Below, piece by piece: positions 1-64,000 of a stretch of DNA of 64,000 nt; the first letter of the stretch is position 1; each line of letters opens with the position of its first letter. The notes under the pieces are model-generated. The model made no database searches. It was not told the origin of the DNA and saw only the letters and a program-made list of their open reading frames with translations. The position numbers and the translations under genes were made by a program. Source of the DNA: Herbaspirillum sp. CF444 (GTDB lineage: Bacteria; Pseudomonadota; Gammaproteobacteria; Burkholderiales; Burkholderiaceae_D); the NCBI RefSeq assembly GCF_000282135.1, contig NZ_AKJW01000035.1, positions 1 through 64,000 on the forward strand. Reading direction: 5' to 3'.

Positions 1-1545
1 GCCCTGGCCGACTCCTCGCGCGCCGCCCTCAAGCAAAGCCGCGACTTCATCGAATCGACCTGGATGCACGACGAAGCGCCCATGATGTACAGCTTCAACA
101 CCGGCGTCGGTTTGTTGAAAGACACCCGCATCAAGGTCGAACACATCGAACTGTTCCAGACGCAGTTAATTAAAGCCCACAGCGCCGGCATCGGCGAACC
201 GTTCTCGGAAGAAGTCAGCCGCGCCACCATGCTGCTGCGCGCCAACGCCTTCGCCAGCAATTACTCGGCGCCGCGCGTGGAAGTGGTCGATCGCCTGCTG
301 GCCTTCATCAACGCCGGCATCCACCCGATCATGCCGCAGAAGGGTTCCGTCGGCGCCTCCGGCGACCTGGCGCCGCTGGCCTACCTGGCCGCCGCCATCG
401 TCGGTTTCGACGAAGCCGAAGTGATGTACCAGGGCAAGCGCATGAGCGCTCCGGAAGCCATCACCCAGGCCGGCATTGGCCCGGTCAAATTCGACCTCAA
501 GGCCAAAGACGCCTCGGCCCTCATCAATGGCTGCACCGCCTCGCTGGCCGTGGCGGTCCTGGCCGCGCACGACTCGCGCAACCTGCTCACCGACGCCTGC
601 CTGTCGCTGGGCCTGACGCTGGAAGCCATGCGCGCCGAGATGTCCGCCTTCGATCCGCGCATCCAGCAAGCACGTCCGCATGCCGGCCAGATCAAGACCG
701 CCGCCGTCATCCGCAGCTTGCTCAAAGGCTCGACCCGCACCACCCACGAAGCACGTTCGGTGCAACTGCCGGACGAACTGCGCCGCACCGACATCCCGTA
801 TTCCTCCCGTATCCAGGACGTCTACTCGCTGCGCTGCGCGCCGCAAGTCTACGGCCCGGTGTTCGACGCACTGGACTACATCGACACCATCGTCGACAAG
901 GAAATCAACTCCGCCACCGACAACCCGCTGATCTTCGACAAAGAGGGCGGCGGCTTCGAGATCATTTCCGGCGGCAACTTCCACGGCCAGTACCTGGCGC
1001 AGGCGATGGACTTGCTGGCGATGACCATCACCGACCTGGGCAGCATTTGCGAACGCCGCATCGCGCGCCTGATCGATCCGACCCTGTCGTGGGGCCTGCC
1101 GCGCAATCTGATGAGCGGCGTGCGCGGCGTCAATACCGGCTATCCGGTGGTGCAATGCTCGATGAGTTCGCTCGTGATGGAAAACCGGACGTTGTCCATG
1201 CCGGGCAGCGTCGACAGCATTCCCTCCAAGGGCAACAGCGAAGACCACGTCTCCAACTCGACCTGGTGCGCGCGCAAGGCGGCCACCGTGGTTGCCAACA
1301 CGCAGTACATCGTCGGCGTGGAAATGCTGCTGGCGGCGCAGGGGCTGACCATGACGGAAGACCTGCTCAAGGACTTCGTGCTGGGCGAGGGGACGCAGGC
1401 GGCTTACGAAGAAATCCGCAAGCAGATCCCGGCTTGCCTGGATGGCGACCGCTGGTTCCACAACGATATTGAGGTGGCGCATTCCTTCATCACCAGCGGG
1501 TCGGTGCGTGAGGCTGTTGTCGGTCGGATTGGCAAGTTCGTTTGA
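1..1545 (+). CDS. Aromatic amino acid ammonia-lyase family protein (HAL/PAL type), 5' end outside window
   Basis: The reading frame is open from base 1, so the true start lies upstream; at least 514 residues are in the window, close to full family length (about 510). The motif GSVGASGDLAPLA is the Ala-Ser-Gly tripeptide that cyclises into the MIO electrophile of histidine, phenylalanine and tyrosine ammonia-lyases. Other family blocks seen are NTGVG near the start, LINGCTASLA, and NPLIF followed by SGGNFHGQ. These enzymes eliminate ammonia from an amino acid to give an unsaturated acid (urocanate, cinnamate or coumarate). The substrate cannot be decided by eye, and no hut genes follow. The next gene, 48 bp downstream, encodes a chemoreceptor. 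Family assignment is certain; substrate is open. Confidence 0.9.
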   Translation, partial: ALADSSRAALKQSRDFIESTWMHDEAPMMYSFNTGVGLLKDTRIKVEHIELFQTQLIKAHSAGIGEPFSEEVSRATMLLRANAFASNYSAPRVEVVDRLLAFINAGIHPIMPQKGSVGASGDLAPLAYLAAAIVGFDEAEVMYQGKRMSAPEAITQAGIGPVKFDLKAKDASALINGCTASLAVAVLAAHDSRNLLTDACLSLGLTLEAMRAEMSAFDPRIQQARPHAGQIKTAAVIRSLLKGSTRTTHEARSVQLPDELRRTDIPYSSRIQDVYSLRCAPQVYGPVFDALDYIDTIVDKEINSATDNPLIFDKEGGGFEIISGGNFHGQYLAQAMDLLAMTITDLGSICERRIARLIDPTLSWGLPRNLMSGVRGVNTGYPVVQCSMSSLVMENRTLSMPGSVDSIPSKGNSEDHVSNSTWCARKAATVVANTQYIVGVEMLLAAQGLTMTEDLLKDFVLGEGTQAAYEEIRKQIPACLDGDRWFHNDIEVAHSFITSGSVREAVVGRIGKFV

Positions 1546-1593
1546 AGCGTTCGTATCAAGTAGTTCAATAAAAATAGCCAGGGAAGGTCAGCC

Positions 1594-3405
1594 ATGTTTA
1601 CCTCAATCAGAACGCGTATTCTGTTTTTCAGTATTGCCTTGCTCATTGCGAGCCTGGGGTTGGTCGGTACGGTGTCGTACGTGATTATCAAAACCGACAA
1701 CGACAACGCCATCGACCAGAGTTCGCGTTCCATCGCCGACGGTTATGCCTCGGCGATCAACGAGTGGGTGGCGGCCAAGGCCGGCATGGCGGCAGCGGCT
1801 GCCGACGGCGTGCTGCAGGCGGACCCGGTGTTCGTCATCAAGCAGTTGCAGAAGAGCGGCGGCTTTTACGTCACCACCTTCGGCAAGGAAGACAAGACTG
1901 CCTTCACTTCCGCCGCCGAGGGACTGCCGCCCGGCTACGATCCGACCGGACGTTCGTGGTATCAGCAATCGGTCAAGGCCGGCAAGGCCGTGGTGACCAA
2001 GCCTTACACCGATGTCGTCACGAAGAAACCGATGGTGTCCTTCACCGCGCAGGTGAAGAAGGACGGCGTCCTGCAAGGCGTGGTGGCGGCGGCGGTGTTT
2101 CTGGACGGCGTCAGCAACGTGGTCAAGGCGGTGCATCCGACGCCGGCCAGCTTCGCCTTTCTGGTCGATCGTGACGGCATGATGCTGGCGCATCCCGATG
2201 CGCAATGGATCAACAAGCCGGTGAAGGACTGGAACCCGGAGCTGACGGCGGAACGTCTTAATGCCTTCGCCGGCGACGATGCCAACACCGCCAAAAAAGA
2301 AATCGTGCTCAACGGCGCCGCCAAGCTGGTGCAGGCGATTCCCGTGAAAGGCACCGAATGGACCTTGCTGGTGGCGATCGACAAGGCCGACGTCAATGCC
2401 GGCATGCGCCACGCGACGCAATCGTCGCTGGTTGCCATCGTGCTGGTGGCGGCGTTGGCGGCACTGATTCTCGGCATGATCACCAGGGCCGTATTCAAAC
2501 GCTTGTCGCAGGTGCGCAACGCCATGGACAGCATCGGTTCCGGCGACGGCGACCTGACCATGCGCCTGCCGGAAGACGGCAAGGATGAGGTCAGCCAGAT
2601 CGCGCGGTCGTTCAACGTCTTCGTGCAAAAGATCACCACCATCCTGCAAGAGATCCGGCGCACCAGCGACGCCGTCAAAGTGTCGTCGTCCGAGATCGCC
2701 AGCGGCAATCTCGACTTGTCGGGCCGCACCGAACAGCAGGCCGGCGCCCTGGAAGAAACCGCTTCCGCCATGGAGGAACTGACGTCAACCGTCAAACAGA
2801 ACTCCGACAACGCGCGCCAGGCCAATCAACTGGCGCTGGCGGCGTCGGCCATTGCGGCAGAAGGCGGCGAGGTGGTCGGCAACGTCGTCGCCACCATGGA
2901 AGCGATCAATCAGTCGTCGCGTCAGATCGTCGACATCATCGGCGTGATCGACGGCATCGCGTTCCAGACCAATATCCTCGCCTTGAATGCCGCCGTCGAA
3001 GCGGCGCGTGCCGGCGAGCAGGGACGCGGTTTTGCGGTGGTCGCCAGCGAAGTACGCAGCCTGGCGCAACGCAGCGCACAGGCCGCCAAAGAGATCAAGG
3101 TGCTGATCGATTCGTCGGTGTCGAAAGTGACCGATGGCGGCCAGTTGGTGGAAAAAGCAGGACAGACCATGGTGGAGATCGTGGCCAGCGTCAAGAACGT
3201 CAGCGCCATCGTCGGCGAAATCGCCACTGCCAGTTCCGAGCAAAGCACCGGCATCGAAGAAATCAATCGCGCCATCACGCACATGGACGAGAGCACGCAA
3301 CAGAATGCCGCCTTGGTGGAGCAGGCCGCCGCCGCTGCGCAATCCTTGCAGGACCAGGCGACGCGACTGGCGACGATCGTCGGCGGCTTCAAGATGGATC
3401 GCTGA
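1594..3405 (+). CDS. Methyl-accepting chemotaxis protein with periplasmic dCache-type sensor
   Basis: A 603-residue inner-membrane receptor. TM1 is at about residues 8-30, a periplasmic double-Cache-like region follows (about 35-275), TM2 is at about 278-300, then HAMP and a cytoplasmic signalling domain with the tip motif ([18 protein letters not shown]). The ligand region contains YDPTGRSWY (residues 115-123), which matches the Y-R-W-Y part of the known amino-acid-binding dCache motif, but the expected Asp after GVV looks replaced by Ala. A purine-rich RBS (agggaagg) precedes ATG 1594. No C-terminal NWETF-type CheR/CheB docking peptide is present; the protein ends GGFKMDR. Its position after an aromatic amino acid lyase gene suggests, but does not show, an amino-acid-related ligand. 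Confidence 0.93.
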
Positions 3406-3480
3406 GATGGATCGTTGATATCGCGCGGTATCGCCGCTTCAGGAAAAAAGTTTCGCATAAGGACATACGAATTCATTCGT

Positions 3481-3508
3481 TTGTCGCCGGTTTTCCCTTG
3501 CCTATACT
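3481..3508 (+). promoter_or_regulatory. Putative sigma-70 promoter of the sulfonate-type operon
   Basis: TTGTCG (3481-3486; 4/6 match to the -35 consensus) and TATACT (3503-3508; 5/6 match to the -10 consensus) are separated by 16 bp. They lie 64 bp upstream of the binding-protein start. Predicted only from consensus. Confidence 0.45.
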
Positions 3509-3571
3509 TGATCGCAGATTTTCGCTTCGCCATCGGAGCCGTCTGCATCGACAAACAAGCAAGGGAAACCA

Positions 3572-4660
3572 ATGACTCTGGATCGCAGAACCGTACTCAA
3601 GCATCTCGCTGCCGGTGGCGTCGGCGCCGGTGCCGCATTGCTGGGTCTGCAAGCGCGCGCGGCAAATCAGCCGGCCACCATCCGCATCGGCGTGGCGCAG
3701 CCCGGCATCGGCAACCCGCCGCAGTTTTCGGGAAGCTCCGCGGCGGTCGCCAACGCCAAAGGCTGGGTCGAAGAGGAGTTCAAGGCCGACGGCATCAAGG
3801 TCGAATGGTTCTTCTTCAAGGGCGCCGGACCCGCGGTCAACGAAGCCTTGACCAACAATCAGCTCGACTTTGCGTTTCAGGGCGATTTGCCGGCCATCGT
3901 GGCCAAGTCGGCGGGACTCAAGACCAAACTCGTGCTCGCCACCGGCGTGCGTTCCAACATCTATCTCGCCGTGCCGCCCGACTCGTCCATCCAGTCGGTC
4001 AAGGATTTGCGCGGCAAGCGCGTCGCCATCTTCAAGGGCACCAACGCCCAGTTGCCGATCAACCGCGTGCTCGAAGCGAACGGCTTGCAGGAGCGCGATC
4101 TGCGCGCCATCAATCTTGACCAGGCCACGACGCTGGCGGCGTTGAGCACCAAGGATATCGACGCCGCATTCGGCAACATCAACCTGCTGCGTCTGCGCGA
4201 CAAGAATGCGGCGCGCATCGTTTACAGCAGCAAGGGCGGCTCGCCGGTTTTCACCACACAGTCGCACGTCCTGGTGACGGAAGAGTTCGCACAAAAATAT
4301 CCGGCGATTACCGCGCGCGTGGTCAAGACTTTCGTGAAGACATCGAAGTGGGCATCGGACGAAGCCAACCGCGAAGAAGTCCTGCGCCTGTGGGCCAAAG
4401 CCGGGACGCCCTACGAGCACTGGCGCGAAGACTACGACGGCGAACCGCTGCGCGTGCGCATCAATCCGAATTTCGATCCTTTCCTTGTGGCGCGCTACAA
4501 GGATTCGGTGGAACAGGCCTATCGACTCAAACTGAGCCGCGCCAAATTCGATGTCGACCAGTGGATCGACCAGAGTTATCTGAAGGTTGCACTGAAGGAG
4601 CTGCGGCTGGAAAACTACTGGCCGATCTTCCAGGTCAATGGCAAGATTCTGGGGACCTGA
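3572..4660 (+). CDS. ABC transporter substrate-binding protein, aliphatic sulfonate (SsuA/TauA) family
   Basis: A 362-residue periplasmic binding protein of the NMT1/SsuA type. The N-terminus (RRTVLKHL, then an Ala/Gly-rich stretch ending QARA) looks like a twin-arginine or Sec signal with cleavage near residue 30. Family blocks include IRIGVAQPG, NEALTNNQLDFAFQGDLPAI, and LRGKRVAIFKGT. It should deliver a sulfonate or sulfate ester to the two permeases that follow (4-bp gap to the first). RBS agggaa precedes ATG 3572. Relatives bind taurine, alkanesulfonates or sulfate esters; which one is unknown. The TauD-type dioxygenase and flavin monooxygenase downstream support an organosulfur substrate. 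Confidence 0.88.
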   Translation: MTLDRRTVLKHLAAGGVGAGAALLGLQARAANQPATIRIGVAQPGIGNPPQFSGSSAAVANAKGWVEEEFKADGIKVEWFFFKGAGPAVNEALTNNQLDFAFQGDLPAIVAKSAGLKTKLVLATGVRSNIYLAVPPDSSIQSVKDLRGKRVAIFKGTNAQLPINRVLEANGLQERDLRAINLDQATTLAALSTKDIDAAFGNINLLRLRDKNAARIVYSSKGGSPVFTTQSHVLVTEEFAQKYPAITARVVKTFVKTSKWASDEANREEVLRLWAKAGTPYEHWREDYDGEPLRVRINPNFDPFLVARYKDSVEQAYRLKLSRAKFDVDQWIDQSYLKVALKELRLENYWPIFQVNGKILGT

Positions 4661-4663
4661 GTC

Positions 4664-5536
4664 ATGAGTACGCAGCAGGCTGCCCTGGAGTTATCGCCAT
4701 CGGCGCAATCTGCGCAATCGAAACCGGCGCCTGCTGCCACTGCGGCTGCAGTGGCATCACTGCATGCGCGCTTCTTCAGTCAATGGTCGCCGCGCTGGCT
4801 GGCCTTGCCTTTTCCCTTGTTTCTATTGTTGCTGTGGTATGTCGCCGCCCGCTTTGAATGGGTCGCGCCGCAGGTATTGCCGTCGCCGCAATCGGTGCTG
4901 CTGACCTTCGCCGATCTGGTGGCTTCGGGCGAGATGTTCGACAACCTGAAAATCAGTTTGCTGCGCGTGTTGCTGGGCTTCAGCGTGGGACTGACCGGCG
5001 GTTTGCTGCTCGGCGTGGCGATGGGCTTGTCGCCGGTGTTCAAGGATTATGTCTATCCCTTGTTCAAGGCTTTCAGCCAGGTACCGGTGCTGGGTTGGCT
5101 GCCTTTGCTGATGCTGCTGGTCGGCATCGACGAGGCGCTCAAGATCATCCTGATTTCCAAGGCGGCGCTGGTGCCGATTGCGTTGAATACCTACAAGGGC
5201 ATCGAGAACGTGCCGGCGCGCTATGTCGAGGTGGCGCGCGTGCTGAAATTCTCGCGCTGGCAATTGCTGTGGCGCGTGATTTTTCCGGCCGCCTTGCCGC
5301 CGATATGGAACGGCGTGCGTTATGGCTTTACGCATGCGTGGCTGGCACTGGTGGTGGTGGAGTTGCTGGCATCGTCGGAGGGGCTGGGCTACATGATCGT
5401 CTTCGGCCGGCAGTTGTTCCAACTGGATGTCGTGATGGCGGCGGTGGTCGTGGTCGGCGTGGTGGGCTACACGCTGGATCAGGTATTGGCGCGGATTGAA
5501 GTGATCCTGCTCGGCTGGCGCCGCAGCGGATTCTGA
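4664..5536 (+). CDS. ABC transporter permease (SsuC/TauC type), first of two
   Basis: A 290-residue inner-membrane permease with a variable Ala/Ser/Gln-rich N-terminus and about six TM segments from residue 45 on. The cytoplasmic EAA-like loop has the SsuC/TauC form (EVARVLKFSRWQLLWRV followed by FPAALPPI), which contacts the ATPase. It starts 4 bp after the binding-protein stop and is followed 12 bp later by a second permease. SsuC and TauC systems normally use one permease gene, presumably as a homodimer, so this may be half of a heterodimer. Confidence 0.9.
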   Translation: MSTQQAALELSPSAQSAQSKPAPAATAAAVASLHARFFSQWSPRWLALPFPLFLLLLWYVAARFEWVAPQVLPSPQSVLLTFADLVASGEMFDNLKISLLRVLLGFSVGLTGGLLLGVAMGLSPVFKDYVYPLFKAFSQVPVLGWLPLLMLLVGIDEALKIILISKAALVPIALNTYKGIENVPARYVEVARVLKFSRWQLLWRVIFPAALPPIWNGVRYGFTHAWLALVVVELLASSEGLGYMIVFGRQLFQLDVVMAAVVVVGVVGYTLDQVLARIEVILLGWRRSGF

Positions 5537-5548
5537 GAGGAGAGCGCC

Positions 5549-6346
5549 ATGTCGTTTCTTCATCCCGAAGACAAGCATCCCGTACCCAAGGTGCTGCGCG
5601 GCTGGGTCTTGCCGGTAGCGCTGCTGGCGCTGTGGTGGCTGGCTGCCCGTTATCACTGGACGACGTCGCCCTTGCTGGTGCCGGTGGGGAAAGTGTGGGA
5701 TACCGCCGTCGAACAGGTGCGCAGCGGCGAATTGTGGACTGCGCTCGCAGCCAGCTTGCGGCGCGACCTGATCGGCTTTGCCATCGGTGTGAGCGCGGGG
5801 CTGGCATTCGGCGTCGCCTTCGGTTTGTCGCGCCTGTTCGAACGCATGATCGGCCCGACCTTCCATACGCTCAAGCAGATTTCCCTGTTTGCCTGGATTC
5901 CCTTGCTGTCGGTCTGGTTCGGCCTGGGCGATGCGGCCAAGGTGGCCTTCCTGTCGCTGGCGGCGTTTTTCCCGGTGGTGCTCAACACCTTTGAAGGCAT
6001 ACGCAGCGTGCCGGGCGAACTGATCGAAGCGGCGCGCGTGCTGAAGTTCAACCGGCGTCAGTGGCTGTTCAAGCTGATCCTGCCGGCGGCATCGCCGTCT
6101 ATCCTCGCCGGCATCCATCTGGCGCTGATCTACGCGTGGCTGGCGACGCTGGGGGCGGAATACCTGCTGGTATCGGGCAAGGGAATCGGCAACACCATGA
6201 TCGACGGGCGCGAATTGTTTCTGATGGATCTGGTGATTTTCGGCGTGATCGTGGTGGGCTTTGTCGGTTTCGCGCTGAACTGGCTGGCGGCGCGCCTGGA
6301 ACGTCGTCTGCTGGCATGGCGCGGTCGCTCGGTCGCACAATTTTAA
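5549..6346 (+). CDS. ABC transporter permease (SsuC/TauC type), second of two
   Basis: A 265-residue integral membrane permease, homologous in layout to the preceding one. It has about six TM segments and the same coupling loop form (EAARVLKFNRRQWLFKL followed by LPAASPSI). RBS gagaggagagcgcc lies just upstream of ATG 5549; the ATPase gene starts 10 bp after its stop. Retention of an intact coupling loop in both permeases argues that both contact the ATPase. A heteromeric channel is an inference; two separately working permeases sharing one ATPase cannot be excluded. Confidence 0.9.
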   Translation: MSFLHPEDKHPVPKVLRGWVLPVALLALWWLAARYHWTTSPLLVPVGKVWDTAVEQVRSGELWTALAASLRRDLIGFAIGVSAGLAFGVAFGLSRLFERMIGPTFHTLKQISLFAWIPLLSVWFGLGDAAKVAFLSLAAFFPVVLNTFEGIRSVPGELIEAARVLKFNRRQWLFKLILPAASPSILAGIHLALIYAWLATLGAEYLLVSGKGIGNTMIDGRELFLMDLVIFGVIVVGFVGFALNWLAARLERRLLAWRGRSVAQF

Positions 6347-6355
6347 GGAGTAGAC

Positions 6356-7189
6356 ATGTCATTGGCCGGTACGCTGGATATCCAGCATCTGAGTAAATCC
6401 TATCCCGTCAAAAATGGCGACCTGTCGGTGCTGGAAGACGTGACCCTGACCATAGCGCCGGGTGAATTCGTCAGCATCGTCGGTTCCAGCGGTTGCGGGA
6501 AATCAACCTTGCTGCGTCTCATCGTCGGACTGGAAGAGGATTATCAAGGGCAGGTTTTACTGGACGGTCAGCGCATCGTCGGCACCAGTCTGCGACGGGG
6601 TATCGTGTTCCAGGAGCATCGGCTGTTTCCCTGGCTGACGGTGGAGCACAACATCCAGCTAGGCTTGCTCAATGCCGACCTGACGCCGGGACAAAAGCGC
6701 CAGGCGGTGCGCGAACACATCGTACTGGTCGGCCTTGAAGGCTTCGAGAAATCTTATCCGCATCAATTGTCGGGCGGCATGGCGCAACGCGTGGCGATTG
6801 CGCGCGCGCTGGTCAGCAAGCCGGAGATATTGCTGCTGGACGAACCTTTCGGCGCGCTCGATGCATTGACGCGCGCGTATCTGCAACAAGAACTGCATCG
6901 CATCTGGCAGGCCGAGGGCATCACCATGATCCTGGTGACGCACGATGTGGAAGAAGCCATTTATCTCGGCGACAAAGTCGTCGTCATGGAGCCGCGCCCG
7001 GGGCGCATCCGGCGCATCGTTCCGGTGGACCTGGCGCATCCACGCGAGCGGGCGGCCACCGCCTTTGCGGAGGTCAAGCAGGAGGTGTTGAAGGAGTTCT
7101 CCGGCGACAGCGCCAGCCTGGCGGAGCCGCCTTTGCGTGCGGATGCAATCGATCTTGAACAGATCCGTCAATGGCAATTCGCCATTTAA
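6356..7189 (+). CDS. ABC transporter ATP-binding protein (SsuB/TauB type)
   Basis: A 277-residue nucleotide-binding subunit. Walker A is GSSGCGKST (near residue 45), the Q-loop is in VFQEHRLFPWLT, the signature is LSGGMAQRVAIARAL, Walker B is ILLLDEPFGALD, and the switch His is in LVTHDVEEAI. It drives import through the two permeases upstream. RBS aaggagtagac precedes ATG 6356. The C-terminal extension after residue 215 is as in nitrate/sulfonate/taurine ATPases. The next gene's frame is open back into the last codons, but its likelier start is 36 bp after this stop. Confidence 0.93.
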   Translation: MSLAGTLDIQHLSKSYPVKNGDLSVLEDVTLTIAPGEFVSIVGSSGCGKSTLLRLIVGLEEDYQGQVLLDGQRIVGTSLRRGIVFQEHRLFPWLTVEHNIQLGLLNADLTPGQKRQAVREHIVLVGLEGFEKSYPHQLSGGMAQRVAIARALVSKPEILLLDEPFGALDALTRAYLQQELHRIWQAEGITMILVTHDVEEAIYLGDKVVVMEPRPGRIRRIVPVDLAHPRERAATAFAEVKQEVLKEFSGDSASLAEPPLRADAIDLEQIRQWQFAI

Positions 7190-7224
7190 AAGAACAAGAA
7201 GAGCGAACAGAGACAACCGCAACG

Positions 7225-8478
7225 ATGAGCCGCAAGACGAATTCTGAAGCAGGGCGCAGGCGTTTCCTGCGCGGCGGCGCTGGTCTGGGCGGTGCGCTGG
7301 TCGGCGCAGCCTTCGCGCCGGGCGCACGGGCCGAACCACTGGAGGTGGCGCCATGGAGCAAGACGCCGGGTGAGCCGGTATTGTGGCATCCCTATGGCCA
7401 GCCGTCGCCGTATGAAAAAAATGTGGTGCGTCGTTCTCGTGGTGCAGCGCCATTGCCGGGAGCGAACTCGTCGATGACGCCTTTGCAGAATCTGCACGGC
7501 ATCATCACACCGACCGGTCTGGTGTTTGAACGGCATCACGCGGGCATACCGCAGATCGATCCCGACCAGCACCGATTGGCGGTGCATGGACTGGTGGAGC
7601 GGCCGACAATTTTCAAGATGGAAGATCTGGTGCGCTTGCCGTCGGTGTCGCGAATTCATTTTCTGGAATGTTCCGGCAACACCGGCCGTGAATGGAAGGG
7701 GCCGGGTACCGCTTCGCTGCAGTTCAGCCACGGCTTGCTGTCTTGCTGCGAATGGACCGGCGTGCCGTTGGCAGTCGTGTTGGAGGAAGTTGGTATCAAG
7801 CCGGAAGGCGCGTGGATTCTGGCCGAGGGCGCCGATTCGGCGAGCATGACGCGCAGCATCCCGCTCAGCAAGGCGCTTGATGACGCCTTGCTGGTGTATG
7901 CGCAGAACGGCGAGCGCCTGCGACCGGAGCATGGCTATCCCTTGCGTCTTTTTCTGCCTGGCTTCGAAGGAAACATGAGCGTCAAGTGGTTGCGTCGCCT
8001 GAAGGTCGGGCGCGAACCTTTCATGACACGCGAAGAAACGTCGAAGTACACGGATTCGATGCCGGACGGCACGGCGCGCCAGTTTACGTTTCTGATGGAA
8101 ACCAAGTCGGTGATTACCTTTCCTGCGCCGGATCATCGGCTCAGGGGCAAAGGCTTTTACGAAATCTCTGGCTTGGCATGGACCGGACGCGGACGCATCA
8201 AGCGCGTCGACGTGTCGACCGACGGTGGGCACAGCTGGAGCACGGCGCAATTGCAGGAGCCGGTGCTGGACCGCGCACTGACGCGCTTTCGCTTTCCGTG
8301 GCGCTGGGATGGCGCGCCGATGGTGTTGCAAAGCCGGGCGGTGGACGAAACCGGCTATGTACAGCCGAAGGCAACGCAATTGGTTGAAGCGCGCGGCGTC
8401 GAATCGAATTATCACTTCAACGCCATACAGAGCTGGAAAGTGGCAAGCGACGGAGTCATCACCAATGTCCAGGTTTAA
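7225..8478 (+). CDS. soxC: Sulfite dehydrogenase, molybdopterin subunit (SoxC/sulfite oxidase family)
   Basis: A 417-residue Mo-cofactor enzyme that should oxidise sulfite to sulfate in the periplasm. Starting at ATG 7225 gives a clean twin-arginine leader (RRRFLRGGAG then a hydrophobic stretch ending GARAE); an upstream ATG at 7171 would add 18 residues and overlap the ATPase gene, so 7225 is preferred. The Mo-ligand Cys is in HFLECSGN (about Cys149), followed by the SoxC-like TGREWKGPGTASLQFSHGLL. The C-terminal half has the sulfite-oxidase dimerisation fold (GLAWTGRGRIKRVDVSTDGG). The cytochrome gene downstream overlaps it by 14 bp, so they are probably co-translated. No soxXYZAB is nearby, so the role is more likely disposal of sulfite released by organosulfur breakdown than thiosulfate oxidation. 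Confidence 0.87.
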   Translation: MSRKTNSEAGRRRFLRGGAGLGGALVGAAFAPGARAEPLEVAPWSKTPGEPVLWHPYGQPSPYEKNVVRRSRGAAPLPGANSSMTPLQNLHGIITPTGLVFERHHAGIPQIDPDQHRLAVHGLVERPTIFKMEDLVRLPSVSRIHFLECSGNTGREWKGPGTASLQFSHGLLSCCEWTGVPLAVVLEEVGIKPEGAWILAEGADSASMTRSIPLSKALDDALLVYAQNGERLRPEHGYPLRLFLPGFEGNMSVKWLRRLKVGREPFMTREETSKYTDSMPDGTARQFTFLMETKSVITFPAPDHRLRGKGFYEISGLAWTGRGRIKRVDVSTDGGHSWSTAQLQEPVLDRALTRFRFPWRWDGAPMVLQSRAVDETGYVQPKATQLVEARGVESNYHFNAIQSWKVASDGVITNVQV

Positions 8479-9058
8479 GCCGTTTTCCGTCGCTGCCATT
8501 GTTGCCTTCAGTGCGACCTTGCTCGCGCAGCCGGTTGCGCAGGCGCAAATCTACGGCATTGGCCATGCCGCCGGCGAGCGCGATCTGGCGGCGTGGAATA
8601 TCGACGTCGCTGCCGACGGCGCAGGGTTGCCCAAAGGGAGCGGTAGCGTTGAGCGCGGTCGCGACGTCTATGCCCGGCAATGCGCCGCCTGCCATGGAAC
8701 CAAGGGCGAGGGTGGACTTGCCGATCAGCTCGTCGGCGGCAAAGGTTCGCTGGCGACGGCAAAGCCGGTCAAAACCATCGGCAGCTTCTGGCCCTATGCG
8801 ACGACCGTATTCGATTTCATCAACCGGGCGATGCCGTACAACGCGCCGCAGAGCCTGAGCGCCGACGAGGTGTATTCGGTGACGGCGTACCTGCTCCATC
8901 TGAATGGCATCGTGGCCGACAACGCTGTGCTCGATGCGCAGTCTTTGCCGAAAGTGCGCATGCCCAATCGTGACGGCTTCATCAACGACAGTCGCCCGGA
9001 CACCGCCAATGTCGCCTGTCGCAAAAATTGTCGTCCGTCTTCCGCAGCACAACCGTAA
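8465..9058 (+). CDS. Cytochrome c subunit of sulfite dehydrogenase (SoxD/SorB-like)
   Basis: A 197-residue exported monohaem cytochrome. It has a signal peptide (residues 1-28, ending AQAQ) and one haem-binding CAACH (residues 73-77), followed by GTKGEGG. The likely distal Met is in NRAMPYNAPQSLSADE. ATG 8465 lies inside the 3' end of the soxC-like gene, so the start is set by translational coupling. It should accept electrons from the Mo subunit and pass them to the respiratory chain. Classical SoxD proteins are larger and dihaem; the single haem makes this more SorB-like. Confidence 0.85.
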   Translation: MSRFKPFSVAAIVAFSATLLAQPVAQAQIYGIGHAAGERDLAAWNIDVAADGAGLPKGSGSVERGRDVYARQCAACHGTKGEGGLADQLVGGKGSLATAKPVKTIGSFWPYATTVFDFINRAMPYNAPQSLSADEVYSVTAYLLHLNGIVADNAVLDAQSLPKVRMPNRDGFINDSRPDTANVACRKNCRPSSAAQP

Positions 9059-9095
9059 GACGGAATCTTAGTTATTTCAATCAAGGAGAGACAAG

Positions 9096-10019
9096 ATGTC
9101 AGAAGCATTGCTTGATTTGCATCCCGTTGCCGGACGCATCGGCGCGGAAATTCGCGACGTGCGCCTGTCCGGTGATCTGGGCGCAACAACTTTCGACGCC
9201 ATTCGCCATGCGCTGCTGAAGTACAAGGTCTTGTTCTTCCGCGGCCAGCAGCATCTTGACGATGCCGGGCAGGAAGCTTTCGCCAAATTGTTCGGACAGC
9301 CGGTGGCGCATCCCACGGTGCCGGTGCGGGACGGCACGGGCTATCTGTTGGAGCTGGATTCCGCGCACGGCGGCCGGGCCAATTCCTGGCATACCGACGT
9401 GACCTTCGACGTGGCGTATCCGCAGGCATCGATACTGCGCGCGGTGGAGATTCCTGCCCATGGCGGCGACACGGTCTGGGCGAATACGGCGCAGGCCTAT
9501 CTGGATCTGCCGCCGGCGCTGCGACAATTGGCCGACAATCTGTGGGCCTTGCACACCAACGACTACGATTACGCCTCGCGCTTCAATGCCAGCGAAACGG
9601 GACTCAAACGCTATCGCGAAGTGTTCACCTCGACCATCTACGAAGCGGAACATCCGGTGGTGCGCGTGCATCCGGAAACCGGCGAGCGCACGCTGGTGCT
9701 CGGGCATTTCGTCAAGAAGCTGCTGGGCTATCCGACTGCGGATTCCGAGCATCTGCTGAAGCTGCTCGACAGCTATGTCACGCGCCTGGAAAATACCGTG
9801 CGCTGGCGCTGGTCGGCGGGCGACGTGGCGATCTGGGACAACCGCGCGACGCAGCATTATGCGATCAACGACTATGGCGATCAACATCGCGTGGTACGGC
9901 GCGTGACGATCGCCGGCGACATTCCGGTCAGCGTCGACGGTCGTCGCAGCGTGGCGCGCAACGTGCCGGAGAAGACACGTTCTGCCGAGACAGTTTCTAC
10001 GGTGGCGGTGGCATCATGA
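9096..10019 (+). CDS. TauD/TfdA-family Fe(II)/2-oxoglutarate dioxygenase (taurine dioxygenase/alkylsulfatase AtsK-like)
   Basis: A 307-residue cytosolic enzyme. The iron triad is visible as H99-x-D101 (NSWHTDVTF) and H254 ([10 protein letters not shown]); the 2-oxoglutarate-binding Arg is in HRVVRRVTI (about 265-269). Family members hydroxylate the carbon next to a sulfonate or sulfate ester, so that sulfite or sulfate is released with an aldehyde. RBS aaggagagac precedes ATG 9096. Its stop overlaps the next start (ATGA at 10016-10019). TauD and AtsK cannot be told apart by eye; the linked sulfite dehydrogenase slightly favours a sulfite-releasing (sulfonate) role. Confidence 0.88.
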
Positions 10020-11386
10020 GCACACCGAAAAAACAACTGAAACTTGGCGCCTTTTTGCAGGCAACCGGTCATCACGTCGCAGGCTGGCGCCATCCCCGGG
10101 CGCAAGCCGATGCCGGACAGAACATCGCGCATTACCGGCAGATCGCGCAGACTGCGGAGCGCGCCAAATTCGATGCGCTGTTCCTGGCCGACGGCGTGGC
10201 GATCCGTTCGCACGATGCCGAGACCTTGCATCTGACGTCGCGTGCGGCGACCTTCGAGCCCTTGACCTTGCTGTCCGCGTTGTCGCAGGCGACCGAGCAC
10301 ATCGGCCTGGTGGCGACGGTGTCGACGACATATAACGAGCCGTATCACGTGGCGCGCAAGTTCGCGTCGCTCGATCATCTGAGCAATGGCCGCGCTGGCT
10401 GGAACGTGGTGACGTCGTGGTCGGAGTCGGAGGCGCACAACTTCAACCTCGACAAGCATCCCGAACATGCCGCCCGCTACGAGCGCGCCGAGGAATTCGT
10501 CGACGTGGTGCGCGGCTTGTGGGATAGCTGGGAGGATGATGCTTTCCGTTTCGATCAGGCCGAGGGCGTGCATTTCGATTTCAATAAATTGCATGCGATT
10601 CATCACAAGGGAAAACACTTTTCCGTGCGCGGTCCGTTGAATGTGGCCCGTCCGGTGCAAGGACATCCGGTGGTGGTGCAGGCCGGGTCGTCCGGTCCGG
10701 GGCAGGAACTGGCGGCGCGCACGGCCGAAGTGATTTTCACCGCGCAGCAATCGCTGCAGGATGCGCAGAATTTTTACAGCGGCTTGAAGTCGCGATTGGA
10801 TAAATACGGTCGCCATCCGGACGAACTGAAGATCATGCCTGGCGTGTTCCCGGTAGTGGGCCGCAGCGAAAGCGAGGCGCGGGAGAAGTTCGAAGAGTTG
10901 CAGTCGCTGATCCATCCGGCGGTTGGGTTGTCGCTGTTGCAGCAGCATCTGGGCGGCATCGATTTGTCGGGCTATCCGCTCGACGGGCCGCTGCCGGAAA
11001 ACCTGCAGGAGCCGAACGGCACCAAGAGCCGCTTCCAGCTGGTGACGGCATTGGCGCGCCGCGAAAACCTGAGCATCCGCCAGCTTTATCTGCGCGTGGC
11101 GACGGCGCGCGGCCACTGGTCGATACACGGTACGCCGGAGAGCATCGTCGACCGGCTGGAAGACTGGTTCCTGCATGGCGGCGCGGACGGCTTCAACATC
11201 ATGCCGCCGACGCTGCCGGGCGGGCTGGACGATTTCGTCGAGCTGGTGCTGCCGGAGCTGCGCCGGCGCGGCTTGTTCCGCACGGAGTATGAAGGCAAGA
11301 CGCTGCGCGAGAATCTTGGCCTGGCGCGTCCGGCGCACAAGATCTACCAGCAAAGCGGCGCCGACGTATTGGGGCGGGTAGCTTAA
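10016..11386 (+). CDS. FMN-dependent monooxygenase, NtaA/SnaA/DszA (luciferase-like) family
   Basis: A 456-residue flavin monooxygenase starting at ATG 10016, where it overlaps the dioxygenase stop by 4 bp. Blocks typical of the NtaA/SnaA/DszA/SoxA group are [19 protein letters not shown] at the N-terminus, [31 protein letters not shown] and [17 protein letters not shown]. The family uses FMNH2 from a separate reductase to oxidise sulfur- or nitrogen-containing organics. No flavin reductase gene is in the cluster, so one must be supplied from elsewhere. Last gene of the operon, followed by a strong terminator. Confidence 0.9.
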
Positions 11387-11405
11387 AACCGGGGAGGGTT
11401 AACGA

Positions 11406-11446
11406 AAAAACGGCCTGGCTGCAGAGATGCAAGCCAGGCCGTTTTT
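11406..11446. terminator. Strong bidirectional intrinsic terminator
   Basis: A 15-bp perfect stem: AAAAACGGCCTGGCT (11406-11420) pairs with its complement at 11432-11446 around an 11-nt loop. A-tract and T-tract flank the GC core, so it works on both strands. It sits between the convergent monooxygenase gene (stop 11386) and MFS gene (stop 11464). Confidence 0.92.
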
Positions 11447-11463
11447 ATTTGATGCTCAGGCGC

Positions 11464-12825
11464 TCAGCGTACGTCCAGCGCACGGTTCACGCTCAATGCC
11501 GCCAGCGAGCAGACGGCGCCCGACAGCAGATAGATGCTGACGTAAGCCAGGCCGAAGTGCGCCGACAGGCCCAGCGCCACCAGCGGCGCAAAACCCGCGC
11601 CGACCAGCCATGCCAGATCGGAAGTCAGCGCCGCGCCGGTGTAGCGATACTTGGCAGGGAAGTTGGCCGTCACCGCGCCGGCAGCCTGGCCATAAGACAA
11701 GCCGAGCAGGGCGAAGCCCACCAGGATGAAGATGTCCTGGCCGGTATCGCCGCCGTTGATCAGCGTCGGCACGAAGCCGCTCAACACCGCAATCAGCACC
11801 GCCAGCGCACCGAGCGTGGTGCGGCGACCGAAGCGGTCCGCAATCGGGCCGGACAGCACGATGCCCACCATCATCAACACGGCGCCGAACACCTGCACCA
11901 TCAGGAAGTCGCTCATCGAACGCATCGAGTACAGCGAGATCCACGACAGCGGGAACACCGACACCAGATGGAACAGCGCGTAGCTGGCCAAGGCGGCGAG
12001 GGCGCCGATGATCAGGTTGCGGCCCTGGGTGCGGGTGATTTCGATAACGCTGGTCGGTTCCAGTTCGCGTTCGGCCAGCAGGCTGGCATATTCTTCCGAG
12101 GCCACCAGGCGCAGGCGGGCGAACAGCGCGACGACGTTGATGGCGAACGCGACATAGAACGGGTAGCGCCAGCCCCAGTCGAGGAAGTCTTCGCTGGTCA
12201 GGTTGCCGATCAGGTAAGCGAACACCAGGCCGGCGACGATGAAGCCGACCGGCGCGCCCAACTGGCCGAGCATGGCGTACCAGCCGCGCTTGTTCTTCGG
12301 CACGTTCAGCGCCAGCAGCGACGGCAGGCCGTCCCACGAGCCGCCCAGCGCCAGGCCTTGGCCGATGCGCAGCACCGCGAGCAGGACGATGGCCGTGAAG
12401 CCCAGATGGTCATACGTCGGCAGGAAGGCGATTCCGGCCGTGGACAAGCCCAGCAGGAAGAGCGCCAGCGTCAGCTTGACCTCGCGCCCCAGTTTTCTCT
12501 GTATTGCCATAAAGATAACGGTGCCGAACGGTCGCGCAATAAATGCGAAGGCGAAAATGGTAAAGGCGTAAAGCGTGCCTTCAAGGCGTTGCTCAAAGGG
12601 GAAGAAGATAGTGGGAAAAACCAACACCGAGGCTATGGCATACACGAAGAAATCGAAGTATTCTGAAGCCCTTCCGATGACCACGCCGATTGCAATATCG
12701 CCGGGTGCAATCACTGGATGATCAGATTTGGCATTATTTACATTATCAGAACCACCGACAGGCGTATTTGCAGAAAATTTGCCAGGAACTTCAGGGTGAT
12801 GAATATGAGTGCTAGCCATGATCAT
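11464..12825 (-). CDS. MFS transporter, metabolite:H+ symporter (MHS) family
   Basis: A 453-residue membrane protein with a soluble N-terminal tail (about 40 residues) and 12 predicted TM segments. MHS-type features are GRASEYFDFFVYAIAS in TM1, FAFIARPFGTVIF with a following charged loop, and GRRTTLGALAV after TM8. Two ATGs lie 6 bp apart (12825 and 12819); the purine stretch gagagaca fits either. It faces the sulfur operon tail to tail and is divergent from cyoA. MHS carriers import organic acids, osmolytes or proline-betaine types; the substrate here is unknown. Confidence 0.88.
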   Translation of the reverse strand: MIMASTHIHHPEVPGKFSANTPVGGSDNVNNAKSDHPVIAPGDIAIGVVIGRASEYFDFFVYAIASVLVFPTIFFPFEQRLEGTLYAFTIFAFAFIARPFGTVIFMAIQRKLGREVKLTLALFLLGLSTAGIAFLPTYDHLGFTAIVLLAVLRIGQGLALGGSWDGLPSLLALNVPKNKRGWYAMLGQLGAPVGFIVAGLVFAYLIGNLTSEDFLDWGWRYPFYVAFAINVVALFARLRLVASEEYASLLAERELEPTSVIEITRTQGRNLIIGALAALASYALFHLVSVFPLSWISLYSMRSMSDFLMVQVFGAVLMMVGIVLSGPIADRFGRRTTLGALAVLIAVLSGFVPTLINGGDTGQDIFILVGFALLGLSYGQAAGAVTANFPAKYRYTGAALTSDLAWLVGAGFAPLVALGLSAHFGLAYVSIYLLSGAVCSLAALSVNRALDVR

Positions 12826-12945
12826 TGTCTCTCTTTCTTGGTTCGGTCTGTAATGCCGCTACGTTCCGCGAAGCATTGTTGAATATTTGCCGATTGGTTT
12901 TATTGTCGTCCTGTATTGTCGCTCTGACATCATGCTGACGGTCTG

Positions 12946-12985
12946 TTGACAGTCAAGACAGGAATCAGGGTAGGACAAATTGTCC
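12946..12985. promoter_or_regulatory. Two short perfect palindromes in the cyoA/MFS divergent region
   Basis: TTGACAGTCAA (12946-12956) and GGACAAATTGTCC (12973-12985) are both perfect palindromes around a central A, 16 bp apart, in the 227-bp region between the MFS start (12825) and cyoA (13053). TTGACA also matches a -35 box, but no good -10 follows at proper spacing. They look like operator sites; the regulator is unknown. Confidence 0.35.
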
Positions 12986-13052
12986 AATCGCCAATGCTTT
13001 ACGGTAAGTGTACATTAGCATGATTTGATAGCTCCGACTGGACTTTCCCTGC

Positions 13053-14054
13053 ATGTTTTCACACCTCATTCGCCGCGGACTCATTTTTCTGCCTGCAGTT
13101 TTGCTGGCTGGTTGCAATACGGTCGTCCTGAATCCTTCCGGAGACATCGCCAGCCAGCAAGGCAGACTGATCGTTATTTCCACCATCCTGATGTTGCTGA
13201 TCATCGTTCCGGTGATTGCGCTGACGGTCCTTTTTGCATGGCGCTATCGCAAGAACAATACCGAGGCCCGCTATGAGCCGGACTGGGATCACTCGACCCA
13301 GCTCGAGCTGGTCATCTGGGGCGCGCCGCTGCTGATCATCATCGCGCTCGGCCTGCTGACCTGGATCAGCACCCACACGCTCGACCCGTACCGCAAGCTG
13401 TCGCGCCTCGACGCGCAGCGCCCGATGCCTGAAAACGTCAAACCGCTGACCGTGGAAGTCGTCGCGCTGGACTGGAAGTGGCTGTTCATCTATCCGGAGC
13501 AAGGCATTGCTACCGTCAATGAACTGGCGGCGCCGGTCGACCGTCCGATCGAATTCAAGATTACCGCTTCGACCGTGATGAATTCCTTTTATATCCCGGC
13601 GCTGGCAGGACAGATTTATGCGATGCCGGGAATGCAGACCAAGCTCAACGCCGTCATCAACAAGCCGGGCGAGTTTGAAGGCTTCTCGGCCAACTACAGC
13701 GGTGCCGGTTTCTCGGACATGCGCTTCAAGTTCCACGGCGTGAGCGATGAGGACTTCGACGCCTGGGTCAAGAAGGTCAAATCCAGCGGCGGCGCCCTCA
13801 AGCGCGCTGAATATATCGCGCTGGAAAAGCCGAGCATCAAGGATCCGGTGCAGCACTTCAATGCCGTCGACGGCACGCTGTTCCACGCGATCCTGAACCG
13901 TTGCGTCGCCGAAGGCCAGGTCTGCATGGACCAGCAGATGATGACCGACAAGAACGTCAAGGATGACGCCAAGGGCGAAAAGACCGAAAAGGGCGCCGCC
14001 AAGGCTGCGCCGCAGGAAGTCGCCATGGCAGCCGGCCAGCACCACCATGAATAA
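13053..14054 (+). CDS. cyoA: Cytochrome bo3 ubiquinol oxidase subunit II
   Basis: A 333-residue subunit II of the quinol oxidase. The lipoprotein signal ends LAGC (Cys21); two TM helices follow (about 40-65 and 85-105), then a periplasmic cupredoxin fold without the CuA ligands, as expected for a quinol rather than cytochrome c oxidase. Typical blocks are VEVVALDWKWLFIYPEQGIATVNELA and SFYIPALAGQIYAMPGM. The Lys/Ala-rich C-terminal tail ends in HHHE. No clear Shine-Dalgarno precedes ATG 13053. First gene of cyoABCD, with SURF1 and a two-component pair downstream. Confidence 0.95.
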   Translation: MFSHLIRRGLIFLPAVLLAGCNTVVLNPSGDIASQQGRLIVISTILMLLIIVPVIALTVLFAWRYRKNNTEARYEPDWDHSTQLELVIWGAPLLIIIALGLLTWISTHTLDPYRKLSRLDAQRPMPENVKPLTVEVVALDWKWLFIYPEQGIATVNELAAPVDRPIEFKITASTVMNSFYIPALAGQIYAMPGMQTKLNAVINKPGEFEGFSANYSGAGFSDMRFKFHGVSDEDFDAWVKKVKSSGGALKRAEYIALEKPSIKDPVQHFNAVDGTLFHAILNRCVAEGQVCMDQQMMTDKNVKDDAKGEKTEKGAAKAAPQEVAMAAGQHHHE

Positions 14055-14166
14055 TCAATCGAAAGAATCGCCGGCGGCAGCATCGATGTCGATGCACGCA
14101 GCCGGCAAGTGTGCCATGCAGGCTGCAATGCATGGCGCCGCGACCTTCTTTTTCAGCGGAAAGTAA
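14047..14166 (+). CDS. Possible small protein between cyoA and cyoB, Met/His/Cys-bearing
   Basis: A 39-codon frame starts at ATG 14047, overlapping the cyoA stop by 8 bp, and ends 2 bp before cyoB. The C-terminal half contains [17 protein letters not shown], rich in Met, His and one Cys, followed by a short hydrophobic end. Its tight fit in an otherwise overlapping operon makes translation plausible. I do not recognise a family. It may simply be spacer sequence that happens to be open. Confidence 0.3.
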
Positions 14167-14168
14167 CG

Positions 14169-16172
14169 ATGCCAGACCATATTGACATGACCAAGCTGAT
14201 CTTCGGCCGTCTCAGCTGGGAAGCGATTCCCTTTCATGAACCCATCCTGCTGATCACCTTTATCGGCGTGCTGATCGGCGGCGTCGCCGTACTCGGCGGC
14301 ATTACCTATTTCCGCCTGTGGGGTACTTTGTGGCGCGACTGGATCACCAGCATCGACCACAAGAAAATCGGCATCATGTACGTCATCCTCGGCATCGTCA
14401 TGCTGCTGCGCGGCTTTGCCGATGCGCTGATGATGCGTGCGCAACAGGCGCTGTCCTTCGGCGATTCGGCCGGCTTCCTGCCGCCGCATCACTACGACCA
14501 GGTCTTCACCGCCCACGGCGTGATCATGATTTTCTTCGTGGCGATGCCGCTGGTGACCGGCCTGATGAACTACGTCGTGCCGCTGCAGATCGGCGCACGC
14601 GACGTGGCGTTCCCGTTCCTGAACAACTTCAGCTTCTGGATGACGACATTCGGCGCCGGCCTGGTGATGGCTTCGCTGTTCGTCGGCGAATTCGCCCGTA
14701 CCGGCTGGCTGGCCTATCCACCGCTGTCGGGCATCCTCGGCAGTCCTGATGTGGGGGTGGACTATTACATATGGTCATTGCAGATTGCCGGGGTAGGGAC
14801 GCTGCTATCAGGCATCAACCTGATCGCCACCATCGTCAAGATGCGCGCGCCGGGCATGAACATGATGAAGATGCCCGTCTTCACCTGGACTGCACTGTGC
14901 ACCAACGTGCTGATCGTCGCGGCTTTCCCGATCCTGACCGCCGTCCTCGGCATGCTGTCGCTGGACCGCGTGTTCGGCACCAACTTCTTCACCAACGATC
15001 TCGGCGGCAACGCCATGATGTACGTGAACCTGATCTGGATCTGGGGTCACCCCGAGGTCTACATCCTGATTCTGCCGGCCTTCGGCATTTTCTCTGAAAT
15101 CGTCTCGACCTTCAGCGGCAAGCGCCTGTTCGGCTACACCTCGATGGTGTATGCGACCGTCGTGATCACCATCCTGTCCTACCTGGTCTGGCTGCATCAC
15201 TTCTTCACCATGGGTTCCGGGGCGAGCGTCAATTCGTTCTTCGGCATCACCACGATGATCATCTCGATCCCGACCGGCGCCAAGATTTTCAACTGGCTGT
15301 TCACGATGTACCGCGGTCGCATCCGTTTCGAAGTGCCCATGCTGTGGACCATTGGTTTCATGATCACCTTCGTCATCGGCGGCATGACCGGCGTGATGCT
15401 GGCGGTGCCGCCGGCCGACTTCGTGCTGCATAACAGCCTGTTCCTGATTGCTCACTTCCACAACGTGATCATCGGCGGCGTGGTGTTCGGCATGTTCGCG
15501 GGCATCAACTTCTGGTTCCCCAAGGCTTTCGGTTACAAGCTGGACGATTTCTGGGGCCGTTGCAGCTTCTGGTTCTGGTGCATCGGTTTCTGGGTCGCCT
15601 TCACGCCGCTGTACGTGCTGGGTTTCATGGGTGTTACCCGCCGCATGAGCCACTTCGAAGATCCGTCGCTGCAGATCTGGTTCCAGATCGCCGCCTTCGG
15701 CGCCTTGCTGATCGCCGCCGGCATCGGTTCGTTCATCATCCAGCTGGTGGTCAGCTACCTGCGCCGCGACCAGTTGCGCGACACGACCGGCGATCCATGG
15801 GGCGCCCGTACCCTGGAATGGTCGACGTCGTCGCCGCCGCCGGATTACAACTTCGCGTTCACGCCGCGCGTGCATGACAACGACGCCTGGGCTGACATGA
15901 AGGCCAACGGCTACACCCGTCCGCAAGATGGTTTCGTGCCTATCCACATGCCGAAGAACACCGGCGCCGGCTTCATCATCGCCGCGCTGAGCGCAGTGAT
16001 CGGCTTTGGCCTGATCTGGCAGATGTGGCTGCTGGCCGGCGCCGGTTTCGTCGCCCTGATGGCCGCGATCATCACCCATACCTTCAATTACAAACGCGAT
16101 TACTACATCCCGGCCGACGACGTCGTCCGTGTTGAAGCCGACCGCACACGCTTGCTGGATAGCCATGTCTGA
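14169..16172 (+). CDS. cyoB: Cytochrome bo3 ubiquinol oxidase subunit I
   Basis: A 667-residue catalytic subunit of the proton-pumping haem-copper oxidase. The haem b and o3 and CuB ligands are all visible: His in [22 protein letters not shown] with the cross-linked His-Tyr pair, WLHHFFTMG (two CuB His), and HFHNVIIGG (haem o3 and haem b His). It has about 15 TM segments, as in E. coli CyoB. ATG 14169 gives [15 protein letters not shown], which matches family N-termini; the frame is open upstream but without a better start. It overlaps cyoC by 8 bp. Confidence 0.97.
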
Positions 16173-16800
16173 GATTTCTAACTCCTCCGCCGCAACCATG
16201 GGCGCAGCGCCAAGCTCACGCTATTACGTCAAGGAACATCATCCGGAAAACGGCACTTTGCTGGGTTTCTGGATGTACCTGATGAGCGATTGCCTGATTT
16301 TCGCCTGCCTGTTTGCAACCTACGCCGTGCTGGGCCGCAACTATGCGGGCGGCCCGACCGGCGCCGAGCTGTTCGATCTGCCGCTGGTGGCGATCAATAC
16401 TTCCTTGCTGCTGTTGTCGTCGATCACCTACGGCTTCGCCATGCTGGAAATGCAAAAGAAGAAGGTCAGGACCACGCTGATCTGGCTGGCCGTCACCGGC
16501 TTGCTGGGCGCCGGCTTCATCTACCTGGAACTGTATGAGTTCATCCATCTGATCCATGAAGGCGCGGGCCCGCAACGCAGCGGCTTCCTGACCTCGTTCT
16601 TCGCCCTGGTGGCGACTCACGGCCTGCACGTCAGCTTCGGCATCGTGTGGCTGATCACCCTGATGTTTCAGGTCAACAAGCATGGCCTGACGCCTGAAAA
16701 CGGCCGTCGCCTGATGTGCCTCTCGATGTTCTGGCACTTTTTGGACGTGGTCTGGATCGGCGTCTTCACCTTTGTTTATCTGATGGGAGTTCTGCCATGA
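16165..16800 (+). CDS. cyoC: Cytochrome bo3 ubiquinol oxidase subunit III
   Basis: A 211-residue, five-helix subunit III. The start is ATG 16165 ([10 protein letters not shown]), overlapping the cyoB stop. Family blocks: [47 protein letters not shown], and [12 protein letters not shown] with the final [17 protein letters not shown]. It stabilises the oxidase core and contributes to the quinol oxidase complex in the cytoplasmic membrane. Its stop overlaps the cyoD start (ATGA). Confidence 0.96.
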
Positions 16801-17279
16801 GCGCGCCGCAACACCAAGCACATCCGTCGCACGCTGAGAAGTACGGCCATCAGGACGGCTTTGACGTCCACCATCACGACCATACCGCCGACCACGGCAC
16901 CCTCAAGAGCTACACCATCGGCTTCGTGCTGGCGGTGATCCTGACCGCGATCCCGTTCTGGCTGGTCATGGCCAACGTGATCGAAAAATCGAGCACCGCA
17001 GGCCTGGTCCTGCTGGGCCTGGCAGTGGTGCAGATCGTCGTGCACATGATCTATTTCCTGCACATGAACTCCAAGTCCGAAGGCGGCTGGACCATCCTGG
17101 CGCTGATCTTCACGATCATGGTCGTGGTGATCATGCTGGCCGGTTCCCTGTGGGTCATGTATCACCTCAATCACAACATGATGCCCGGCATGAGCCAGGA
17201 CCTGATCCAGGAAGCCGTACCGGGTTCGATGCAAAACATGCAGCAGAATATGCAACACAACATGCCTGGCATGAAGTGA
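16797..17279 (+). CDS. cyoD: Cytochrome bo3 ubiquinol oxidase subunit IV, with His-rich and Met-rich tails
   Basis: A 160-residue subunit IV starting at ATG 16797. The three-helix core is recognisable ([20 protein letters not shown], then [16 protein letters not shown] and the last TM). It is longer than the roughly 110-residue E. coli CyoD. The N-terminus is His-rich (nine His within about 30 residues), and the C-terminal 35 residues are Met-rich with repeated NM and PGM units. Such tails could bind copper or another soft metal near the oxidase, but this is inference. No cyoE follows. Confidence 0.92.
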
Positions 17280-17314
17280 TCTGCAACTGATCCGCATCTT
17301 CTACGCATCGTTCA

Positions 17315-18151
17315 GTGACGGATAGTCAGTCTCCAGGGCGCGCCGCAGCTTCTGCAACAAGGGAAGCAACGGAGCGCCCTCGGTCTTCCGGCCTGCGTCT
17401 TTTCCTGGCGCTTTGCATGGCCGTCGTATTTTTCGGTTTCCTCGGACTCGGCACCTGGCAGGTCAAACGCCTGTTCTGGAAGCTCGACCTGATCGAGCGC
17501 GTCGATCGCCGCGTCCATGCCGCGCCCGTTGCCGCACCGGGGCCTGACGCTTGGCCGGCGATTACCGCCGATACTCACGAATACCTCCACGTCCGCCTCA
17601 CCGGCACGTATCTGTATGCGCAAACCGCGCGCGTGCAGGCCGCCACCATCTACGGCAGCGGCTACTGGCTGCTGACGCCGCTGCGCAGCGCCGACGGCAC
17701 GATCACGCTCATCAATCGCGGCTACATCGCCACGGGTGCGCACGACGTGAAAGAGGGCGCCGCAGACGGCCCGGCCGAGGTCACTGGTCTGTTGCGGATC
17801 AGCGAGCGGGGCGGCGGCTTCCTGCGCCACAACGATCCTGCCGCCGACCGCTGGTATTCACGCGACGTGCAAGCCATCGCCCAGGCGCGCAAGCTGGACA
17901 ATACCGCCCCGTACTTCGTCGACGCCGACGCTGCTTCGGCCAATTCCCCGGCTGAACAAGGCCGCGCCGCCGGCGAACCCATAGGCGGATTGACGGTAAT
18001 TGCTTTCCCCAACAACCACTTGGTTTATGCTCTCACCTGGTACGGACTGGCGCTGATGACGGCCGGTGCCGGCTTCTGGGTCATGCGCGACGAAAAACGC
18101 CGCCGCGCGGCCCGACTGGACCAGGAAAGCAACAATGGCAAGCAAGGCTGA
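17315..18151 (+). CDS. SURF1-family oxidase assembly protein
   Basis: A 278-residue membrane protein with the SURF1 layout: TM1 (about 28-47) followed by GTWQVKRLFWK, a long periplasmic domain with LLTPLRSADGTITLINRGYI, and a C-terminal TM after IAFPNNHLVYALTWYGLALM. The start codon is GTG at 17315; no other in-frame start keeps TM1 with its usual N-tail. SURF1 proteins help insert haem into subunit I. In Paracoccus, dedicated SURF1 forms serve quinol oxidases and aa3 oxidases separately; the location here points to a bo3-dedicated form. It overlaps the kinase gene by 17 bp. Confidence 0.88.
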   Translation: MTDSQSPGRAAASATREATERPRSSGLRLFLALCMAVVFFGFLGLGTWQVKRLFWKLDLIERVDRRVHAAPVAAPGPDAWPAITADTHEYLHVRLTGTYLYAQTARVQAATIYGSGYWLLTPLRSADGTITLINRGYIATGAHDVKEGAADGPAEVTGLLRISERGGGFLRHNDPAADRWYSRDVQAIAQARKLDNTAPYFVDADAASANSPAEQGRAAGEPIGGLTVIAFPNNHLVYALTWYGLALMTAGAGFWVMRDEKRRRAARLDQESNNGKQG

Positions 18152-19607
18152 CAATACACAATTCACACTCCCGCACGAAATTCCTCCTCATCGGCAAGAT
18201 GAGCTGACGGACGATATTTCGCCGCTCGGCGCGGAAAAAAACGCCAACGCCCCCGACCGCGCCGCCGGTCACAAGAACATGCTGCAACTGATCCAGTTGC
18301 GCTGGATTGCCGTGTTCGGACAGATCACCACCATCATCGTGGTGATTTTCGGTTTCGATATCCATTTGCCGCTGCCGCACATGCTGGAGGTGCTGGCCTG
18401 CCTGATCGCCTTCAACATCGGCAGCCACCTGCGCTGGCACGAACGGCCCTTCGTGACCAACCGCGAGCTGTTTCTTGCCTTGCTGGTCGACGTGGCCACG
18501 CTGACGGTGCAACTTTACCTCAGCGGCGGCGCCACCAATCCGTTCGCCTTCCTCTACCTGCTGCAAATCATCATCAGCGCGGTGCTGCTGGCGGCCTGGT
18601 CGACCTGGACCATCGTCATCATCACCAGCCTGTGTTTCGCCGGGTTGTCGCAGTTTTTCGTGCCGTTGTCGCTGCCGCCCGACCATGGCAACGGCGTCTT
18701 CAGTCTGTACGTCGAAGGCATGCTGATCTGCTTCATCCTGATCGCCGCCTTGCTGGCCATTTTCATCACGCGCATCAGCAGTATCCGCCGCGCCGGCGAC
18801 GCCCAGCTGGCGGCCTTGCGCCAGCGCGCGGCGGAAGAGGACCACATCGTGCGCATGGGCCTGCTGGCGTCCGGCGCCGCGCATGAGCTCGGCACGCCGC
18901 TGGCGACCCTGTCGGTGATCCTCGGCGACTGGCGGCGCATGCCTGAATTCAGCAGCAACCCGGAGCTGCTGGAAGAAATCGGCGAGATGCAGATTCAGCT
19001 GCAGCGCTGCAAGACCATCGTCAGCGGCGTGCTGCTGTCGGCCGGCGAAGCGCGCGGCGAATCCTCGGTCAAGACCACGCTCAATACCTTCCTCGGCGAC
19101 ATCGCCGAAGAATTCCGCACCACGCGTCCCATCGTCGCCTTCGACTATGAGAACCACATCGCGCAAGACATGCCCGTGGCCTTCGATTCCGCACTCAAGC
19201 AAATGATCTGCAACGTGCTCGACAATGCGCTGGAAGCCTCGCCGCGCTGGCTGCGCCTGAGCGCCATGCGCGAAGGCGACGTGCTCAGCCTGATCATCGA
19301 CGACACCGGCCCCGGCTTTGTACCCGGCATGCTGGATCAGTTGGGCAAGCCCTACCAGTCGACCAAGGGCAAAACCGGCGGCGGACTGGGATTGTTTTTC
19401 GTGGTCAATGTCGCCCGCAAGCTGGGCGGCGCCGTCACCGCGCATAATCGCGAAGAAGACGGTATCATCGCGGGCGCCACGGTCAGCCTGACCTTGCCCT
19501 TGTCCGCCATCAGCCTGGAAGCCGACGAGCAGGCGCCGGAAGACGGTCCGCAGGCGGAAGAAAAAACAACGGAATCCATGAAGGAAAATTCGCAACATGT
19601 CCACTGA
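18135..19607 (+). CDS. Redox-type sensor histidine kinase, RegB/PrrB/RoxS family
   Basis: A 490-residue membrane kinase with about six TM segments between residues 55 and 212. GGATNPF (131-137) is the quinone-binding heptapeptide of RegB/PrrB. The H-box is ASGAAHELGTPLATLS with phospho-acceptor His250. Cys292 (LQRCKTIV) lies 42 residues after that His, close to the 40-residue spacing of the RegB redox-box Cys. The ATP domain has NVLDNALEASP, DDTGPGF and GGGLGLFFV. ATG 18135 has RBS aggaaagc and overlaps SURF1. The C-terminus has a Glu/Ala-rich tail. In RegB systems the kinase senses the ubiquinone pool, which suits its place behind a quinol oxidase operon. Confidence 0.9.
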   Translation: MASKADNTQFTLPHEIPPHRQDELTDDISPLGAEKNANAPDRAAGHKNMLQLIQLRWIAVFGQITTIIVVIFGFDIHLPLPHMLEVLACLIAFNIGSHLRWHERPFVTNRELFLALLVDVATLTVQLYLSGGATNPFAFLYLLQIIISAVLLAAWSTWTIVIITSLCFAGLSQFFVPLSLPPDHGNGVFSLYVEGMLICFILIAALLAIFITRISSIRRAGDAQLAALRQRAAEEDHIVRMGLLASGAAHELGTPLATLSVILGDWRRMPEFSSNPELLEEIGEMQIQLQRCKTIVSGVLLSAGEARGESSVKTTLNTFLGDIAEEFRTTRPIVAFDYENHIAQDMPVAFDSALKQMICNVLDNALEASPRWLRLSAMREGDVLSLIIDDTGPGFVPGMLDQLGKPYQSTKGKTGGGLGLFFVVNVARKLGGAVTAHNREEDGIIAGATVSLTLPLSAISLEADEQAPEDGPQAEEKTTESMKENSQHVH

Positions 19608-20133
19608 GCGTCTGCTGCTGATCATCGAAGACGACGCCGCGTTCGCGCGCACGCTGGGGCGCTCGTTCGAGCGGCGCGGCTACCGGGTGTTGCTGGCGGC
19701 CAGCCAGGACGAGGCCCAAGCTTTGCTCGGACAGCACAACCCAGGTTATGCCGTGGTCGATCTCAAGCTCAACGGCAGCACCTCGGGACTGGCCTGCGTG
19801 CAGATGCTGCATCAGCATGACGAGAACATGCTGATCGTGGTGCTGACCGGCTTCGCCAGCATCGGCACCGCGGTCGAAGCCATCAAGCTGGGCGCCTGCC
19901 AGTATCTCGCCAAGCCGTCCAATACCGACGACATCGAAGCCGCCTTCGGCCACGTCGCCGGCAATACCGAGCTCGAACTGAGCAATCGTTCGACCTCGAT
20001 CAAGACGCTGGAGTGGGAACGCATCCATGAAGTGCTGGTGGAAACCGACTTCAACATTTCCGAAGCCGCACGCCGGCTCGGCATGCACCGGCGCACGCTG
20101 GCGCGCAAGCTGGAAAAACAGCGCGTGAAGTAA
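19597..20133 (+). CDS. Response regulator, RegA/PrrA/RoxR family
   Basis: A 178-residue partner of the upstream kinase, overlapping it by 11 bp. Receiver: acidic pair EDD (11-13), phospho-acceptor Asp55 in VVDLKLNG, Thr in VVLTGFAS, Lys in YLAKPS. The C-terminal Fis-type helix-turn-helix (NISEAARRLGMHRRTLARKL) is nearly identical to the RegA recognition helix. It likely activates or represses oxidase and other redox genes, possibly this operon. The gene ends 14 bp before an inverted-repeat element. Confidence 0.92.
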   Translation: MSTERLLLIIEDDAAFARTLGRSFERRGYRVLLAASQDEAQALLGQHNPGYAVVDLKLNGSTSGLACVQMLHQHDENMLIVVLTGFASIGTAVEAIKLGACQYLAKPSNTDDIEAAFGHVAGNTELELSNRSTSIKTLEWERIHEVLVETDFNISEAARRLGMHRRTLARKLEKQRVK

Positions 20134-20147
20134 AGCCGGGGACAGTA

Positions 20148-20250
20148 CTAGGGCCTGTTCACATTAAATCTGCGAGTGCGAACGCGCAGCAGGCGTTGAC
20201 TGCCTAGGCGCAGCAACGCATCTCGTAGATTTAATGTGAACAGGCCCTAG
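20148..20250. repeat. 103-bp element with perfect 24-bp inverted ends (MITE-like)
   Basis: The left end 20148-20171 begins CTAGGGCCTGTTCACATTAA; the right end 20227-20250 is its perfect reverse complement. The 55-bp interior has further pairing (GCGTTG with CAACGC around GCCTAGGC). There is no coding capacity and no T-tract. Ends of the GGGCCTGTTC type flanked by CTAG recall IS5-family termini and their YTAR target, so a small non-autonomous element is the best reading. It lies between convergent genes, and its outer CTAG supplies the TAG stop (20247-20249) of the minus-strand kinase. Confidence 0.7.
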
Positions 20251-22310
20251 GCCTGCATCGCGCGCTTGACGCTGCCGGCCAGTTCCGAAATCTGAAACGG
20301 CTTGCGCAGCACTGCATCGAGGGCGATGACTTTTTCCACGGCCTGCATGTCGGCGTAACCGGTGGCCATGAGGATGGGTAAATCGGGATGGCGCGCGCGC
20401 GCGGCGGCGATGACTTCCGCGCCATTCATGCCCGGCATCAGAAAATCCACGATCAGCAGGTCGAAGCGTCCGGCCTGCAATTTCTCCAGGCCGAACCAGC
20501 CGTTCTCCGCCTGTTCCACCGTATAACCGAGGATTTCCAGGCACTCGACGATGAATTGCCGGACTTCATCGTCGTCCTCGATCACCAGGATGTTGCCGCT
20601 TTCTTTCGGCGCCAGTTCATGGTCGAGCGCCTCCTGATAATGTTCACGCGTAGACCGGGCGGCCGCGACCGGCAGCCAGACTTCCACCGTCGTGCCTTTG
20701 CCGATGACGCTTTCGATGCGCGCCAGGCCGCCCGACTGGTCGGCAATGCCGTAGACCTGGCTCAGGCCGAGGCCGGTGCCTTTGCCCACCGCCTTGGTGG
20801 TGAAGAAGGGGTCGAACACCTTGCTCAGGATGTCCTGCGTGATGCCGGAACCGGTGTCCTGGACGGCGATCACGACATACACGCCGTGCTTGAGCACGCC
20901 GTCGTAGGCTTTCCGCTGGCGCGCTTCGATGCGCAGGTTGCCGCCGTCCGGCATGGCGTCGCGCGCGTTGATGGCGAGATTCAGGATCGCCATTTCGATC
21001 TGGTTGGCGTCGGCGATGGCGCGCGGCAAAGCGGGAGAGACGTCGATGGCGACATGGATGCCGGTGCCGACCGAAACGGCAATCAGATCCTTCATGCCGT
21101 CGATGACCGACTCGATGTCCACCGGTTTGAGGTCCAGGCTCTGGTTGCGCGAAAACGCCAGCAATTGCCCGGTCAGCTTGGCGCCGCGCTTGGTGGCGTT
21201 GCGCGCCGAGCCCGCCATGCGCTTGATGCGTTCGTCGGCCGACAGCCGTTCGATCAGGTCGACGTTGCCGATGATGACATTGAGCAGGTTGTTGAAATCA
21301 TGCGCGATGCCGCCGGTCAGGCGGCCGATGGCCTCCATCTTTTGCGCCTGCACCAGCGCGATCTGGGTGCGCTCGCGCTCGGCCATTTCGCGCATCAGGC
21401 GATCGTTGGCCTGCGCCAGTTCCGAGGTGCGTTCTTCGATGCGTGCTTCCAGCGTTTCATTGAATTGTTGCAAGGCGCTCTGGCTTTCCAGCAAGCGGTT
21501 TTCCGCTTCGCGGCGTTCGCTGATGTCGAGCGAGACCCCCGCCATGCGCACCGGCACGCCGATGCGATTGCGCATGGTCTGGCCGCGGATCTGCACCCAG
21601 TGCACGGACTGATCGGGCCAGACCACCTTGTATTCGATGGAAAAATCTTCCTTCGACAGGATGGCGGCTTCGATGACGTCGAGATGGCGCTGGCGGTCGT
21701 CCATATGGATGGCCTGCAGCAAGTCGTCATAGCTGAATTCGCTGTCGGGAGCGATGCCGAAGTGCATCTTGCAGGTTTCCGACACGATCAGGATGGAGGT
21801 TGCCAGCTCCAGGCTCCATGACCCCAGCCGGCCAGCGTGCAAGGCCAGCCGCAGATGTTCTTCGGAACGCGCGCGCTCGTGCAGATGGCTGCGGCTGAGA
21901 TACTGGCGACGCCGGGCGCGCAGCGCCGAGACGCTGGCGCGCAGCAAGGTCTCGGCGTTGACCGGACGTTCCAGCAGGATCATGTTGATCAGCCGCTCCA
22001 GCACATCGAGGGAAGGATGGCGATCCTGGCCGCGCTGGCGCGCGCTGAGAATGACGAACGGAAAATCGGACCATGAGTCCTGCGCCTCGACCCATTGCTG
22101 GAGCATGCTGAAGTCCATGCCGACCAGCGCTTCCTCCGTGATCAGCGCCGCACCGGCGTCGCCGCAGAGCTCCTGCAGCAGCGTCGCGTAATCCGGGCAG
22201 ACGGTGCAACTCAGCTGCTCGCGCGACAGCGTCTGCGCGATCACTTCCGCATCGCGTCCGTGCGGGGCGAGAATCAGGATGCGTTCTTCGAGCGAAGAGT
22301 TAACCGGCAT
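20247..22310 (-). CDS. Hybrid sensor histidine kinase (degenerate receiver-PAS-HisKA-HATPase-REC)
   Basis: A 687-residue soluble kinase. Residues 10-130 look like a receiver fold that lacks the phospho-acceptor (LITEEAL where VxxD is expected). PAS with PAC is at about 155-268, a coiled coil at 270-325, the HisKA His337 in GGIAHDFNNLL, the ATP domain has NLAINARDAMPDGG, DTGSGI and GKGTGLGLS, and the C-terminal receiver has Asp622 (IVDFLMPGMNG). Its start overlaps the end of the KaiC-like gene by 11 bp, so both are probably made together. The stop codon is within the inverted-repeat element, so the last residues may differ from the ancestral protein. Confidence 0.9.
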   Translation of the reverse strand: MPVNSSLEERILILAPHGRDAEVIAQTLSREQLSCTVCPDYATLLQELCGDAGAALITEEALVGMDFSMLQQWVEAQDSWSDFPFVILSARQRGQDRHPSLDVLERLINMILLERPVNAETLLRASVSALRARRRQYLSRSHLHERARSEEHLRLALHAGRLGSWSLELATSILIVSETCKMHFGIAPDSEFSYDDLLQAIHMDDRQRHLDVIEAAILSKEDFSIEYKVVWPDQSVHWVQIRGQTMRNRIGVPVRMAGVSLDISERREAENRLLESQSALQQFNETLEARIEERTSELAQANDRLMREMAERERTQIALVQAQKMEAIGRLTGGIAHDFNNLLNVIIGNVDLIERLSADERIKRMAGSARNATKRGAKLTGQLLAFSRNQSLDLKPVDIESVIDGMKDLIAVSVGTGIHVAIDVSPALPRAIADANQIEMAILNLAINARDAMPDGGNLRIEARQRKAYDGVLKHGVYVVIAVQDTGSGITQDILSKVFDPFFTTKAVGKGTGLGLSQVYGIADQSGGLARIESVIGKGTTVEVWLPVAAARSTREHYQEALDHELAPKESGNILVIEDDDEVRQFIVECLEILGYTVEQAENGWFGLEKLQAGRFDLLIVDFLMPGMNGAEVIAAARARHPDLPILMATGYADMQAVEKVIALDAVLRKPFQISELAGSVKRAMQA

Positions 22311-23817
22311 TGTTCAGCATAGGGGTCTTGCCGCGGTAAGACGGCAGGCCGCTCATGATGCCCTCGAAATCCTGCAAGGGAGCGCCGATCTGCAAACCGT
22401 GGCTGGCGCTGAGGCGGAATTCATGAATGGTCCTTGCATGATGATTGGTGCGGCTCTTGATCACCGAAACCGCAGTGGAAATATCGCCGTGCGCTTCGAA
22501 GAAGCGGAACATCAGGATGGCGTCGCTGAGGTAACTCAAATCCACGTCCGAGCGAATCTCGCCGACCAGGCCGTGCTGTCCCAGCACCAGCAGGGCAGTC
22601 ACGCCTTGCAGGCTCAGATAGGTCAGCACTTCATGCATCTGCAGCAGCAGGAATTTTTCGCCCGGCATCGCCTGCAGATAGGCATTGAGGCTGTCGATGG
22701 CGACGAAGGTGCGTTCCTCCCGCTCGACCGCGTGGCGGATGCCGCTGGCGAATTCGCCCGGCGACATCTCGGCCGGATTGATCTGGTGCAGTGCCAGGCT
22801 GCCGTCGGCGATGTAGGGCGAGATGTCCATCCCGAGCGCGCGCGAACGGATCAGCAGGGTGCCGATGCCTTCGTCGAACAGGTAGTATGCCGCGCGTTCG
22901 CCGCGTTTGAGGGCGCTCAGCACGCAGCAGATCGAAGTGGTCGTCTTGCCGACGCCGGAAGGACCGCTCAGCAGGGTATTGGTGCCGCGCACCAGCCCGC
23001 CGCCGAGCAGCGTGTCCAGTTCGTCCACGCCGGTGCTCAGGGTGGCGTCCTCGAAATCGATGGCATGGTCGGCCGCAATCAGCCGCGGGAACACGCGCAT
23101 GCCGCCGGTCTCGAGCAAGAAGTCATGGTAGCCGCCGCTGAACTTGATGCCGCGCATCTTGACCACGCGCAGGCGCCGACGCTCGGCGCCGAACTCCTGG
23201 GCCGATTGCTCCAGCGTGATGACGCCGTGCGCGATGCTGTGCAATTGCAGATCGCTCGGATCGCTGGTGCGGTCGTCCAGCATCAGCACGGTGCAGTTGC
23301 GCGTCGCGAAGAAATGTTTGAGCGCCAGAATCTGGCGCCGGTAGCGCAGCGGGTTCTGCGCCAGCAGGCGCATTTCCGACAGGCTGTCGAAGATCACCCG
23401 CGACGGCCGCAGTTCATCCACGCGCGCCATCACGCTTTTGATGGTCTCGCCCAGCTCGACTTCGGACGGATGCAGAATGGATTGCTGGTAGTCGGGATTG
23501 AGATCCTCCTCGTCGATCATCTCGAACAGCGACAAGCCCTCGAGCGACCAGCCGTGCGAAGCCGCCACGGCGTTGAGTTCGGAGGCAGTTTCCGACAAGG
23601 TGATATAGAGACCGGATTCGCCCTTGGCGACGCCGGCCAGCAAAAACTGCAGGCCGAAGGTGGTTTTGCCGGTGCCGGGCGTGCCTTCCACCAGATAGAG
23701 ACGATGCGTCGTCAGGCCGCCCGCAAGGATGACATCAAGGCCGGCGATGCCGGTTGCAGCGCGATCGGAGTAACTTGGAAGGCGACCTGAAGTGAGGTTA
23801 TTTTTTTGTCTGTCCAT
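22300..23817 (-). CDS. KaiC-like tandem RecA-fold ATPase
   Basis: A 505-residue protein with two KaiC domains. Walker A motifs are GTPGTGKT (45-52) and GPSGVGKT (285-292). The catalytic Glu pair is SE in domain 1 (ITLSET) and DE in domain 2 (YLFDEG), where cyanobacterial KaiC has EE. At the phosphorylation loop, S423, S428 and Y429 align with T426, S431 and T432 of Synechococcus KaiC. The C-terminal A-loop tail that binds KaiA is absent; the protein stops soon after FEGIMSG. ATG 23817 is chosen because GTG 23820 sits only 2 bp from the purine RBS (gagaga). No kaiA or kaiB is nearby; the overlapping hybrid kinase is the likely partner. Confidence 0.9.
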   Translation of the reverse strand: MDRQKNNLTSGRLPSYSDRAATGIAGLDVILAGGLTTHRLYLVEGTPGTGKTTFGLQFLLAGVAKGESGLYITLSETASELNAVAASHGWSLEGLSLFEMIDEEDLNPDYQQSILHPSEVELGETIKSVMARVDELRPSRVIFDSLSEMRLLAQNPLRYRRQILALKHFFATRNCTVLMLDDRTSDPSDLQLHSIAHGVITLEQSAQEFGAERRRLRVVKMRGIKFSGGYHDFLLETGGMRVFPRLIAADHAIDFEDATLSTGVDELDTLLGGGLVRGTNTLLSGPSGVGKTTTSICCVLSALKRGERAAYYLFDEGIGTLLIRSRALGMDISPYIADGSLALHQINPAEMSPGEFASGIRHAVEREERTFVAIDSLNAYLQAMPGEKFLLLQMHEVLTYLSLQGVTALLVLGQHGLVGEIRSDVDLSYLSDAILMFRFFEAHGDISTAVSVIKSRTNHHARTIHEFRLSASHGLQIGAPLQDFEGIMSGLPSYRGKTPMLNNAG

Positions 23818-23820
23818 CAC

Positions 23821-24146
23821 AGTCTCTCGGGCCTGTTAACAAAATAAAACGTCTTTTTATGATGGCTCACTGTAGCAGCAGGGGCTTTGTGCCCCTGTCA
23901 GATGACTCCTGAAAGCGTTGTAAGACAATCTGAAGTCCGCCCGCCAAGCCGCCACAGCAAAGGTTTTTTGCGTTTTGACGAGAAAATGTCTTTCTGCCGG
24001 CGGCGCGTGAATTTGCCGCAGGGATGCATTACTATCGATGCTGTGGATTTCGGCGGTGATGCGGCGGCGATGCTTGCCGGATTTTGCCGGAGTGCAGCCG
24101 CATGCGGCATACAAAAACGATGTTGAATCAACAACACTGACAAACA
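23821..24146. other. 326-bp divergent intergenic region with a 7-bp-stem hairpin
   Basis: No gene seen. CAGGGGC (23879-23885) pairs perfectly with GCCCCTG (23891-23897) around a 5-nt loop; there is no T-run beside it. GGGCCTGTTAACA at 23829 resembles the end of the 20148-20250 element (12 of 13 bases) but has no partner end here. Promoters for the KaiC-like gene and the response regulator must lie here, but I see no confident boxes. Confidence 0.4.
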
Positions 24147-24581
24147 ATGATGACAAGCTTATCCACTTCTTTATCGACACCCTCCGCTGATGGCGGCAGC
24201 GCCGGTCTGCACATCCTCGTGGTGGAGGACAATCTCGATTCGCAACAACTGGTCTGTGAACTGCTCGGTGCGCTGGGTCATCACGCAGAAGGCGTCGACA
24301 GCGGCGAGCATGCCCTGATCGCGCTGGAGCGGCATTGCTTCGACGTCTTGTTTACCGACGTCAATCTGCCGGGCATGTCCGGCATCGAACTGGCGCAACA
24401 GATGAACGTCCGGGTGCCGGCGCTGAAAATCATCTTTGCCTCCGGCTACGGCGCACAGATCAGCAAGAACGTCGGCAATGCCTCGTTCTCGTTACCCAAG
24501 CCTTACGACATCGACCAGTTGCAAAGCATCCTCGACGTCATCAGCCGTGACCTGCAACGTGCCGGCAATCTGGCGCACTGA
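24147..24581 (+). CDS. Single-domain response regulator
   Basis: A 144-residue protein consisting of one receiver domain after a Ser/Thr-rich 20-residue tail. Receiver landmarks are VVEDN, phospho-acceptor in LFTDVNLPGMSG, the Ser/Ala switch IFASGYG and Lys in SLPKPYD. There is no output domain, so it acts by protein contact or as a phosphate sink. It is divergent from the KaiC-like gene and convergent with the giant hybrid kinase (22-bp gap), so it could connect to either; no direct evidence chooses. Confidence 0.88.
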   Translation: MMTSLSTSLSTPSADGGSAGLHILVVEDNLDSQQLVCELLGALGHHAEGVDSGEHALIALERHCFDVLFTDVNLPGMSGIELAQQMNVRVPALKIIFASGYGAQISKNVGNASFSLPKPYDIDQLQSILDVISRDLQRAGNLAH

Positions 24582-24603
24582 GCACCGGCTGGGCGAATCT
24601 GGC

Positions 24604-27600
24604 CTATTTGTTGTCTGCAGCTATTGCTCCGGATTCGGTATCGGCAGCGAACAAGGCGATTGAGGCAAACGCAACTTCCATGGCGGCGTGGAGACGGCTC
24701 CGCATTTCCTGGCCGTCGCTGCCGTCCTCGATGGCTTCGATGGCCTCGACTTCGGCGGCAAGCCGCACGACATCGACGAGCGACAGATTGCCGGCAACGC
24801 CCTTGAGTTTGTGCAGCCATTTTCCAAGGGCCTTTTGATCGTCCGCCGCATGGCTGGAGAGTTGCTTGTCGTATTCTGCGAAATCGCTGCAGAATTTGAG
24901 CAGATATTTGCGATAGAGCGCCACGTCGCCCCAGACTTTCAAACCATGATTGACCGCGATGCCGGGAAACTTCCTGTCATCGAAGGGCGCCTCTTCGGCA
25001 AGAGGGGAGGCTTCGGGCTGCTCCGGCGCGGCAGACTCCGGTTGCTCCGGTTGCTCCGAGTGACAATGCGTCAACTGTTGAATGGTCGCGATCAACTCTT
25101 CGACATTAAACGGTTTGCTCACGAAGGCGTTCATGCCCGCGTTCAATGCGGCATCTTGTTGTGCCTTGAAAGCGCCGGCCGTGAGAGCGACGACAGGAAG
25201 TTGCGCCAATGCCGGCAAGGTGCGTAATTGTCGGGTGGTCTCATACCCGTCCATGATGGGCATTTGCACGTCCATCAAAACGATATCGATTGCATCCGGG
25301 TTGGCAAGCAGCCAGTCGAGTGCATTTTTTCCGTCATTGGCGAGCTGAACCACGGCTCCTTCGGCTGAGACGACCAGCATGGCAACTTCACGGTTGATTT
25401 CATTGTCGTCGACGATCAACACACGCACGCCGGGCAAGCGCCGCCGCTTTTTTTTCTGGGCCTGCATGCGCAGGCCGCTTGCAGATTCATGGCTGCGGCG
25501 GTTCAAGGCTTCCGTGACGTTGTTATGGAGGGTGGAACGCGTGACCGGTTTGCAAAGAATGCCATCGATGGCATCAATGCGAGTTTGCCTGAGCAACTCT
25601 TCGCGCGAAAATGCGGTCACCATCAGCACAATCGGCGCGGCTTCCTGCCGCAACATTTCTCGAATCTTGATGGCCGCGCTTAGCCCGTCCATGCCGGGCA
25701 TATTCCAATCAAGCAAAAAAACGTCAAAGTTGCCGCCGCCTTCCTGTTTGCTGCGTACTTTCTCGATGGCCTCTTCGCCCGACAGCGCCTTGACGACATT
25801 CCAACCCATGGATTGCGCCGTGAGTTCGAGATTTTCCAGCGCCATGTCATTGTCGTCGACGATCAAGGCATTGAGCGTCATCATTTCGGGGGCGGAAAAT
25901 TCCGAGTTCGCACTCCATTCGAACGGGATCGAAAACCAGAACTCACTGCCGCGCCCCGGTTCGCTGATGACGCCGATTTCGCCGCCCATCTGTTCGACCA
26001 GATGCCGGCAAATGCTCAGCCCCAGCCCGGAGCCCCCGAAGCGCCGCGTGGTTGACGCGTCGGCCTGGGTGAATGCGGCAAAAATCTGAGACTGCTTGTC
26101 AAGCGAAATGCCGATACCCGTGTCGCTGACGGAAAATCGCAATGTCGCCGTGTGTTCGGTTTGTTCAAGCAGGCTGATTTCCACCTTGACGACGCCATGG
26201 TCGGAAAATTTGATCGCATTTCCGGTCAAATTGATCAAAATCTGCTCAAGCCGGAGCGCATCGCCAAACAGTTGCCCGCCCAGCTCGGGCGGCGGCGCGA
26301 GGATCAGTTCGAGATCCTTGTGCCCCGCGTTCGCAGCCATGATGTCCGACAGTTCATCCAGCGTGGTGCTGATCCGGAAAGGCGCATGTTCGATTTCCAG
26401 GTGTCCCGCTTCAATTTTGGAAAAATCGAGGATGTCGTTGATGATGGACTGCAGCGTTTGTCCGCCGCTGCGTATTTTCCTGATCATGTCGCCGGTATCT
26501 CCGGCAAGATGGCGTTGATCAAGCAAGTAGGCGAATCCAAGAATGGCGTTCATCGGCGTGCGAATTTCGTGGCTCATGTGTGACAGAAATTCGGATTTGA
26601 GACGATTGGCTTGTTCCAATTGCAGGTTTTTTTCGGCAATTTCCTGCTGGCGATCGCGCAGTTGGGCGATGGCCCGTTCCAAATCCTGATTTTTCTGTTC
26701 CAGCACGGCCAGCAATTCCGCACGGCTCTCCGCCAAGGCCCGGGCAGCGCGCGTTTCGCTGGCTTCCAGTTCCTTGTTCATCATTTCCATGCGAATCCGG
26801 CGGCTATCCTCTTCGAACTGCTTGCGACGCAATTGGGCGCGCACGCGCGCTTTGAGAACGTCGAGTTCATGGGATTTCAGGACATAGTCATCGGCGCCCG
26901 TGCTTAAGCCTTCGATCATCGCCTCCTGATCTTCCATCGCGGTGAGCATGATGAGCGGAATATCCCGCGTGGCCGGCGACGCCTTGATCCGGCGGCAGGT
27001 TTCGGTGCCGTCCAGTCCGGGCATGAGCCGGTCCAGCAGGATGCAATCGACCGTTTGCACCGAGAGCATATCGAGCGCCTCTTGTCCCGAGTGCGCCAGA
27101 ATCACGTCGTAACCCTCGCCGCCCAGTGTGGAATTGAGTTCATGCAGGTAAGTCATGCTGTCGTCCACGGCCAGGATTTTCTTGGGACTTTGCAGGCTTG
27201 CCGTCGCATGGCGGGCCTCCACCTTGTCGATTTTCCGCAAGACCGCAGTGACCCGCGCCAACATCATGTCCAGCGATTCTTCCTTGCGCACGAAGGCATC
27301 GGCGCCGGAATCCAGCGCGTGCAGTTCGGCGCCATAGGATTCTGACCCGGTGAGCAGGATGCAAGGCGTATGGCGCAAAGCGGCATCCAGACGTATCTTG
27401 CGCACCACCGTTTGGCCGTCGATGCCGGGGAGGATGCCATCGACCACGATTGCCGCCGGGCGATTGGCTGCCGCACTGCGCAAACCTTCCTCGCCGCTTG
27501 CCGCATTGATGACATCGAAGCCTTGTTCCTGCAACAATTCGCTGAATCTTTCGCGGAAGGTTGTACTGTCGTCGATGACCAGCACCGTTGGGCGGACAGA

Positions 27601-28011
27601 GCGAGAGTGGGGGGCTGGCCGATCTTGCGTCTTCGCACGCGCCGCGTCATCGAGCAGTTGCGCTGCGCGTGCGACCACGTATTCCCGCTCATAGGGCTTG
27701 CCGACATAGTCGCTTGATCCGGTCAATAGTCCGCGGATGCGATCTTTGACTTCGGCCTCGGTAGAGAGCATCAATACCGGCAGATCGGCGCCCATCGTCG
27801 TGGCGCGAAATTCCCTGAGCAGTTCGATGCCATCCCCATCCGGCAGCAATACATCCAGGATGACCAGTCCGACCGGCTGAGTCGCCAGCGCCATGCGCGC
27901 CGCCATGGCGCTGGCGCAAGAGATGGTCGGCATGCCGGCGTCGGCAAACGCCTCCTCCAGATCGGCGCGCACTGTCAGGCTGTCGTCTACGATGAGGATG
28001 GCGCGGGTCAT
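24604..28011 (-). CDS. Giant hybrid histidine kinase (REC-REC-REC-HisKA-HATPase-REC-REC-Hpt)
   Basis: A 1135-residue cytosolic phosphorelay protein. Three N-terminal receivers have Asp53 ([11 protein letters not shown]), Asp191 ([11 protein letters not shown]) and Asp327 ([11 protein letters not shown]). A coiled coil (395-470) leads to HisKA His481 ([12 protein letters not shown]); the ATP domain has [16 protein letters not shown] and GSGLGLS. Two more receivers follow ([11 protein letters not shown] near 770; Asp914 in [11 protein letters not shown]), then a Pro/Glu linker and an Hpt domain with His1067 ([12 protein letters not shown]). It is the last gene of the chemosensory operon; its start overlaps the cheB stop by 4 bp. 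This is the slot of the GGDEF regulator in Wsp systems, so it probably carries the output. No DNA-binding or enzymatic output domain is present. Confidence 0.93.
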
Positions 28012-29069
28012 GATTGATCTCCCTTGGTCAGTGCCGCCAATGCCGGTGCGATTTCTGATATCGGCAAGATGCGTTGCGCCGCGCCGAGCAATACCGCTTC
28101 GCGCGGCATGCCGTAGACCACCGAAGTTGCCTCGTCCTGTGCAATCGTCAGTGCGCCGGCCTGGCGCAGCGCCAGCAATCCACGCGCGCCGTCCTGCCCC
28201 ATGCCGGTGAGCAGGCAGGCTGCAGCAGTGCTGCCGTATTCAACGGCGACGGATTCAAACAGTATGTCCACTGACGGGCGGCAGGAATACCGCGGCGCTT
28301 CATCGGTCAGCTGCAATTTTCGTCCTTGCACGATAAGATGCCGGCCGGAGGGCGCCAGGTAGATGCAGGACTTGCTCAAGGACTGGCCCGCCACCGCCAG
28401 GCGAACCTGATGATTCGTTTGTGCATCGAGCCAGTCGGCGAACGCCGTATCGAAAGGCGCGCTGATGTGGATGACGATGAGCACCGGCAGGGAAAAAGTC
28501 GCCGGCAAGCCATGCAGGATTTCAACGATCGCCCCCGGGCCGCCGGTGGAAGCGCCGATTACAACGATCTGACAAGTATTGGGCGCGCGTGACGGCTCCG
28601 GCGCCGACGCCGGTGGCGTTACCGGCAATTCGCGGATGGCGCCCAGGCGCGCGCGCAAATGCGTGACAACCTTTACCCGCGCCACCAGCTTGAGCATGGC
28701 GATGTAACGCTCCTCCCAACTGCCGTCGGCATCATCGGGACGCGGTTTTTCCAGCACGTCCACCGCGCCGGCGGCCAATGCCTCATAGGTCTTGAACAGC
28801 TCGCCACGGTTGACCGAGGAAGACACCACGAGAATCGGCGTCGGACAATAAGCCATGATGAATTCCGTCGCGGTCAGGCCGCTCATGACCGGCAAGATCA
28901 TGTCCAGCGAGATCACGTCCGGACGCAAGGAGCGGCAGAGCTCAATGGCCTGTTTTCCATCTTCCGCTTCACCGACGACCTCGATGGCGGGATCGCCGTC
29001 GAGTACTTCGCACAAACGCTTGCGCACCGTTAGGGAATCTTCCACAACGAGGACGCGCAGCCGTTTCAT
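28008..29069 (-). CDS. cheB: Protein-glutamate methylesterase, CheB/WspF type
   Basis: A 353-residue CheB with an N-terminal receiver (Asp56 in SLDMILPVMSG), a linker and the methylesterase domain. The catalytic triad is visible: Ser174 (IGASTGGPGA), His201 (VIHISAPF) and Asp293 (GMGQDGARG). ATG 29069 overlaps the cheA-like stop (ATGA); the upstream open frame lies inside cheA and is not used. It should demethylate the operon's receptor and be switched by phosphorylation from the CheA/REC protein. Confidence 0.92.
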   Translation of the reverse strand: MKRLRVLVVEDSLTVRKRLCEVLDGDPAIEVVGEAEDGKQAIELCRSLRPDVISLDMILPVMSGLTATEFIMAYCPTPILVVSSSVNRGELFKTYEALAAGAVDVLEKPRPDDADGSWEERYIAMLKLVARVKVVTHLRARLGAIRELPVTPPASAPEPSRAPNTCQIVVIGASTGGPGAIVEILHGLPATFSLPVLIVIHISAPFDTAFADWLDAQTNHQVRLAVAGQSLSKSCIYLAPSGRHLIVQGRKLQLTDEAPRYSCRPSVDILFESVAVEYGSTAAACLLTGMGQDGARGLLALRQAGALTIAQDEATSVVYGMPREAVLLGAAQRILPISEIAPALAALTKGDQS

Positions 29070-31096
29070 TGCTGCACCAACTCGGTGACGCGTTCCAGAA
29101 ATCCGACCTGGTCGAACTCGCCCTTGACGATATAGTCGGCGGCGCCGCATGCGCGGCCGCGCTGGCGGTCTTCCGGTGCATTGCGCGATGTCACGAGGAT
29201 GGCGGGTACTTCGCGCAATGCGGGGTCGTTGCGCGTACGTTCGACAAAGCTGAAACCGTCCATGCCCGGCATTTCGACATCAACCAGAAACAGCGCATAG
29301 GTATTGCGCGATGCCATATCGAGTCCTTCTTCGGCCGATGCCGCCGTTTCCACGGTAAAGCCGGCGGACTCCAGTATGCTGCATTCGAGCATGCGGGTGG
29401 TGAGGGAGTCGTCGATGATAAGAACGGGACGCAATGCCGGAATCGGCAACATGGAGGCTGTCGATTCCGCCGTGCTTCGGTATTGCTGCATCACGAGTTG
29501 TTCAGGATCGAGTACGATGCGCGGATTGCCTTCGTCGTCGAGGTGCACGCCCAGGATGATGCGATCGGCCGGAGCCAGGTCCGGCAAGGGTTGCAGAACT
29601 ATGGTATCCATGCCCTGCAAGCGCTCGACCGACAAGGCGACGATCATGTCGGCGGCGGCAATCACGATGGCCGTTACGGCAGGGGAGGTTAGCAGTGGCT
29701 TGAGGCCGGTTTTCTTTTGCCGAATGCCCAGTTGCAGACGTATCAGAGGGATCTGCTTGCCTTCATGGATAATCGTATCGCCCTGAGGGGTCCGGGAAAT
29801 ATCTTCCGTTCCGACGCGCAAGGTACGGCGCACGGCGTCCAGCGGTAACGCCACCAATTCGCCATCGGCTTGCACCATCAATACGTCCAGTGCCGCCAGC
29901 GACAAGGGTACGCGCAATTCAATTGACGTCCCGTTGCCACGTTCGGTATTGGCGATCACTTCGCCATTTAGACGTTGCATGACGTCGCGCACGAGATCAA
30001 GTCCGATTCCGCGTCCGGCCAGCTCGGTCACCACGCTGCTGGTGCTGATGCCGCCCTGCAATAGCCGCGCCAGCAAAGTCGGCGCATCCAGTTGTTGCGT
30101 GTCGCCGGAGACATTTTCTTTTTTCTGCAGCACGCGCCGTACGGCGTCGAGATCGATGCCGGCGCCATCGTCATGGCAGTGAAACCAAAACCGATACCCA
30201 TGCCGCGAGATGGTCAACGTAATGCGTCCGGTCGCCGGTTTCCCGGCCATCTGGCGCTGCTGCACCGTTTCGATGCCATGCGCTACGGCATTGCGCACCA
30301 ACTGAATCAGCGCGCTCTGGACGGTATCGAGCACTTCGCCGTCGATGCGCATGTCGCCGCCAATGGCTTCGAAGACGACTTGTTTGCCGCTGCTATGGGC
30401 GGCATCGCGCGCGGTCCGTTCCAGCGCATTGAAGACACTCGACACCGGCACCAGCCGTAAATGTTCGGCGACATCGCGTGCTTGTCGCAGTTCACGGTCC
30501 ATGCGTTCAACGCCGTACGCCATGTCGCGTTCGACGGTCTCGGCCAACGCGAGTATTTCCGCCATCCTGGCGCTGATCTGGGCGGCCGGCAGGGTATTTT
30601 TCTGAGATGCCAGCGCAATCAGATTCCGCATGCGTTCGACCGAAGCATGCACACGCCTGACGTTGGCAAGTTCGTTGCCGATTTCCCCCAATCCTTCCAG
30701 CAACATATCGACCTCGGCAACATCGGCGCGCGCAACGCGCAGGACTGCATCCGTCGCGGCCGGGCGCGCCTCGTTGTTTTCGGGGCGCGGCAATTGGGCG
30801 ATTTTTGCGGCGATGGCATCCAACGCGGCGAGTATTTCATCGACCTGTTCACGCGGTACTGCCTGCGCTCCTTCGCGATACGCGGCCAGGCTATCCTCAA
30901 TGCTGTGCGCCAGATCGGCGATCTCTGCTTGCCGCACGACACGGGCGGCGCCTTTCAAGGTATGCGCCTGGCGCAGCAACTGCATGACCAGCTCCGCACT
31001 GGCGCTGTTTTTTTCCAGATCGAGCACGGTTTTGGCGAGTTGCTCGAGCAGCTCACCGGCCTCGATTCTGAAGTAGCGATACGGATCTTTTGCCAT
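29066..31096 (-). CDS. CheA-type histidine kinase with C-terminal receiver (WspE/FrzE-like)
   Basis: A 676-residue hybrid CheA. P1 Hpt has His45 (AHTLKGAARVV). There is no separate P2. The dimerisation and ATP domain (about 120-420) has LVRNAVAHGIE, DDGAGIDL and GRGIGLDLV. A CheW-like P5 region follows, then a receiver with Asp606 (LVDVEMPGMDG). The receiver fused to CheA is typical of alternative-function chemosensory systems such as Wsp and Frz. Together with the receptor and two CheW proteins of the operon it should form the signalling array. It is 10 bp after the receptor gene. Confidence 0.92.
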   Translation of the reverse strand: MAKDPYRYFRIEAGELLEQLAKTVLDLEKNSASAELVMQLLRQAHTLKGAARVVRQAEIADLAHSIEDSLAAYREGAQAVPREQVDEILAALDAIAAKIAQLPRPENNEARPAATDAVLRVARADVAEVDMLLEGLGEIGNELANVRRVHASVERMRNLIALASQKNTLPAAQISARMAEILALAETVERDMAYGVERMDRELRQARDVAEHLRLVPVSSVFNALERTARDAAHSSGKQVVFEAIGGDMRIDGEVLDTVQSALIQLVRNAVAHGIETVQQRQMAGKPATGRITLTISRHGYRFWFHCHDDGAGIDLDAVRRVLQKKENVSGDTQQLDAPTLLARLLQGGISTSSVVTELAGRGIGLDLVRDVMQRLNGEVIANTERGNGTSIELRVPLSLAALDVLMVQADGELVALPLDAVRRTLRVGTEDISRTPQGDTIIHEGKQIPLIRLQLGIRQKKTGLKPLLTSPAVTAIVIAAADMIVALSVERLQGMDTIVLQPLPDLAPADRIILGVHLDDEGNPRIVLDPEQLVMQQYRSTAESTASMLPIPALRPVLIIDDSLTTRMLECSILESAGFTVETAASAEEGLDMASRNTYALFLVDVEMPGMDGFSFVERTRNDPALREVPAILVTSRNAPEDRQRGRACGAADYIVKGEFDQVGFLERVTELVQQ

Positions 31097-31106
31097 ATCG
31101 CTTTTT

Positions 31107-32576
31107 TTAAATGGCTTGCGGTTGAATCATGCGCCGCAGGTCGAGCGACAAGCCGGCAAGTTGCGAAGCGGTCTGCTGCGTTTGCGCCGAACTGGTTTCG
31201 GTTTCCTGGGTGGCCTGGGCGACATCCGTGACGGCAATGCGCACTTGTTCGGCAGCAGTGGCTTGTTGCTTGGTCGACAGTTCGATTTCGCGAGCAGCCT
31301 CGGTCGTGGTGGCGACCAAACCGGCGATCTGCTTGAACGCCGAGGCCACTTCGGTAAATTGACGGGCTCCGGCGTCGACCGCCTTGGCGCCGCTTTCAGT
31401 GGCCATGACCGTGGTATTGACTGCACCGCGGACATCGTCGACCTGGTTACGGATGCCTTTGGTGGAGTTTGCCACGCGATCGGCCAGCTTGCGAATTTCC
31501 TCGGCCACGACCGCAAAGCGCTTGCCCGCATCGCCTGCTCCGGTCGCCTCGATGGTGGCGTTGATCGCCAGAATATTGGTTTGTTCAGCCAATTCGGAAA
31601 CGATATCGAGCACCGCGCCGATCTCTTGCGATTTTCGGCCGAGATCGAGCATGTGGCTGACCACCTGGTCGATCTGGCTCCGAATCACGGAAATTGCTTC
31701 CTGCCCTTTGTCGACCGTATTTTCCCCGGCGCGCGCGGAGGTGGCGGTCTGTTCGGCTATTTGCGCCACCCGTTGCGCGCTTTCGGCGATCTGGCGAGAG
31801 GTCACGCCCAGCTCGCTGATGGTCGTGCTGATTTCAGTCATGGCGCCGGCTTGTTCCTTGGCGCCGGATGCTTGCTGGGTTGCGGCTGCCTGCAGTTCCG
31901 CCGAGGAACTTTGTACGTGTCCGACCGCGGCGCCGAGCTGGGTCGCCAAGGAACGCGCAATCATGAAACCGGTGACGCTGACGAATAGCAGGCAAACCAG
32001 GGTGCCGCCGACGATCGTGAACTTCGCCGTGGCCGCGGTTGCTTCCGCTTCGGCGGCGCGCTTGTCGAGCAACTCGCGTTCGTCCTGATTCATCTGGTCG
32101 ACGATCTTGCGCAGCTCGTCCATCAGGGACTTTCCTTCGTTGGACAGCACGATTTTCAATGCCTCGTCGGCATGGCCGTCCTTGCGCAAATCAATGGTGC
32201 GCTTGAGTTCGGTAAATTTGGCTGCCGTGATGGTATCGATCTGATCGATACGACGTTGCTGGATCTGCCTGTCCAAGGTCAATGCGCGCAAGTCGCCGAG
32301 CAATTTGGGGGCTGCTTTAACCGCCGCGGCATACGGTTCAAGGTAGGCGCTGTCCCCGGTCAGCAAATAACCGCGCTGTCCGGTCTCTGCATCCTTCAGA
32401 TTGCTGAGGTAAGTCGCAATCTGCGCCGTCACTTTATTCGAGCGGGTGACCGAGTAACTGGTATCGATCAAGGCGTAGGTGCTCCAATAACCGACGGCGC
32501 CGACGATGATCAAAAAGAGGGCGGATATCGAGAAGCCGAATGCCAGTTTTCTGCCAAAGGTCCAGTGCTTGTTCAT
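31107..32576 (-). CDS. Methyl-accepting chemotaxis protein with CHASE3-like sensor
   Basis: A 489-residue receptor. TM1 is at about 12-32; the periplasmic helical region ([21 protein letters not shown]) is the CHASE3 hallmark; TM2 is at about 186-207. HAMP is very short or absent between TM2 and the signalling helices. The tip region is divergent from classical receptors ([28 protein letters not shown] is represented by the variants TIEAT and GDAGKR). It is the only receptor of this chemosensory operon and sits between cheW and the CheA/REC gene. The ligand is unknown. Confidence 0.92.
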
Positions 32577-32594
32577 GAATGATCGCTCCTTGTT

Positions 32595-33134
32595 TTATCG
32601 CCGAATGTTCTGGTCGCGAATGTTTTTCAACAACGATGTCAAATTGATGATCGACAGTAATGCATGTTCGGTGCGCACGGCATCATTGAGGTGAGGGCGG
32701 GCCGCCGCCGGCGCGACGGCGGCAACTTGATCGGCGAGGAAAATATGTTCGGAACGCACCGCCAAATGGGCGTCGAAGGCATCAAAGGCCAGCGCTACCG
32801 GTTCACGCTCGCGCAACAAGACCAGCCAGCGCGGCGGCGTCTGGCGCACGTAGCCAAGCAGTACCGCCAGGTCGTACACGGCGGCGATCTGGCCGCGAAA
32901 TCCGGCCATGCCCAGCAGCGCGCCGACAGGTGACGGCAATGGCACGATGCGGCGGTCGACATACAAACCGCCGATATCGGCGACTCTCATTGCATAACTG
33001 CCGGCGCCAACGCGAATGGACAGCAGTTTTTCAATGCTGCCGTTTTCCGGACTGGGGGCTTGCGTGAAGTCACGATCGAACTCCTCTCGCAAAGCGAGTA
33101 ATTGTGCATGTGATGTTGCCTTGGCCTGGCTCAT
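32595..33134 (-). CDS. cheW: CheW-like coupling protein (second of two)
   Basis: A 179-residue CheW domain protein with about 45 extra residues at the N-terminus. Blocks: LLSIRVGAGSYAMRVADIGGLY, VPLPSPVGALLGMAGFRGQIAAVYDLAVLLG. ATG 33134 overlaps the CheR stop by 4 bp. It should couple the receptor to the CheA/REC kinase. The end (INLTSLLKNIRDQ) is slightly unlike classical CheW. Confidence 0.88.
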   Translation of the reverse strand: MSQAKATSHAQLLALREEFDRDFTQAPSPENGSIEKLLSIRVGAGSYAMRVADIGGLYVDRRIVPLPSPVGALLGMAGFRGQIAAVYDLAVLLGYVRQTPPRWLVLLREREPVALAFDAFDAHLAVRSEHIFLADQVAAVAPAAARPHLNDAVRTEHALLSIINLTSLLKNIRDQNIRR

Positions 33135-34648
33135 GCGGACTCTCCCAAAGCAGTCAGTTCCGCCCGGCACAAATCGATCAGCGCCTCGCGTTTGAAACCG
33201 CCGCCGAACAGCAATACGCGCGAGGCGTCTTCCTTTTGCAACAAAACAAGGGCTTCGCTCAGATCGCGATGCGCGCTTTGACGATCGCCGCGCTTGCGCG
33301 CCAGCAAGCCGATATGAAAACGCGGCATGGCAAATCCGGGATCGAGATAGATTGCCGCCTGGTCGTGCTCGATTGCGCCCTCGACGTCGCCGGCCCCTTC
33401 ACTGCACAAGGCTAATATGTAGTGCGCGCCCGCACTTAACGCGTCGCGCAGCAGCAATTCGCGACATACCGCTTCGGCCTGCGCCAACGCGCCGCTATGA
33501 CTGAGCGATACAGCCTTGAGGAGCAAGACATCCGGGGCGTTGGCCTGTTCAATGGGCAAATCGCGAATCTGTTCCAGCGTCAAATCGAATTGCTCATTGT
33601 GCAGGAATTCGAGTGCGCGATGCAAATTTGCAACCGGGCGCGAGGCCAGTGCAGGGCGCTTGATGGCCTCGTTGGATTCCTGCGGGATCAGGGCATGAAT
33701 GCGCTCCGATGCCTCCTGAATTGCAGTGATCCAGCCGGTATCCAGTTTGGTCGATGCCGGCTGCCAGCCGGCCTGGACCGGGCTGCCCATAGGTATAGGC
33801 ACAGGCGCCGGCGAAGCAAGTTGATCCTTGCGCTGGTAATAAAACGTTTCATGCGAATGGCAAAGATGAAAATCATTGGAAATGGCGCGCAAGGTTTCAG
33901 CGTGACCGAGAAACAAATAGCCACCCGGCGCCATCGCACGCGCAATGCGTCGGACGGCCGCCTGCATTTGCTCGCCGTTGAAATACATCAGGACGTTGCG
34001 GCAAAACACGATGTCGAATCTGAGCGGCTGCCAGAAGTCCGCATCGTCATGCGTCAAATTGCGCGCTTCGAATTTGACCATGCGCCGTATTGCATCGTTG
34101 AGGATGAAGGTATCTCCATCGGATTTGAACCAGCGCGCTTTCAGTTCGTCCGGACATTCGCGCAAGGACCAGTTGGTATAGTGCGCCCGCGCGGCCTTTT
34201 GCAACATGGCGGGGTTGACGTCCACGGCAGTGATGGAAATATTTTCCGCCAGCGCGGGAAAATATTCGCGCGCGGCAATCGCCAGCGAATAGGCTTCATC
34301 GCCGGATGCGCAACCGGCGGACAGTATCCGGATGCATTGACCATTGCCGGCGGCAGCCGCGCGCTGGGGCAGAGCGACAGCGGCATAAGCCTTGAACTGT
34401 TCGATATTGCGCAGAAAATAGGTTTCGGTGACGGTCAGCTCGCGGGCCAGAGATCCAATCTCGTCATTGGCAGGCGCGTCGGAAAGACTCTCGATGTATT
34501 GCGTATAGGTGCCGCCGCGGGAAAGTAGACGGTTATGCAATATTCTGGCGAGATTGCCGAACTTGGACTCATCGAAATACAGGCCCAGCAGCTCGACAAT
34601 GCGCACCTGAAAGCGACGGACTTCTTGCGGGTCGGGCAGGGCGATCAT
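33131..34648 (-). CDS. cheR: CheR-type methyltransferase with C-terminal TPR region (WspC-like)
   Basis: A 505-residue receptor methyltransferase. The N-terminal all-helical domain and SAM-binding domain (about 1-275) have TVTETYFLRNIEQF, LSAGCASGDEAYSLAI, FDIVFCRNVLMYF and GGYLFLGHAETL. After a Pro-rich linker, residues 345-490 contain TPR-like helices (HRALEFLHNEQFDLTLEQI; AIEHDQAAIYLDPGFAMPRFHIGLLARKRGD). TPR-bearing CheR is typical of alternative chemosensory systems. The chosen ATG 34648 overlaps the upstream cheW stop; the longer open frame runs antisense-like through cheW and has an Arg/Cys-rich non-protein-like sequence. Confidence 0.92.
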   Translation of the reverse strand: MIALPDPQEVRRFQVRIVELLGLYFDESKFGNLARILHNRLLSRGGTYTQYIESLSDAPANDEIGSLARELTVTETYFLRNIEQFKAYAAVALPQRAAAAGNGQCIRILSAGCASGDEAYSLAIAAREYFPALAENISITAVDVNPAMLQKAARAHYTNWSLRECPDELKARWFKSDGDTFILNDAIRRMVKFEARNLTHDDADFWQPLRFDIVFCRNVLMYFNGEQMQAAVRRIARAMAPGGYLFLGHAETLRAISNDFHLCHSHETFYYQRKDQLASPAPVPIPMGSPVQAGWQPASTKLDTGWITAIQEASERIHALIPQESNEAIKRPALASRPVANLHRALEFLHNEQFDLTLEQIRDLPIEQANAPDVLLLKAVSLSHSGALAQAEAVCRELLLRDALSAGAHYILALCSEGAGDVEGAIEHDQAAIYLDPGFAMPRFHIGLLARKRGDRQSAHRDLSEALVLLQKEDASRVLLFGGGFKREALIDLCRAELTALGESA

Positions 34649-35127
34649 CGCGGGCCGCCTTGCAGATCGAGCGCAGCCCAAGCTGCATCCGAAATGACAC
34701 GTGCAGCCTGCAATATCAGGATCAATTCGGCATCGAGTATGCTCATGGCCTCGACCAAACTGGTGTCGGCCGCGCCCAGCAACGGTGAAATCTCCGCTGT
34801 CAGCATGCTTAAACTGCGTACGCCGACGACGTCGTCGACCGCAAATGCAATGCGCCGCGCGCCAAGTTTGAGCGTTACAAAACGGGCATGGCGAGCATGA
34901 ATGGGAGCGTCGCCGGAGCCAAGCAGGCAAGCGACATCAATCACCGGCATGACGGCTCCGCGAATGATCGATACACCGAGCAAGAAAACCGGCATGTCCG
35001 GCATTGGTTCTATCGGCAAGGACCGCATCGTTTCCACTATGTGCTCAACGGGCAGCGCGCATAGACGCAAGTCGCAGCGGAAAACCAAGAATAGCTCGGA
35101 TCTCGAATCATCCCCCGGTCGACTCAT
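34645..35127 (-). CDS. cheW: CheW-like coupling protein (first gene of the chemosensory operon)
   Basis: A 160-residue CheW domain protein: FLVFRCDLRLCALPVEHIVETMR, LLGVSIIRGAVMPVIDVACLLG, and FAVDDVVGVRSL. ATG 35127 has a good RBS (gggag, 8 bp upstream). It overlaps cheR by 4 bp. Two CheW proteins in one operon match the WspB/WspD arrangement. The promoter should lie in 35128-35310; no clear boxes seen. Confidence 0.9.
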   Translation of the reverse strand: MSRPGDDSRSELFLVFRCDLRLCALPVEHIVETMRSLPIEPMPDMPVFLLGVSIIRGAVMPVIDVACLLGSGDAPIHARHARFVTLKLGARRIAFAVDDVVGVRSLSMLTAEISPLLGAADTSLVEAMSILDAELILILQAARVISDAAWAALDLQGGPR

Positions 35128-35310
35128 TATTGTCTCCCTGCCGAATATGTTATGCGACGTACGATTCTTGTGGACAGCCAAGGTCTTGCGTATAGGAAGT
35201 CGATTCGACTATGAATGAGGGATGCGCTCACTGTCAATCATTTCGAGTTGCGCACTTAAATCATACTTGGCAGTTTGTGTTGCTGATTTTCCCTGTTGAG
35301 ATGTAATGAA

Positions 35311-35339
35311 GTCGTCTGGCAGACTTGTCGCCAGACGAC
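35311..35339 (-). terminator. Hairpin downstream of the PPC-domain gene
   Basis: GTCGTCTGGC (35311-35320) pairs perfectly with 35330-35339 around a 9-nt loop, 17 bp beyond the minus-strand gene's stop. Only a weak T-rich stretch (TTCATT) follows on the minus strand, so termination efficiency is uncertain. Confidence 0.5.
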
Positions 35340-35355
35340 GGCGGCCTGGTGGCTG

Positions 35356-36282
35356 TCAGTCGTCCGACTGCTCTTCGAGCACCAGCTCAAAACAGATCAA
35401 TACGGGATTGCGCCCGCGCGCCAGCACGCCTTCGCAGACCTTGCCGCGCGGATCGATCAGGGCAATGTCCAGTCGGCAGCGCAGGCCGTCTGCGGTCGGG
35501 CTCACCTGTCCCTCGCGCACCAGGATTTCGGTCGCGAGATCTTCCACCACGCGACCGTCCTCAAACTCGGCGCCGATAATGCTGCCGACGCTGCCGCGCA
35601 CTTTCGCATGGCGGATGCCGTGCATGCGGCAGACATCTTCAATCGCCATGTTCAGATCTTCATCGGGACGGATGCGCGCCAGCACCGTGCGTGGGCCGTC
35701 GATCTTGCTGTCGGCCTGCATATCGATGGCAACGGCGGCAACGACGGCGGGGTGGAACAGCGTGAAATGGGTTTCCGGATCGAAGCGCGTTTCCATCGTG
35801 GCGTTGCGCAGGCCCCAGGCCTGCGCCGCAGCCGGCGCAACGACGATGGTCTGATCCATCAGCATGTGTCCGCCCTGGCGTTTGCCGTCGGCATCGCGCC
35901 AGATGGCGTGACAATGCACGAAGGGCGCGCCGTCGCGGCGGCCGTAAGTGGCGCAGGCCAGTTCGATGACCACGCCGCCCGCGACCTCATGCGGCGCGCT
36001 GTAGAAAGCGGCGTGCTTGCCGTCGTGCGACAAGGCCGGCATCAAAAAATGGTGCGGCGACACGTGCAGGTTTTCAAACCGTACCGTGGCGCCGCTGATG
36101 CCGGCGGCGGCCAGCGGAATGCTGATAGCGTCGCGCAGATTCATTCCCGCTTGTAGCGTGAAGCTGGTCGTGGCGGCGTTGCCCGCCAGACTGACGATGC
36201 GAACCGGATCCGGCGCGCCGGGATGGCGGGCGCTGCGGGCGAAGGGCGGTTTGATATGTTCTACGGCCGGCGATGCTTGCAT
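35356..36282 (-). CDS. Tandem PPC-domain (DUF296) protein
   Basis: A 308-residue protein with two PPC-type domains. Domain 1 (about 25-165) has FVHCHAIWRDADGKRQGGHML, the usual HxH and GGH metal/trimer signature. Domain 2 (about 185-300) has VRGSVGSIIGAEFEDG and ends RGRNPVLICFELVLEE. No AT-hook is seen, unlike plant AHL proteins. Bacterial PPC proteins are mostly uncharacterised and form trimers. ATG 36282 has RBS ggaaaggag. It is transcribed away from the CheA-like cluster. Function not assigned. Confidence 0.8.
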   Translation of the reverse strand: MQASPAVEHIKPPFARSARHPGAPDPVRIVSLAGNAATTSFTLQAGMNLRDAISIPLAAAGISGATVRFENLHVSPHHFLMPALSHDGKHAAFYSAPHEVAGGVVIELACATYGRRDGAPFVHCHAIWRDADGKRQGGHMLMDQTIVVAPAAAQAWGLRNATMETRFDPETHFTLFHPAVVAAVAIDMQADSKIDGPRTVLARIRPDEDLNMAIEDVCRMHGIRHAKVRGSVGSIIGAEFEDGRVVEDLATEILVREGQVSPTADGLRCRLDIALIDPRGKVCEGVLARGRNPVLICFELVLEEQSDD

Positions 36283-36650
36283 GCATGTCTCCTTTCCGGG
36301 CGGTGTGTGCTCTCGGCGTGTAGTCGGGTGTTCATTGTCCCGATGGGACGAAAGGAACATGGTAGCGCGCTTTCGGTTTCTCCGTTGTCGGCGTCTTTGG
36401 AAAAGAATTCCGATGGTGACTTGCGTTCCATGACAGTAGTCGAATTGTTTCCACGCAGCATCAATTAAATGAATTCATGTTTTTCCCATCGACGCTGATG
36501 CAGGAAATTTACCCCTCTCTTTTCCTGTTTGCATTTTGTTGTCATGCGGAAGTAATACTGGGGTGCAAGAATGCTGCGGCGTCGAGAGTGGCTGATCAGT
36601 TGGATAACAAGCTCACCCGAATGCCTACCGCCACCAGGGAAGAATTCCAC
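36283..36650. other. 368-bp divergent intergenic region
   Basis: Region between the PPC gene and the CheA-like operon. The downstream frame is open back to an ATG at 36477, but the 58 extra codons lack a membrane-receptor-like start, and ATG 36651 has a better RBS (agggaag). AT-rich patches occur around 36455-36485 and 36525-36545; no promoter can be placed with confidence. Confidence 0.4.
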
Positions 36651-39071
36651 ATGACCATCCGTCTGCGCATTACCTTGCTCGTCATTCTCACGTTCATCGC
36701 GATCTCCGCCATCGGCGGTTATGCCGTGTTCCAGTCCCGCGGCAGCGCCGTGGAAGTCAAGTCGGTGACAGAAGGCGTAGTGCCGAGCGTGCTGGCGTCG
36801 TCGGACCTGGTCGGGCAATTGAAGGACGTGCAACTGGCCGCGATGGTCATGGTGACCGAGACCGACAACAACCTGGTCGGTCAGGAAAACGAAAAGCTGG
36901 CCGCCAAGAAGGCGGCGCTGGAAAAAGCCCTTGAATTCCAGGCCAGCCAGGCTGTGAGCCAGGCGCAAAAAGGCCTGATCGAACAAGCCAGGGAAAGCCT
37001 CGACAACTATTTCGGCGCCATCGACAACACTGCCAAGTTCAAGCTGGCCGGCAAGGATGCGCTGGCGCAGGCGTCGTTCTTCGGCGGCGTGGTGCAATAC
37101 CAGGCCGAGCTGGAAGGCGTGGTCGATACCTTGCGCATCGAAAAGAACCGCAGCAAGGACACCGCCATCGCCGCGCTGAATGCGAATCTGGCGTCGACCA
37201 CGACAACCATTTCCATCGTGACCGCAGTCGCCGTGGTGGCGCTGACCTTGATCGGTTTCCTGCTGTATCGCCAGATCACCGGCCCGATCAGCCGCATGCA
37301 GACCATGATGACCGAGATCGCCGTCAACCAGGACTTCACGCGCCGCCTGCCGGTGGATCGCATGGATGAAGTCGGCCATTCCATCGTCGCCTTCAACGGC
37401 ATGATCGAGAAGATCCAGGAAGCCTCGGCACAGGTCAGGCAAAAGACCGCCGACATGCAGGCCATGCTGCAGAACATCCCGCAAGGCATCCTGACCGTGG
37501 TCGACGGCAACAAGGTGCATCCGGAATATTCCGCCTTCCTGGAAACCGTATTCGAGACCACCGACATCGCCGGTCGCGACCTGATGGACCTGGTCTTTAC
37601 CGATACCACGCTGGGCGCCGACACGCTGTCGCAGATCGAAGCCATCGGCGGCGCCTGCATCGGCGAAGACGTGATGAACTTCGAATTCAACGAACACCTG
37701 ATGGTCGGCGAAGTCGAGAAGAAGATGGCCGACGGCCGCGTCAAGATCCTCGACCTGAGCTGGTCGCCGATCACCGACGACGCCGATCAGGTGATCCGCC
37801 TGATGCTGTGCGTGCGCGACGTGACCGAACTGCGCAAGCTGGCGGCCGAAGCCAACGAGCAAAAACACGAACTGGAAATGATCGGCGAAATCCTGGCCGT
37901 GAGCGCACCGAAGTTCCAGGAGTTCATCGTCACGTCGCGCCGTTTCCTCGACGAGAACGAACAGCTGGTGCATCAGAACCCGGAAGCCACCGCATTCGCC
38001 ATCGCCAAGCTGTTCCGCAACATGCACACCATCAAGGGCAACGGCCGCACTTACGGTCTGCTGCACCTGAGCAACGTGGTGCACAGCGTCGAAGAGCACT
38101 ACGACGACCTGCGCCACCCGGAAACCGGCGCCGTCTGGAATCAGGAACATCTGCTGCAGGATTTGGCCAAGGTGCGCGTGGCCATCGACCGCTATGCCCG
38201 CATCAACGAAGTCACCCTGGGGCGTCAGGCCGCACCGGAACAAGCCGCTGCCGTCGAACGCCACATCATGACCATCGACCGCAAGCACATCCTGGAAAGC
38301 CTGCACCGCCTGGAAACGGTCAACACGGCCAACCTGCACGAATTGGTAAGCGTGCGCAATGCCGTGCGCAAGACCTTGCGCCTGCTGGGTACTGAATCGA
38401 TCGACGAAATACTGGCAAGCGTGACCGACTCGCTGCCGGCATTGGCTGCGGAGCTGGGTAAAGCCGCGCCGGTGGTCGACATCGAAGACAACGGCTACGT
38501 CATCCATGCGCATTCCTCGGCGCTGCTGAAGAACGTCTTCATGCATCTGATCCGCAACGCCGTCGACCATGGACTGGAAACGCCGGAAGAACGCCTTGCC
38601 GCGGGCAAGCGCGAAGCCGGCACGATCCGTCTGCAAATGGGCGTGATGGACAACATGCTGCACATGGCGCTGTCGGATGACGGCCGCGGCCTGGCGCTGG
38701 CGCATATCCGCCGTACCGGGATTGAAAAGAACCTGATCGGCGTCGACCAGGTTCTGACTGACGCCGAAGCGGCCGAACTGATCATGCGCCCGGGATTCTC
38801 GACCCGCAGCGAAGTCACCGACGTGTCGGGACGCGGTGTCGGCATGGACGCGGTGCTGGATTTTGTGACCCGCGAGCATGGCCGCATCGAGATTCAGTTC
38901 CTGGATCAGGCCGAGGGCGCCGACTTCCGTCAATTCCAGGTCAATGTGCTGCTGCCGGAAAACGTCGCCGTGGAAGTCGACGGCATCGACGTGGCTTACC
39001 CGGTGCCTGAGCACGATCAGGCTCTGCCTGTCGGCACGCCGGCGGCGGGCAACGATCCGCAGGTCGCGTAA
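36651..39071 (+). CDS. Membrane-bound CheA-like histidine kinase (4-helix sensor-HAMP-PAS-Hpt-HATPase)
   Basis: An 806-residue protein that joins a chemoreceptor-like front to a CheA-like back. TM1 is at about 7-27, a periplasmic helical bundle at 30-185 (4HB_MCP-like), TM2 at 186-206, HAMP at 207-262, a PAS-like region at 270-395. The Hpt domain has His459 ([19 protein letters not shown]). The CheA-like dimer and ATP domain (535-770) has [16 protein letters not shown] (676-681) and SGRGVGMD (726-733). No receiver, no CheW-like P5 domain and no methylation-tip domain are present. It is followed by a short receptor-like protein, a CheX-like phosphatase and a CheY, all on the same strand. Presumably it phosphorylates that CheY. 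I do not recognise a named system. Confidence 0.85.
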
Positions 39072-39144
39072 TCGCAAGATCGCCGCTCTGGCAGTAGTCG
39101 GTGGTGCAGTTCAGTTGTGTAGTTTCATTGCAAGGATGTGTTTC

Positions 39145-39867
39145 ATGATGGTGAATTCGATTCTGTTTGTCGTGCTGGGAGCGCTGTTGTCCGGCGTGCC
39201 GTTGGCCTTGCTGCTCAGGCGGCAGAGCAGGCGCATGAAGCGCATGGTCGACCTGGAGCAGGTCGAGGTACTCAAGCGTAACGTCGAGGCGACGCTGCAG
39301 GAGCAACAGCAGAACATCGATGCGCATCAGCAAGAACTGGAAGCACAACGCCGCGACAACGACCTGCGCCTGGTGCATACCCGGCGTGAAACCGAACAGG
39401 TCGTCGCCCAGCTCAGCTCGCGCAATTCGGAAAGCATGGCGCGCGTACTGGAAAACTGCGATGCCTCGCAGGAAACCATCGGCAATCTGCTCGGCCTGAT
39501 GCGCACCTTCGAGCGCTGGCACGACGACATGAACGTGCTGATCACGCACAACCGTGAAATGCATCGCAAGAACGACGAGTTCGCGCTGATCGTCAACCAG
39601 GTCATCATCGTGGCGCTCAACGCCTCCATCGAAGCGGCCCGTGCCGGCGCCCATGGCCGCGGCTTTGCGGTGGTGGCCTCGGAAGTGCGCGACCTGGCGC
39701 AGCGTGCCGAGAAACTGTCCAAGAGCTACCGCGCCAACCTGTACCAGAACGACCTGATCACCACCACCACCTTCCAGGATCTGCAGGCCGGCGGCAAGAT
39801 GATCATCGGCGCCATCATCGGCCTCGACCTGATCAACAAGAAAACCAAAGAAGCGCTGGCTGCTTAA
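39145..39867 (+). CDS. Short membrane-anchored MCP-signalling-domain protein
   Basis: A 240-residue protein with one N-terminal TM (about 3-20), a basic patch, a coiled coil (30-100) and a truncated receptor tip with [21 protein letters not shown] and [19 protein letters not shown]. There is no periplasmic sensor and no HAMP. ATG 39145 has RBS aagga. It sits between the CheA-like kinase and the CheX-like gene. Since the kinase lacks a CheW-like domain, direct helix contact or a separate CheW would be needed for it to act on the kinase; it may instead be a cytoplasmic sensor of cell state. Function inferred only from context. Confidence 0.82.
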
Positions 39868-39879
39868 GGAACCGAGTCC

Positions 39880-40431
39880 ATGCTGAGCCAATCCGCCAAA
39901 GACGGCTTCGAGCTGCTGCTGACGCAGTCGCTGAAGAGCAGCCTTGCGCCGTCCGGCGTCGAGGCGCAGATTTCCACGCCGCCTGACATGAGCGACTTCC
40001 CGGAAAAGCAGATGGTCGTGCTGACGGTGTCATCCTATTTATTTCGGCTGATGGTGATGTTTTACTTTACGCCCAATGCCGCCACGCGCAATCATTTCGC
40101 CCGTCTCAACAATATCGACGAGGCCGAGATGAGCGAGCAGAGCTTCATGGACGCCATCGCCGAAAGCGGCAATCTGTGCTGCGGCATCCTCAACCGCGAT
40201 CTGGGTAATTTCTTTCCGCACATCGGCATGTCGACCCCGAATGTGATCGACAAGAACTGTGCGGCCTATCTGCAAAAACTCAACTGCCAGCATGTCCGGC
40301 ATTTCGCCGTCGATATGGACGGCTCCCCACGATTTCACGTGAGCTTGTGCGTATCGGCCTACGCGGATATCGACTTCAGTGTGTCCGCCGAAGAACTGGG
40401 AAGCGATACCGGCGAGCTCGAGCTGTTTTAA
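39880..40431 (+). CDS. CheX-like CheY-phosphate phosphatase
   Basis: A 183-residue protein. DAIAESGNLCCG (91-102) matches the CheC/CheX/FliY active-site pattern D/S-x3-E-x2-N-x3-G exactly, with Glu95 and Asn98 as the catalytic pair. Only one such motif is present, as in CheX. It starts 12 bp after the short receptor gene and precedes a CheY by 27 bp, which supports dephosphorylation of that CheY. Overall similarity to CheX cannot be measured here. Confidence 0.75.
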   Translation: MLSQSAKDGFELLLTQSLKSSLAPSGVEAQISTPPDMSDFPEKQMVVLTVSSYLFRLMVMFYFTPNAATRNHFARLNNIDEAEMSEQSFMDAIAESGNLCCGILNRDLGNFFPHIGMSTPNVIDKNCAAYLQKLNCQHVRHFAVDMDGSPRFHVSLCVSAYADIDFSVSAEELGSDTGELELF

Positions 40432-40458
40432 CTCTTACCCTTATCAAAAGAAAATCTC

Positions 40459-40827
40459 ATGGCACAAATCCTGGTAGTCGATGATTCAAGCACCGTCCGC
40501 GCCGAAGTGGGCGATTTCCTCAAGAAGAACGGCCTGGATGTCGCCCTGGCCGTCGACGGCCGCGACGGCCTGACCAAGCTCAAGGGCGATCCTTCCATCA
40601 AGCTGGTGGTGTCCGATGTCAACATGCCCAACATGGACGGCCTGACCATGGCAGAGAAAATCCGCAGCGAACTCGGCAACGCCGGCGTCAACATCATCAT
40701 GCTGACCACCGAAAACTCGCCGATCATGAAAGAACGCGGCAAGGCTGCCGGCATCAAGGGCTGGATCGTCAAACCGTTCAAGGGCGACGCGGTGCTGGCG
40801 ACGTTCAAGAAACTCGTGGGCGCCTGA
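40459..40827 (+). CDS. CheY-like single-domain response regulator
   Basis: A 122-residue receiver: VVDDSSTVR, Asp53 (VVSDVNMPNMDG), Thr in IIMLTTENS, Lys in WIVKPFKGD. It is the last gene of the CheA-like/mini-receptor/CheX/CheY cluster. Likely the phosphorylation target of the membrane kinase and substrate of the CheX-like phosphatase. Whether it acts on the flagellar motor or on another partner is unknown. No terminator with a T-tract seen after it. Confidence 0.92.
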   Translation: MAQILVVDDSSTVRAEVGDFLKKNGLDVALAVDGRDGLTKLKGDPSIKLVVSDVNMPNMDGLTMAEKIRSELGNAGVNIIMLTTENSPIMKERGKAAGIKGWIVKPFKGDAVLATFKKLVGA

Positions 40828-40888
40828 CGCAGAGGCACGTCGGCAGCGCAGTAGAGGAGAGGGGCGTCATATTGTCCGCCGGCGGCAT

Positions 40889-41926
40889 TCAGGCAAGCGA
40901 CTTGACGGCGCTTGACGGCGACTCACCGAACAGTTTCTTGTAGTCGCATGAGAATTGGCTGAAATTGCTGAAGCCCCAGGCAGCGGCAATATCGCCGATA
41001 CGCGAACTATGGGGGGCGCCGTCGGCGCGGCCATGCAGCAACTGGCGCCGTACTCCGTTCAGCCGCAATGACCGCAGGTAAGCCATCGGACTGATTCCCT
41101 GTATGTCTTCAAAGCAGTATTGCAACGTGCGACGGCTCACGTGCAGATGGTCGCACAGCATCGGCACCGTCACCGCCAGGTCCTGATTGCGCATCGCATA
41201 GTCGCGCGCATCGTTGACAATGCGGCGGCGTCGGGCCAGGCTGGTGCAGGCTTCATTTTCTATTTCGCTGGTGTCGAGCATCGCCAGCAGCATGCTGATG
41301 ACATTGCCTTGTTGCATGGCGCGCGCGTTGCCGGCGCCGTCCAGATCGAGCAGCGTCTGGATATGGTGCCGACAGGCATGCAAGGCGGCTTGATCGACAT
41401 GCAACAGTTCGGCCGATGCCAGTTTTGACCATTCTATTTTGCTGCCGAACTGTTCAGATGCTTCAAGCAGGATATTGCGTTGGATGACGATACCGAGGAT
41501 TTCGTGCCGGTCGGGCGTCATCAGTTCAAATTCTCGATGGCCCGGTCGCGTCATGATCATGCCGGCGCCGACCTGGCGACCATTGATGCGCATGCCGCCG
41601 ACACCGGTTTCGATACCGAACCAGAAAGCATCGGGCCAGACGCAGCAGGATTGGCGTACGGCGAGGCTGCTGCGCTCGCGGAAAATCTGCAGGCCGTAGG
41701 CACGCCATTCGTCGAGTATGCCGCAAAACCGTCCGGCGGCGATCTGGTCGTAACGCTGTTCCCAATTGGTCAGGTTGTGTGCGTGTTCGTCCACGTCATG
41801 CGCGACAACGGTGCGCAGGGCTTCATGGCTGTGCACCGGCGATGGAGCTGATTGTGCAGATGAAAGGATGGACTCTGACAAGGGCTTTTCCTGTGATGTA
41901 AAGGGCAGTGTTCTGCGCAGCGCCAT
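40889..41926 (-). CDS. AraC-family regulator, probable ethanolamine-operon activator (EutR-like)
   Basis: About 345 residues if started at ATG 41926; a longer frame begins at TTG 42004, and neither has a strong RBS, so the start is uncertain. The C-terminal double helix-turn-helix is of AraC type (VPMLCDHLHVSRRTLQYCFEDIQGISPMAYLRSLRL, then IGDIAAAWGFSNFSQFSCDYKKLFGESP). The N-terminal part is cupin-like. Size and divergence from the ethanolamine permease gene, with eutBC beyond, point to an EutR-type activator responding to ethanolamine. Two 10-bp tandem copies (CTTGACGGCG, 40901-40920) lie at its 3' end. Confidence 0.78.
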   Translation of the reverse strand: MALRRTLPFTSQEKPLSESILSSAQSAPSPVHSHEALRTVVAHDVDEHAHNLTNWEQRYDQIAAGRFCGILDEWRAYGLQIFRERSSLAVRQSCCVWPDAFWFGIETGVGGMRINGRQVGAGMIMTRPGHREFELMTPDRHEILGIVIQRNILLEASEQFGSKIEWSKLASAELLHVDQAALHACRHHIQTLLDLDGAGNARAMQQGNVISMLLAMLDTSEIENEACTSLARRRRIVNDARDYAMRNQDLAVTVPMLCDHLHVSRRTLQYCFEDIQGISPMAYLRSLRLNGVRRQLLHGRADGAPHSSRIGDIAAAWGFSNFSQFSCDYKKLFGESPSSAVKSLA

Positions 41927-41977
41927 ACATGCTGCATGTTTGCCGATTTTCGATAACGCCGTTGTTTTCCCCCTTGC

Positions 41978-42040
41978 TATATTCAATCCGAAGATCGATG
42001 ACAACGATTACAAGCAAACCCTATGCCTGCCGTCATCGAT
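41978..42040. promoter_or_regulatory. Promoter-like box and inverted repeat in the eutR/permease divergent region
   Basis: TATATT (41978-41983) resembles a -10 box without a matching -35, as is common for activator-dependent promoters. ATCGATGAC (41994-42002) and its exact reverse complement (42032-42040) form an inverted repeat with a 29-bp spacer, a possible site for the divergent AraC-type regulator. Confidence 0.4.
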
Positions 42041-42104
42041 TCGTCTCCGATTGGTCTTGTCTCAACAGCATCAATCGCATCGGGTATTGCACAGGAGTAT
42101 TCAT

Positions 42105-43487
42105 ATGGAATCTACGACGTCCGGCCAGCATCAAGGCCTCAAGCCGGTTTTGAGCACGTTGCAGTTGTGGGGAATTGCCGTCGGACTGGTGATTTCGGGA
42201 GAGTATTTCGGCTGGAGTTATGGCTGGGCTTCCGCCGGCACGCTTGGCTTTACGGTCACGGCGGTGTTCATTGCCGCGATGTATACGACTTTCATTTTCA
42301 GCTTTACCGAATTGACCACGTCGATTCCGCATGCGGGCGGTCCGTTCGCTTACAGCAAGCGCGCTTTCGGTCCGACCGGCGGTTATCTGGCGGGAGCCGC
42401 CACGCTGATCGAGTTCGTATTCGCACCGCCGGCGATTGCCTTGGCCATCGGCGCATATCTGAATGTGCAGTTTCCGACGATTGATCCAAAAACCGCGGCG
42501 CTTGGCGCTTACCTTGTTTTCATGACGCTCAATATCGTCGGCGTGCAGATCGCGGCGACCTTTGAGTTATGCGTCACGCTGCTCGCCATTTTTGAGTTGC
42601 TGGTATTCATGGGCGTGGTGTCGCCGGGATTCTCCATGATCAATTTCACCAAAGGAGGGTGGTCAGGCAAGGATGTGTTCACCTTGGCGTCGGTTCCCGG
42701 CATGTTCGCGGCGATACCGTTTGCAATCTGGTTTTTCCTCGCCATTGAAGGCGTGGCGATGGCGGCGGAAGAAGCCAAGGATCCCAAACGGTCGATCCCG
42801 ATTGCCTACATCACGGGCATTCTGACCCTGGTCGTGCTGGCGATCGGCGTCATGCTGTTTGCCGGCGGCGCCGGAGACTGGACCAAGCTGGCGAATATCA
42901 ATGATCCGCTGCCGCAAGCGATGAAGCTGATCGTCGGCGCCAACAGCAACTGGCTGCATATGCTGGTATGGCTCGGTTTGTTCGGGCTGGTGGCGTCGTT
43001 CCACGGCATTATTCTCGGTTATTCGCGGCAGATCTTCGCGCTGGCGCGGGAAGCTTATCTGCCGGCCTATTTCGCTAAAGTGCATCCGCGATTCAAGACC
43101 CCGCACCGTGCCATTCTGGCAGGCGGCGTGGTCGGCATCGCCGCGATTTACAGCGACGAGCTGATCACCATCGGCGGCCAGACGCTGACCGCCAATATCG
43201 TCACCATGTCGGTGTTTGGAGCGATCCTGATGTACATCCTGAGCATGTTGAGCCTGTTCAAGTTGCGCCGTGTGGAAGCCGGGCTGGCAAGGCCGTTCCG
43301 CGCTCCTTTTTACCCGTTCTTTCCGGCGTTTGCCTTATTTGGCGCGGTGGTGTGCATGGCGACGATGATCTATTACAACTGGCTGATCTTCCTGATTTTT
43401 CTGGTTTTCCTGGCGCTCGGTTATGGCTACTTCCTCATGACCGGAGGCCGCCGCGCCGAAGTTTCCGGACTCGCCAAGAGTACCTAG
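42105..43487 (+). CDS. eat: Ethanolamine permease (APC superfamily)
   Basis: A 460-residue, 12-TM amino acid/amine permease. Blocks typical of the ethanolamine permease family: GLVISGEYFGWSYGWASAGTLG, SIPHAGGPFAYSKRAFGP, FFLAIEGVAMAAEEAKDP and ALAREAYLPAYFAKVHPRFKTPHRAIL. ATG 42105 has a good RBS (aggag at 42093). It imports ethanolamine for the eutBC enzyme encoded 1.5 kb downstream. It is divergent from the AraC-type regulator. Close relatives in the APC superfamily can carry other amines, but the eut context supports ethanolamine. Confidence 0.88.
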   Translation: MESTTSGQHQGLKPVLSTLQLWGIAVGLVISGEYFGWSYGWASAGTLGFTVTAVFIAAMYTTFIFSFTELTTSIPHAGGPFAYSKRAFGPTGGYLAGAATLIEFVFAPPAIALAIGAYLNVQFPTIDPKTAALGAYLVFMTLNIVGVQIAATFELCVTLLAIFELLVFMGVVSPGFSMINFTKGGWSGKDVFTLASVPGMFAAIPFAIWFFLAIEGVAMAAEEAKDPKRSIPIAYITGILTLVVLAIGVMLFAGGAGDWTKLANINDPLPQAMKLIVGANSNWLHMLVWLGLFGLVASFHGIILGYSRQIFALAREAYLPAYFAKVHPRFKTPHRAILAGGVVGIAAIYSDELITIGGQTLTANIVTMSVFGAILMYILSMLSLFKLRRVEAGLARPFRAPFYPFFPAFALFGAVVCMATMIYYNWLIFLIFLVFLALGYGYFLMTGGRRAEVSGLAKST

Positions 43488-43569
43488 AACGCATCTCACG
43501 ATTATTAATGAGATGAGTTCTACTGATTCACCGCGGTTTTCCTCTCAACTTTCATTCACCAGGCAGAGA

Positions 43570-44898
43570 ATGCACAACATGAACAAGACACAACAAACTG
43601 GCGCACCGGCAATTGCGCGACGGGGATTTTTGGGACGTGCGCTGGCTTCCGCCGCAGGCGCGGCAATGGTGGGGGCGCCGTTGGTTGCGCAGGCGAAAAC
43701 CGCCGCGGTACCGATCGCACCGGTAGGACTGGACCGCGCCAAATGGTCGCCGCGTAACCGGCAGATGGTTGAACAGATGATTGCCGCCTGCGGCAATACG
43801 TCGGGGACGTACAAGAGCGGCAAGCGGCCGTACGCGGTATTCGACTGGGACAACACCAGCATCATGAACGACTGTGAAGAAGCATTGCTGATGCATCAGA
43901 TCAATACCTTGTCGTTCAAGCTGACGCCATCGGAATTCAGCGCCATCATCCGCCAGAACGTGCCGCCGGGACCGTTCACGGCTGATTTCAAAAATGCCGC
44001 CGGCAAGGTCGTCGACCTCGATTCCATTTGCGCCGATCTCGACGCCGACTACGCATTCCTGCATGCCAATTACAAGGGTTTTGCCGGCAGCAAACCGTTG
44101 GAAGAAATCGTCGCGACCGCTGAGTTCCTCGACTTCCGCACCAAGCTGTATTACCTCTACGAAGCCGTCAACGACACCCATGGCGTGAACGTCGGCTATC
44201 CCTGGGTGATTTATTTTTTCGCCAACATGACCGTCGCCGAGGTGATGGCGCTTGCCGAGGCATCCAACGATGCGGCCCTGGGCGCGGCGTTGACCAAAGT
44301 GAAATACACCAGTCCGGCGGATCGCCCCGGCAAGGCCGGCGTGGTCAGCGTATCGCACTTTCACGGCATCCGCTTATGCACCGAAATCGGCGGCATGATG
44401 GATACCTTCCGCGACCATGGAATCGATGTCTATGTCTGTACCGCCTCGCTGGAGGATGTGGTGGCCGTGTTCGCCACCAATCCGAAATACGGCTACAACG
44501 TCTCGCGTGAGAACGTCATCGGCTTGCGCCTGGAACGTGACGGCGCCGTATTCAAGAATGCCTATCTGAAAAACTGGCCGCTGACCTGGGGGCCGGGCAA
44601 GACCGTCGCGATCAAGAGCGAGCTGGTGGCAAGCAAGGGCTACGGCCCGATTTTTGTGGCCGGCGACAGCGATGGCGATTACGATATGCTCAGAGACTTC
44701 GCGGATACCCGCTTCGGACTGATCGTCAACCGCATGAAGACCGGCAAGATCGGTGAATTGTCGAAGCTGGCCGCCGCCCAGATGGACGCCAGGCAGCCGC
44801 GTTTCCTGTTGCAAGGCAGGCAAGAGTCGACCGGCAATTGGCTGCCGGTCGAAACCAGCATCAAGTACGGCAAGACAACGCCTCTACTGACGGCATAG
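43570..44898 (+). CDS. Tat-exported HAD-type phosphatase, phosphorylcholine phosphatase (PchP)-like
   Basis: A 442-residue periplasmic phosphatase. The N-terminus has a twin-arginine leader (ARRGFLGRALASAAGAA, ending VAQAK). HAD motif I is FDWDNTS (Asp92 and Asp94), the variant of Pseudomonas phosphorylcholine phosphatase; motif IV is FVAGDSDGDYDML. A second ATG at 43579 is also possible (gaga 9 bp upstream). PchP releases choline or ethanolamine from their phosphate esters. Position between the ethanolamine permease and eutB suggests it makes ethanolamine from phosphoethanolamine outside the membrane. Substrate is inferred. Confidence 0.8.
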   Translation: MHNMNKTQQTGAPAIARRGFLGRALASAAGAAMVGAPLVAQAKTAAVPIAPVGLDRAKWSPRNRQMVEQMIAACGNTSGTYKSGKRPYAVFDWDNTSIMNDCEEALLMHQINTLSFKLTPSEFSAIIRQNVPPGPFTADFKNAAGKVVDLDSICADLDADYAFLHANYKGFAGSKPLEEIVATAEFLDFRTKLYYLYEAVNDTHGVNVGYPWVIYFFANMTVAEVMALAEASNDAALGAALTKVKYTSPADRPGKAGVVSVSHFHGIRLCTEIGGMMDTFRDHGIDVYVCTASLEDVVAVFATNPKYGYNVSRENVIGLRLERDGAVFKNAYLKNWPLTWGPGKTVAIKSELVASKGYGPIFVAGDSDGDYDMLRDFADTRFGLIVNRMKTGKIGELSKLAAAQMDARQPRFLLQGRQESTGNWLPVETSIKYGKTTPLLTA

Positions 44899-44968
44899 TG
44901 GGGTCGATATCAGAAGACAATCGCGTCGTCGGCCGGCACGCTGGCGACGCGATGGAGGAAGACAAATC

Positions 44969-46366
44969 ATGTCGGTGTATCAATTCAGTCATACGGTCGG
45001 TTCCGTCACGCATCAATTCCGTGATCTGAAGGACTTGATGGCCAAGGCAACGCCGTTGCGCTCCGGCGATATGCTGGCTGGCGTGGCGGCAAGCAATGCC
45101 GAGCAGCGGGTGGTTGCGCAGATGACATTGGCGGCGTTGCCGCTGCGTGTTTTTCTCAGCGAAGCACTGGTGCCGTATGAAGACGATGAAGTCACCAGGC
45201 TGATCCTCGACGAGCACGATGCCGGCGCGTTTGCCGCGATCAGTCATCTGACCGTCGGCGATTTCCGCAACTGGCTGTTGAGCGACGACGTTGACGGCGA
45301 GACGCTGAGCGCGGTCGCGCCCGGCATCACACCCGAGATGGCGGCGGCGGTCAGCAAGATCATGCGCAACCAGGACCTGATCCTTGTCGCCAAAAAATGC
45401 CGCGTCGTCACGGCCTTCCGCAACACCATCGGCTTGCCGGGACGGCTGTCCACCCGGCTGCAACCCAATCATCCGACCGACGACGCCAGCGGAATCGCCG
45501 CCAGCCTGCTGGACGGACTCCTGTACGGCAGCGGCGACGCCGTGTTCGGCATCAATCCCGCCACCGACAATGTACCGCAGGTGATCAGGCTGGTCGCGAT
45601 GATGGACGAGATCATCGCGCGCTACCAGATCCCCACCCAGTCCTGCGTGCTGACCCATGTGACCAACACGATCGCCGCCATCGGGCGCGGCGCGCCGGTC
45701 GACCTGGTGTTCCAGTCGATCGCCGGCACCGAGGCCGCCAATCGCGGTTTCGGCATCGACCTGGCCTTGCTGGCGGAGTCGCGCAGCGCGGCCTTGTCGC
45801 TGGGACGCGGCACGGTGGGCGACAACGTCATGTATTTTGAAACCGGGCAGGGCAGTGCGTTGTCGGCCGGCGCGCACCACGGCATCGACCAGCAAACCTG
45901 CGAGGCGCGCGCCTATGCCGTGGCGCGCAAGTTCAAGCCCCTGCTGGTCAACACCGTGGTCGGCTTCATCGGTCCCGAATACCTGTACGACGGCAAGCAG
46001 ATCATCCGCGCCGGACTGGAAGATCATTTCTGCGCCAAGCTGCTGGGGCTGCCGATGGGCTGCGACGTCTGTTACACCAACCATGCCGAGGCCGACCAGA
46101 ACGACATGGACAATCTGCTGACCTTGCTGGCCACGGCCGGCTGCAATTTCGTGATGGGCATTCCCGGTTCCGACGACATCATGCTGAACTACCAGACCAC
46201 GTCGTTTCACGATGCACTATACGTTCGGCGGGTGCTGGGTCTCAGGCCGGCGCCGGAATTCGAGGCGTGGCTGCAGCGCATGCAGATCTTCGGCAGCGAG
46301 CCGCAGTTTCGTCTCAGCGAAAGCTTGCCGCCGACGTTTCGCGATGCTTTGCAGCGCCTGTCGTGA
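44969..46366 (+). CDS. eutB: Ethanolamine ammonia-lyase large subunit
   Basis: A 465-residue catalytic subunit of the adenosylcobalamin-dependent enzyme that converts ethanolamine to acetaldehyde and ammonia. Landmarks: [75 protein letters not shown] and [18 protein letters not shown]. Length matches E. coli EutB (about 453). RBS ggaggaagac precedes ATG 44969. The small subunit follows after 40 bp. No shell proteins, EutA reactivase or aldehyde dehydrogenase are in the window, so this is the short, compartment-free type. Confidence 0.97.
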
Positions 46367-46406
46367 CGATGGCGACTCCCTGAAAAACGCAAACAGCGAG
46401 GCGCAC

Positions 46407-47261
46407 ATGACAAACGACAAATCTCCCGTCATCGACAATCCCTGGCAGACGCTGCGCCAATTCACCGCGGCGCGCATCGCGCTCGGTCGTGCCGGCGTGA
46501 GCCTGCCGACGTCGCCGCAACTGGCGTTCCAGCTGGCGCATGCGCAGGCGCGCGACGCCGTGCATCTGGCGCTGGATGCGCAACAGTTGCGCCGGCAACT
46601 GACGGACGCAGGCATTGCAGGATCGGAAGCTTGCCGCATTCTCGACAGCGCCGCCGGCGACCGGCAGACCTATCTGCAGCGGCCCGACCTGGGACGACGG
46701 TTGAGCGATACGTCGCGGAGGGAGCTGGCGCCGGCAGGACGGGAGCAAAGGCAGGAGGAAGGACAGGAGGAAGGGCGGAGCAGCGATCGTATTTACGATC
46801 TCGCCATCGTCATTGCCGACGGCCTGTCGTCGCTGGCGATTGCAAGGCATGCCGTCCCTTTCCTTGCAGCATTGCAACAGCGGATCAGCGGACATGGTTG
46901 GAAACAGGCTGCGCCGACCATCGTGCGGCAAGGGCGCGTGGCGATCGGCGATGAAGTCGGCAGCCTGCTCGGCGCCAGGCTGGTGGCGGTGCTGATCGGC
47001 GAGCGCCCAGGCCTGAGTTCACCCGACAGCATGGGGCTGTATCTGAGCTGGATGCCGCGCGTCGGCATGGCGGACGCGGAGCGCAACTGCATCTCCAACA
47101 TACGTCCGGCGGGCTTGTCCTATGCGGAAGCCGCCTTCAGACTCGATTATCTGATGCAGGAGGCGAGCCGCCGGCAACTCACCGGCGTCGGCCTCAAGGA
47201 TGAAAGTGTCGCCGTCGATGAAATACAGGGCGCGCCGCCGAGGAATTTCCTCCTCGGTTGA
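46407..47261 (+). CDS. eutC: Ethanolamine ammonia-lyase small subunit
   Basis: A 284-residue cobalamin-binding partner of EutB. Landmarks: [70 protein letters not shown], and [21 protein letters not shown] 46407 gives the usual N-terminus. Residues about 98-123 form a Glu/Gln/Gly-rich insertion between the conserved halves, with a repetitive DNA tract (agg/gga repeats near 46750), which may be a flexible linker grown by slippage. Last gene of the ethanolamine operon. Confidence 0.95.
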
Positions 47262-47349
47262 GTGCGAACAGCCTTGATACGGCACGACAGGCGGGCGTAT
47301 TTCGTTCCCATGTTTACCCGGAAACTTTACAAACCGGGTCACACCCAGG

Positions 47350-48258
47350 TCAGGACAGACGGCGAAGCCACAAACTGCTGCCGTGACCGATCCGTTCCGG
47401 CAGACGCGTGAAAGTCGACGCAATATCCGCCGGATAGCGAGTCCCCATGAAATGCCCGGCCCACATCACATCCCAGTGATGATTGAACTGCAAGAATGCA
47501 CGAGCAAGATACTGTTCGTTCCAGTTGCGGCCCTGATCAATCATCCAGTTTTTCGGGTACTCGTCGGGCAGGAAAACGTCGTGGATATGAACAATCACCC
47601 CCGGACGCAATCGGGGAATCACCTCGAAAAACAGATAGTTGACGTCGCTGCCGACCTTCGACACATGCGACGAGTCGATGAACAGGATATCGCCGGGACC
47701 CAGCCGCTCAAAAAAACCGAGATCGACATCCTCAACCTTCTGTTGCACCAGTTGCGTGATGCCTTCGACGCCATTGACCAGAAATTGCCGGGGATACGGC
47801 TCAATGCAACTGAACTCGATCGTGTTCTGAAAAAACTTGCGATTGACTTCGGCCGTGACCAGCGAGGAAAACCCGCAACCGACTTCGATCATTTTCTTCG
47901 GCCGGAAGTGCTGCAGCGCTGCGTACAGAAACTCGGCGTCGGGCATCGGGAACTGGTCGTTATTGTAAAAATAACGGGTCGGATCATTCGGTTGATCCGT
48001 TGGCCAGTCAATATCCGCCGTATAAGGCTTGAGCGCCTTTGCCAGTGCAAGCTGGTTGTCGACCCGCAGATCGATGCCGGGCATGGAGTCGACTTCGGCC
48101 CAGATTTTTGCCTCCCGTGCACGGATGTCGGCCGTGTTGGCGATCGGTGAATAGAAATGCCCGAGCGGAAACAGCAAGGGAATATCCGAACCGCCATCGC
48201 CGGGCATCGCGCAGGCGTTGAGGGAGCGGATGTGCTGGAACAAACGTTTGATAAGCAT
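47350..48258 (-). CDS. SAM-dependent methyltransferase (class I)
   Basis: A 302-residue protein. The SAM-binding motif I is MIEVGCGFSSLV (about 125-135) and a later acidic motif is DILFIDSSHVSK, with VIVHIHDVFLPDEYP, as in the Methyltransf_24 group often found near surface-polysaccharide genes. ATG 48258 has RBS aggag 7 bp upstream; an upstream in-frame ATG at 48324 is less likely. It is convergent with eutC and not obviously part of any neighbouring pathway. The acceptor is unknown. Confidence 0.8.
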   Translation of the reverse strand: MLIKRLFQHIRSLNACAMPGDGGSDIPLLFPLGHFYSPIANTADIRAREAKIWAEVDSMPGIDLRVDNQLALAKALKPYTADIDWPTDQPNDPTRYFYNNDQFPMPDAEFLYAALQHFRPKKMIEVGCGFSSLVTAEVNRKFFQNTIEFSCIEPYPRQFLVNGVEGITQLVQQKVEDVDLGFFERLGPGDILFIDSSHVSKVGSDVNYLFFEVIPRLRPGVIVHIHDVFLPDEYPKNWMIDQGRNWNEQYLARAFLQFNHHWDVMWAGHFMGTRYPADIASTFTRLPERIGHGSSLWLRRLS

Positions 48259-48447
48259 GCGGACTCCTGAGTGGATTGTGTGTTTTTTGAAATATGCGGT
48301 CAGCCGGGCACGGCGTTCGACCAAATGTCGGCATGGGGCCAGTCCACTTACGGCTCAAGTTTAACCATATCGATGATCCAGCTCAAATGAAAAAGCAGTC
48401 GTGCCTCTGCATGGGGGCATGGACGGCGTATTCGATTTCGACTGAAA

Positions 48448-49359
48448 TTAAACATCGCCTGCGCGCATGATCAAGGTATTGAGAAATGCGCGTGCAGCTT
48501 CCGGCAAGGTACGTCCGGACAAGGATTGAATTTCCATTTGCAGCGTATTCATGTCGCGGTCGCGGATCGGCAAGGCCACCAGCTGGCCGTTCTGAACCAG
48601 CTTGCGTATCGGCAGGCCCGCCGAGAATCCCACGCCGTCGCCGGAGAGCACAAATCCCAGCAGGGCGTTGATCGAGTCGCTGCTCAACGCCGGTTCCAGC
48701 AACAGATTCCTGCGACTGCAGCAGGCATCGATCAGGCGGCGCATGGTGATGTTCTTTTGCGGCAGCGCCAACGGGTAAGCGCTCAGTTCCGTCAGCACTA
48801 CCTGCTTGCGTCCGGCCAGAGGATGGCCGGGGTGCATCACGGCGAGAATCGGCGCGCTCTGGGCGTATTCCACCTTGATGTCGCGGTCCGGCGCCATGGT
48901 AAATGTCAGGCCGATATCGACCGCGCCTTCGCGGATCGCCTGCGCCACCTCGCCGGCGCTGCCGACCGATAGCTGGAAGCGAATGCCGCCATGCTGGCGC
49001 CGGAAGAATTCGATCGCCGTCGGCAAAAAGTCCAGCGCGAAACCTTCGGTGCTGGCCAGCTTCACCTCGCCGCGCCGCAAGCCTTTCAACGCCAGCAACT
49101 CATTGCCGATGCGCTCGGTTTCCAGTTGCGCGCGCAAGGCGTGCGCGGCCAGCAACTCTCCCGCCGCATTCGGCTTCATGCCGCGCGACACGCGCTCGAA
49201 CAAGGGCGTATCCAGTTCATCTTCCAGCCGGGCAATTTGGCGGCTGATGGCCGAAGACGCCACGTTCAGCGTCAGCGCCGCCTCGGTGATCGAACCCCGG
49301 TGCACCACTTCCAGAAAGTAGCGCACGGCGGTTTCTTGCAGGATACGGGTATTGGTCAT
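48448..49359 (-). CDS. LysR-family transcriptional regulator
   Basis: A 303-residue LTTR. The winged HTH is at residues 10-70 (YFLEVVHRGSITEAALTLNVASSAISRQIARLEDEL is the recognisable block, shown here only by its parts AALTLN and SAISRQIARLE). The effector-binding domain starts near 90 (RGEVKLASTEG). It is divergent from the MFS-amidase operon, with an LTTR-type palindrome 17 bp upstream of its start, so it likely controls that operon and itself. The co-inducer is unknown. Confidence 0.93.
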   Translation of the reverse strand: MTNTRILQETAVRYFLEVVHRGSITEAALTLNVASSAISRQIARLEDELDTPLFERVSRGMKPNAAGELLAAHALRAQLETERIGNELLALKGLRRGEVKLASTEGFALDFLPTAIEFFRRQHGGIRFQLSVGSAGEVAQAIREGAVDIGLTFTMAPDRDIKVEYAQSAPILAVMHPGHPLAGRKQVVLTELSAYPLALPQKNITMRRLIDACCSRRNLLLEPALSSDSINALLGFVLSGDGVGFSAGLPIRKLVQNGQLVALPIRDRDMNTLQMEIQSLSGRTLPEAARAFLNTLIMRAGDV

Positions 49360-49375
49360 GCGGCCATTTTAGGAG

Positions 49376-49413
49376 TGGTTTGCCGAATCGGCAATCGATT
49401 ATTCGAAACATTG
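49376..49413. promoter_or_regulatory. LysR-type operator between the regulator and the MFS operon (copy 1)
   Basis: TTGCCGAATCGGCAA (49380-49394) is a perfect palindrome containing T-N11-A, the LTTR box. The surrounding 38-bp block begins TGGTTTGCC and continues with TTATTC and CATTG. A second copy at 54693-54730 agrees at about 30 of 38 positions without gaps. Confidence 0.65.
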
Positions 49414-49539
49414 TTCTTGTTGCAAACCAGTGGCAATCGTAGGATGGACTCCATGCTGCATGCCGGTGTTGTCGCGACAGTCTGCGCGACCATGCCCTTG
49501 GCGTCAGCGAGCCAATTCCATTTGGGAAGGAAACCGAGC

Positions 49540-50772
49540 ATGAAGGCAGCGACAGAAACGGGCAAATACAAGTATGTGGTGCTGGCCTTGCTGTATCTGG
49601 GCTGGTGCGTTTCTTATATCGACCGCGCTGCGATCACCTTTGCGGCGACCTACATTGCCGGCGAATTTCAGCTCAAGCCTTCCGACCTGGGAATCTTGCT
49701 GAGCAGCTTCTTCCTCGGTTATTCGCTGCTGCAGTTGCCGGGAGGCTGGCTCGCCGACCGTTTCGGATCGCGTCCGGTGATCGTGATCTCGATCCTGATG
49801 TGGTCGGTGTTTACCGCCTTTACCGGCCTGGCGTGGTCGATCTCCAGCCTGGTCGTCATCCGTTTCGTGTTCGGTCTCGGCGAAGGCGCATTTCCCGCCG
49901 CCAGCGTCAAAGGTGTGGCGGAAACCTTCGACAAGGAAGAGCGCCCCAAGATGTCATCGCTGCTGATGTCGTCCAACTATGTCGGCAGCATGCTGGCGCC
50001 GCTGATCATTGCCCCGATGATCATCCAGTTCGGCTGGCGCAACGTATTCCATTACATCGGCATAGCCGGCCTGGTGTTTGCGCTGGTGTACTGGTTCGTG
50101 GTGAAGCCGGTCAGGGCGATCAAGGGCGACGCTGCGGCCGACGCGGAAAAGAAGGCCATCAACAAGGAGGCCTTCCGCGCTTTGCTGAAGACGCCGCTGA
50201 TGTGGCAGATCGTGGCAGTCTGGTTCGGCCTCAGCATCGTCAACAAGGGACTGGATTCCTGGATGCCGACTTATCTCATGACCCAACGCGGCCTGAACCT
50301 GAAATCGGTCGGCTTGCTGTTGCCCTTGCCCTATGTGCTGGCCGGCATCGCCACGGCCATCGGCGGCTGGGTGATGATACGGTTTTTCGACGGGCGCGAA
50401 CGCTATCTGCTGATCGGCAGCTCGATATTGACGGCGATCTTCGTGTATTGCATGTACACCTCCAACAGCATCGCCGCCCTGATCACGTATCAGTGCATCG
50501 CCTACTTCTTCAAGTCCTTCGTCCTGGCAACCTGCATTGCACTGCCAACCAAGATGCTGCCCGCCAATCTCATCGGCACCAGCATCGGCATGGTCAACCT
50601 GGGCGGTCAGTCGGCCGGTTTCATTTCACCGCTGGTGATCGGCTTCCTGGTCAGCGCCTTCAACAATTACGATTACGCGTTTGGTTTCCTGATTGCCGCC
50701 GCCTGCTTCTCGGTGCTGGTCAGCCTGTTCATCCGCACCCTGAAATCGTCTGCCTACACTCAGCACGCCTGA
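49540..50772 (+). CDS. MFS transporter, anion:cation symporter (ACS) type
   Basis: A 410-residue, 12-TM carrier. ACS-family features: CVSYIDRAAITFAATYI in TM1, GYSLLQLPGGWLADRFGSRPV at the TM2-3 loop, and FGLGEGAFPAASVKGVAETF. ATG 49540 follows RBS gggaagg; the frame is open upstream only inside the antisense lysR region. First gene of a five-gene operon with amidase, RidA, YitT and FAD oxidoreductase. ACS members carry organic anions such as hexuronates, tartrate and aromatic acids; the substrate here is probably an amide or amine-bearing acid, by context only. Confidence 0.9.
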   Translation: MKAATETGKYKYVVLALLYLGWCVSYIDRAAITFAATYIAGEFQLKPSDLGILLSSFFLGYSLLQLPGGWLADRFGSRPVIVISILMWSVFTAFTGLAWSISSLVVIRFVFGLGEGAFPAASVKGVAETFDKEERPKMSSLLMSSNYVGSMLAPLIIAPMIIQFGWRNVFHYIGIAGLVFALVYWFVVKPVRAIKGDAAADAEKKAINKEAFRALLKTPLMWQIVAVWFGLSIVNKGLDSWMPTYLMTQRGLNLKSVGLLLPLPYVLAGIATAIGGWVMIRFFDGRERYLLIGSSILTAIFVYCMYTSNSIAALITYQCIAYFFKSFVLATCIALPTKMLPANLIGTSIGMVNLGGQSAGFISPLVIGFLVSAFNNYDYAFGFLIAAACFSVLVSLFIRTLKSSAYTQHA

Positions 50773-50799
50773 TCACATCCAGCCATCTCGAGGATACTT

Positions 50800-52323
50800 A
50801 TGCCGGACCACAGCATCGTTGAAAAAAGCGCAGTCACCCTGCGCGCATTGATCGGCGCGAAGCAGCTTTCCCCGGTGGAGTTGCTGGACGCCTGCATTGC
50901 CCGTATCGAAGATCTCAATCCCCGCATCAATGCCGTGACCGCGACCTGTTTCGAGCGCGCCCGCGGGGAGGCCAGACGCGCGGAACAGGCGGTCATGGCA
51001 GGCGCGCCGCTGGGCCTGCTGCATGGCTTGCCGATCGGCATCAAGGATCTGGAGGAAACCGAAGGATTGCTGACCACCTATGGTTCGGCGCTCTACCGCA
51101 GCAATATTCCCGCGCGCGACAATGTGCTGGTGGCGCGGCTGCGCGCGGCCGGCGCCATCGTCACCGGCAAGACCAACGTCCCCGAAATGGGGGCCGGCGC
51201 CAACAGCCGCAATACGGTATGGGGTGCGACCGGCAATCCTTTTAATCCGCTGCTCAATGCCGGCGGCTCCTCGGGCGGTTCGGCGGCAGCGCTGGCAACC
51301 GACCTGCTGCCGCTATGCAGCGGTTCCGATACCGGCGGATCCTTGCGCATTCCGGCGGCCAAATGCGGCGTGGTCGGCTTTCGTCCGTCTCCCGGCCTGG
51401 TCCCCAGCGAACGCAAGTTGCTGGGCTGGACGCCGATCTCCGTCGTCGGGCCGATGGGACGCGACGTCGCCGATACCGTGCTGCAATTGCGCGCAACGGC
51501 CGGCATGGATTTCACCGATCCCTTGAGCTATCCGCTGGGCCACGATCCTTTTGCGACCTTGCCGGACATCGACCTGTCGCAACTGCGCATCGGCTATACC
51601 GAAGACTTCGGCGTCTGCGATGTCGACAACGACATTCGCCAGGTCTTCCGCAACAAGATCGCCGCCATCCGTCCCTACGTAAAAGTCTGCGAACAGATCA
51701 ATGTCGACATGAGCGAGGCGCATCGCTGCTTCGACGTCATCCGTGCCGAGAGTTTCGTCGCCGGCTTTGAAGCTGCGTATCGCCGCGATCCATCCTCGCT
51801 GGGACCGAATACGCGTGCCAATTATGAATTGGGCGCCGCCATGACGCTGGCCGACAGCGCCTGGGCGCAAGCCGAGCAGACACGTATCTTCCGCCGTTTT
51901 CAGGCGCAGTTCGCCGACTTCGACCTGATCCTGTCGCCGACCACGCCGGTCTCGCCCTTCCCGTGGAGCGAGCTGTTCCTGAAACAGATCAACGGCATCG
52001 AGCTGGAAAATTACTACCGCTGGCTGGCGCTGACCTATGTGGTGACGCTGGCGACCAATCCATCCATCTCGCTGCCTTGCGGCGTGGACCACAAACAAAT
52101 GCCGTTCGGCCTGCAAGTGACGGGCGCTTTCCGCGCCGACGGCCGGCTTCTGGGCTGCGCCGCGGCACTGGAACGTTTGTTCGACGGCAGCGACGAATTG
52201 CGCCGCCCGCGGCCGGACCTGCAGCAACTCCGGCGCAGCGAAGTCGACCTCACATCCATCGTTACCCATCCGCCGCGGCAGTCGGGCGGACCAGCAGACA
52301 GCGCCGGCGCTCCCGCGGTCTGA
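50800..52323 (+). CDS. Amidase-signature-family hydrolase
   Basis: A 507-residue amidase. The Ser-cisSer-Lys triad is visible: Lys82 (GLPIGIKDLEE), cis-Ser157 (NAGGSSGGSAAALA) and nucleophile Ser181 (GSDTGGSLRIPA). Members cleave amides to acid and ammonia or amine; GatA-type partners are absent, so this is a stand-alone catabolic enzyme. It starts 27 bp after the transporter stop. The C-terminal 25 residues are Ser/Pro/Ala-rich and lie beyond the fold. Substrate unknown. Confidence 0.92.
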   Translation: MPDHSIVEKSAVTLRALIGAKQLSPVELLDACIARIEDLNPRINAVTATCFERARGEARRAEQAVMAGAPLGLLHGLPIGIKDLEETEGLLTTYGSALYRSNIPARDNVLVARLRAAGAIVTGKTNVPEMGAGANSRNTVWGATGNPFNPLLNAGGSSGGSAAALATDLLPLCSGSDTGGSLRIPAAKCGVVGFRPSPGLVPSERKLLGWTPISVVGPMGRDVADTVLQLRATAGMDFTDPLSYPLGHDPFATLPDIDLSQLRIGYTEDFGVCDVDNDIRQVFRNKIAAIRPYVKVCEQINVDMSEAHRCFDVIRAESFVAGFEAAYRRDPSSLGPNTRANYELGAAMTLADSAWAQAEQTRIFRRFQAQFADFDLILSPTTPVSPFPWSELFLKQINGIELENYYRWLALTYVVTLATNPSISLPCGVDHKQMPFGLQVTGAFRADGRLLGCAAALERLFDGSDELRRPRPDLQQLRRSEVDLTSIVTHPPRQSGGPADSAGAPAV

Positions 52324-52406
52324 ACATCAGTTTCAGAGCGCCGGCGCGGCTTGATCGGCGCATTTGCAACACGCAGTCTTGCATTTTTCAAACAGAGAAA
52401 ATCATC

Positions 52407-52757
52407 ATGAGCACCATCGCACGCATCAATACCAACACGCGCATGAGCCAGGTCGTCATGGCCAACGGCTTCGCCTTTGTCTCCGGCCAGGTGCCGGATC
52501 ACGCCGGCAGCGACATTGCACAGCAAACGCTGGAAGTGCTGGCGAAAGTGGATGCCTTGCTGCGTGCGCAAGACATCAGGCGTGAACAGATCGTCAGCGC
52601 CAACGTCTGGCTCAGCAGCCCGGCGCATTTCGGCGCATTCAATACGATCTTGGATCAATGGATTCCCTCCGGCCATGCACCGGCGCGCGCATGCGTCCAG
52701 GCGCTGCTGATGCTGCCGGGGCTCGATGTCGAAGTCGCGGTGATCGCCGCACTCTGA
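52407..52757 (+). CDS. RidA/YjgF-family deaminase
   Basis: A 116-residue protein with the RidA fold blocks ANGFAFVSGQVP, QTLEVLAKVDALL, VSANVWLSSPAHFGAFN and the conserved Arg in APARACVQALLMLPGLDVEVAVIA. RidA proteins hydrolyse reactive enamine/imine intermediates, often those released by amine or amino acid oxidases. The FAD-dependent amine-oxidase-type gene two positions downstream would produce such imines, which supports a joint role. The conserved start block is slightly variant (MSTIARINTN). Confidence 0.88.
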   Translation: MSTIARINTNTRMSQVVMANGFAFVSGQVPDHAGSDIAQQTLEVLAKVDALLRAQDIRREQIVSANVWLSSPAHFGAFNTILDQWIPSGHAPARACVQALLMLPGLDVEVAVIAAL

Positions 52758-52788
52758 AGTTTGCGGCACACGGGGACTATTTTTCAAC

Positions 52789-53460
52789 ATGAGCGACATG
52801 GCCGCCAGGCATGCCGTCAACGCAGCCAAGGATGCGGCCAAGGATGCGGCGATTCCGCATTCCTTCTTCGAAGATCTGGTGGCGGTGCTGGCAGGCACTC
52901 TGCTGATCTCATTCGGCCTGGCGCTGTACAGGCAAGTCGGCATTCTGACCGGCGGCACGGCGGGCATGTCATTTCTGCTGCACTACGCTACCGGTCATTC
53001 CTTCGGCGCGATTTTCTTCGTGCTGAACCTGCCGTTCTATGCCTTGTCCTTGCGCCGCATGGGATGGAACTTTACCTTGCGCACCTTCGCCGGCGTAGCG
53101 CTGATTGCGATATTTTCAGAATTGCATACGCGCCTGCTGCTCACGGGCACCGGTCACGCCCTCGCGACGCTCAATCCCTTCTATGTCGCCGTCATTGGCG
53201 GCCTGATCATGGGCGTCGGCTTCATTGCGCTGTTCCGCCATCGCACCAGCCTTGGCGGCGTCAATATCGTCGCCCTGTATTTGCAGGATCGCTATGGCAT
53301 GCGTGCCGGCTGGGTATTGATGGGCGTCGACCTTTGCATCGTATTGTGCGCCTTGTTGCTGGTGTCGTCTGAAAGGGTGGCGGCATCGGTAGTGGGCGCG
53401 GTCACGATCAATCTGTTGATCGCCATGAATCACCGACCCGGGCGTTACACCGGAAATTGA
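52789..53460 (+). CDS. YitT-family membrane protein
   Basis: A 223-residue inner-membrane protein with about six TM segments after a 25-residue polar tail. Family blocks: GLALYRQVGILTGGTAGMSFLLHY and NPFYVAVIGGLIMGVGFIALFRHRTSLGGVNI, which form the internal repeat. Transport function of YitT proteins is not established; this one may be a carrier or a regulator in the amide/amine operon. The repeated AAKDAA near the N-terminus is a small tandem duplication. Confidence 0.82.
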   Translation: MSDMAARHAVNAAKDAAKDAAIPHSFFEDLVAVLAGTLLISFGLALYRQVGILTGGTAGMSFLLHYATGHSFGAIFFVLNLPFYALSLRRMGWNFTLRTFAGVALIAIFSELHTRLLLTGTGHALATLNPFYVAVIGGLIMGVGFIALFRHRTSLGGVNIVALYLQDRYGMRAGWVLMGVDLCIVLCALLLVSSERVAASVVGAVTINLLIAMNHRPGRYTGN

Positions 53461-53513
53461 CACGGCAAGCGATTCGGCGACTGAGCCGGCTTTTATCCAG
53501 AAGGAATCTACCT

Positions 53514-54671
53514 ATGCAAGATCATCCGTCCTCTTCCTCCGGCGCTGCGGCGCAAGCGGATTTCCTGATCATCGGCGCGGGCATTGCCGGCGCATCCATC
53601 GCCTACTGGTTGGCGCCGCATGCCAGCGTCATCGTGCTGGAACGCGAAACCCAGCCCGGTTATCACAGCACCGGCCGTTCCGCGGCGCTCTATATGGAAA
53701 GCTACGGCCCGCCGCAAGTGCGCGCCTTGACTTGCGCCAGTCGCGCGTTCTTCGACCATCCGCCGCCAGGTTTTACGGAACATCCGTTGCTGACGCCACG
53801 CGGCGCGCTCTTCATCGCCCGGCCCGATCAGCTGGACCAACTCGACGCCCATGAAGCGATCGTGCGTTCGGTATCGGACAAGGTGCAACGATTGAACGCC
53901 GACCAGGCATGCGCCCGCGTACCGGTGCTCCGGCGTGAAGACATCGGCGGCGCAATCTACGAGGAAGACGCGGCCGACATCGACGTGAACGGCTTGCACC
54001 AAGGCTTCTTGCGTGGCGCGCGCGCCGCCGGCGCGCGGGTCGTTTGCGATGCCGGCGTGCTTGCCCTGGCTTACGCAGATGATCAATGGCAGGTATCGAC
54101 CTCGCAAGGAACATTCCGCGCGCCGGTGGTGATCAATGCTGCCGGAGCATGGGCTGACGTGGTTGGAAAAATGGCCGGTGCGAAACCAATCGGGCTGGTG
54201 CCAAAACGCCGTTCGGCATTCACCTTTGCCGTCGATGTTGCGCATGACAGTGCTGCCTGGCCGATGTTCATGAACGTCGACGAATCCTTTTACGTCAAGC
54301 CGGACGCGGGACTGTTGTTGGGATCGCCGGCCAATGCCGACCCGGTCGAACCGCACGACGTTCAGGCGGAAGAGCTGGATATCGCCATCGCCATCGATCA
54401 GATCCAGAACGCAACGACGCTCGCCATTCGCCGGCCGTCGCACGTCTGGGCCGGCTTGCGTTCTTTTGTCGACGACGGCAGTTTTGTCGGTGGCTTCGAT
54501 GACGCGCTGAAAGGTTTTTTCTGGGCCGCGGGGCAAGGCGGTTATGGCATCCAGACCGCGCCGGCGGCAGGGGAAACCTATGCCGCGCTGGCACGCGGTC
54601 TTCCGGTGCCGGCGCCTATCGCAAGCTTCGGCGTCAAGGCAGAGGCGTTGAGCCGCGACCGCATCCGCTAA
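53514..54671 (+). CDS. FAD-dependent oxidoreductase, D-amino acid oxidase/glycine oxidase (DAO) family
   Basis: A 385-residue flavoenzyme with the dinucleotide-binding motif LIIGAGIAGASIAYWLA (about 18-34), followed by ERETQPGYHSTGRSAAL and, near the C-terminus, GFFWAAGQGGYGIQTAPAAGE. DAO enzymes oxidise amines or D-amino acids to imines with H2O2 or reduced carrier. ATG 53514 has RBS aaggaa. Together with the amidase and RidA it suggests hydrolysis of an amide, oxidation of the amine, and imine clean-up. The exact substrate is unknown. The copy 2 operator begins 22 bp after its stop. Confidence 0.9.
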   Translation: MQDHPSSSSGAAAQADFLIIGAGIAGASIAYWLAPHASVIVLERETQPGYHSTGRSAALYMESYGPPQVRALTCASRAFFDHPPPGFTEHPLLTPRGALFIARPDQLDQLDAHEAIVRSVSDKVQRLNADQACARVPVLRREDIGGAIYEEDAADIDVNGLHQGFLRGARAAGARVVCDAGVLALAYADDQWQVSTSQGTFRAPVVINAAGAWADVVGKMAGAKPIGLVPKRRSAFTFAVDVAHDSAAWPMFMNVDESFYVKPDAGLLLGSPANADPVEPHDVQAEELDIAIAIDQIQNATTLAIRRPSHVWAGLRSFVDDGSFVGGFDDALKGFFWAAGQGGYGIQTAPAAGETYAALARGLPVPAPIASFGVKAEALSRDRIR

Positions 54672-54692
54672 GGGAAACGGCCGGCCTGGCAA

Positions 54693-54730
54693 TGGTTTGC
54701 CATATCGGCAAGCATTTATTCTCAATATTG
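54693..54730. promoter_or_regulatory. LysR-type operator upstream of the chemoreceptor gene (copy 2)
   Basis: TTGCC-ATATC-GGCAA (54697-54711) has the same arms as copy 1, in a 38-bp block sharing TGGTTTGCC, ATCGGCAA, TTATTC and ATTG at identical spacing. It lies 153 bp before the receptor start (54883), so the same LysR protein may control the receptor. Confidence 0.6.
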
Positions 54731-54882
54731 ATATGGCTGGCACGTGCAGAGACTTCTAGAATCCGGAGTGACTTTGACGCGGCGAGGGTGATCGTCATCA
54801 AGGTATTTTTCCGGGGCAGGATTAAAGCATGTCCTGTTTCTCATGGCGTTATATAAAGCTGGTCTTGATTACGGAACACTTC

Positions 54883-56427
54883 ATGTTCAGAAATATAAAA
54901 ATAGGTCCGCGACTAGGGGGTGGTTTTTCTGTCGTGCTGGTATTTTCGATGCTGGTCGCGGGTATCGGTATTTTGCGTTTGAAAACGGTGACGGAAGAGA
55001 CCCGTTCCATGATGGACCAGCCATTGCGTTCGGAACGGCTCGTCTCGGAATGGAATACCCTGCTGCTCAATGCGATTCAACGCACGACCTCCGTCGTAAA
55101 AAGCAAGGATCCCGAGCTGGACGCTTTCTTGTCGAAGGAGGCGGCGCAGTCCAGCAAGGCTTCTGCCGATACCCTGGCGCAAGTTGAGAAACTGCTTTCC
55201 ACTGACGATGAACGTCGCTTGTTCAAGGACATCAACGACTATCGCAAGAAGTTTTTAACAGTCAGGGACAGTATTTACAAACTGAAGAAGGACGGCAATG
55301 CCGACGAGATCGCGCGCATTTTTGACGCCGAATATCTTCCCGTTGCCAAGGCGACCCAGGATGCCATGCGCAAGCTCCTGGACTTCGAGCGCGACAGAAT
55401 CGATTCCATCGCCCAGCATGTCGAAAATACGGCAGAAAACAGCCGGCAGCTGATTCTTGTGTTTGAAGCAGTCATTCTGTTGGCGGGCATCTCCTTTTCA
55501 ATCATGCTGACCAGGAGCATCACGCGTCCGATTGACCTGGCTTTGAAAATTTCCAAGCAGGTTTCTTCCGGAGATTTGACCTCAACGGCGACAATCGTCA
55601 GCAAGGACGAAGTGGGCGAACTCGTCATGTCGCTACAGAAAATGAGCGAACAATTGCACGTCATCGTCTCGAATGTGCGCAACGGCGCCGACAGCATTGC
55701 CATTGCATCCGGGGAAATCGCATCGGGAAACCTGGATCTTTCGTCGCGAACCGAGGAACAGGCCGGCGCGTTGGAAGAAACTGCCGCCTCCGTCGAGCAA
55801 TTGACTTCGAGCGTCGGCAAGAATGCGGAGAATTCCGGCAAGGCGCACCAACTTGTCACGTCTGCCGCCGAAGTGGTCGGCGAAGGCGGCGACGTCATGT
55901 CCCAACTGATACAAACGATGAATACGATCAATGAATCGTCCCGGAAGATCGTTGACATCATCAGCGTCATCGACGGCATCGCTTTTCAGACCAATATTCT
56001 TGCGCTGAATGCCGCGGTCGAGGCTGCTCGCGCGGGGGAGCAGGGACGAGGTTTTGCCGTGGTTGCCTCTGAAGTTCGCGGACTGGCCCAGCGTTCCGCA
56101 ACTGCGGCGAAAGAAATCAAGATCCTCATCAATGAATCGGTGGAAAAGGTCGCCTCGGGCAGCAAACTGGTGGAGCAGGCCGGCGCGACCATGGACAAGG
56201 TCGTCGGCAGCGTCCAAAGCGCAAACACGCTGGTCAGGGAGATCAATTCAGCCAGCCAGGAACAGGCCGACGGCATCAAACAGGTCAATCAGGCGATCTC
56301 CCAGATGGACGGCGTAACGCAGCAAAACGCGGCGCTGGTTGAAGAGGCTGCCGCCGCGGCCCATTCATTGGAGGATCAGGCAAAGAAATTGAAGCAGTTG
56401 GTGAGCGTGTTTAAATTGACGTCTTAA
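54883..56427 (+). CDS. Methyl-accepting chemotaxis protein with 4-helix-bundle sensor
   Basis: A 514-residue receptor. TM1 is at about 11-31, a periplasmic helical domain at 32-185 (4HB_MCP-like), TM2 at 188-208, then HAMP (SITRPIDLALKI, with DEVGELVMSLQKM) and the signalling domain with [20 protein letters not shown] at its tip. ATG 54883 has a weak RBS; a frame extension upstream to 54829 is possible but lacks an RBS. No NWETF peptide at the C-terminus. It may sense the substrate of the upstream MFS-amidase operon, since both appear to share an operator. Confidence 0.92.
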   Translation: MFRNIKIGPRLGGGFSVVLVFSMLVAGIGILRLKTVTEETRSMMDQPLRSERLVSEWNTLLLNAIQRTTSVVKSKDPELDAFLSKEAAQSSKASADTLAQVEKLLSTDDERRLFKDINDYRKKFLTVRDSIYKLKKDGNADEIARIFDAEYLPVAKATQDAMRKLLDFERDRIDSIAQHVENTAENSRQLILVFEAVILLAGISFSIMLTRSITRPIDLALKISKQVSSGDLTSTATIVSKDEVGELVMSLQKMSEQLHVIVSNVRNGADSIAIASGEIASGNLDLSSRTEEQAGALEETAASVEQLTSSVGKNAENSGKAHQLVTSAAEVVGEGGDVMSQLIQTMNTINESSRKIVDIISVIDGIAFQTNILALNAAVEAARAGEQGRGFAVVASEVRGLAQRSATAAKEIKILINESVEKVASGSKLVEQAGATMDKVVGSVQSANTLVREINSASQEQADGIKQVNQAISQMDGVTQQNAALVEEAAAAAHSLEDQAKKLKQLVSVFKLTS

Positions 56428-56484
56428 AACCATCGATGCACAGGATGCGACCAAGCACGCAGGAAGCGATGTTTATCCACTTCA

Positions 56485-57279
56485 TCAACGCCCCACAAAC
56501 TGCGCCGTCCGCTTCTCCCTGAACGCCAGAATCCCTTCGCGCCTATCCTCGCTCGCCGCCAGCAACGAGAAGGATTTTCGCTCCAGATTCAATCCCGCCT
56601 CCAGGCCAAGCTCATAAGACTTGAGCATGGCCTCCTTCGCCAGTCGCAAAGCCAGCGGGGACTTGGTGGCGATGGTGTTGGCCAGCGCCACCGTGCGTTC
56701 CAGCGTTTGCTCGTCGTCGGCGACTTCGGCAATCAATCCCGCCGCCAGCGCATCGTCGGCCGACAGGAATTCGCCGCTGAGCACCATCTTCATCGCCAAT
56801 GGTTTGCCGACGGTGCGGATCAGGCGCTGCGTGCCGCCCGCGCCGGGGATGGTGCCGAGGTTGATTTCCGGCTGACCGATCTTGGCGCTGCGACCGGCGA
56901 TCGCGATGTCGGCGTGCATCAGCATTTCGCAACCCGCGCCCAGCGCGTAGCCGTTGACGGCGGCGAGCAAGGGCTTGGAGAAATTCGCGATGGTTTTCCA
57001 GTATTGCGGACGGATGTCGAGCAGGGCGCCGATGGCGTCGGTTTGCGCCATTTCATTGATGTCGGCGCCGGCGGCAAACACCTTCGCGCCGCCGGTGACG
57101 ACGACGGCGCGGATGCCGTCGTCGGCTTCCGCCTGCGTCAGCTCGGCGGCGATTTCGCGCAGGCTGTTGTTGCGCAGCGCATTGCGCACGTCAGGACGGT
57201 TGAGCGTGATCAGCAGCACGTGCGCGCCGACGCGTTCGGTCAGGATGTCCTGATGGCTTGATGTGGCTTGCTCGGTCAT
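56485..57279 (-). CDS. paaF: 2,3-dehydroadipyl-CoA hydratase
   Basis: A 264-residue crotonase-fold enzyme of phenylacetate breakdown. The oxyanion and active-site blocks AAGADINEMA, AAVNGYALGAGCEM and PEINLGTIPGAGGTQRL include both catalytic Glu positions. The C-terminal block LLAASEDRREGILAFREKRT is nearly the same as in E. coli PaaF. ATG 57279 gives the right N-terminus; the longer frame overlaps paaJ. It starts 14 bp after the paaJ stop and is the last gene of the cluster here. Confidence 0.92.
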   Translation of the reverse strand: MTEQATSSHQDILTERVGAHVLLITLNRPDVRNALRNNSLREIAAELTQAEADDGIRAVVVTGGAKVFAAGADINEMAQTDAIGALLDIRPQYWKTIANFSKPLLAAVNGYALGAGCEMLMHADIAIAGRSAKIGQPEINLGTIPGAGGTQRLIRTVGKPLAMKMVLSGEFLSADDALAAGLIAEVADDEQTLERTVALANTIATKSPLALRLAKEAMLKSYELGLEAGLNLERKSFSLLAASEDRREGILAFREKRTAQFVGR

Positions 57280-57292
57280 GGTGAGTCGCCGC

Positions 57293-58495
57293 TTATACGC
57301 GTTCGATGATGACGGCGATGCCCTGGCCGACGCCGATGCACATGGTGCACAAGGCATAGCGGCCGCCGGTGCGTTCAAGCTGGTTGAGCGCCGTCGTGAT
57401 CAGGCGCGCGCCGGATGCGCCCAGCGGATGGCCGATGGCAATGGCGCCGCCGTTGGGATTGACGTGGGATGCATCGTCGGCCAGGCCGAGGTCGCGCGTC
57501 ACGGCCAGGCCCTGCGCAGCAAAAGCCTCATTGAGTTCGATCACGTCCATCTGTTCCAGCTCCAGGCCGGTTTGCGCCAGCACTTTGCGCGACGCCGGCG
57601 ACGGGCCGAACCCCATGATGCGCGGCGCCAGGCCGGCGGTCGCCATGCCCAGTACCTTGGCGCGCGGTTTCAGCTGGAAGCGGTCGACCGCGGCGGCCGA
57701 CGCCAGCAGCACGGCGCAGGCGCCGTCGTTGACGCCGGAGGCGTTGCCGGCGGTGACGCTGCCGTCGGGGCGGACCACACCCTTGAGACGGCCCAATGCT
57801 TCCACGGTGGTGTCAGGACGCGGATGTTCGTCGTCCCTGACGATCCTGGGATCGCCTTTCTTTTGCGGGATCGTGACGGGCACGATTTCGCCGTTGAAGA
57901 AACCGGCGGCGTGGGCGGCGGCCCAGCGCTGCTGGCTGCGTACGGCGAAGGCATCCTGATCGGCGCGGTTGATCTTGAATTCGTCGGCGACGTTCTCGGC
58001 CGTCTCCGGCATCGAGTCGATGCCGTACTTGGCTTTCATGAGCGGATTGACGAAACGCCAACCGATGGTGGTGTCTTCGATCTTCGCGCTGCGCGAGAAG
58101 GCCGACTCCGCTTTCGGCATCACAAACGGCGCGCGGGTCATGCTTTCCACGCCGCCGGCGATGACCAGATGGCATTCTCCCGCCTTGATGCTGCGCGCCG
58201 CCATGCCGACCGCGTCCATGCTCGAGCCGCACAGCCGGTTGACCGTGGTGCCGGGGACCTCCACCGGCAGGCCGGCCAGCAAACCGGCCATGCGCGCGAC
58301 GTTGCGGTTGTCTTCGCCGGCCTGATTGGCGCAGCCGTAGATGATGTCGTCGATCGCGCTCCAGTCGATGCCGGGATTGCGTTCAATCAGGGCTCGGATC
58401 GGCAATGCCGCCAGATCGTCGGCGCGCACGCCGGCAAGAGCACCGCCGAAACGGCCGAAAGGGGTGCGGATGGCGTCGCAGATAAAAGCTTCCAT
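57293..58495 (-). CDS. paaJ: 3-oxoadipyl-CoA thiolase
   Basis: A 400-residue thiolase with the nucleophilic Cys in VNRLCGSSMDAV (about Cys90), the base His in GHPLGASGARLI and the C-terminal Cys in CTMCIGVGQGIAV. MEAFICDAIRTPFGRFGGAL is the standard PaaJ/PcaF N-terminus, supporting ATG 58495. It cleaves 3-oxoadipyl-CoA to succinyl-CoA and acetyl-CoA, the last step of the pathway. PcaF would fit equally by sequence; the paa context favours PaaJ. Confidence 0.92.
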   Translation of the reverse strand: MEAFICDAIRTPFGRFGGALAGVRADDLAALPIRALIERNPGIDWSAIDDIIYGCANQAGEDNRNVARMAGLLAGLPVEVPGTTVNRLCGSSMDAVGMAARSIKAGECHLVIAGGVESMTRAPFVMPKAESAFSRSAKIEDTTIGWRFVNPLMKAKYGIDSMPETAENVADEFKINRADQDAFAVRSQQRWAAAHAAGFFNGEIVPVTIPQKKGDPRIVRDDEHPRPDTTVEALGRLKGVVRPDGSVTAGNASGVNDGACAVLLASAAAVDRFQLKPRAKVLGMATAGLAPRIMGFGPSPASRKVLAQTGLELEQMDVIELNEAFAAQGLAVTRDLGLADDASHVNPNGGAIAIGHPLGASGARLITTALNQLERTGGRYALCTMCIGVGQGIAVIIERV

Positions 58496-58565
58496 GGTGT
58501 TCCTTGTCTGTCTTTTGTTTGTTTCTTGTCCGTTGCCGGACAGATGAATGCGTCGGTTCGTATCT

Positions 58566-59909
58566 TCAGATGGCGCCGGTGGGCGCTTCATGCACCAGCT
58601 TCGGACGCTGGTCGATCACGCGCTTGGCCTTGCCTACGGCCGAGCGTTCGATCTTGCCGCTTGGCACGACTTGTATCGCCGTCGTTACGCCGACATAGGT
58701 CTTGATGTGATGCTGCAGTTCGCAGGCGAGGGCGTCGACCTCGCTGGCCGACAGCGACACGTCGGGACGCAGTTCCACGGTGACGCCGAGCGTGTCCAGA
58801 TGGCCGTTGCGGCCGACCACCAGTTGATACTGCGGCGCCAGCCTGGGCATCTTCAGGATCAGTTCTTCGATCTGGGTCGGGAAGACGTTGACGCCGCGGA
58901 TGATCAGCATGTCGTCGGACCGGCCGGTGATCTTGCCGATGCGGCGCATCGAGCGCGAGGTCGCCGGCAGCAGGCGCGTCAGGTCGCGCGTGCGATAACG
59001 GATGATCGGCAACGCTTCCTTGGTCAGCGAGGTGAACACCAGCTCGCCGTCGGAGCCGTCCGGCAGCACTTCGCCGGTTTCCGGATCGATGATCTCGGGA
59101 TAGAAATGATCTTCCCAGATCACCGGGCCGTCCTTGCTTTCGATGCATTCGCTGGCCACGCCGGGGCCCATGACTTCCGACAGGCCGTAGATGTCGACGG
59201 CGTCGATGCCGGCGCGCGCCTGGATTTCGGCGCGCATGGCGTCGGTCCACGGCTCGGCGCCGAAGATGCCGACCTTGAGCGAGCTGTCGACCGCATCGAG
59301 TCCCTGGCGCTGGAATTCTTCGATGATGTTGAGCATGTAGGACGGCGTCACCATGATGATGCTCGGCTTGAAATCCTGGATCAGCTGGACTTGCTTCTCG
59401 GTCTGGCCGCCCGACATCGGGATCACCGTGCAGCCGAGTTTCTCGGCGCCGTAGTGCGCGCCGAGACCGCCGGTGAACAGGCCGTAGCCGTAGGAAATAT
59501 GCACGATGTCGCCTTTGCGGCCACCTGCCGCGCGGATCGAGCGCGCCACCACGGTGGCCCAGGTATCGATGTCGTTCCGGGTGTAACCGACCACGGTCGG
59601 CTTGCCGGTGGTGCCGCTGGAGGCGTGGATGCGCACGACCTGCTCGCGCGGCACCGCGAACATGTTGAACGGATAGTTGTCGCGCAGGTCCTTCTTGCCG
59701 GTGAATGGAAACCTGGCCAGGTCGGCCAGCGTCTTCAGATCGTCCGGATGCACGCCGGCGGCGTCGAACGAGGCGCGGTAGTGCGGGACATTGTCATAGG
59801 CGTGCCTGAGCGACCATTTCAGGCGTTGCAGTTGCAGCGCCTGCAATTCGTCCTTGCTGGCGGTTTCGATGGCTTCCAGGTCGCCTGGTTGTGGTGTGCG
59901 TTGTGGCAT
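58566..59909 (-). CDS. paaK: Phenylacetate-CoA ligase
   Basis: A 447-residue adenylate-forming enzyme that activates phenylacetate to phenylacetyl-CoA, the first step of the aerobic hybrid pathway. ATP-binding block: HASSGTTGKPTVVGYT; other PaaK blocks are YGLFTGGLGAHYGAE, GAEPWTDAMR and GRSDDMLIIRGVNVFPTQIE. The length is as usual (about 440). It lies 24 bp downstream of the penicillin G acylase gene, which produces its substrate in other bacteria. Confidence 0.96.
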   Translation of the reverse strand: MPQRTPQPGDLEAIETASKDELQALQLQRLKWSLRHAYDNVPHYRASFDAAGVHPDDLKTLADLARFPFTGKKDLRDNYPFNMFAVPREQVVRIHASSGTTGKPTVVGYTRNDIDTWATVVARSIRAAGGRKGDIVHISYGYGLFTGGLGAHYGAEKLGCTVIPMSGGQTEKQVQLIQDFKPSIIMVTPSYMLNIIEEFQRQGLDAVDSSLKVGIFGAEPWTDAMRAEIQARAGIDAVDIYGLSEVMGPGVASECIESKDGPVIWEDHFYPEIIDPETGEVLPDGSDGELVFTSLTKEALPIIRYRTRDLTRLLPATSRSMRRIGKITGRSDDMLIIRGVNVFPTQIEELILKMPRLAPQYQLVVGRNGHLDTLGVTVELRPDVSLSASEVDALACELQHHIKTYVGVTTAIQVVPSGKIERSAVGKAKRVIDQRPKLVHEAPTGAI

Positions 59910-59933
59910 GGTGGTCTCCGTAAGGAATTTACT

Positions 59934-62405
59934 CTATGGGTAATCGTTTGTTAATTGTTTCGTCGATTCGGTATGGCGATCAACCTCAGCGGGCGTCACC
60001 GCCTCGGTCTTGCAGCCGAAATCCTTGAACAGCGTCATCTGGTCGGCATAGTGCGCCGATTGGCGGCCATCGGGCGCGATGAAGCCGCTCTGGCCGGGCG
60101 GCGCAGCCGTGCATAGCGCGACGCCATGCGCACCGAGCACCATCTTGTCGTTTTGCGAACCGCGGTTCATGAAGCTCGGCAGCGTCAACAGTTCGTCAGC
60201 ACCCGCCTGCGGTGCGCCGATGAAGTTGTTGGTGAGAAACTTGTGCTTCACCACCGGCGTGCGCCATGTCGCGGTATCGCGGCCGTAGCGCGTCTCAAGT
60301 TCGACCATGGCCTGCGTGAGCGTGGCGCGCAGCACCGCGTTCTTGTCTTCGCCGTTGAAGAAGTCGTAGGTCTGCGCAACGCCGGCTCCGGAGCCCAGCA
60401 GTGCGTTGTAGACCAGCTTCATGCCGTTGCCGGGCCGGATGCTGGCTATCTGCGTGTCGCCGGCATAGCCGTTGTCCGCATAGGCCGCGAACACCTCTGG
60501 CGGCAGGTCGTCGGCCAGCACCGTTTTGTAGAGGATGGGCAGCCAGTGCATCATCAGCGTGGTGGCGGGACTGTCGTAGACACCGCGTTCGGTCGGGTCA
60601 TCGTTGAGCATGTTCCAGTTGGCCAGCAGCTGCGCCGCACGGCGCGCAGGATCGGTGGCGGGAAGGTCGCGCGTGGCCTCGAGGACGAAAGGCAGCATGT
60701 AGCGGGCATTGGTGTCCGCGTAGGCGGTGGTGCGATTGAGCGCCCACAGTTCGTCAGGCGTCAGCCTGGGCTTGGCTTCGAGGCGCGCGGTGAACTCGCG
60801 CACGCGGTCCACCACCGAATAGTTGCCGCCGTCGCTCACTGCGCCTGGCGCCGACTGGTTGTTCCAGTTGGCGATGTATCCCTGCGCCGGATTGAAGGTC
60901 TTCGGGTTGTCGCTGAAGGGGCGGATGCCAAGCCATTCCATCGAACCGTCGCCCACCGCGGGCAGCCGGATGTCCTGCGCGGCCGGGCGGATCGGCAGGC
61001 GGCCGGGAGACACGTAGCCGATGTTGCCATCGGTGTCCGCGTAGTACCAGTTGATGGTGATGGCCACGCGCGAGGCCTGCGCCAGCCATTGATCCCAATT
61101 CGTCGCCTGCATCGAATGGATCCAGCCAAGCAAGGACGCCAGTTCGTAGCCGTCCCAGCTGCGCTTCATCGCATAGGCAGTGCCATTCGGCAAGTCGAAA
61201 TTGGTGACGATGCCATGTACGGTGGCGTAGACGTCCACGCTCTGGTCGGCTTGGCCCTTGACACGGATCACCTCGGTGCGCCTGGTCATCGGGCGCATCG
61301 TTCCGTTGAACAGATACTCGTGCGGGTTGGCCGGGTTGAGCTTCTCCTGGTACATGTCGTTCACGTCCAGCGGGCCGGCGGTGGCGCCCCAGGCGATCTT
61401 GCCGTTGGTGCCGAAGAGGACCACAGGGTACGCGAACGGCGTGTTGCCGGTGACGTCGAAACCGGCGCCGTGCAGGCCGATGCCGAACACATAGGACGGA
61501 TTGAACCAGTTGAATTGCGGGCCGTTGATGAAGACCGTGCTGCCGTCGGTGGTCTTGTTCGGTCCGGCGATCCAGAGGTTGCTGGCGACCGGACGGGTCC
61601 AGGGTTCGGCGACGCCGCGGCGGGCCGCGTCAATGTCGTTGCGAGCGGTCAACAATCCGGGCGAGACGGGCGCAAGGCGGACGGCATTGCCATCGATAGG
61701 CGATGACGCCGTCTTGAGGGGGGCAGCCGTGCGCGGCACGGTGGTTGGCGCGAGAGGGTCTTCCACCCAGCGGATCTGGTCGAACAGCCGGCGGCCGGCG
61801 ACATCGCCCCGTGCCTTGCGCAGTTGATCCAGCAATCGCAGGTTGGCGACTTCACTGCTCACATTGGAATAGCGGTTCGCCATGGTGCCGATCCAGATCA
61901 TGGCCACGTCGTAACCGGTCCAGTCGGCCTTGGGCTTGAAGCCAGCATCGTTGAACTGCTTGGGCAACAGTGTTGCCTGCGCCTTCAGCACCTCGTTGAT
62001 GCGGGCGTTGAAGCCGGCGGCATAGCCGTCGAAGATGGCCTTGTCGTCGGCCGACAGCGCCGCCATCTGCGCGCGGATGGCGGCAGGCGTGAAACCGGAA
62101 CGGCTTCCCTTGTCGAGTGCGACATAGGCCGGCCCCATCACTTCGGAGACGGTGCCGAGTACGGCGCGGCGGGCCATTTCCATCTGGAACAGGCGGTCCT
62201 CGGCGACCGCATAGCCGAATCCGTGGAACAGGCCGCGCACGTCGTTGGCGTAGACGTGAGGGATTCCGTAGCCGTCGCGTTTGATGGTGATCTTGCCGGC
62301 AGGAACGGTGGCGTGGTCTGGCGCTTGCGCCGATGCGAGGGCCACGCATGTGACCAGCGCGAGGGCGGCACAAGTGCGAGGGATCAATCTGGAACGGTGT
62401 TGCAT
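59934..62405 (-). CDS. pac: Penicillin G acylase precursor (Ntn hydrolase)
   Basis: An 823-residue exported precursor (E. coli PGA is about 846). Signal peptide at 1-27 (ending ASAQA). The predicted autocleavage is before Ser275 (ASNLWIAG), the N-terminal nucleophile of the beta chain. From that Ser, the residues NGPQF align with the E. coli beta chain so that Phe24 of the acyl pocket is kept, and GIGLHGAGFDVTGNTPFAYP follows. It hydrolyses phenylacetyl amides to phenylacetate in the periplasm. ATG 62405 has RBS cggag. Its location between paaI and paaK links it to phenylacetate use. A relative acting on other acyl amides or on acyl-homoserine lactones cannot be excluded, but PGA-type similarity is strong. 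Confidence 0.9.
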   Translation of the reverse strand: MQHRSRLIPRTCAALALVTCVALASAQAPDHATVPAGKITIKRDGYGIPHVYANDVRGLFHGFGYAVAEDRLFQMEMARRAVLGTVSEVMGPAYVALDKGSRSGFTPAAIRAQMAALSADDKAIFDGYAAGFNARINEVLKAQATLLPKQFNDAGFKPKADWTGYDVAMIWIGTMANRYSNVSSEVANLRLLDQLRKARGDVAGRRLFDQIRWVEDPLAPTTVPRTAAPLKTASSPIDGNAVRLAPVSPGLLTARNDIDAARRGVAEPWTRPVASNLWIAGPNKTTDGSTVFINGPQFNWFNPSYVFGIGLHGAGFDVTGNTPFAYPVVLFGTNGKIAWGATAGPLDVNDMYQEKLNPANPHEYLFNGTMRPMTRRTEVIRVKGQADQSVDVYATVHGIVTNFDLPNGTAYAMKRSWDGYELASLLGWIHSMQATNWDQWLAQASRVAITINWYYADTDGNIGYVSPGRLPIRPAAQDIRLPAVGDGSMEWLGIRPFSDNPKTFNPAQGYIANWNNQSAPGAVSDGGNYSVVDRVREFTARLEAKPRLTPDELWALNRTTAYADTNARYMLPFVLEATRDLPATDPARRAAQLLANWNMLNDDPTERGVYDSPATTLMMHWLPILYKTVLADDLPPEVFAAYADNGYAGDTQIASIRPGNGMKLVYNALLGSGAGVAQTYDFFNGEDKNAVLRATLTQAMVELETRYGRDTATWRTPVVKHKFLTNNFIGAPQAGADELLTLPSFMNRGSQNDKMVLGAHGVALCTAAPPGQSGFIAPDGRQSAHYADQMTLFKDFGCKTEAVTPAEVDRHTESTKQLTNDYP

Positions 62406-62482
62406 GAGGGTCTCCGTACGGGATCTGCTCCGTGAGCGATCGTTTTCAAGAAGCGTTTTTAATAAGCGCTTTGTTGCAATGT

Positions 62483-62995
62483 TCAGGGCGCAGGTACTGC
62501 CGCGGCTTTCGCCAGCGCAGTCGCGTCGAGCCCGGCGATGACTTCGCCCTTGATGCGATACGACTTGCCGCGAAACAGCGCGATGCGTTTGCCGTGCTGG
62601 TTGGTCACGGTGATGTCGTAGACGCCGGTGCGTCCCGCCAGCGATTGCTCGACCGCTTCCGCCGTGAGCACGTCGTTGACGGCGCCCGGGGCCAGGTACT
62701 CGATGCTGCAGCCGGACGCGACGGTCGTCTGGTTGCGGCTGTTGCACGAAAATGCAAACGCGCTGTCGGCCAGTGCGAAGATGAACCCGCCATGGCAGGA
62801 CGCGTGGCCGTTGAGCATGTCCGAACGCACCAGCATCGAGAGGCGGGCATAGCCGGGGCGTACTTCGTGGATCTTCATGCCCAGCGATTGCGTCGCGTTG
62901 TCGCGCGCATACATGGCCTTCGCGGTGGCGTCGGCCAGCGTCTGCGCTTCTTCGGGGCTCAGCGGAGCGGGGATGTTGATGCTTGCTTCAGCCAT
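62483..62995 (-). CDS. paaI: Hydroxyphenylacetyl-CoA thioesterase
   Basis: A 170-residue hotdog-fold thioesterase. The active-site block GHASCHGGFIFALADSAFAFSCNSRNQ is typical (visible as HGGFIFALADSAFAF). PaaI clears dead-end thioesters of the phenylacetate pathway. It has an N-terminal extension of about 20 residues. Its start overlaps the paaH stop by 8 bp, so they are co-translated. Confidence 0.95.
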   Translation of the reverse strand: MAEASINIPAPLSPEEAQTLADATAKAMYARDNATQSLGMKIHEVRPGYARLSMLVRSDMLNGHASCHGGFIFALADSAFAFSCNSRNQTTVASGCSIEYLAPGAVNDVLTAEAVEQSLAGRTGVYDITVTNQHGKRIALFRGKSYRIKGEVIAGLDATALAKAAAVPAP

Positions 62996-64000
62996 GGAAT
63001 CGTCCTCCTGCGGCAGTTTTTCTCATGATCAGCGGCGACACGCGATAGCGGTCTTCGCCGTAGGCGTTCGCCAGATGCGACAGCACGTCGGCGATTGTTT
63101 CCAGGCCGATGGCGTCGGCCCAGGCCAGCGGCCCGCGCGGATAGTTGACGCCTTTTTGCATCGCCATGTCGGCGTCGGCGGCGCTGCATACGCCCTGGTT
63201 GACGGTATCGGCGGCTTCGTTGGCCAGCATCGCGACGGTGCGCATGACCGCCATGCCCGGCACGTCGTCCAGGCGCGAGACGGCAAAACCGGCCGCTTGC
63301 AACAACGCGACGATCGCGTCGCCGGCGGCCTTGCTGCACTGATCGGCGCGACTCACCGCGATGCGGGTTGCCTTGTTGAAGTCCAGCGCGAGATCGATCA
63401 GCACGGTGTCCGGATGACGATTGTCGCTGGCGCGCTGCGTGGCGCTGCGGCCGTCGGTCAGATAGGCCCTGGCGCTGCCGCACTGGAGCACCAGATTGTC
63501 GGCGCCGGGAACAATGACGCGTTCGACACTGATGCCGCTCAGACGCGCTGCCAGCGCCTCGGTTAGCGGCCCGGTGCCGTACAACTGCACCACGGCGGAG
63601 AGCAGTGCCGCGGCAGCCTCGGTGGCCGGCGCCGGCATGGCGGCAGCGTCGCCGTAGAGATAGAAGCCGCGCCCGCTCTTGCGACCGAGGAATCCCGCGT
63701 TGACAAGTTCCTGTTGAATCAGCGAAGGCGTAAAGCGCGGGTCGGTGAAGTAGGCATTGAACACCGACTGCGTCACCGCAAAATTGACGTCGTGGCCGAT
63801 CAAATCCATCAGCTCGAACGGTCCCATGCGGAAACCGCCGGCTTCGCGCAGGATGGCGTCGATGGTGGCCGGCTCGGCCGCCTGCTCGTTGAGGATGCGC
63901 AAGGCCTCGGCGTAATAGGGACGCGCCACGCGATTGACGATGAAGCCCGGCGTCGATTTGGTATGCACCGGGCTCTTGCCCCAGGCCAGCGCGGTGTCGT
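62988..64000 (-). CDS. paaH: 3-hydroxyadipyl-CoA dehydrogenase, N-terminal part outside window
   Basis: The frame stays open to the window edge, giving 337 codons of a protein usually about 500 residues long. Visible blocks: AWGKSPVHTKSTPGFIVNRVARPYYAEALR (the end of the NAD domain, seen in parts as STPGFIVNRVARPYY), GPFELMDLIGHDVNFAVTQSVF and a second 3HCDH_C-like unit (RLDDVPGMAVMRTVAMLANEAADTV; NYPRGPLAWADAIG). The duplicated C-terminal domain is typical of PaaH. It oxidises 3-hydroxyadipyl-CoA to 3-oxoadipyl-CoA. Confidence 0.92.
   Translation of the reverse strand, partial: DTALAWGKSPVHTKSTPGFIVNRVARPYYAEALRILNEQAAEPATIDAILREAGGFRMGPFELMDLIGHDVNFAVTQSVFNAYFTDPRFTPSLIQQELVNAGFLGRKSGRGFYLYGDAAAMPAPATEAAAALLSAVVQLYGTGPLTEALAARLSGISVERVIVPGADNLVLQCGSARAYLTDGRSATQRASDNRHPDTVLIDLALDFNKATRIAVSRADQCSKAAGDAIVALLQAAGFAVSRLDDVPGMAVMRTVAMLANEAADTVNQGVCSAADADMAMQKGVNYPRGPLAWADAIGLETIADVLSHLANAYGEDRYRVSPLIMRKTAAGGRFHG

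Follow-up and report, generated by a model that had tools for sequence, protein, structure and literature searches.

A seven-gene chemosensory operon of Herbaspirillum sp. CF444 ending in a hybrid kinase with three front receivers

Organization of the operon

We identified seven genes on the minus strand at 24604-35127 of the window (the whole 64,000-nucleotide stretch of Herbaspirillum sp. CF444 DNA that was analyzed), with ATG starts that we picked: cheW (34645-35127, 160 amino acids; Pfam CheW, 82.8 bits; ATG start checked), cheR with a weak TPR tail (33131-34648, 505 amino acids; Pfam CheR, 170.6 bits), a second cheW (32595-33134, 179 amino acids; Pfam CheW, 30.7 bits; start checked), an MCP gene with a CHASE3 sensor (31107-32576, 489 amino acids; Pfam CHASE3, 133.9 bits, and MCPsignal, 111.9 bits; HAMP is absent from the Pfam match table), a CheA-REC gene (29066-31096, 676 amino acids; Hpt with His45, HATPase, CheW, and REC with Asp606), cheB (28008-29069, 353 amino acids; REC and methylesterase), and the gene of a 1135-amino-acid kinase (24604-28011). 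The first-pass annotation had listed this gene order and these domains, and Pfam and the checked coordinates bear it out. Four of the six gene junctions are 4-bp overlaps, among them cheW/cheR and, as had been annotated, cheB/kinase; the two non-overlapping junctions flank the MCP gene (gaps of 18 and 10 bp). The earlier label “TPR-cheR” holds for its CheR part; the TPR part is weak, with TPR_2 (25.2, cut-off 27) and TPR_16 (21.4, cut-off 32.7) sub-threshold in Pfam, and the MamA, LcrH/SycD, and PrsT TPR-type models of NCBIfam all under their cut-offs. The operon is built like a chemotaxis operon but probably does not steer motility, and its gene content agrees with the earlier observation that it ends in a kinase, not in a GGDEF protein.

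The hybrid kinase

Pfam matches and key residues define the following parts of the kinase (all minus strand): REC1 (Asp53; 27646-28011), REC2 (Asp191; 27226-27594), REC3 (Asp327; 26824-27186), HisKA (His481; 26404-26598), HATPase (25921-26265; Pfam only), REC4 (Asp768; 25498-25875), and REC5 (Asp914; 25072-25428). The Hpt domain (His1067; 24640-24924) is assigned from Pfam, a homologue alignment, and a structure model, and a signalling helix from REC3 to HisKA (26602-26823) from the model and from heptad spacing. The architecture is REC1-REC2-REC3-helix-HisKA-HATPase-REC4-REC5-Hpt, so that a four-step phosphorelay set is present (HisKA, HATPase, receivers with Asp, and Hpt with His). The residues annotated at first pass (D53, D191, D327, H481, D914, and H1067) are all exact, and the receiver placed “near 770” has its aspartate at D768. 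In the window and four relatives, REC1-3 show no change in the acidic pair or in the Asp, Ser/Thr, and Lys. The Hpt domain scores 26.3 against Pfam, narrowly above the cut-off of 24.6; in its HKLxGxA motif, the His, K, L, G, and A are invariant in all 10 homologues, and the next G is found in 9 of 10. Modeled alone, it has a mean pLDDT of 81.3, and a structure search with this model returned almost only Hpt domains at the top of the list, with weak E-values (best 0.061, probability 1.00). Pfam finds no PAS or HWE domain in the protein, and no other sensor domain. Its NCBIfam scores are 540.3 for BarA (cut-off 890) and 522.6 for TorS (cut-off 676.5), and thus it is neither BarA nor TorS itself.

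A model of the full kinase (pLDDT 69.9, pTM 0.36) has one helix over residues 383-498, in a low-confidence stretch where most of 398-434 is below 50. The hydrophobic heptad periodicity of the linker helix is modest (54% and 50% at the best two positions). In a Foldseek search with the full model, ShkA and GacS came out on top, and LvrB chains ranked 3rd to 8th.

A shared front block with different kinases

The operon is rare among bacteria: we found it in six genomes, including that of the window, with a scattered distribution. One of them, G1236, from another genus of the same family, has the identical seven-gene order and the same final architecture (1185 amino acids), a repetition that makes the operon more than a chance arrangement. 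The first-pass annotation had suggested a co-occurrence search for this operon end; when run, it showed that the gene after cheB starts with a REC1-REC2-REC3-helix block in all six genomes. Further members were sought in the families of G058, G068, and G133 (4, 5, and 5 genomes), and only the one already known was found in each. In a named-genome search with the whole kinase, 80 of the 155 loci were scanned for CheA, CheB, and CheR; five of the 80 had such matches above 60 bits, and the three that are fully annotated are other che clusters without the front block.

The front block (residues 1-446) of the five relatives shares 61-79% identity with that of the window, while the kinases behind it share 28-75%. 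By sequence there are at least two kinase types, and probably three; the kinases of G058 and G133 are the most divergent from the window's (28% and 34%). In the five kinases with no intervening PAS, a fixed RRIR motif of the helix lies 77, 77, 77, 84, and 49 residues from the kinase histidine, all multiples of seven. In G058, a PAS domain sits between the front block and the kinase; a direct helix is thus not universal.

The best matches of REC1 and REC2 are CheA-attached receivers, and those of REC4 and REC5 are hybrid-kinase receivers; REC3 best matches one CheY-like and one CheS3-like receiver (labels that we assigned), followed by CheA receivers. All 18 front receivers (REC1-3 in six kinases) have the motif DDSxT, and the window's REC4 and REC5 have DDN. 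By a crude pattern, receivers behind the kinase in free hybrid kinases have DDN in 55 of 101 distinct motifs, and S in 6 of 101; REC5 of G1236, a tail receiver, has DDS. The receivers of all six Wsp-type regulators have DDQ, as does WspH, so that DDS is no general sign of a CheA target. By their best matches, and by the precedent of CheA3-CheS3 in Rhodospirillum centenum described below, the front receivers look like CheA partners.

Relationship to the Wsp system

The first-pass annotation called the operon Wsp-like. The gene content is indeed similar, since Wsp (WspA-F and WspR) also combines an MCP, two CheW, CheR, CheA-REC, and CheB in one operon, but the gene order differs (W-R-W-MCP-A-B-kinase here, MCP-W-R-W-A-B in Wsp), and the output of Wsp is a diguanylate cyclase. 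In the CheA and CheB trees, the proteins of our operon each form their own clade (100/100), separate from those of seven Wsp-type clusters; we reject Wsp membership on the two trees and the gene order. The CheA of Azoarcus shares 30.7% identity with the window's CheA over 77% of the query. We named the plasmid clusters Wsp from their gene order; among the Wsp-named clusters, only those of Azoarcus (diguanylate cyclase) and Mesorhizobium (PleD family) have an annotated GGDEF product after cheB. The genome contains five other CheA-like matches, none of which suggests a Wsp system elsewhere; four were placed in the tree, outside the Wsp-type clade, and the fifth (C35:38478-39062, a gene in the window) was left out of it.

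The contrast originally drawn with Wsp is weaker than supposed, as the Wsp system of Burkholderia has a kinase output, WspH (PMC8552884). WspH raises an alternative, namely that the operon descends from an ordinary Wsp system through loss of WspR and gain of a kinase: the gene content is alike, and a receiver-kinase replaces the GGDEF output there too (PMC8552884; Pfam domains of the B. multivorans copy). We consider this highly improbable, because the CheA and CheB clades are separate and the gene order differs, and because the WspH of B. multivorans is a tail-less protein of 377 amino acids with one front receiver, encoded on the 5′ side of the MCP gene; the present trees refute the alternative if denser sampling upholds them.

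Possible exchange of kinases behind the front block

In the kinase tree, the operon kinases fall in three places, and they form a single clade in none of 200 bootstrap trees. An AU test of a single operon-kinase clade gave p = 0.111, and a longer-tail tree of four kinases gave p = 0.289 for a single clade; long branches weaken both tests. Shared ancestry is thus left formally standing, and exchange of the kinase is favoured on these sequences but not proven; the argument is carried by the most different types, the window's kinase versus those of G058 and G133. A possible source of the window's kinase half is suggested by free hybrid kinases of the same bacterial family (BarA/TorS-like), which share the HisKA-HATPase-REC-REC-Hpt half but have sensor domains where the window's kinase has the receiver block: the corresponding parts share 57% identity in a kinase of the same genome (PF21623 sensor and PAS front) and 61% in one of G036 (phytochrome front). 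We tentatively propose, with somewhat less than even confidence, that REC1-REC2-REC3-helix is a natural, exchangeable socket into which different histidine kinases were fitted during evolution with the heptad register preserved, CheA driving any kinase so joined; the window's kinase would then come from the family's own hybrid kinases (with phytochrome or other sensor fronts elsewhere) and bring its own Hpt relay.

Proposed signaling route

The domains, residues, gene order, six-genome front block, differing kinases, and whole-heptad linker differences are read directly from the sequences; from them we infer how phosphate passes at each step, in which direction control runs, what serves as a sink, and where the relay ends, as given below. 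We read the operon as a likely alternative-function chemosensory system whose CheA governs a second kinase. Autophosphorylation of CheA (His45) would be set by the CHASE3-MCP/CheW array, and CheA would donate phosphate to CheB, to at least one of Asp53, Asp191, and Asp327, and to the receiver that it carries itself (Asp606, a probable phosphate sink). The dimer state of REC3 would then act through a continuous helix in heptad register on the HisKA helix, and switch the kinase mechanically; the relay may run from His481 to Asp768 or Asp914, on to His1067, and finally to a distinct response regulator whose gene lies elsewhere.

There are already known cases of a chemosensory array with a kinase as its output, from R. 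centenum CheA3-CheS3, Burkholderia WspH, and cheR-TPR clusters; for the last, a passage of PMC3447774 gives a kinase module in about 40% of the regulators, and the module after cheB here is REC3-kinase-REC2-Hpt. The direct precedent is Che3 of R. centenum (CheA3-CheS3-CheY3): there, too, a single che cluster encodes a CheA-REC and a second kinase headed by receivers, and CheA3 phosphorylates the REC1 domain of CheS3, a hybrid kinase, and controls it (PMC3868531), as we propose for the CheA of our operon. CheS3 differs in its domains (REC-REC-PAS-HWE), in having a single receiver that can be phosphorylated, and in its dedicated CheY3. In the window's kinase all three front receivers are intact, the kinase core is of the HisKA type, Pfam matches no PAS, and a REC-REC-Hpt tail follows; no CheY gene adjoins it on its own strand. 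The CheA of the presumed Che3 kin Indioceanicola, which stands for Che3 by architecture only, lies outside the window's CheA clade. For the mechanical step, LvrB-type kinases resemble the proposed arrangement in having an N-terminal receiver with a helix to HisKA, and the whole-heptad length differences support such a helix running on from the receiver in the window's kinase, where the model shows it at low confidence; in LvrB, the linker helix extends REC helix 5, the input is receiver phosphorylation, and a coiled coil forms upon it (PMC13269768). LvrB has one receiver, and the main text of that paper mentions neither CheA nor chemotaxis. The sign of control differs between the two precedents, since REC phosphorylation turns CheS3 off (PMC3868531) and LvrB on (PMC13269768).

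The front receivers could instead drain off phosphate or dock CheA without gating the kinase, which would sense otherwise and merely be co-located in the operon. The PAS of G058, between block and kinase, could be such an independent sensor, and CheA has a receiver of its own here already, as has R. centenum CheA3, whose receiver has been called a likely sink (PMC3868531). We regard this as unlikely, since a 446-residue block conserved at 61-79% and linkers differing by whole heptads better suit the passing of a signal, and since no other sensor domain is matched in the window's kinase.

Output target

As annotated at first pass, no c-di-GMP enzyme is encoded in the operon, and this extends to the entire 84-kb contig, which has none of the 51 GGDEF matches of the genome. 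The end point may still be c-di-GMP turnover, with phosphate going from Hpt to a REC-GGDEF-EAL protein whose gene lies elsewhere, a longer route to a Wsp-like end. Four of the five relatives have GGDEF-EAL genes close to the operon: 84 bp upstream on the same strand and with two receivers in G1236, next to the operon on both sides in G058 (upstream without a receiver, downstream with one), one gene away downstream and with a receiver in G133, and less than 2 kb away on the opposite strand in G068. The 51 matches in the window's genome offer candidates, but none is on its contig, and the best match there to the G1236 gene shares 41% identity (residues 298-860 of 863); none was seen in G372 (Pfam scan of part of an 11.9-kb contig), and such genes are so abundant per genome that neighborhood is weak evidence. 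We consider this end point less likely than not. It concerns only where the relay ends, and is compatible with control of the second kinase by CheA.

The kinase gene faces a convergent gene for a single receiver (24147-24581, plus strand), which is probably outside the operon. As the missing target this gene is unsupported: it shares 19-20% identity with the post-kinase receivers of three relatives, and no receiver gene was seen at the equivalent place beside the operon in G1236.

A natural series of receiver-kinase linkers

In the full-text literature searched, which is mostly outside subscription journals, no listed title or abstract opening describes a REC3-kinase-REC2-Hpt chemosensory output. 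Two-kinase chains are known, and the form in the window and its exchangeable kinase end appear to be new; the CheA tree sets the operon apart from both Che3 and WspH, and it is thus one more lineage whose array probably drives a second kinase. How a phosphorylated receiver switches an attached kinase was, according to the LvrB abstract, largely unknown before the structures of that paper (PMC13269768). The operons provide a natural series, with one receiver block, clearly different kinases, and linker lengths of 7, 11, and 12 heptads, through which this question becomes directly testable.

The operon and its terminal kinase

The operon is real: read on the minus strand from 35127 to 24604, it comprises cheW, cheR, cheW, a CHASE3-MCP gene, a CheA-REC gene, cheB and the gene of a 1135-aa hybrid kinase, and with ATG starts that we chose ourselves four of the six junctions are 4-bp overlaps, the other two being gaps of 18 and 10 bp. 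Pfam finds five receivers, HisKA, HATPase and Hpt in the kinase, and the gene and domain calls bear out the order in the first-pass annotation, which ended in a REC3-kinase-REC2-Hpt protein. The residues named there (D53, D191, D327, H481, D914 and H1067) are each in place, and the receiver put near 770 has D768; its TPR-cheR stands as a CheR, with the TPR part under all curated cut-offs. The Hpt profile match is weak (26.3 bits; cut-off 24.6). The Hpt motif is common to ten homologues, the domain modelled separately has a pLDDT of 81.3, and the top of its list of structure matches consists almost wholly of Hpt proteins (E-values weak, from 0.061; probabilities up to 1.00).

Relation to Wsp and other chemosensory systems

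The description of the operon as Wsp-like holds for gene content and fails for membership. We compared it with seven Wsp-type clusters from plasmid records, named by gene order (Azoarcus, two Cupriavidus, Burkholderia multivorans, Novosphingobium, Mesorhizobium, and Variovorax): the Wsp-type CheA proteins form one clade (100/100), as do the CheB proteins, and the six operon systems fall in another. The phylogenetic assignment of CheA, suggested earlier as a check, thus puts the operon outside the Wsp-type clade. The Azospirillum ramasamyi cluster has the same gene order as the window (W-R-W-MCP-A-B), and an Indioceanicola cluster, our stand-in by architecture for R. centenum Che3, has a CheS3-like REC-REC-PAS-HWE kinase behind cheB; the CheA proteins of four Azospirillaceae clusters of such kinds also lie outside the window's clade. 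The separate CheA and CheB clades therefore indicate, at the level of sequence, that the operon systems are a lineage of their own. Kinase output of a chemosensory array is already known, since a kinase-output form of Wsp, WspH, is described, in that account only from Burkholderia (PMC8552884), and a kinase module is reported in about 40% of the regulators of cheR-TPR clusters (PMC3447774). Compared with such arrays, the operon systems differ by their three-receiver block, Hpt relay tail, and varied kinases.

Distribution of the system

Apparently the operon is rare. With the window's CheA as query, and the window's own genome included in each count, the order sample gave matches in 5 of 399 genomes (E <= 1e-100) and the family, class and phylum samples, at E <= 1e-75, in 2/195, 2/369 and 2/398; these samples overlap with one another, and the counts are lower bounds, since no more than two to six candidates per genome were scored among the matches listed. 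The sole family match besides the window's genome is G1236, of another genus. The class and phylum matches (G501 and G809) were rejected as members, since their CheA proteins come from other clusters and share 36% and 34% identity along a portion of the length. The co-occurrence search proposed for the operon's end was productive: in six genomes (the window's, G1236, and G058, G068, G372, and G133 of the same order) the gene behind cheB encodes a kinase that has these three receivers and the helix at its start. Among relatives of G058, G068, and G133, the front block was found (E <= 1e-70) in one of four, one of five, and one of five genomes, each the known one, and the distribution looks patchy.

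A conserved front block before varied kinases

The front block (residues 1-446) is 79% identical to the window's in G1236, 70% in G058, 66% in G372, 65% in G068, and 61% in G133; for the kinase behind it the values are 75, 28, 40, 44, and 34%. The kinase genes end in HisKA-REC-REC-Hpt (window and G1236), HisKA-REC-REC (G068 and G372), PAS-HisKA (G058), or HisKA alone (G133). A same-strand single-receiver gene lies directly 3′ of the kinase gene in G058, G068, and G372; the window, G1236, and G133 showed none in that position. G1236 excepted, free-standing hybrid kinases of the window's family are closer to the window's kinase than the operon kinases are: one with a phytochrome front (genome G036) is 61% identical to its kinase part, and one in the window's own genome, fronted by a PF21623 sensor and a PAS, 57%. 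Among the nearest free relatives of the window's kinase half is a phytochrome with a HisKA-REC-REC-Hpt tail (locus L096, 1147-4848).

In the CheA tree G133 branches first and G058 next, ahead of the pairs window/G1236 and G068/G372, all these branches being starred. The kinase tree has the operon kinases in three separate places (one clade in 0 of 200 bootstrap trees), and groups those of the window and G1236 with eight free hybrid kinases from the same genus or family in a clade of 10 rows (support 100/93). Constraining the operon kinases to a single clade was not rejected by the AU test (p = 0.111), nor was the constraint when applied to four rows with a longer tail (p = 0.289). Judged from the sequences, the window/G1236 and G058/G133 types are likely to differ by kinase exchange; this reading covers these two types, the kinases of G068 and G372 sitting on a very long branch.

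Receivers and linker

All 18 front receivers of the six kinases carry DDSxT. Of 101 distinct motifs located behind the kinase in free hybrid kinases, 55 have N in the third place and six have S, by a crude finder that gave 20 CheA hits from 27 CheA rows (two of the hits seemingly stray), produced some stray hybrid-kinase motifs, and missed all of the WspR (three) and WspH (one) tried. G1236's REC5 has DDS, contrary to the front/tail pattern, and DDQ in six Wsp-type regulators and WspH runs counter to a simple motif rule. Scored against 76 hybrid-kinase tails, 23 CheB, 21 CheA, and 11 other receivers, REC1 and REC2 are best matched by CheA-attached receivers (50.8 bits, and 70.7 bits with CheA of operon relatives; hybrid kinases at most 36.2 and 45.3), and REC3 by one CheY-like (73.8) and one CheS3-like (70.0) receiver, with CheA at 61.0 and hybrid kinases reaching no more than 48.3. 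For REC4 and REC5 the highest scores come from hybrid-kinase receivers (98.1 and 148.7), CheA reaching no more than 31.2 and 60.1. A two-layer relay would most likely be the operon's mechanism. In R. centenum, transfer from CheA3 to CheS3 REC1 was reported as visible only with the CheA3 receiver blocked (PMC3868531), so the window's CheA would be expected to have its own receiver competing for phosphate too.

RRIR, the fixed motif that closes the conserved block and from which we measured the linkers, is at a distance of 25 from the REC3 Lys in all six kinases. From RRIR to the HisKA His the distance is 77 in the window, G1236, and G068, 84 in G372, and 49 in G133, all multiples of seven; in G058, with its intervening PAS, it is 206, no such multiple. 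Only the differences (0, 0, +7, and -28) are informative, and we estimate the chance of both non-zero steps fitting, if free, at about 1/49, for five sequences and a pattern found post hoc. Linkers of this sort hold heptad phase in other kinases. The full kinase model has a single helix at 383-498, with low confidence in that stretch, and the hydrophobic pattern of the linker helix is modest. The best solved Foldseek matches were ShkA, GacS, and then LvrB, whose linker is described as a direct continuation of receiver helix 5 that forms a coiled coil upon receiver phosphorylation (PMC13269768). Receiver phosphorylation is reported to turn CheS3 off (PMC3868531) and LvrB on (PMC13269768); for the window's kinase we lean slightly toward activation.

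Output and neighboring genes

Among the operon products there is no evident acceptor of the His1067 phosphate besides the kinase's own receivers, in agreement with the earlier remark that the final target is missing from the operon. The convergent receiver gene at 24147-24581 is not supported as target: it shares 19-20% identity with the receivers behind the relatives' kinases, and beside G1236's operon none was seen at the corresponding position. The claim that no c-di-GMP enzyme is encoded here extends to the window's whole contig, which has no GGDEF-EAL gene. Four of the five relatives have such genes, several with receivers, next to the operon or close by (L119, 925-3516; L097, 4650-6833 and 17667-19457; L109, 7074-9308; L107, 4-6687): directly adjacent in G1236 and G058, at a distance of one gene in G133, and within 2 kb on the opposite strand in G068; none was seen near the G372 operon in the scanned part of its contig. 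c-di-GMP as the operon's end point is possible but unsupported. The L107 protein has at least 2228 aa, its frame leaving the locus, and combines a Ser/Thr protein kinase, AAA ATPase, GAF, PAS, GGDEF, EAL, and a receiver.

Adjoining the convergent receiver gene, 20247-23820 (minus strand) encodes a KaiC-like ATPase and then a PAS-histidine kinase-receiver protein. A PCC-domain protein gene (35356-36360, minus strand) lies immediately upstream of the operon. Beyond it, on the plus strand, come a CheA-like protein (36477-39071) in which Pfam finds a weak four-helix sensor, HAMP, Hpt, and HATPase, without CheW or receiver, an MCP-signal protein (38878-39867), and a protein matching CheX below threshold (39880-40431); together they may form a second small chemosensory unit adjoining the operon.
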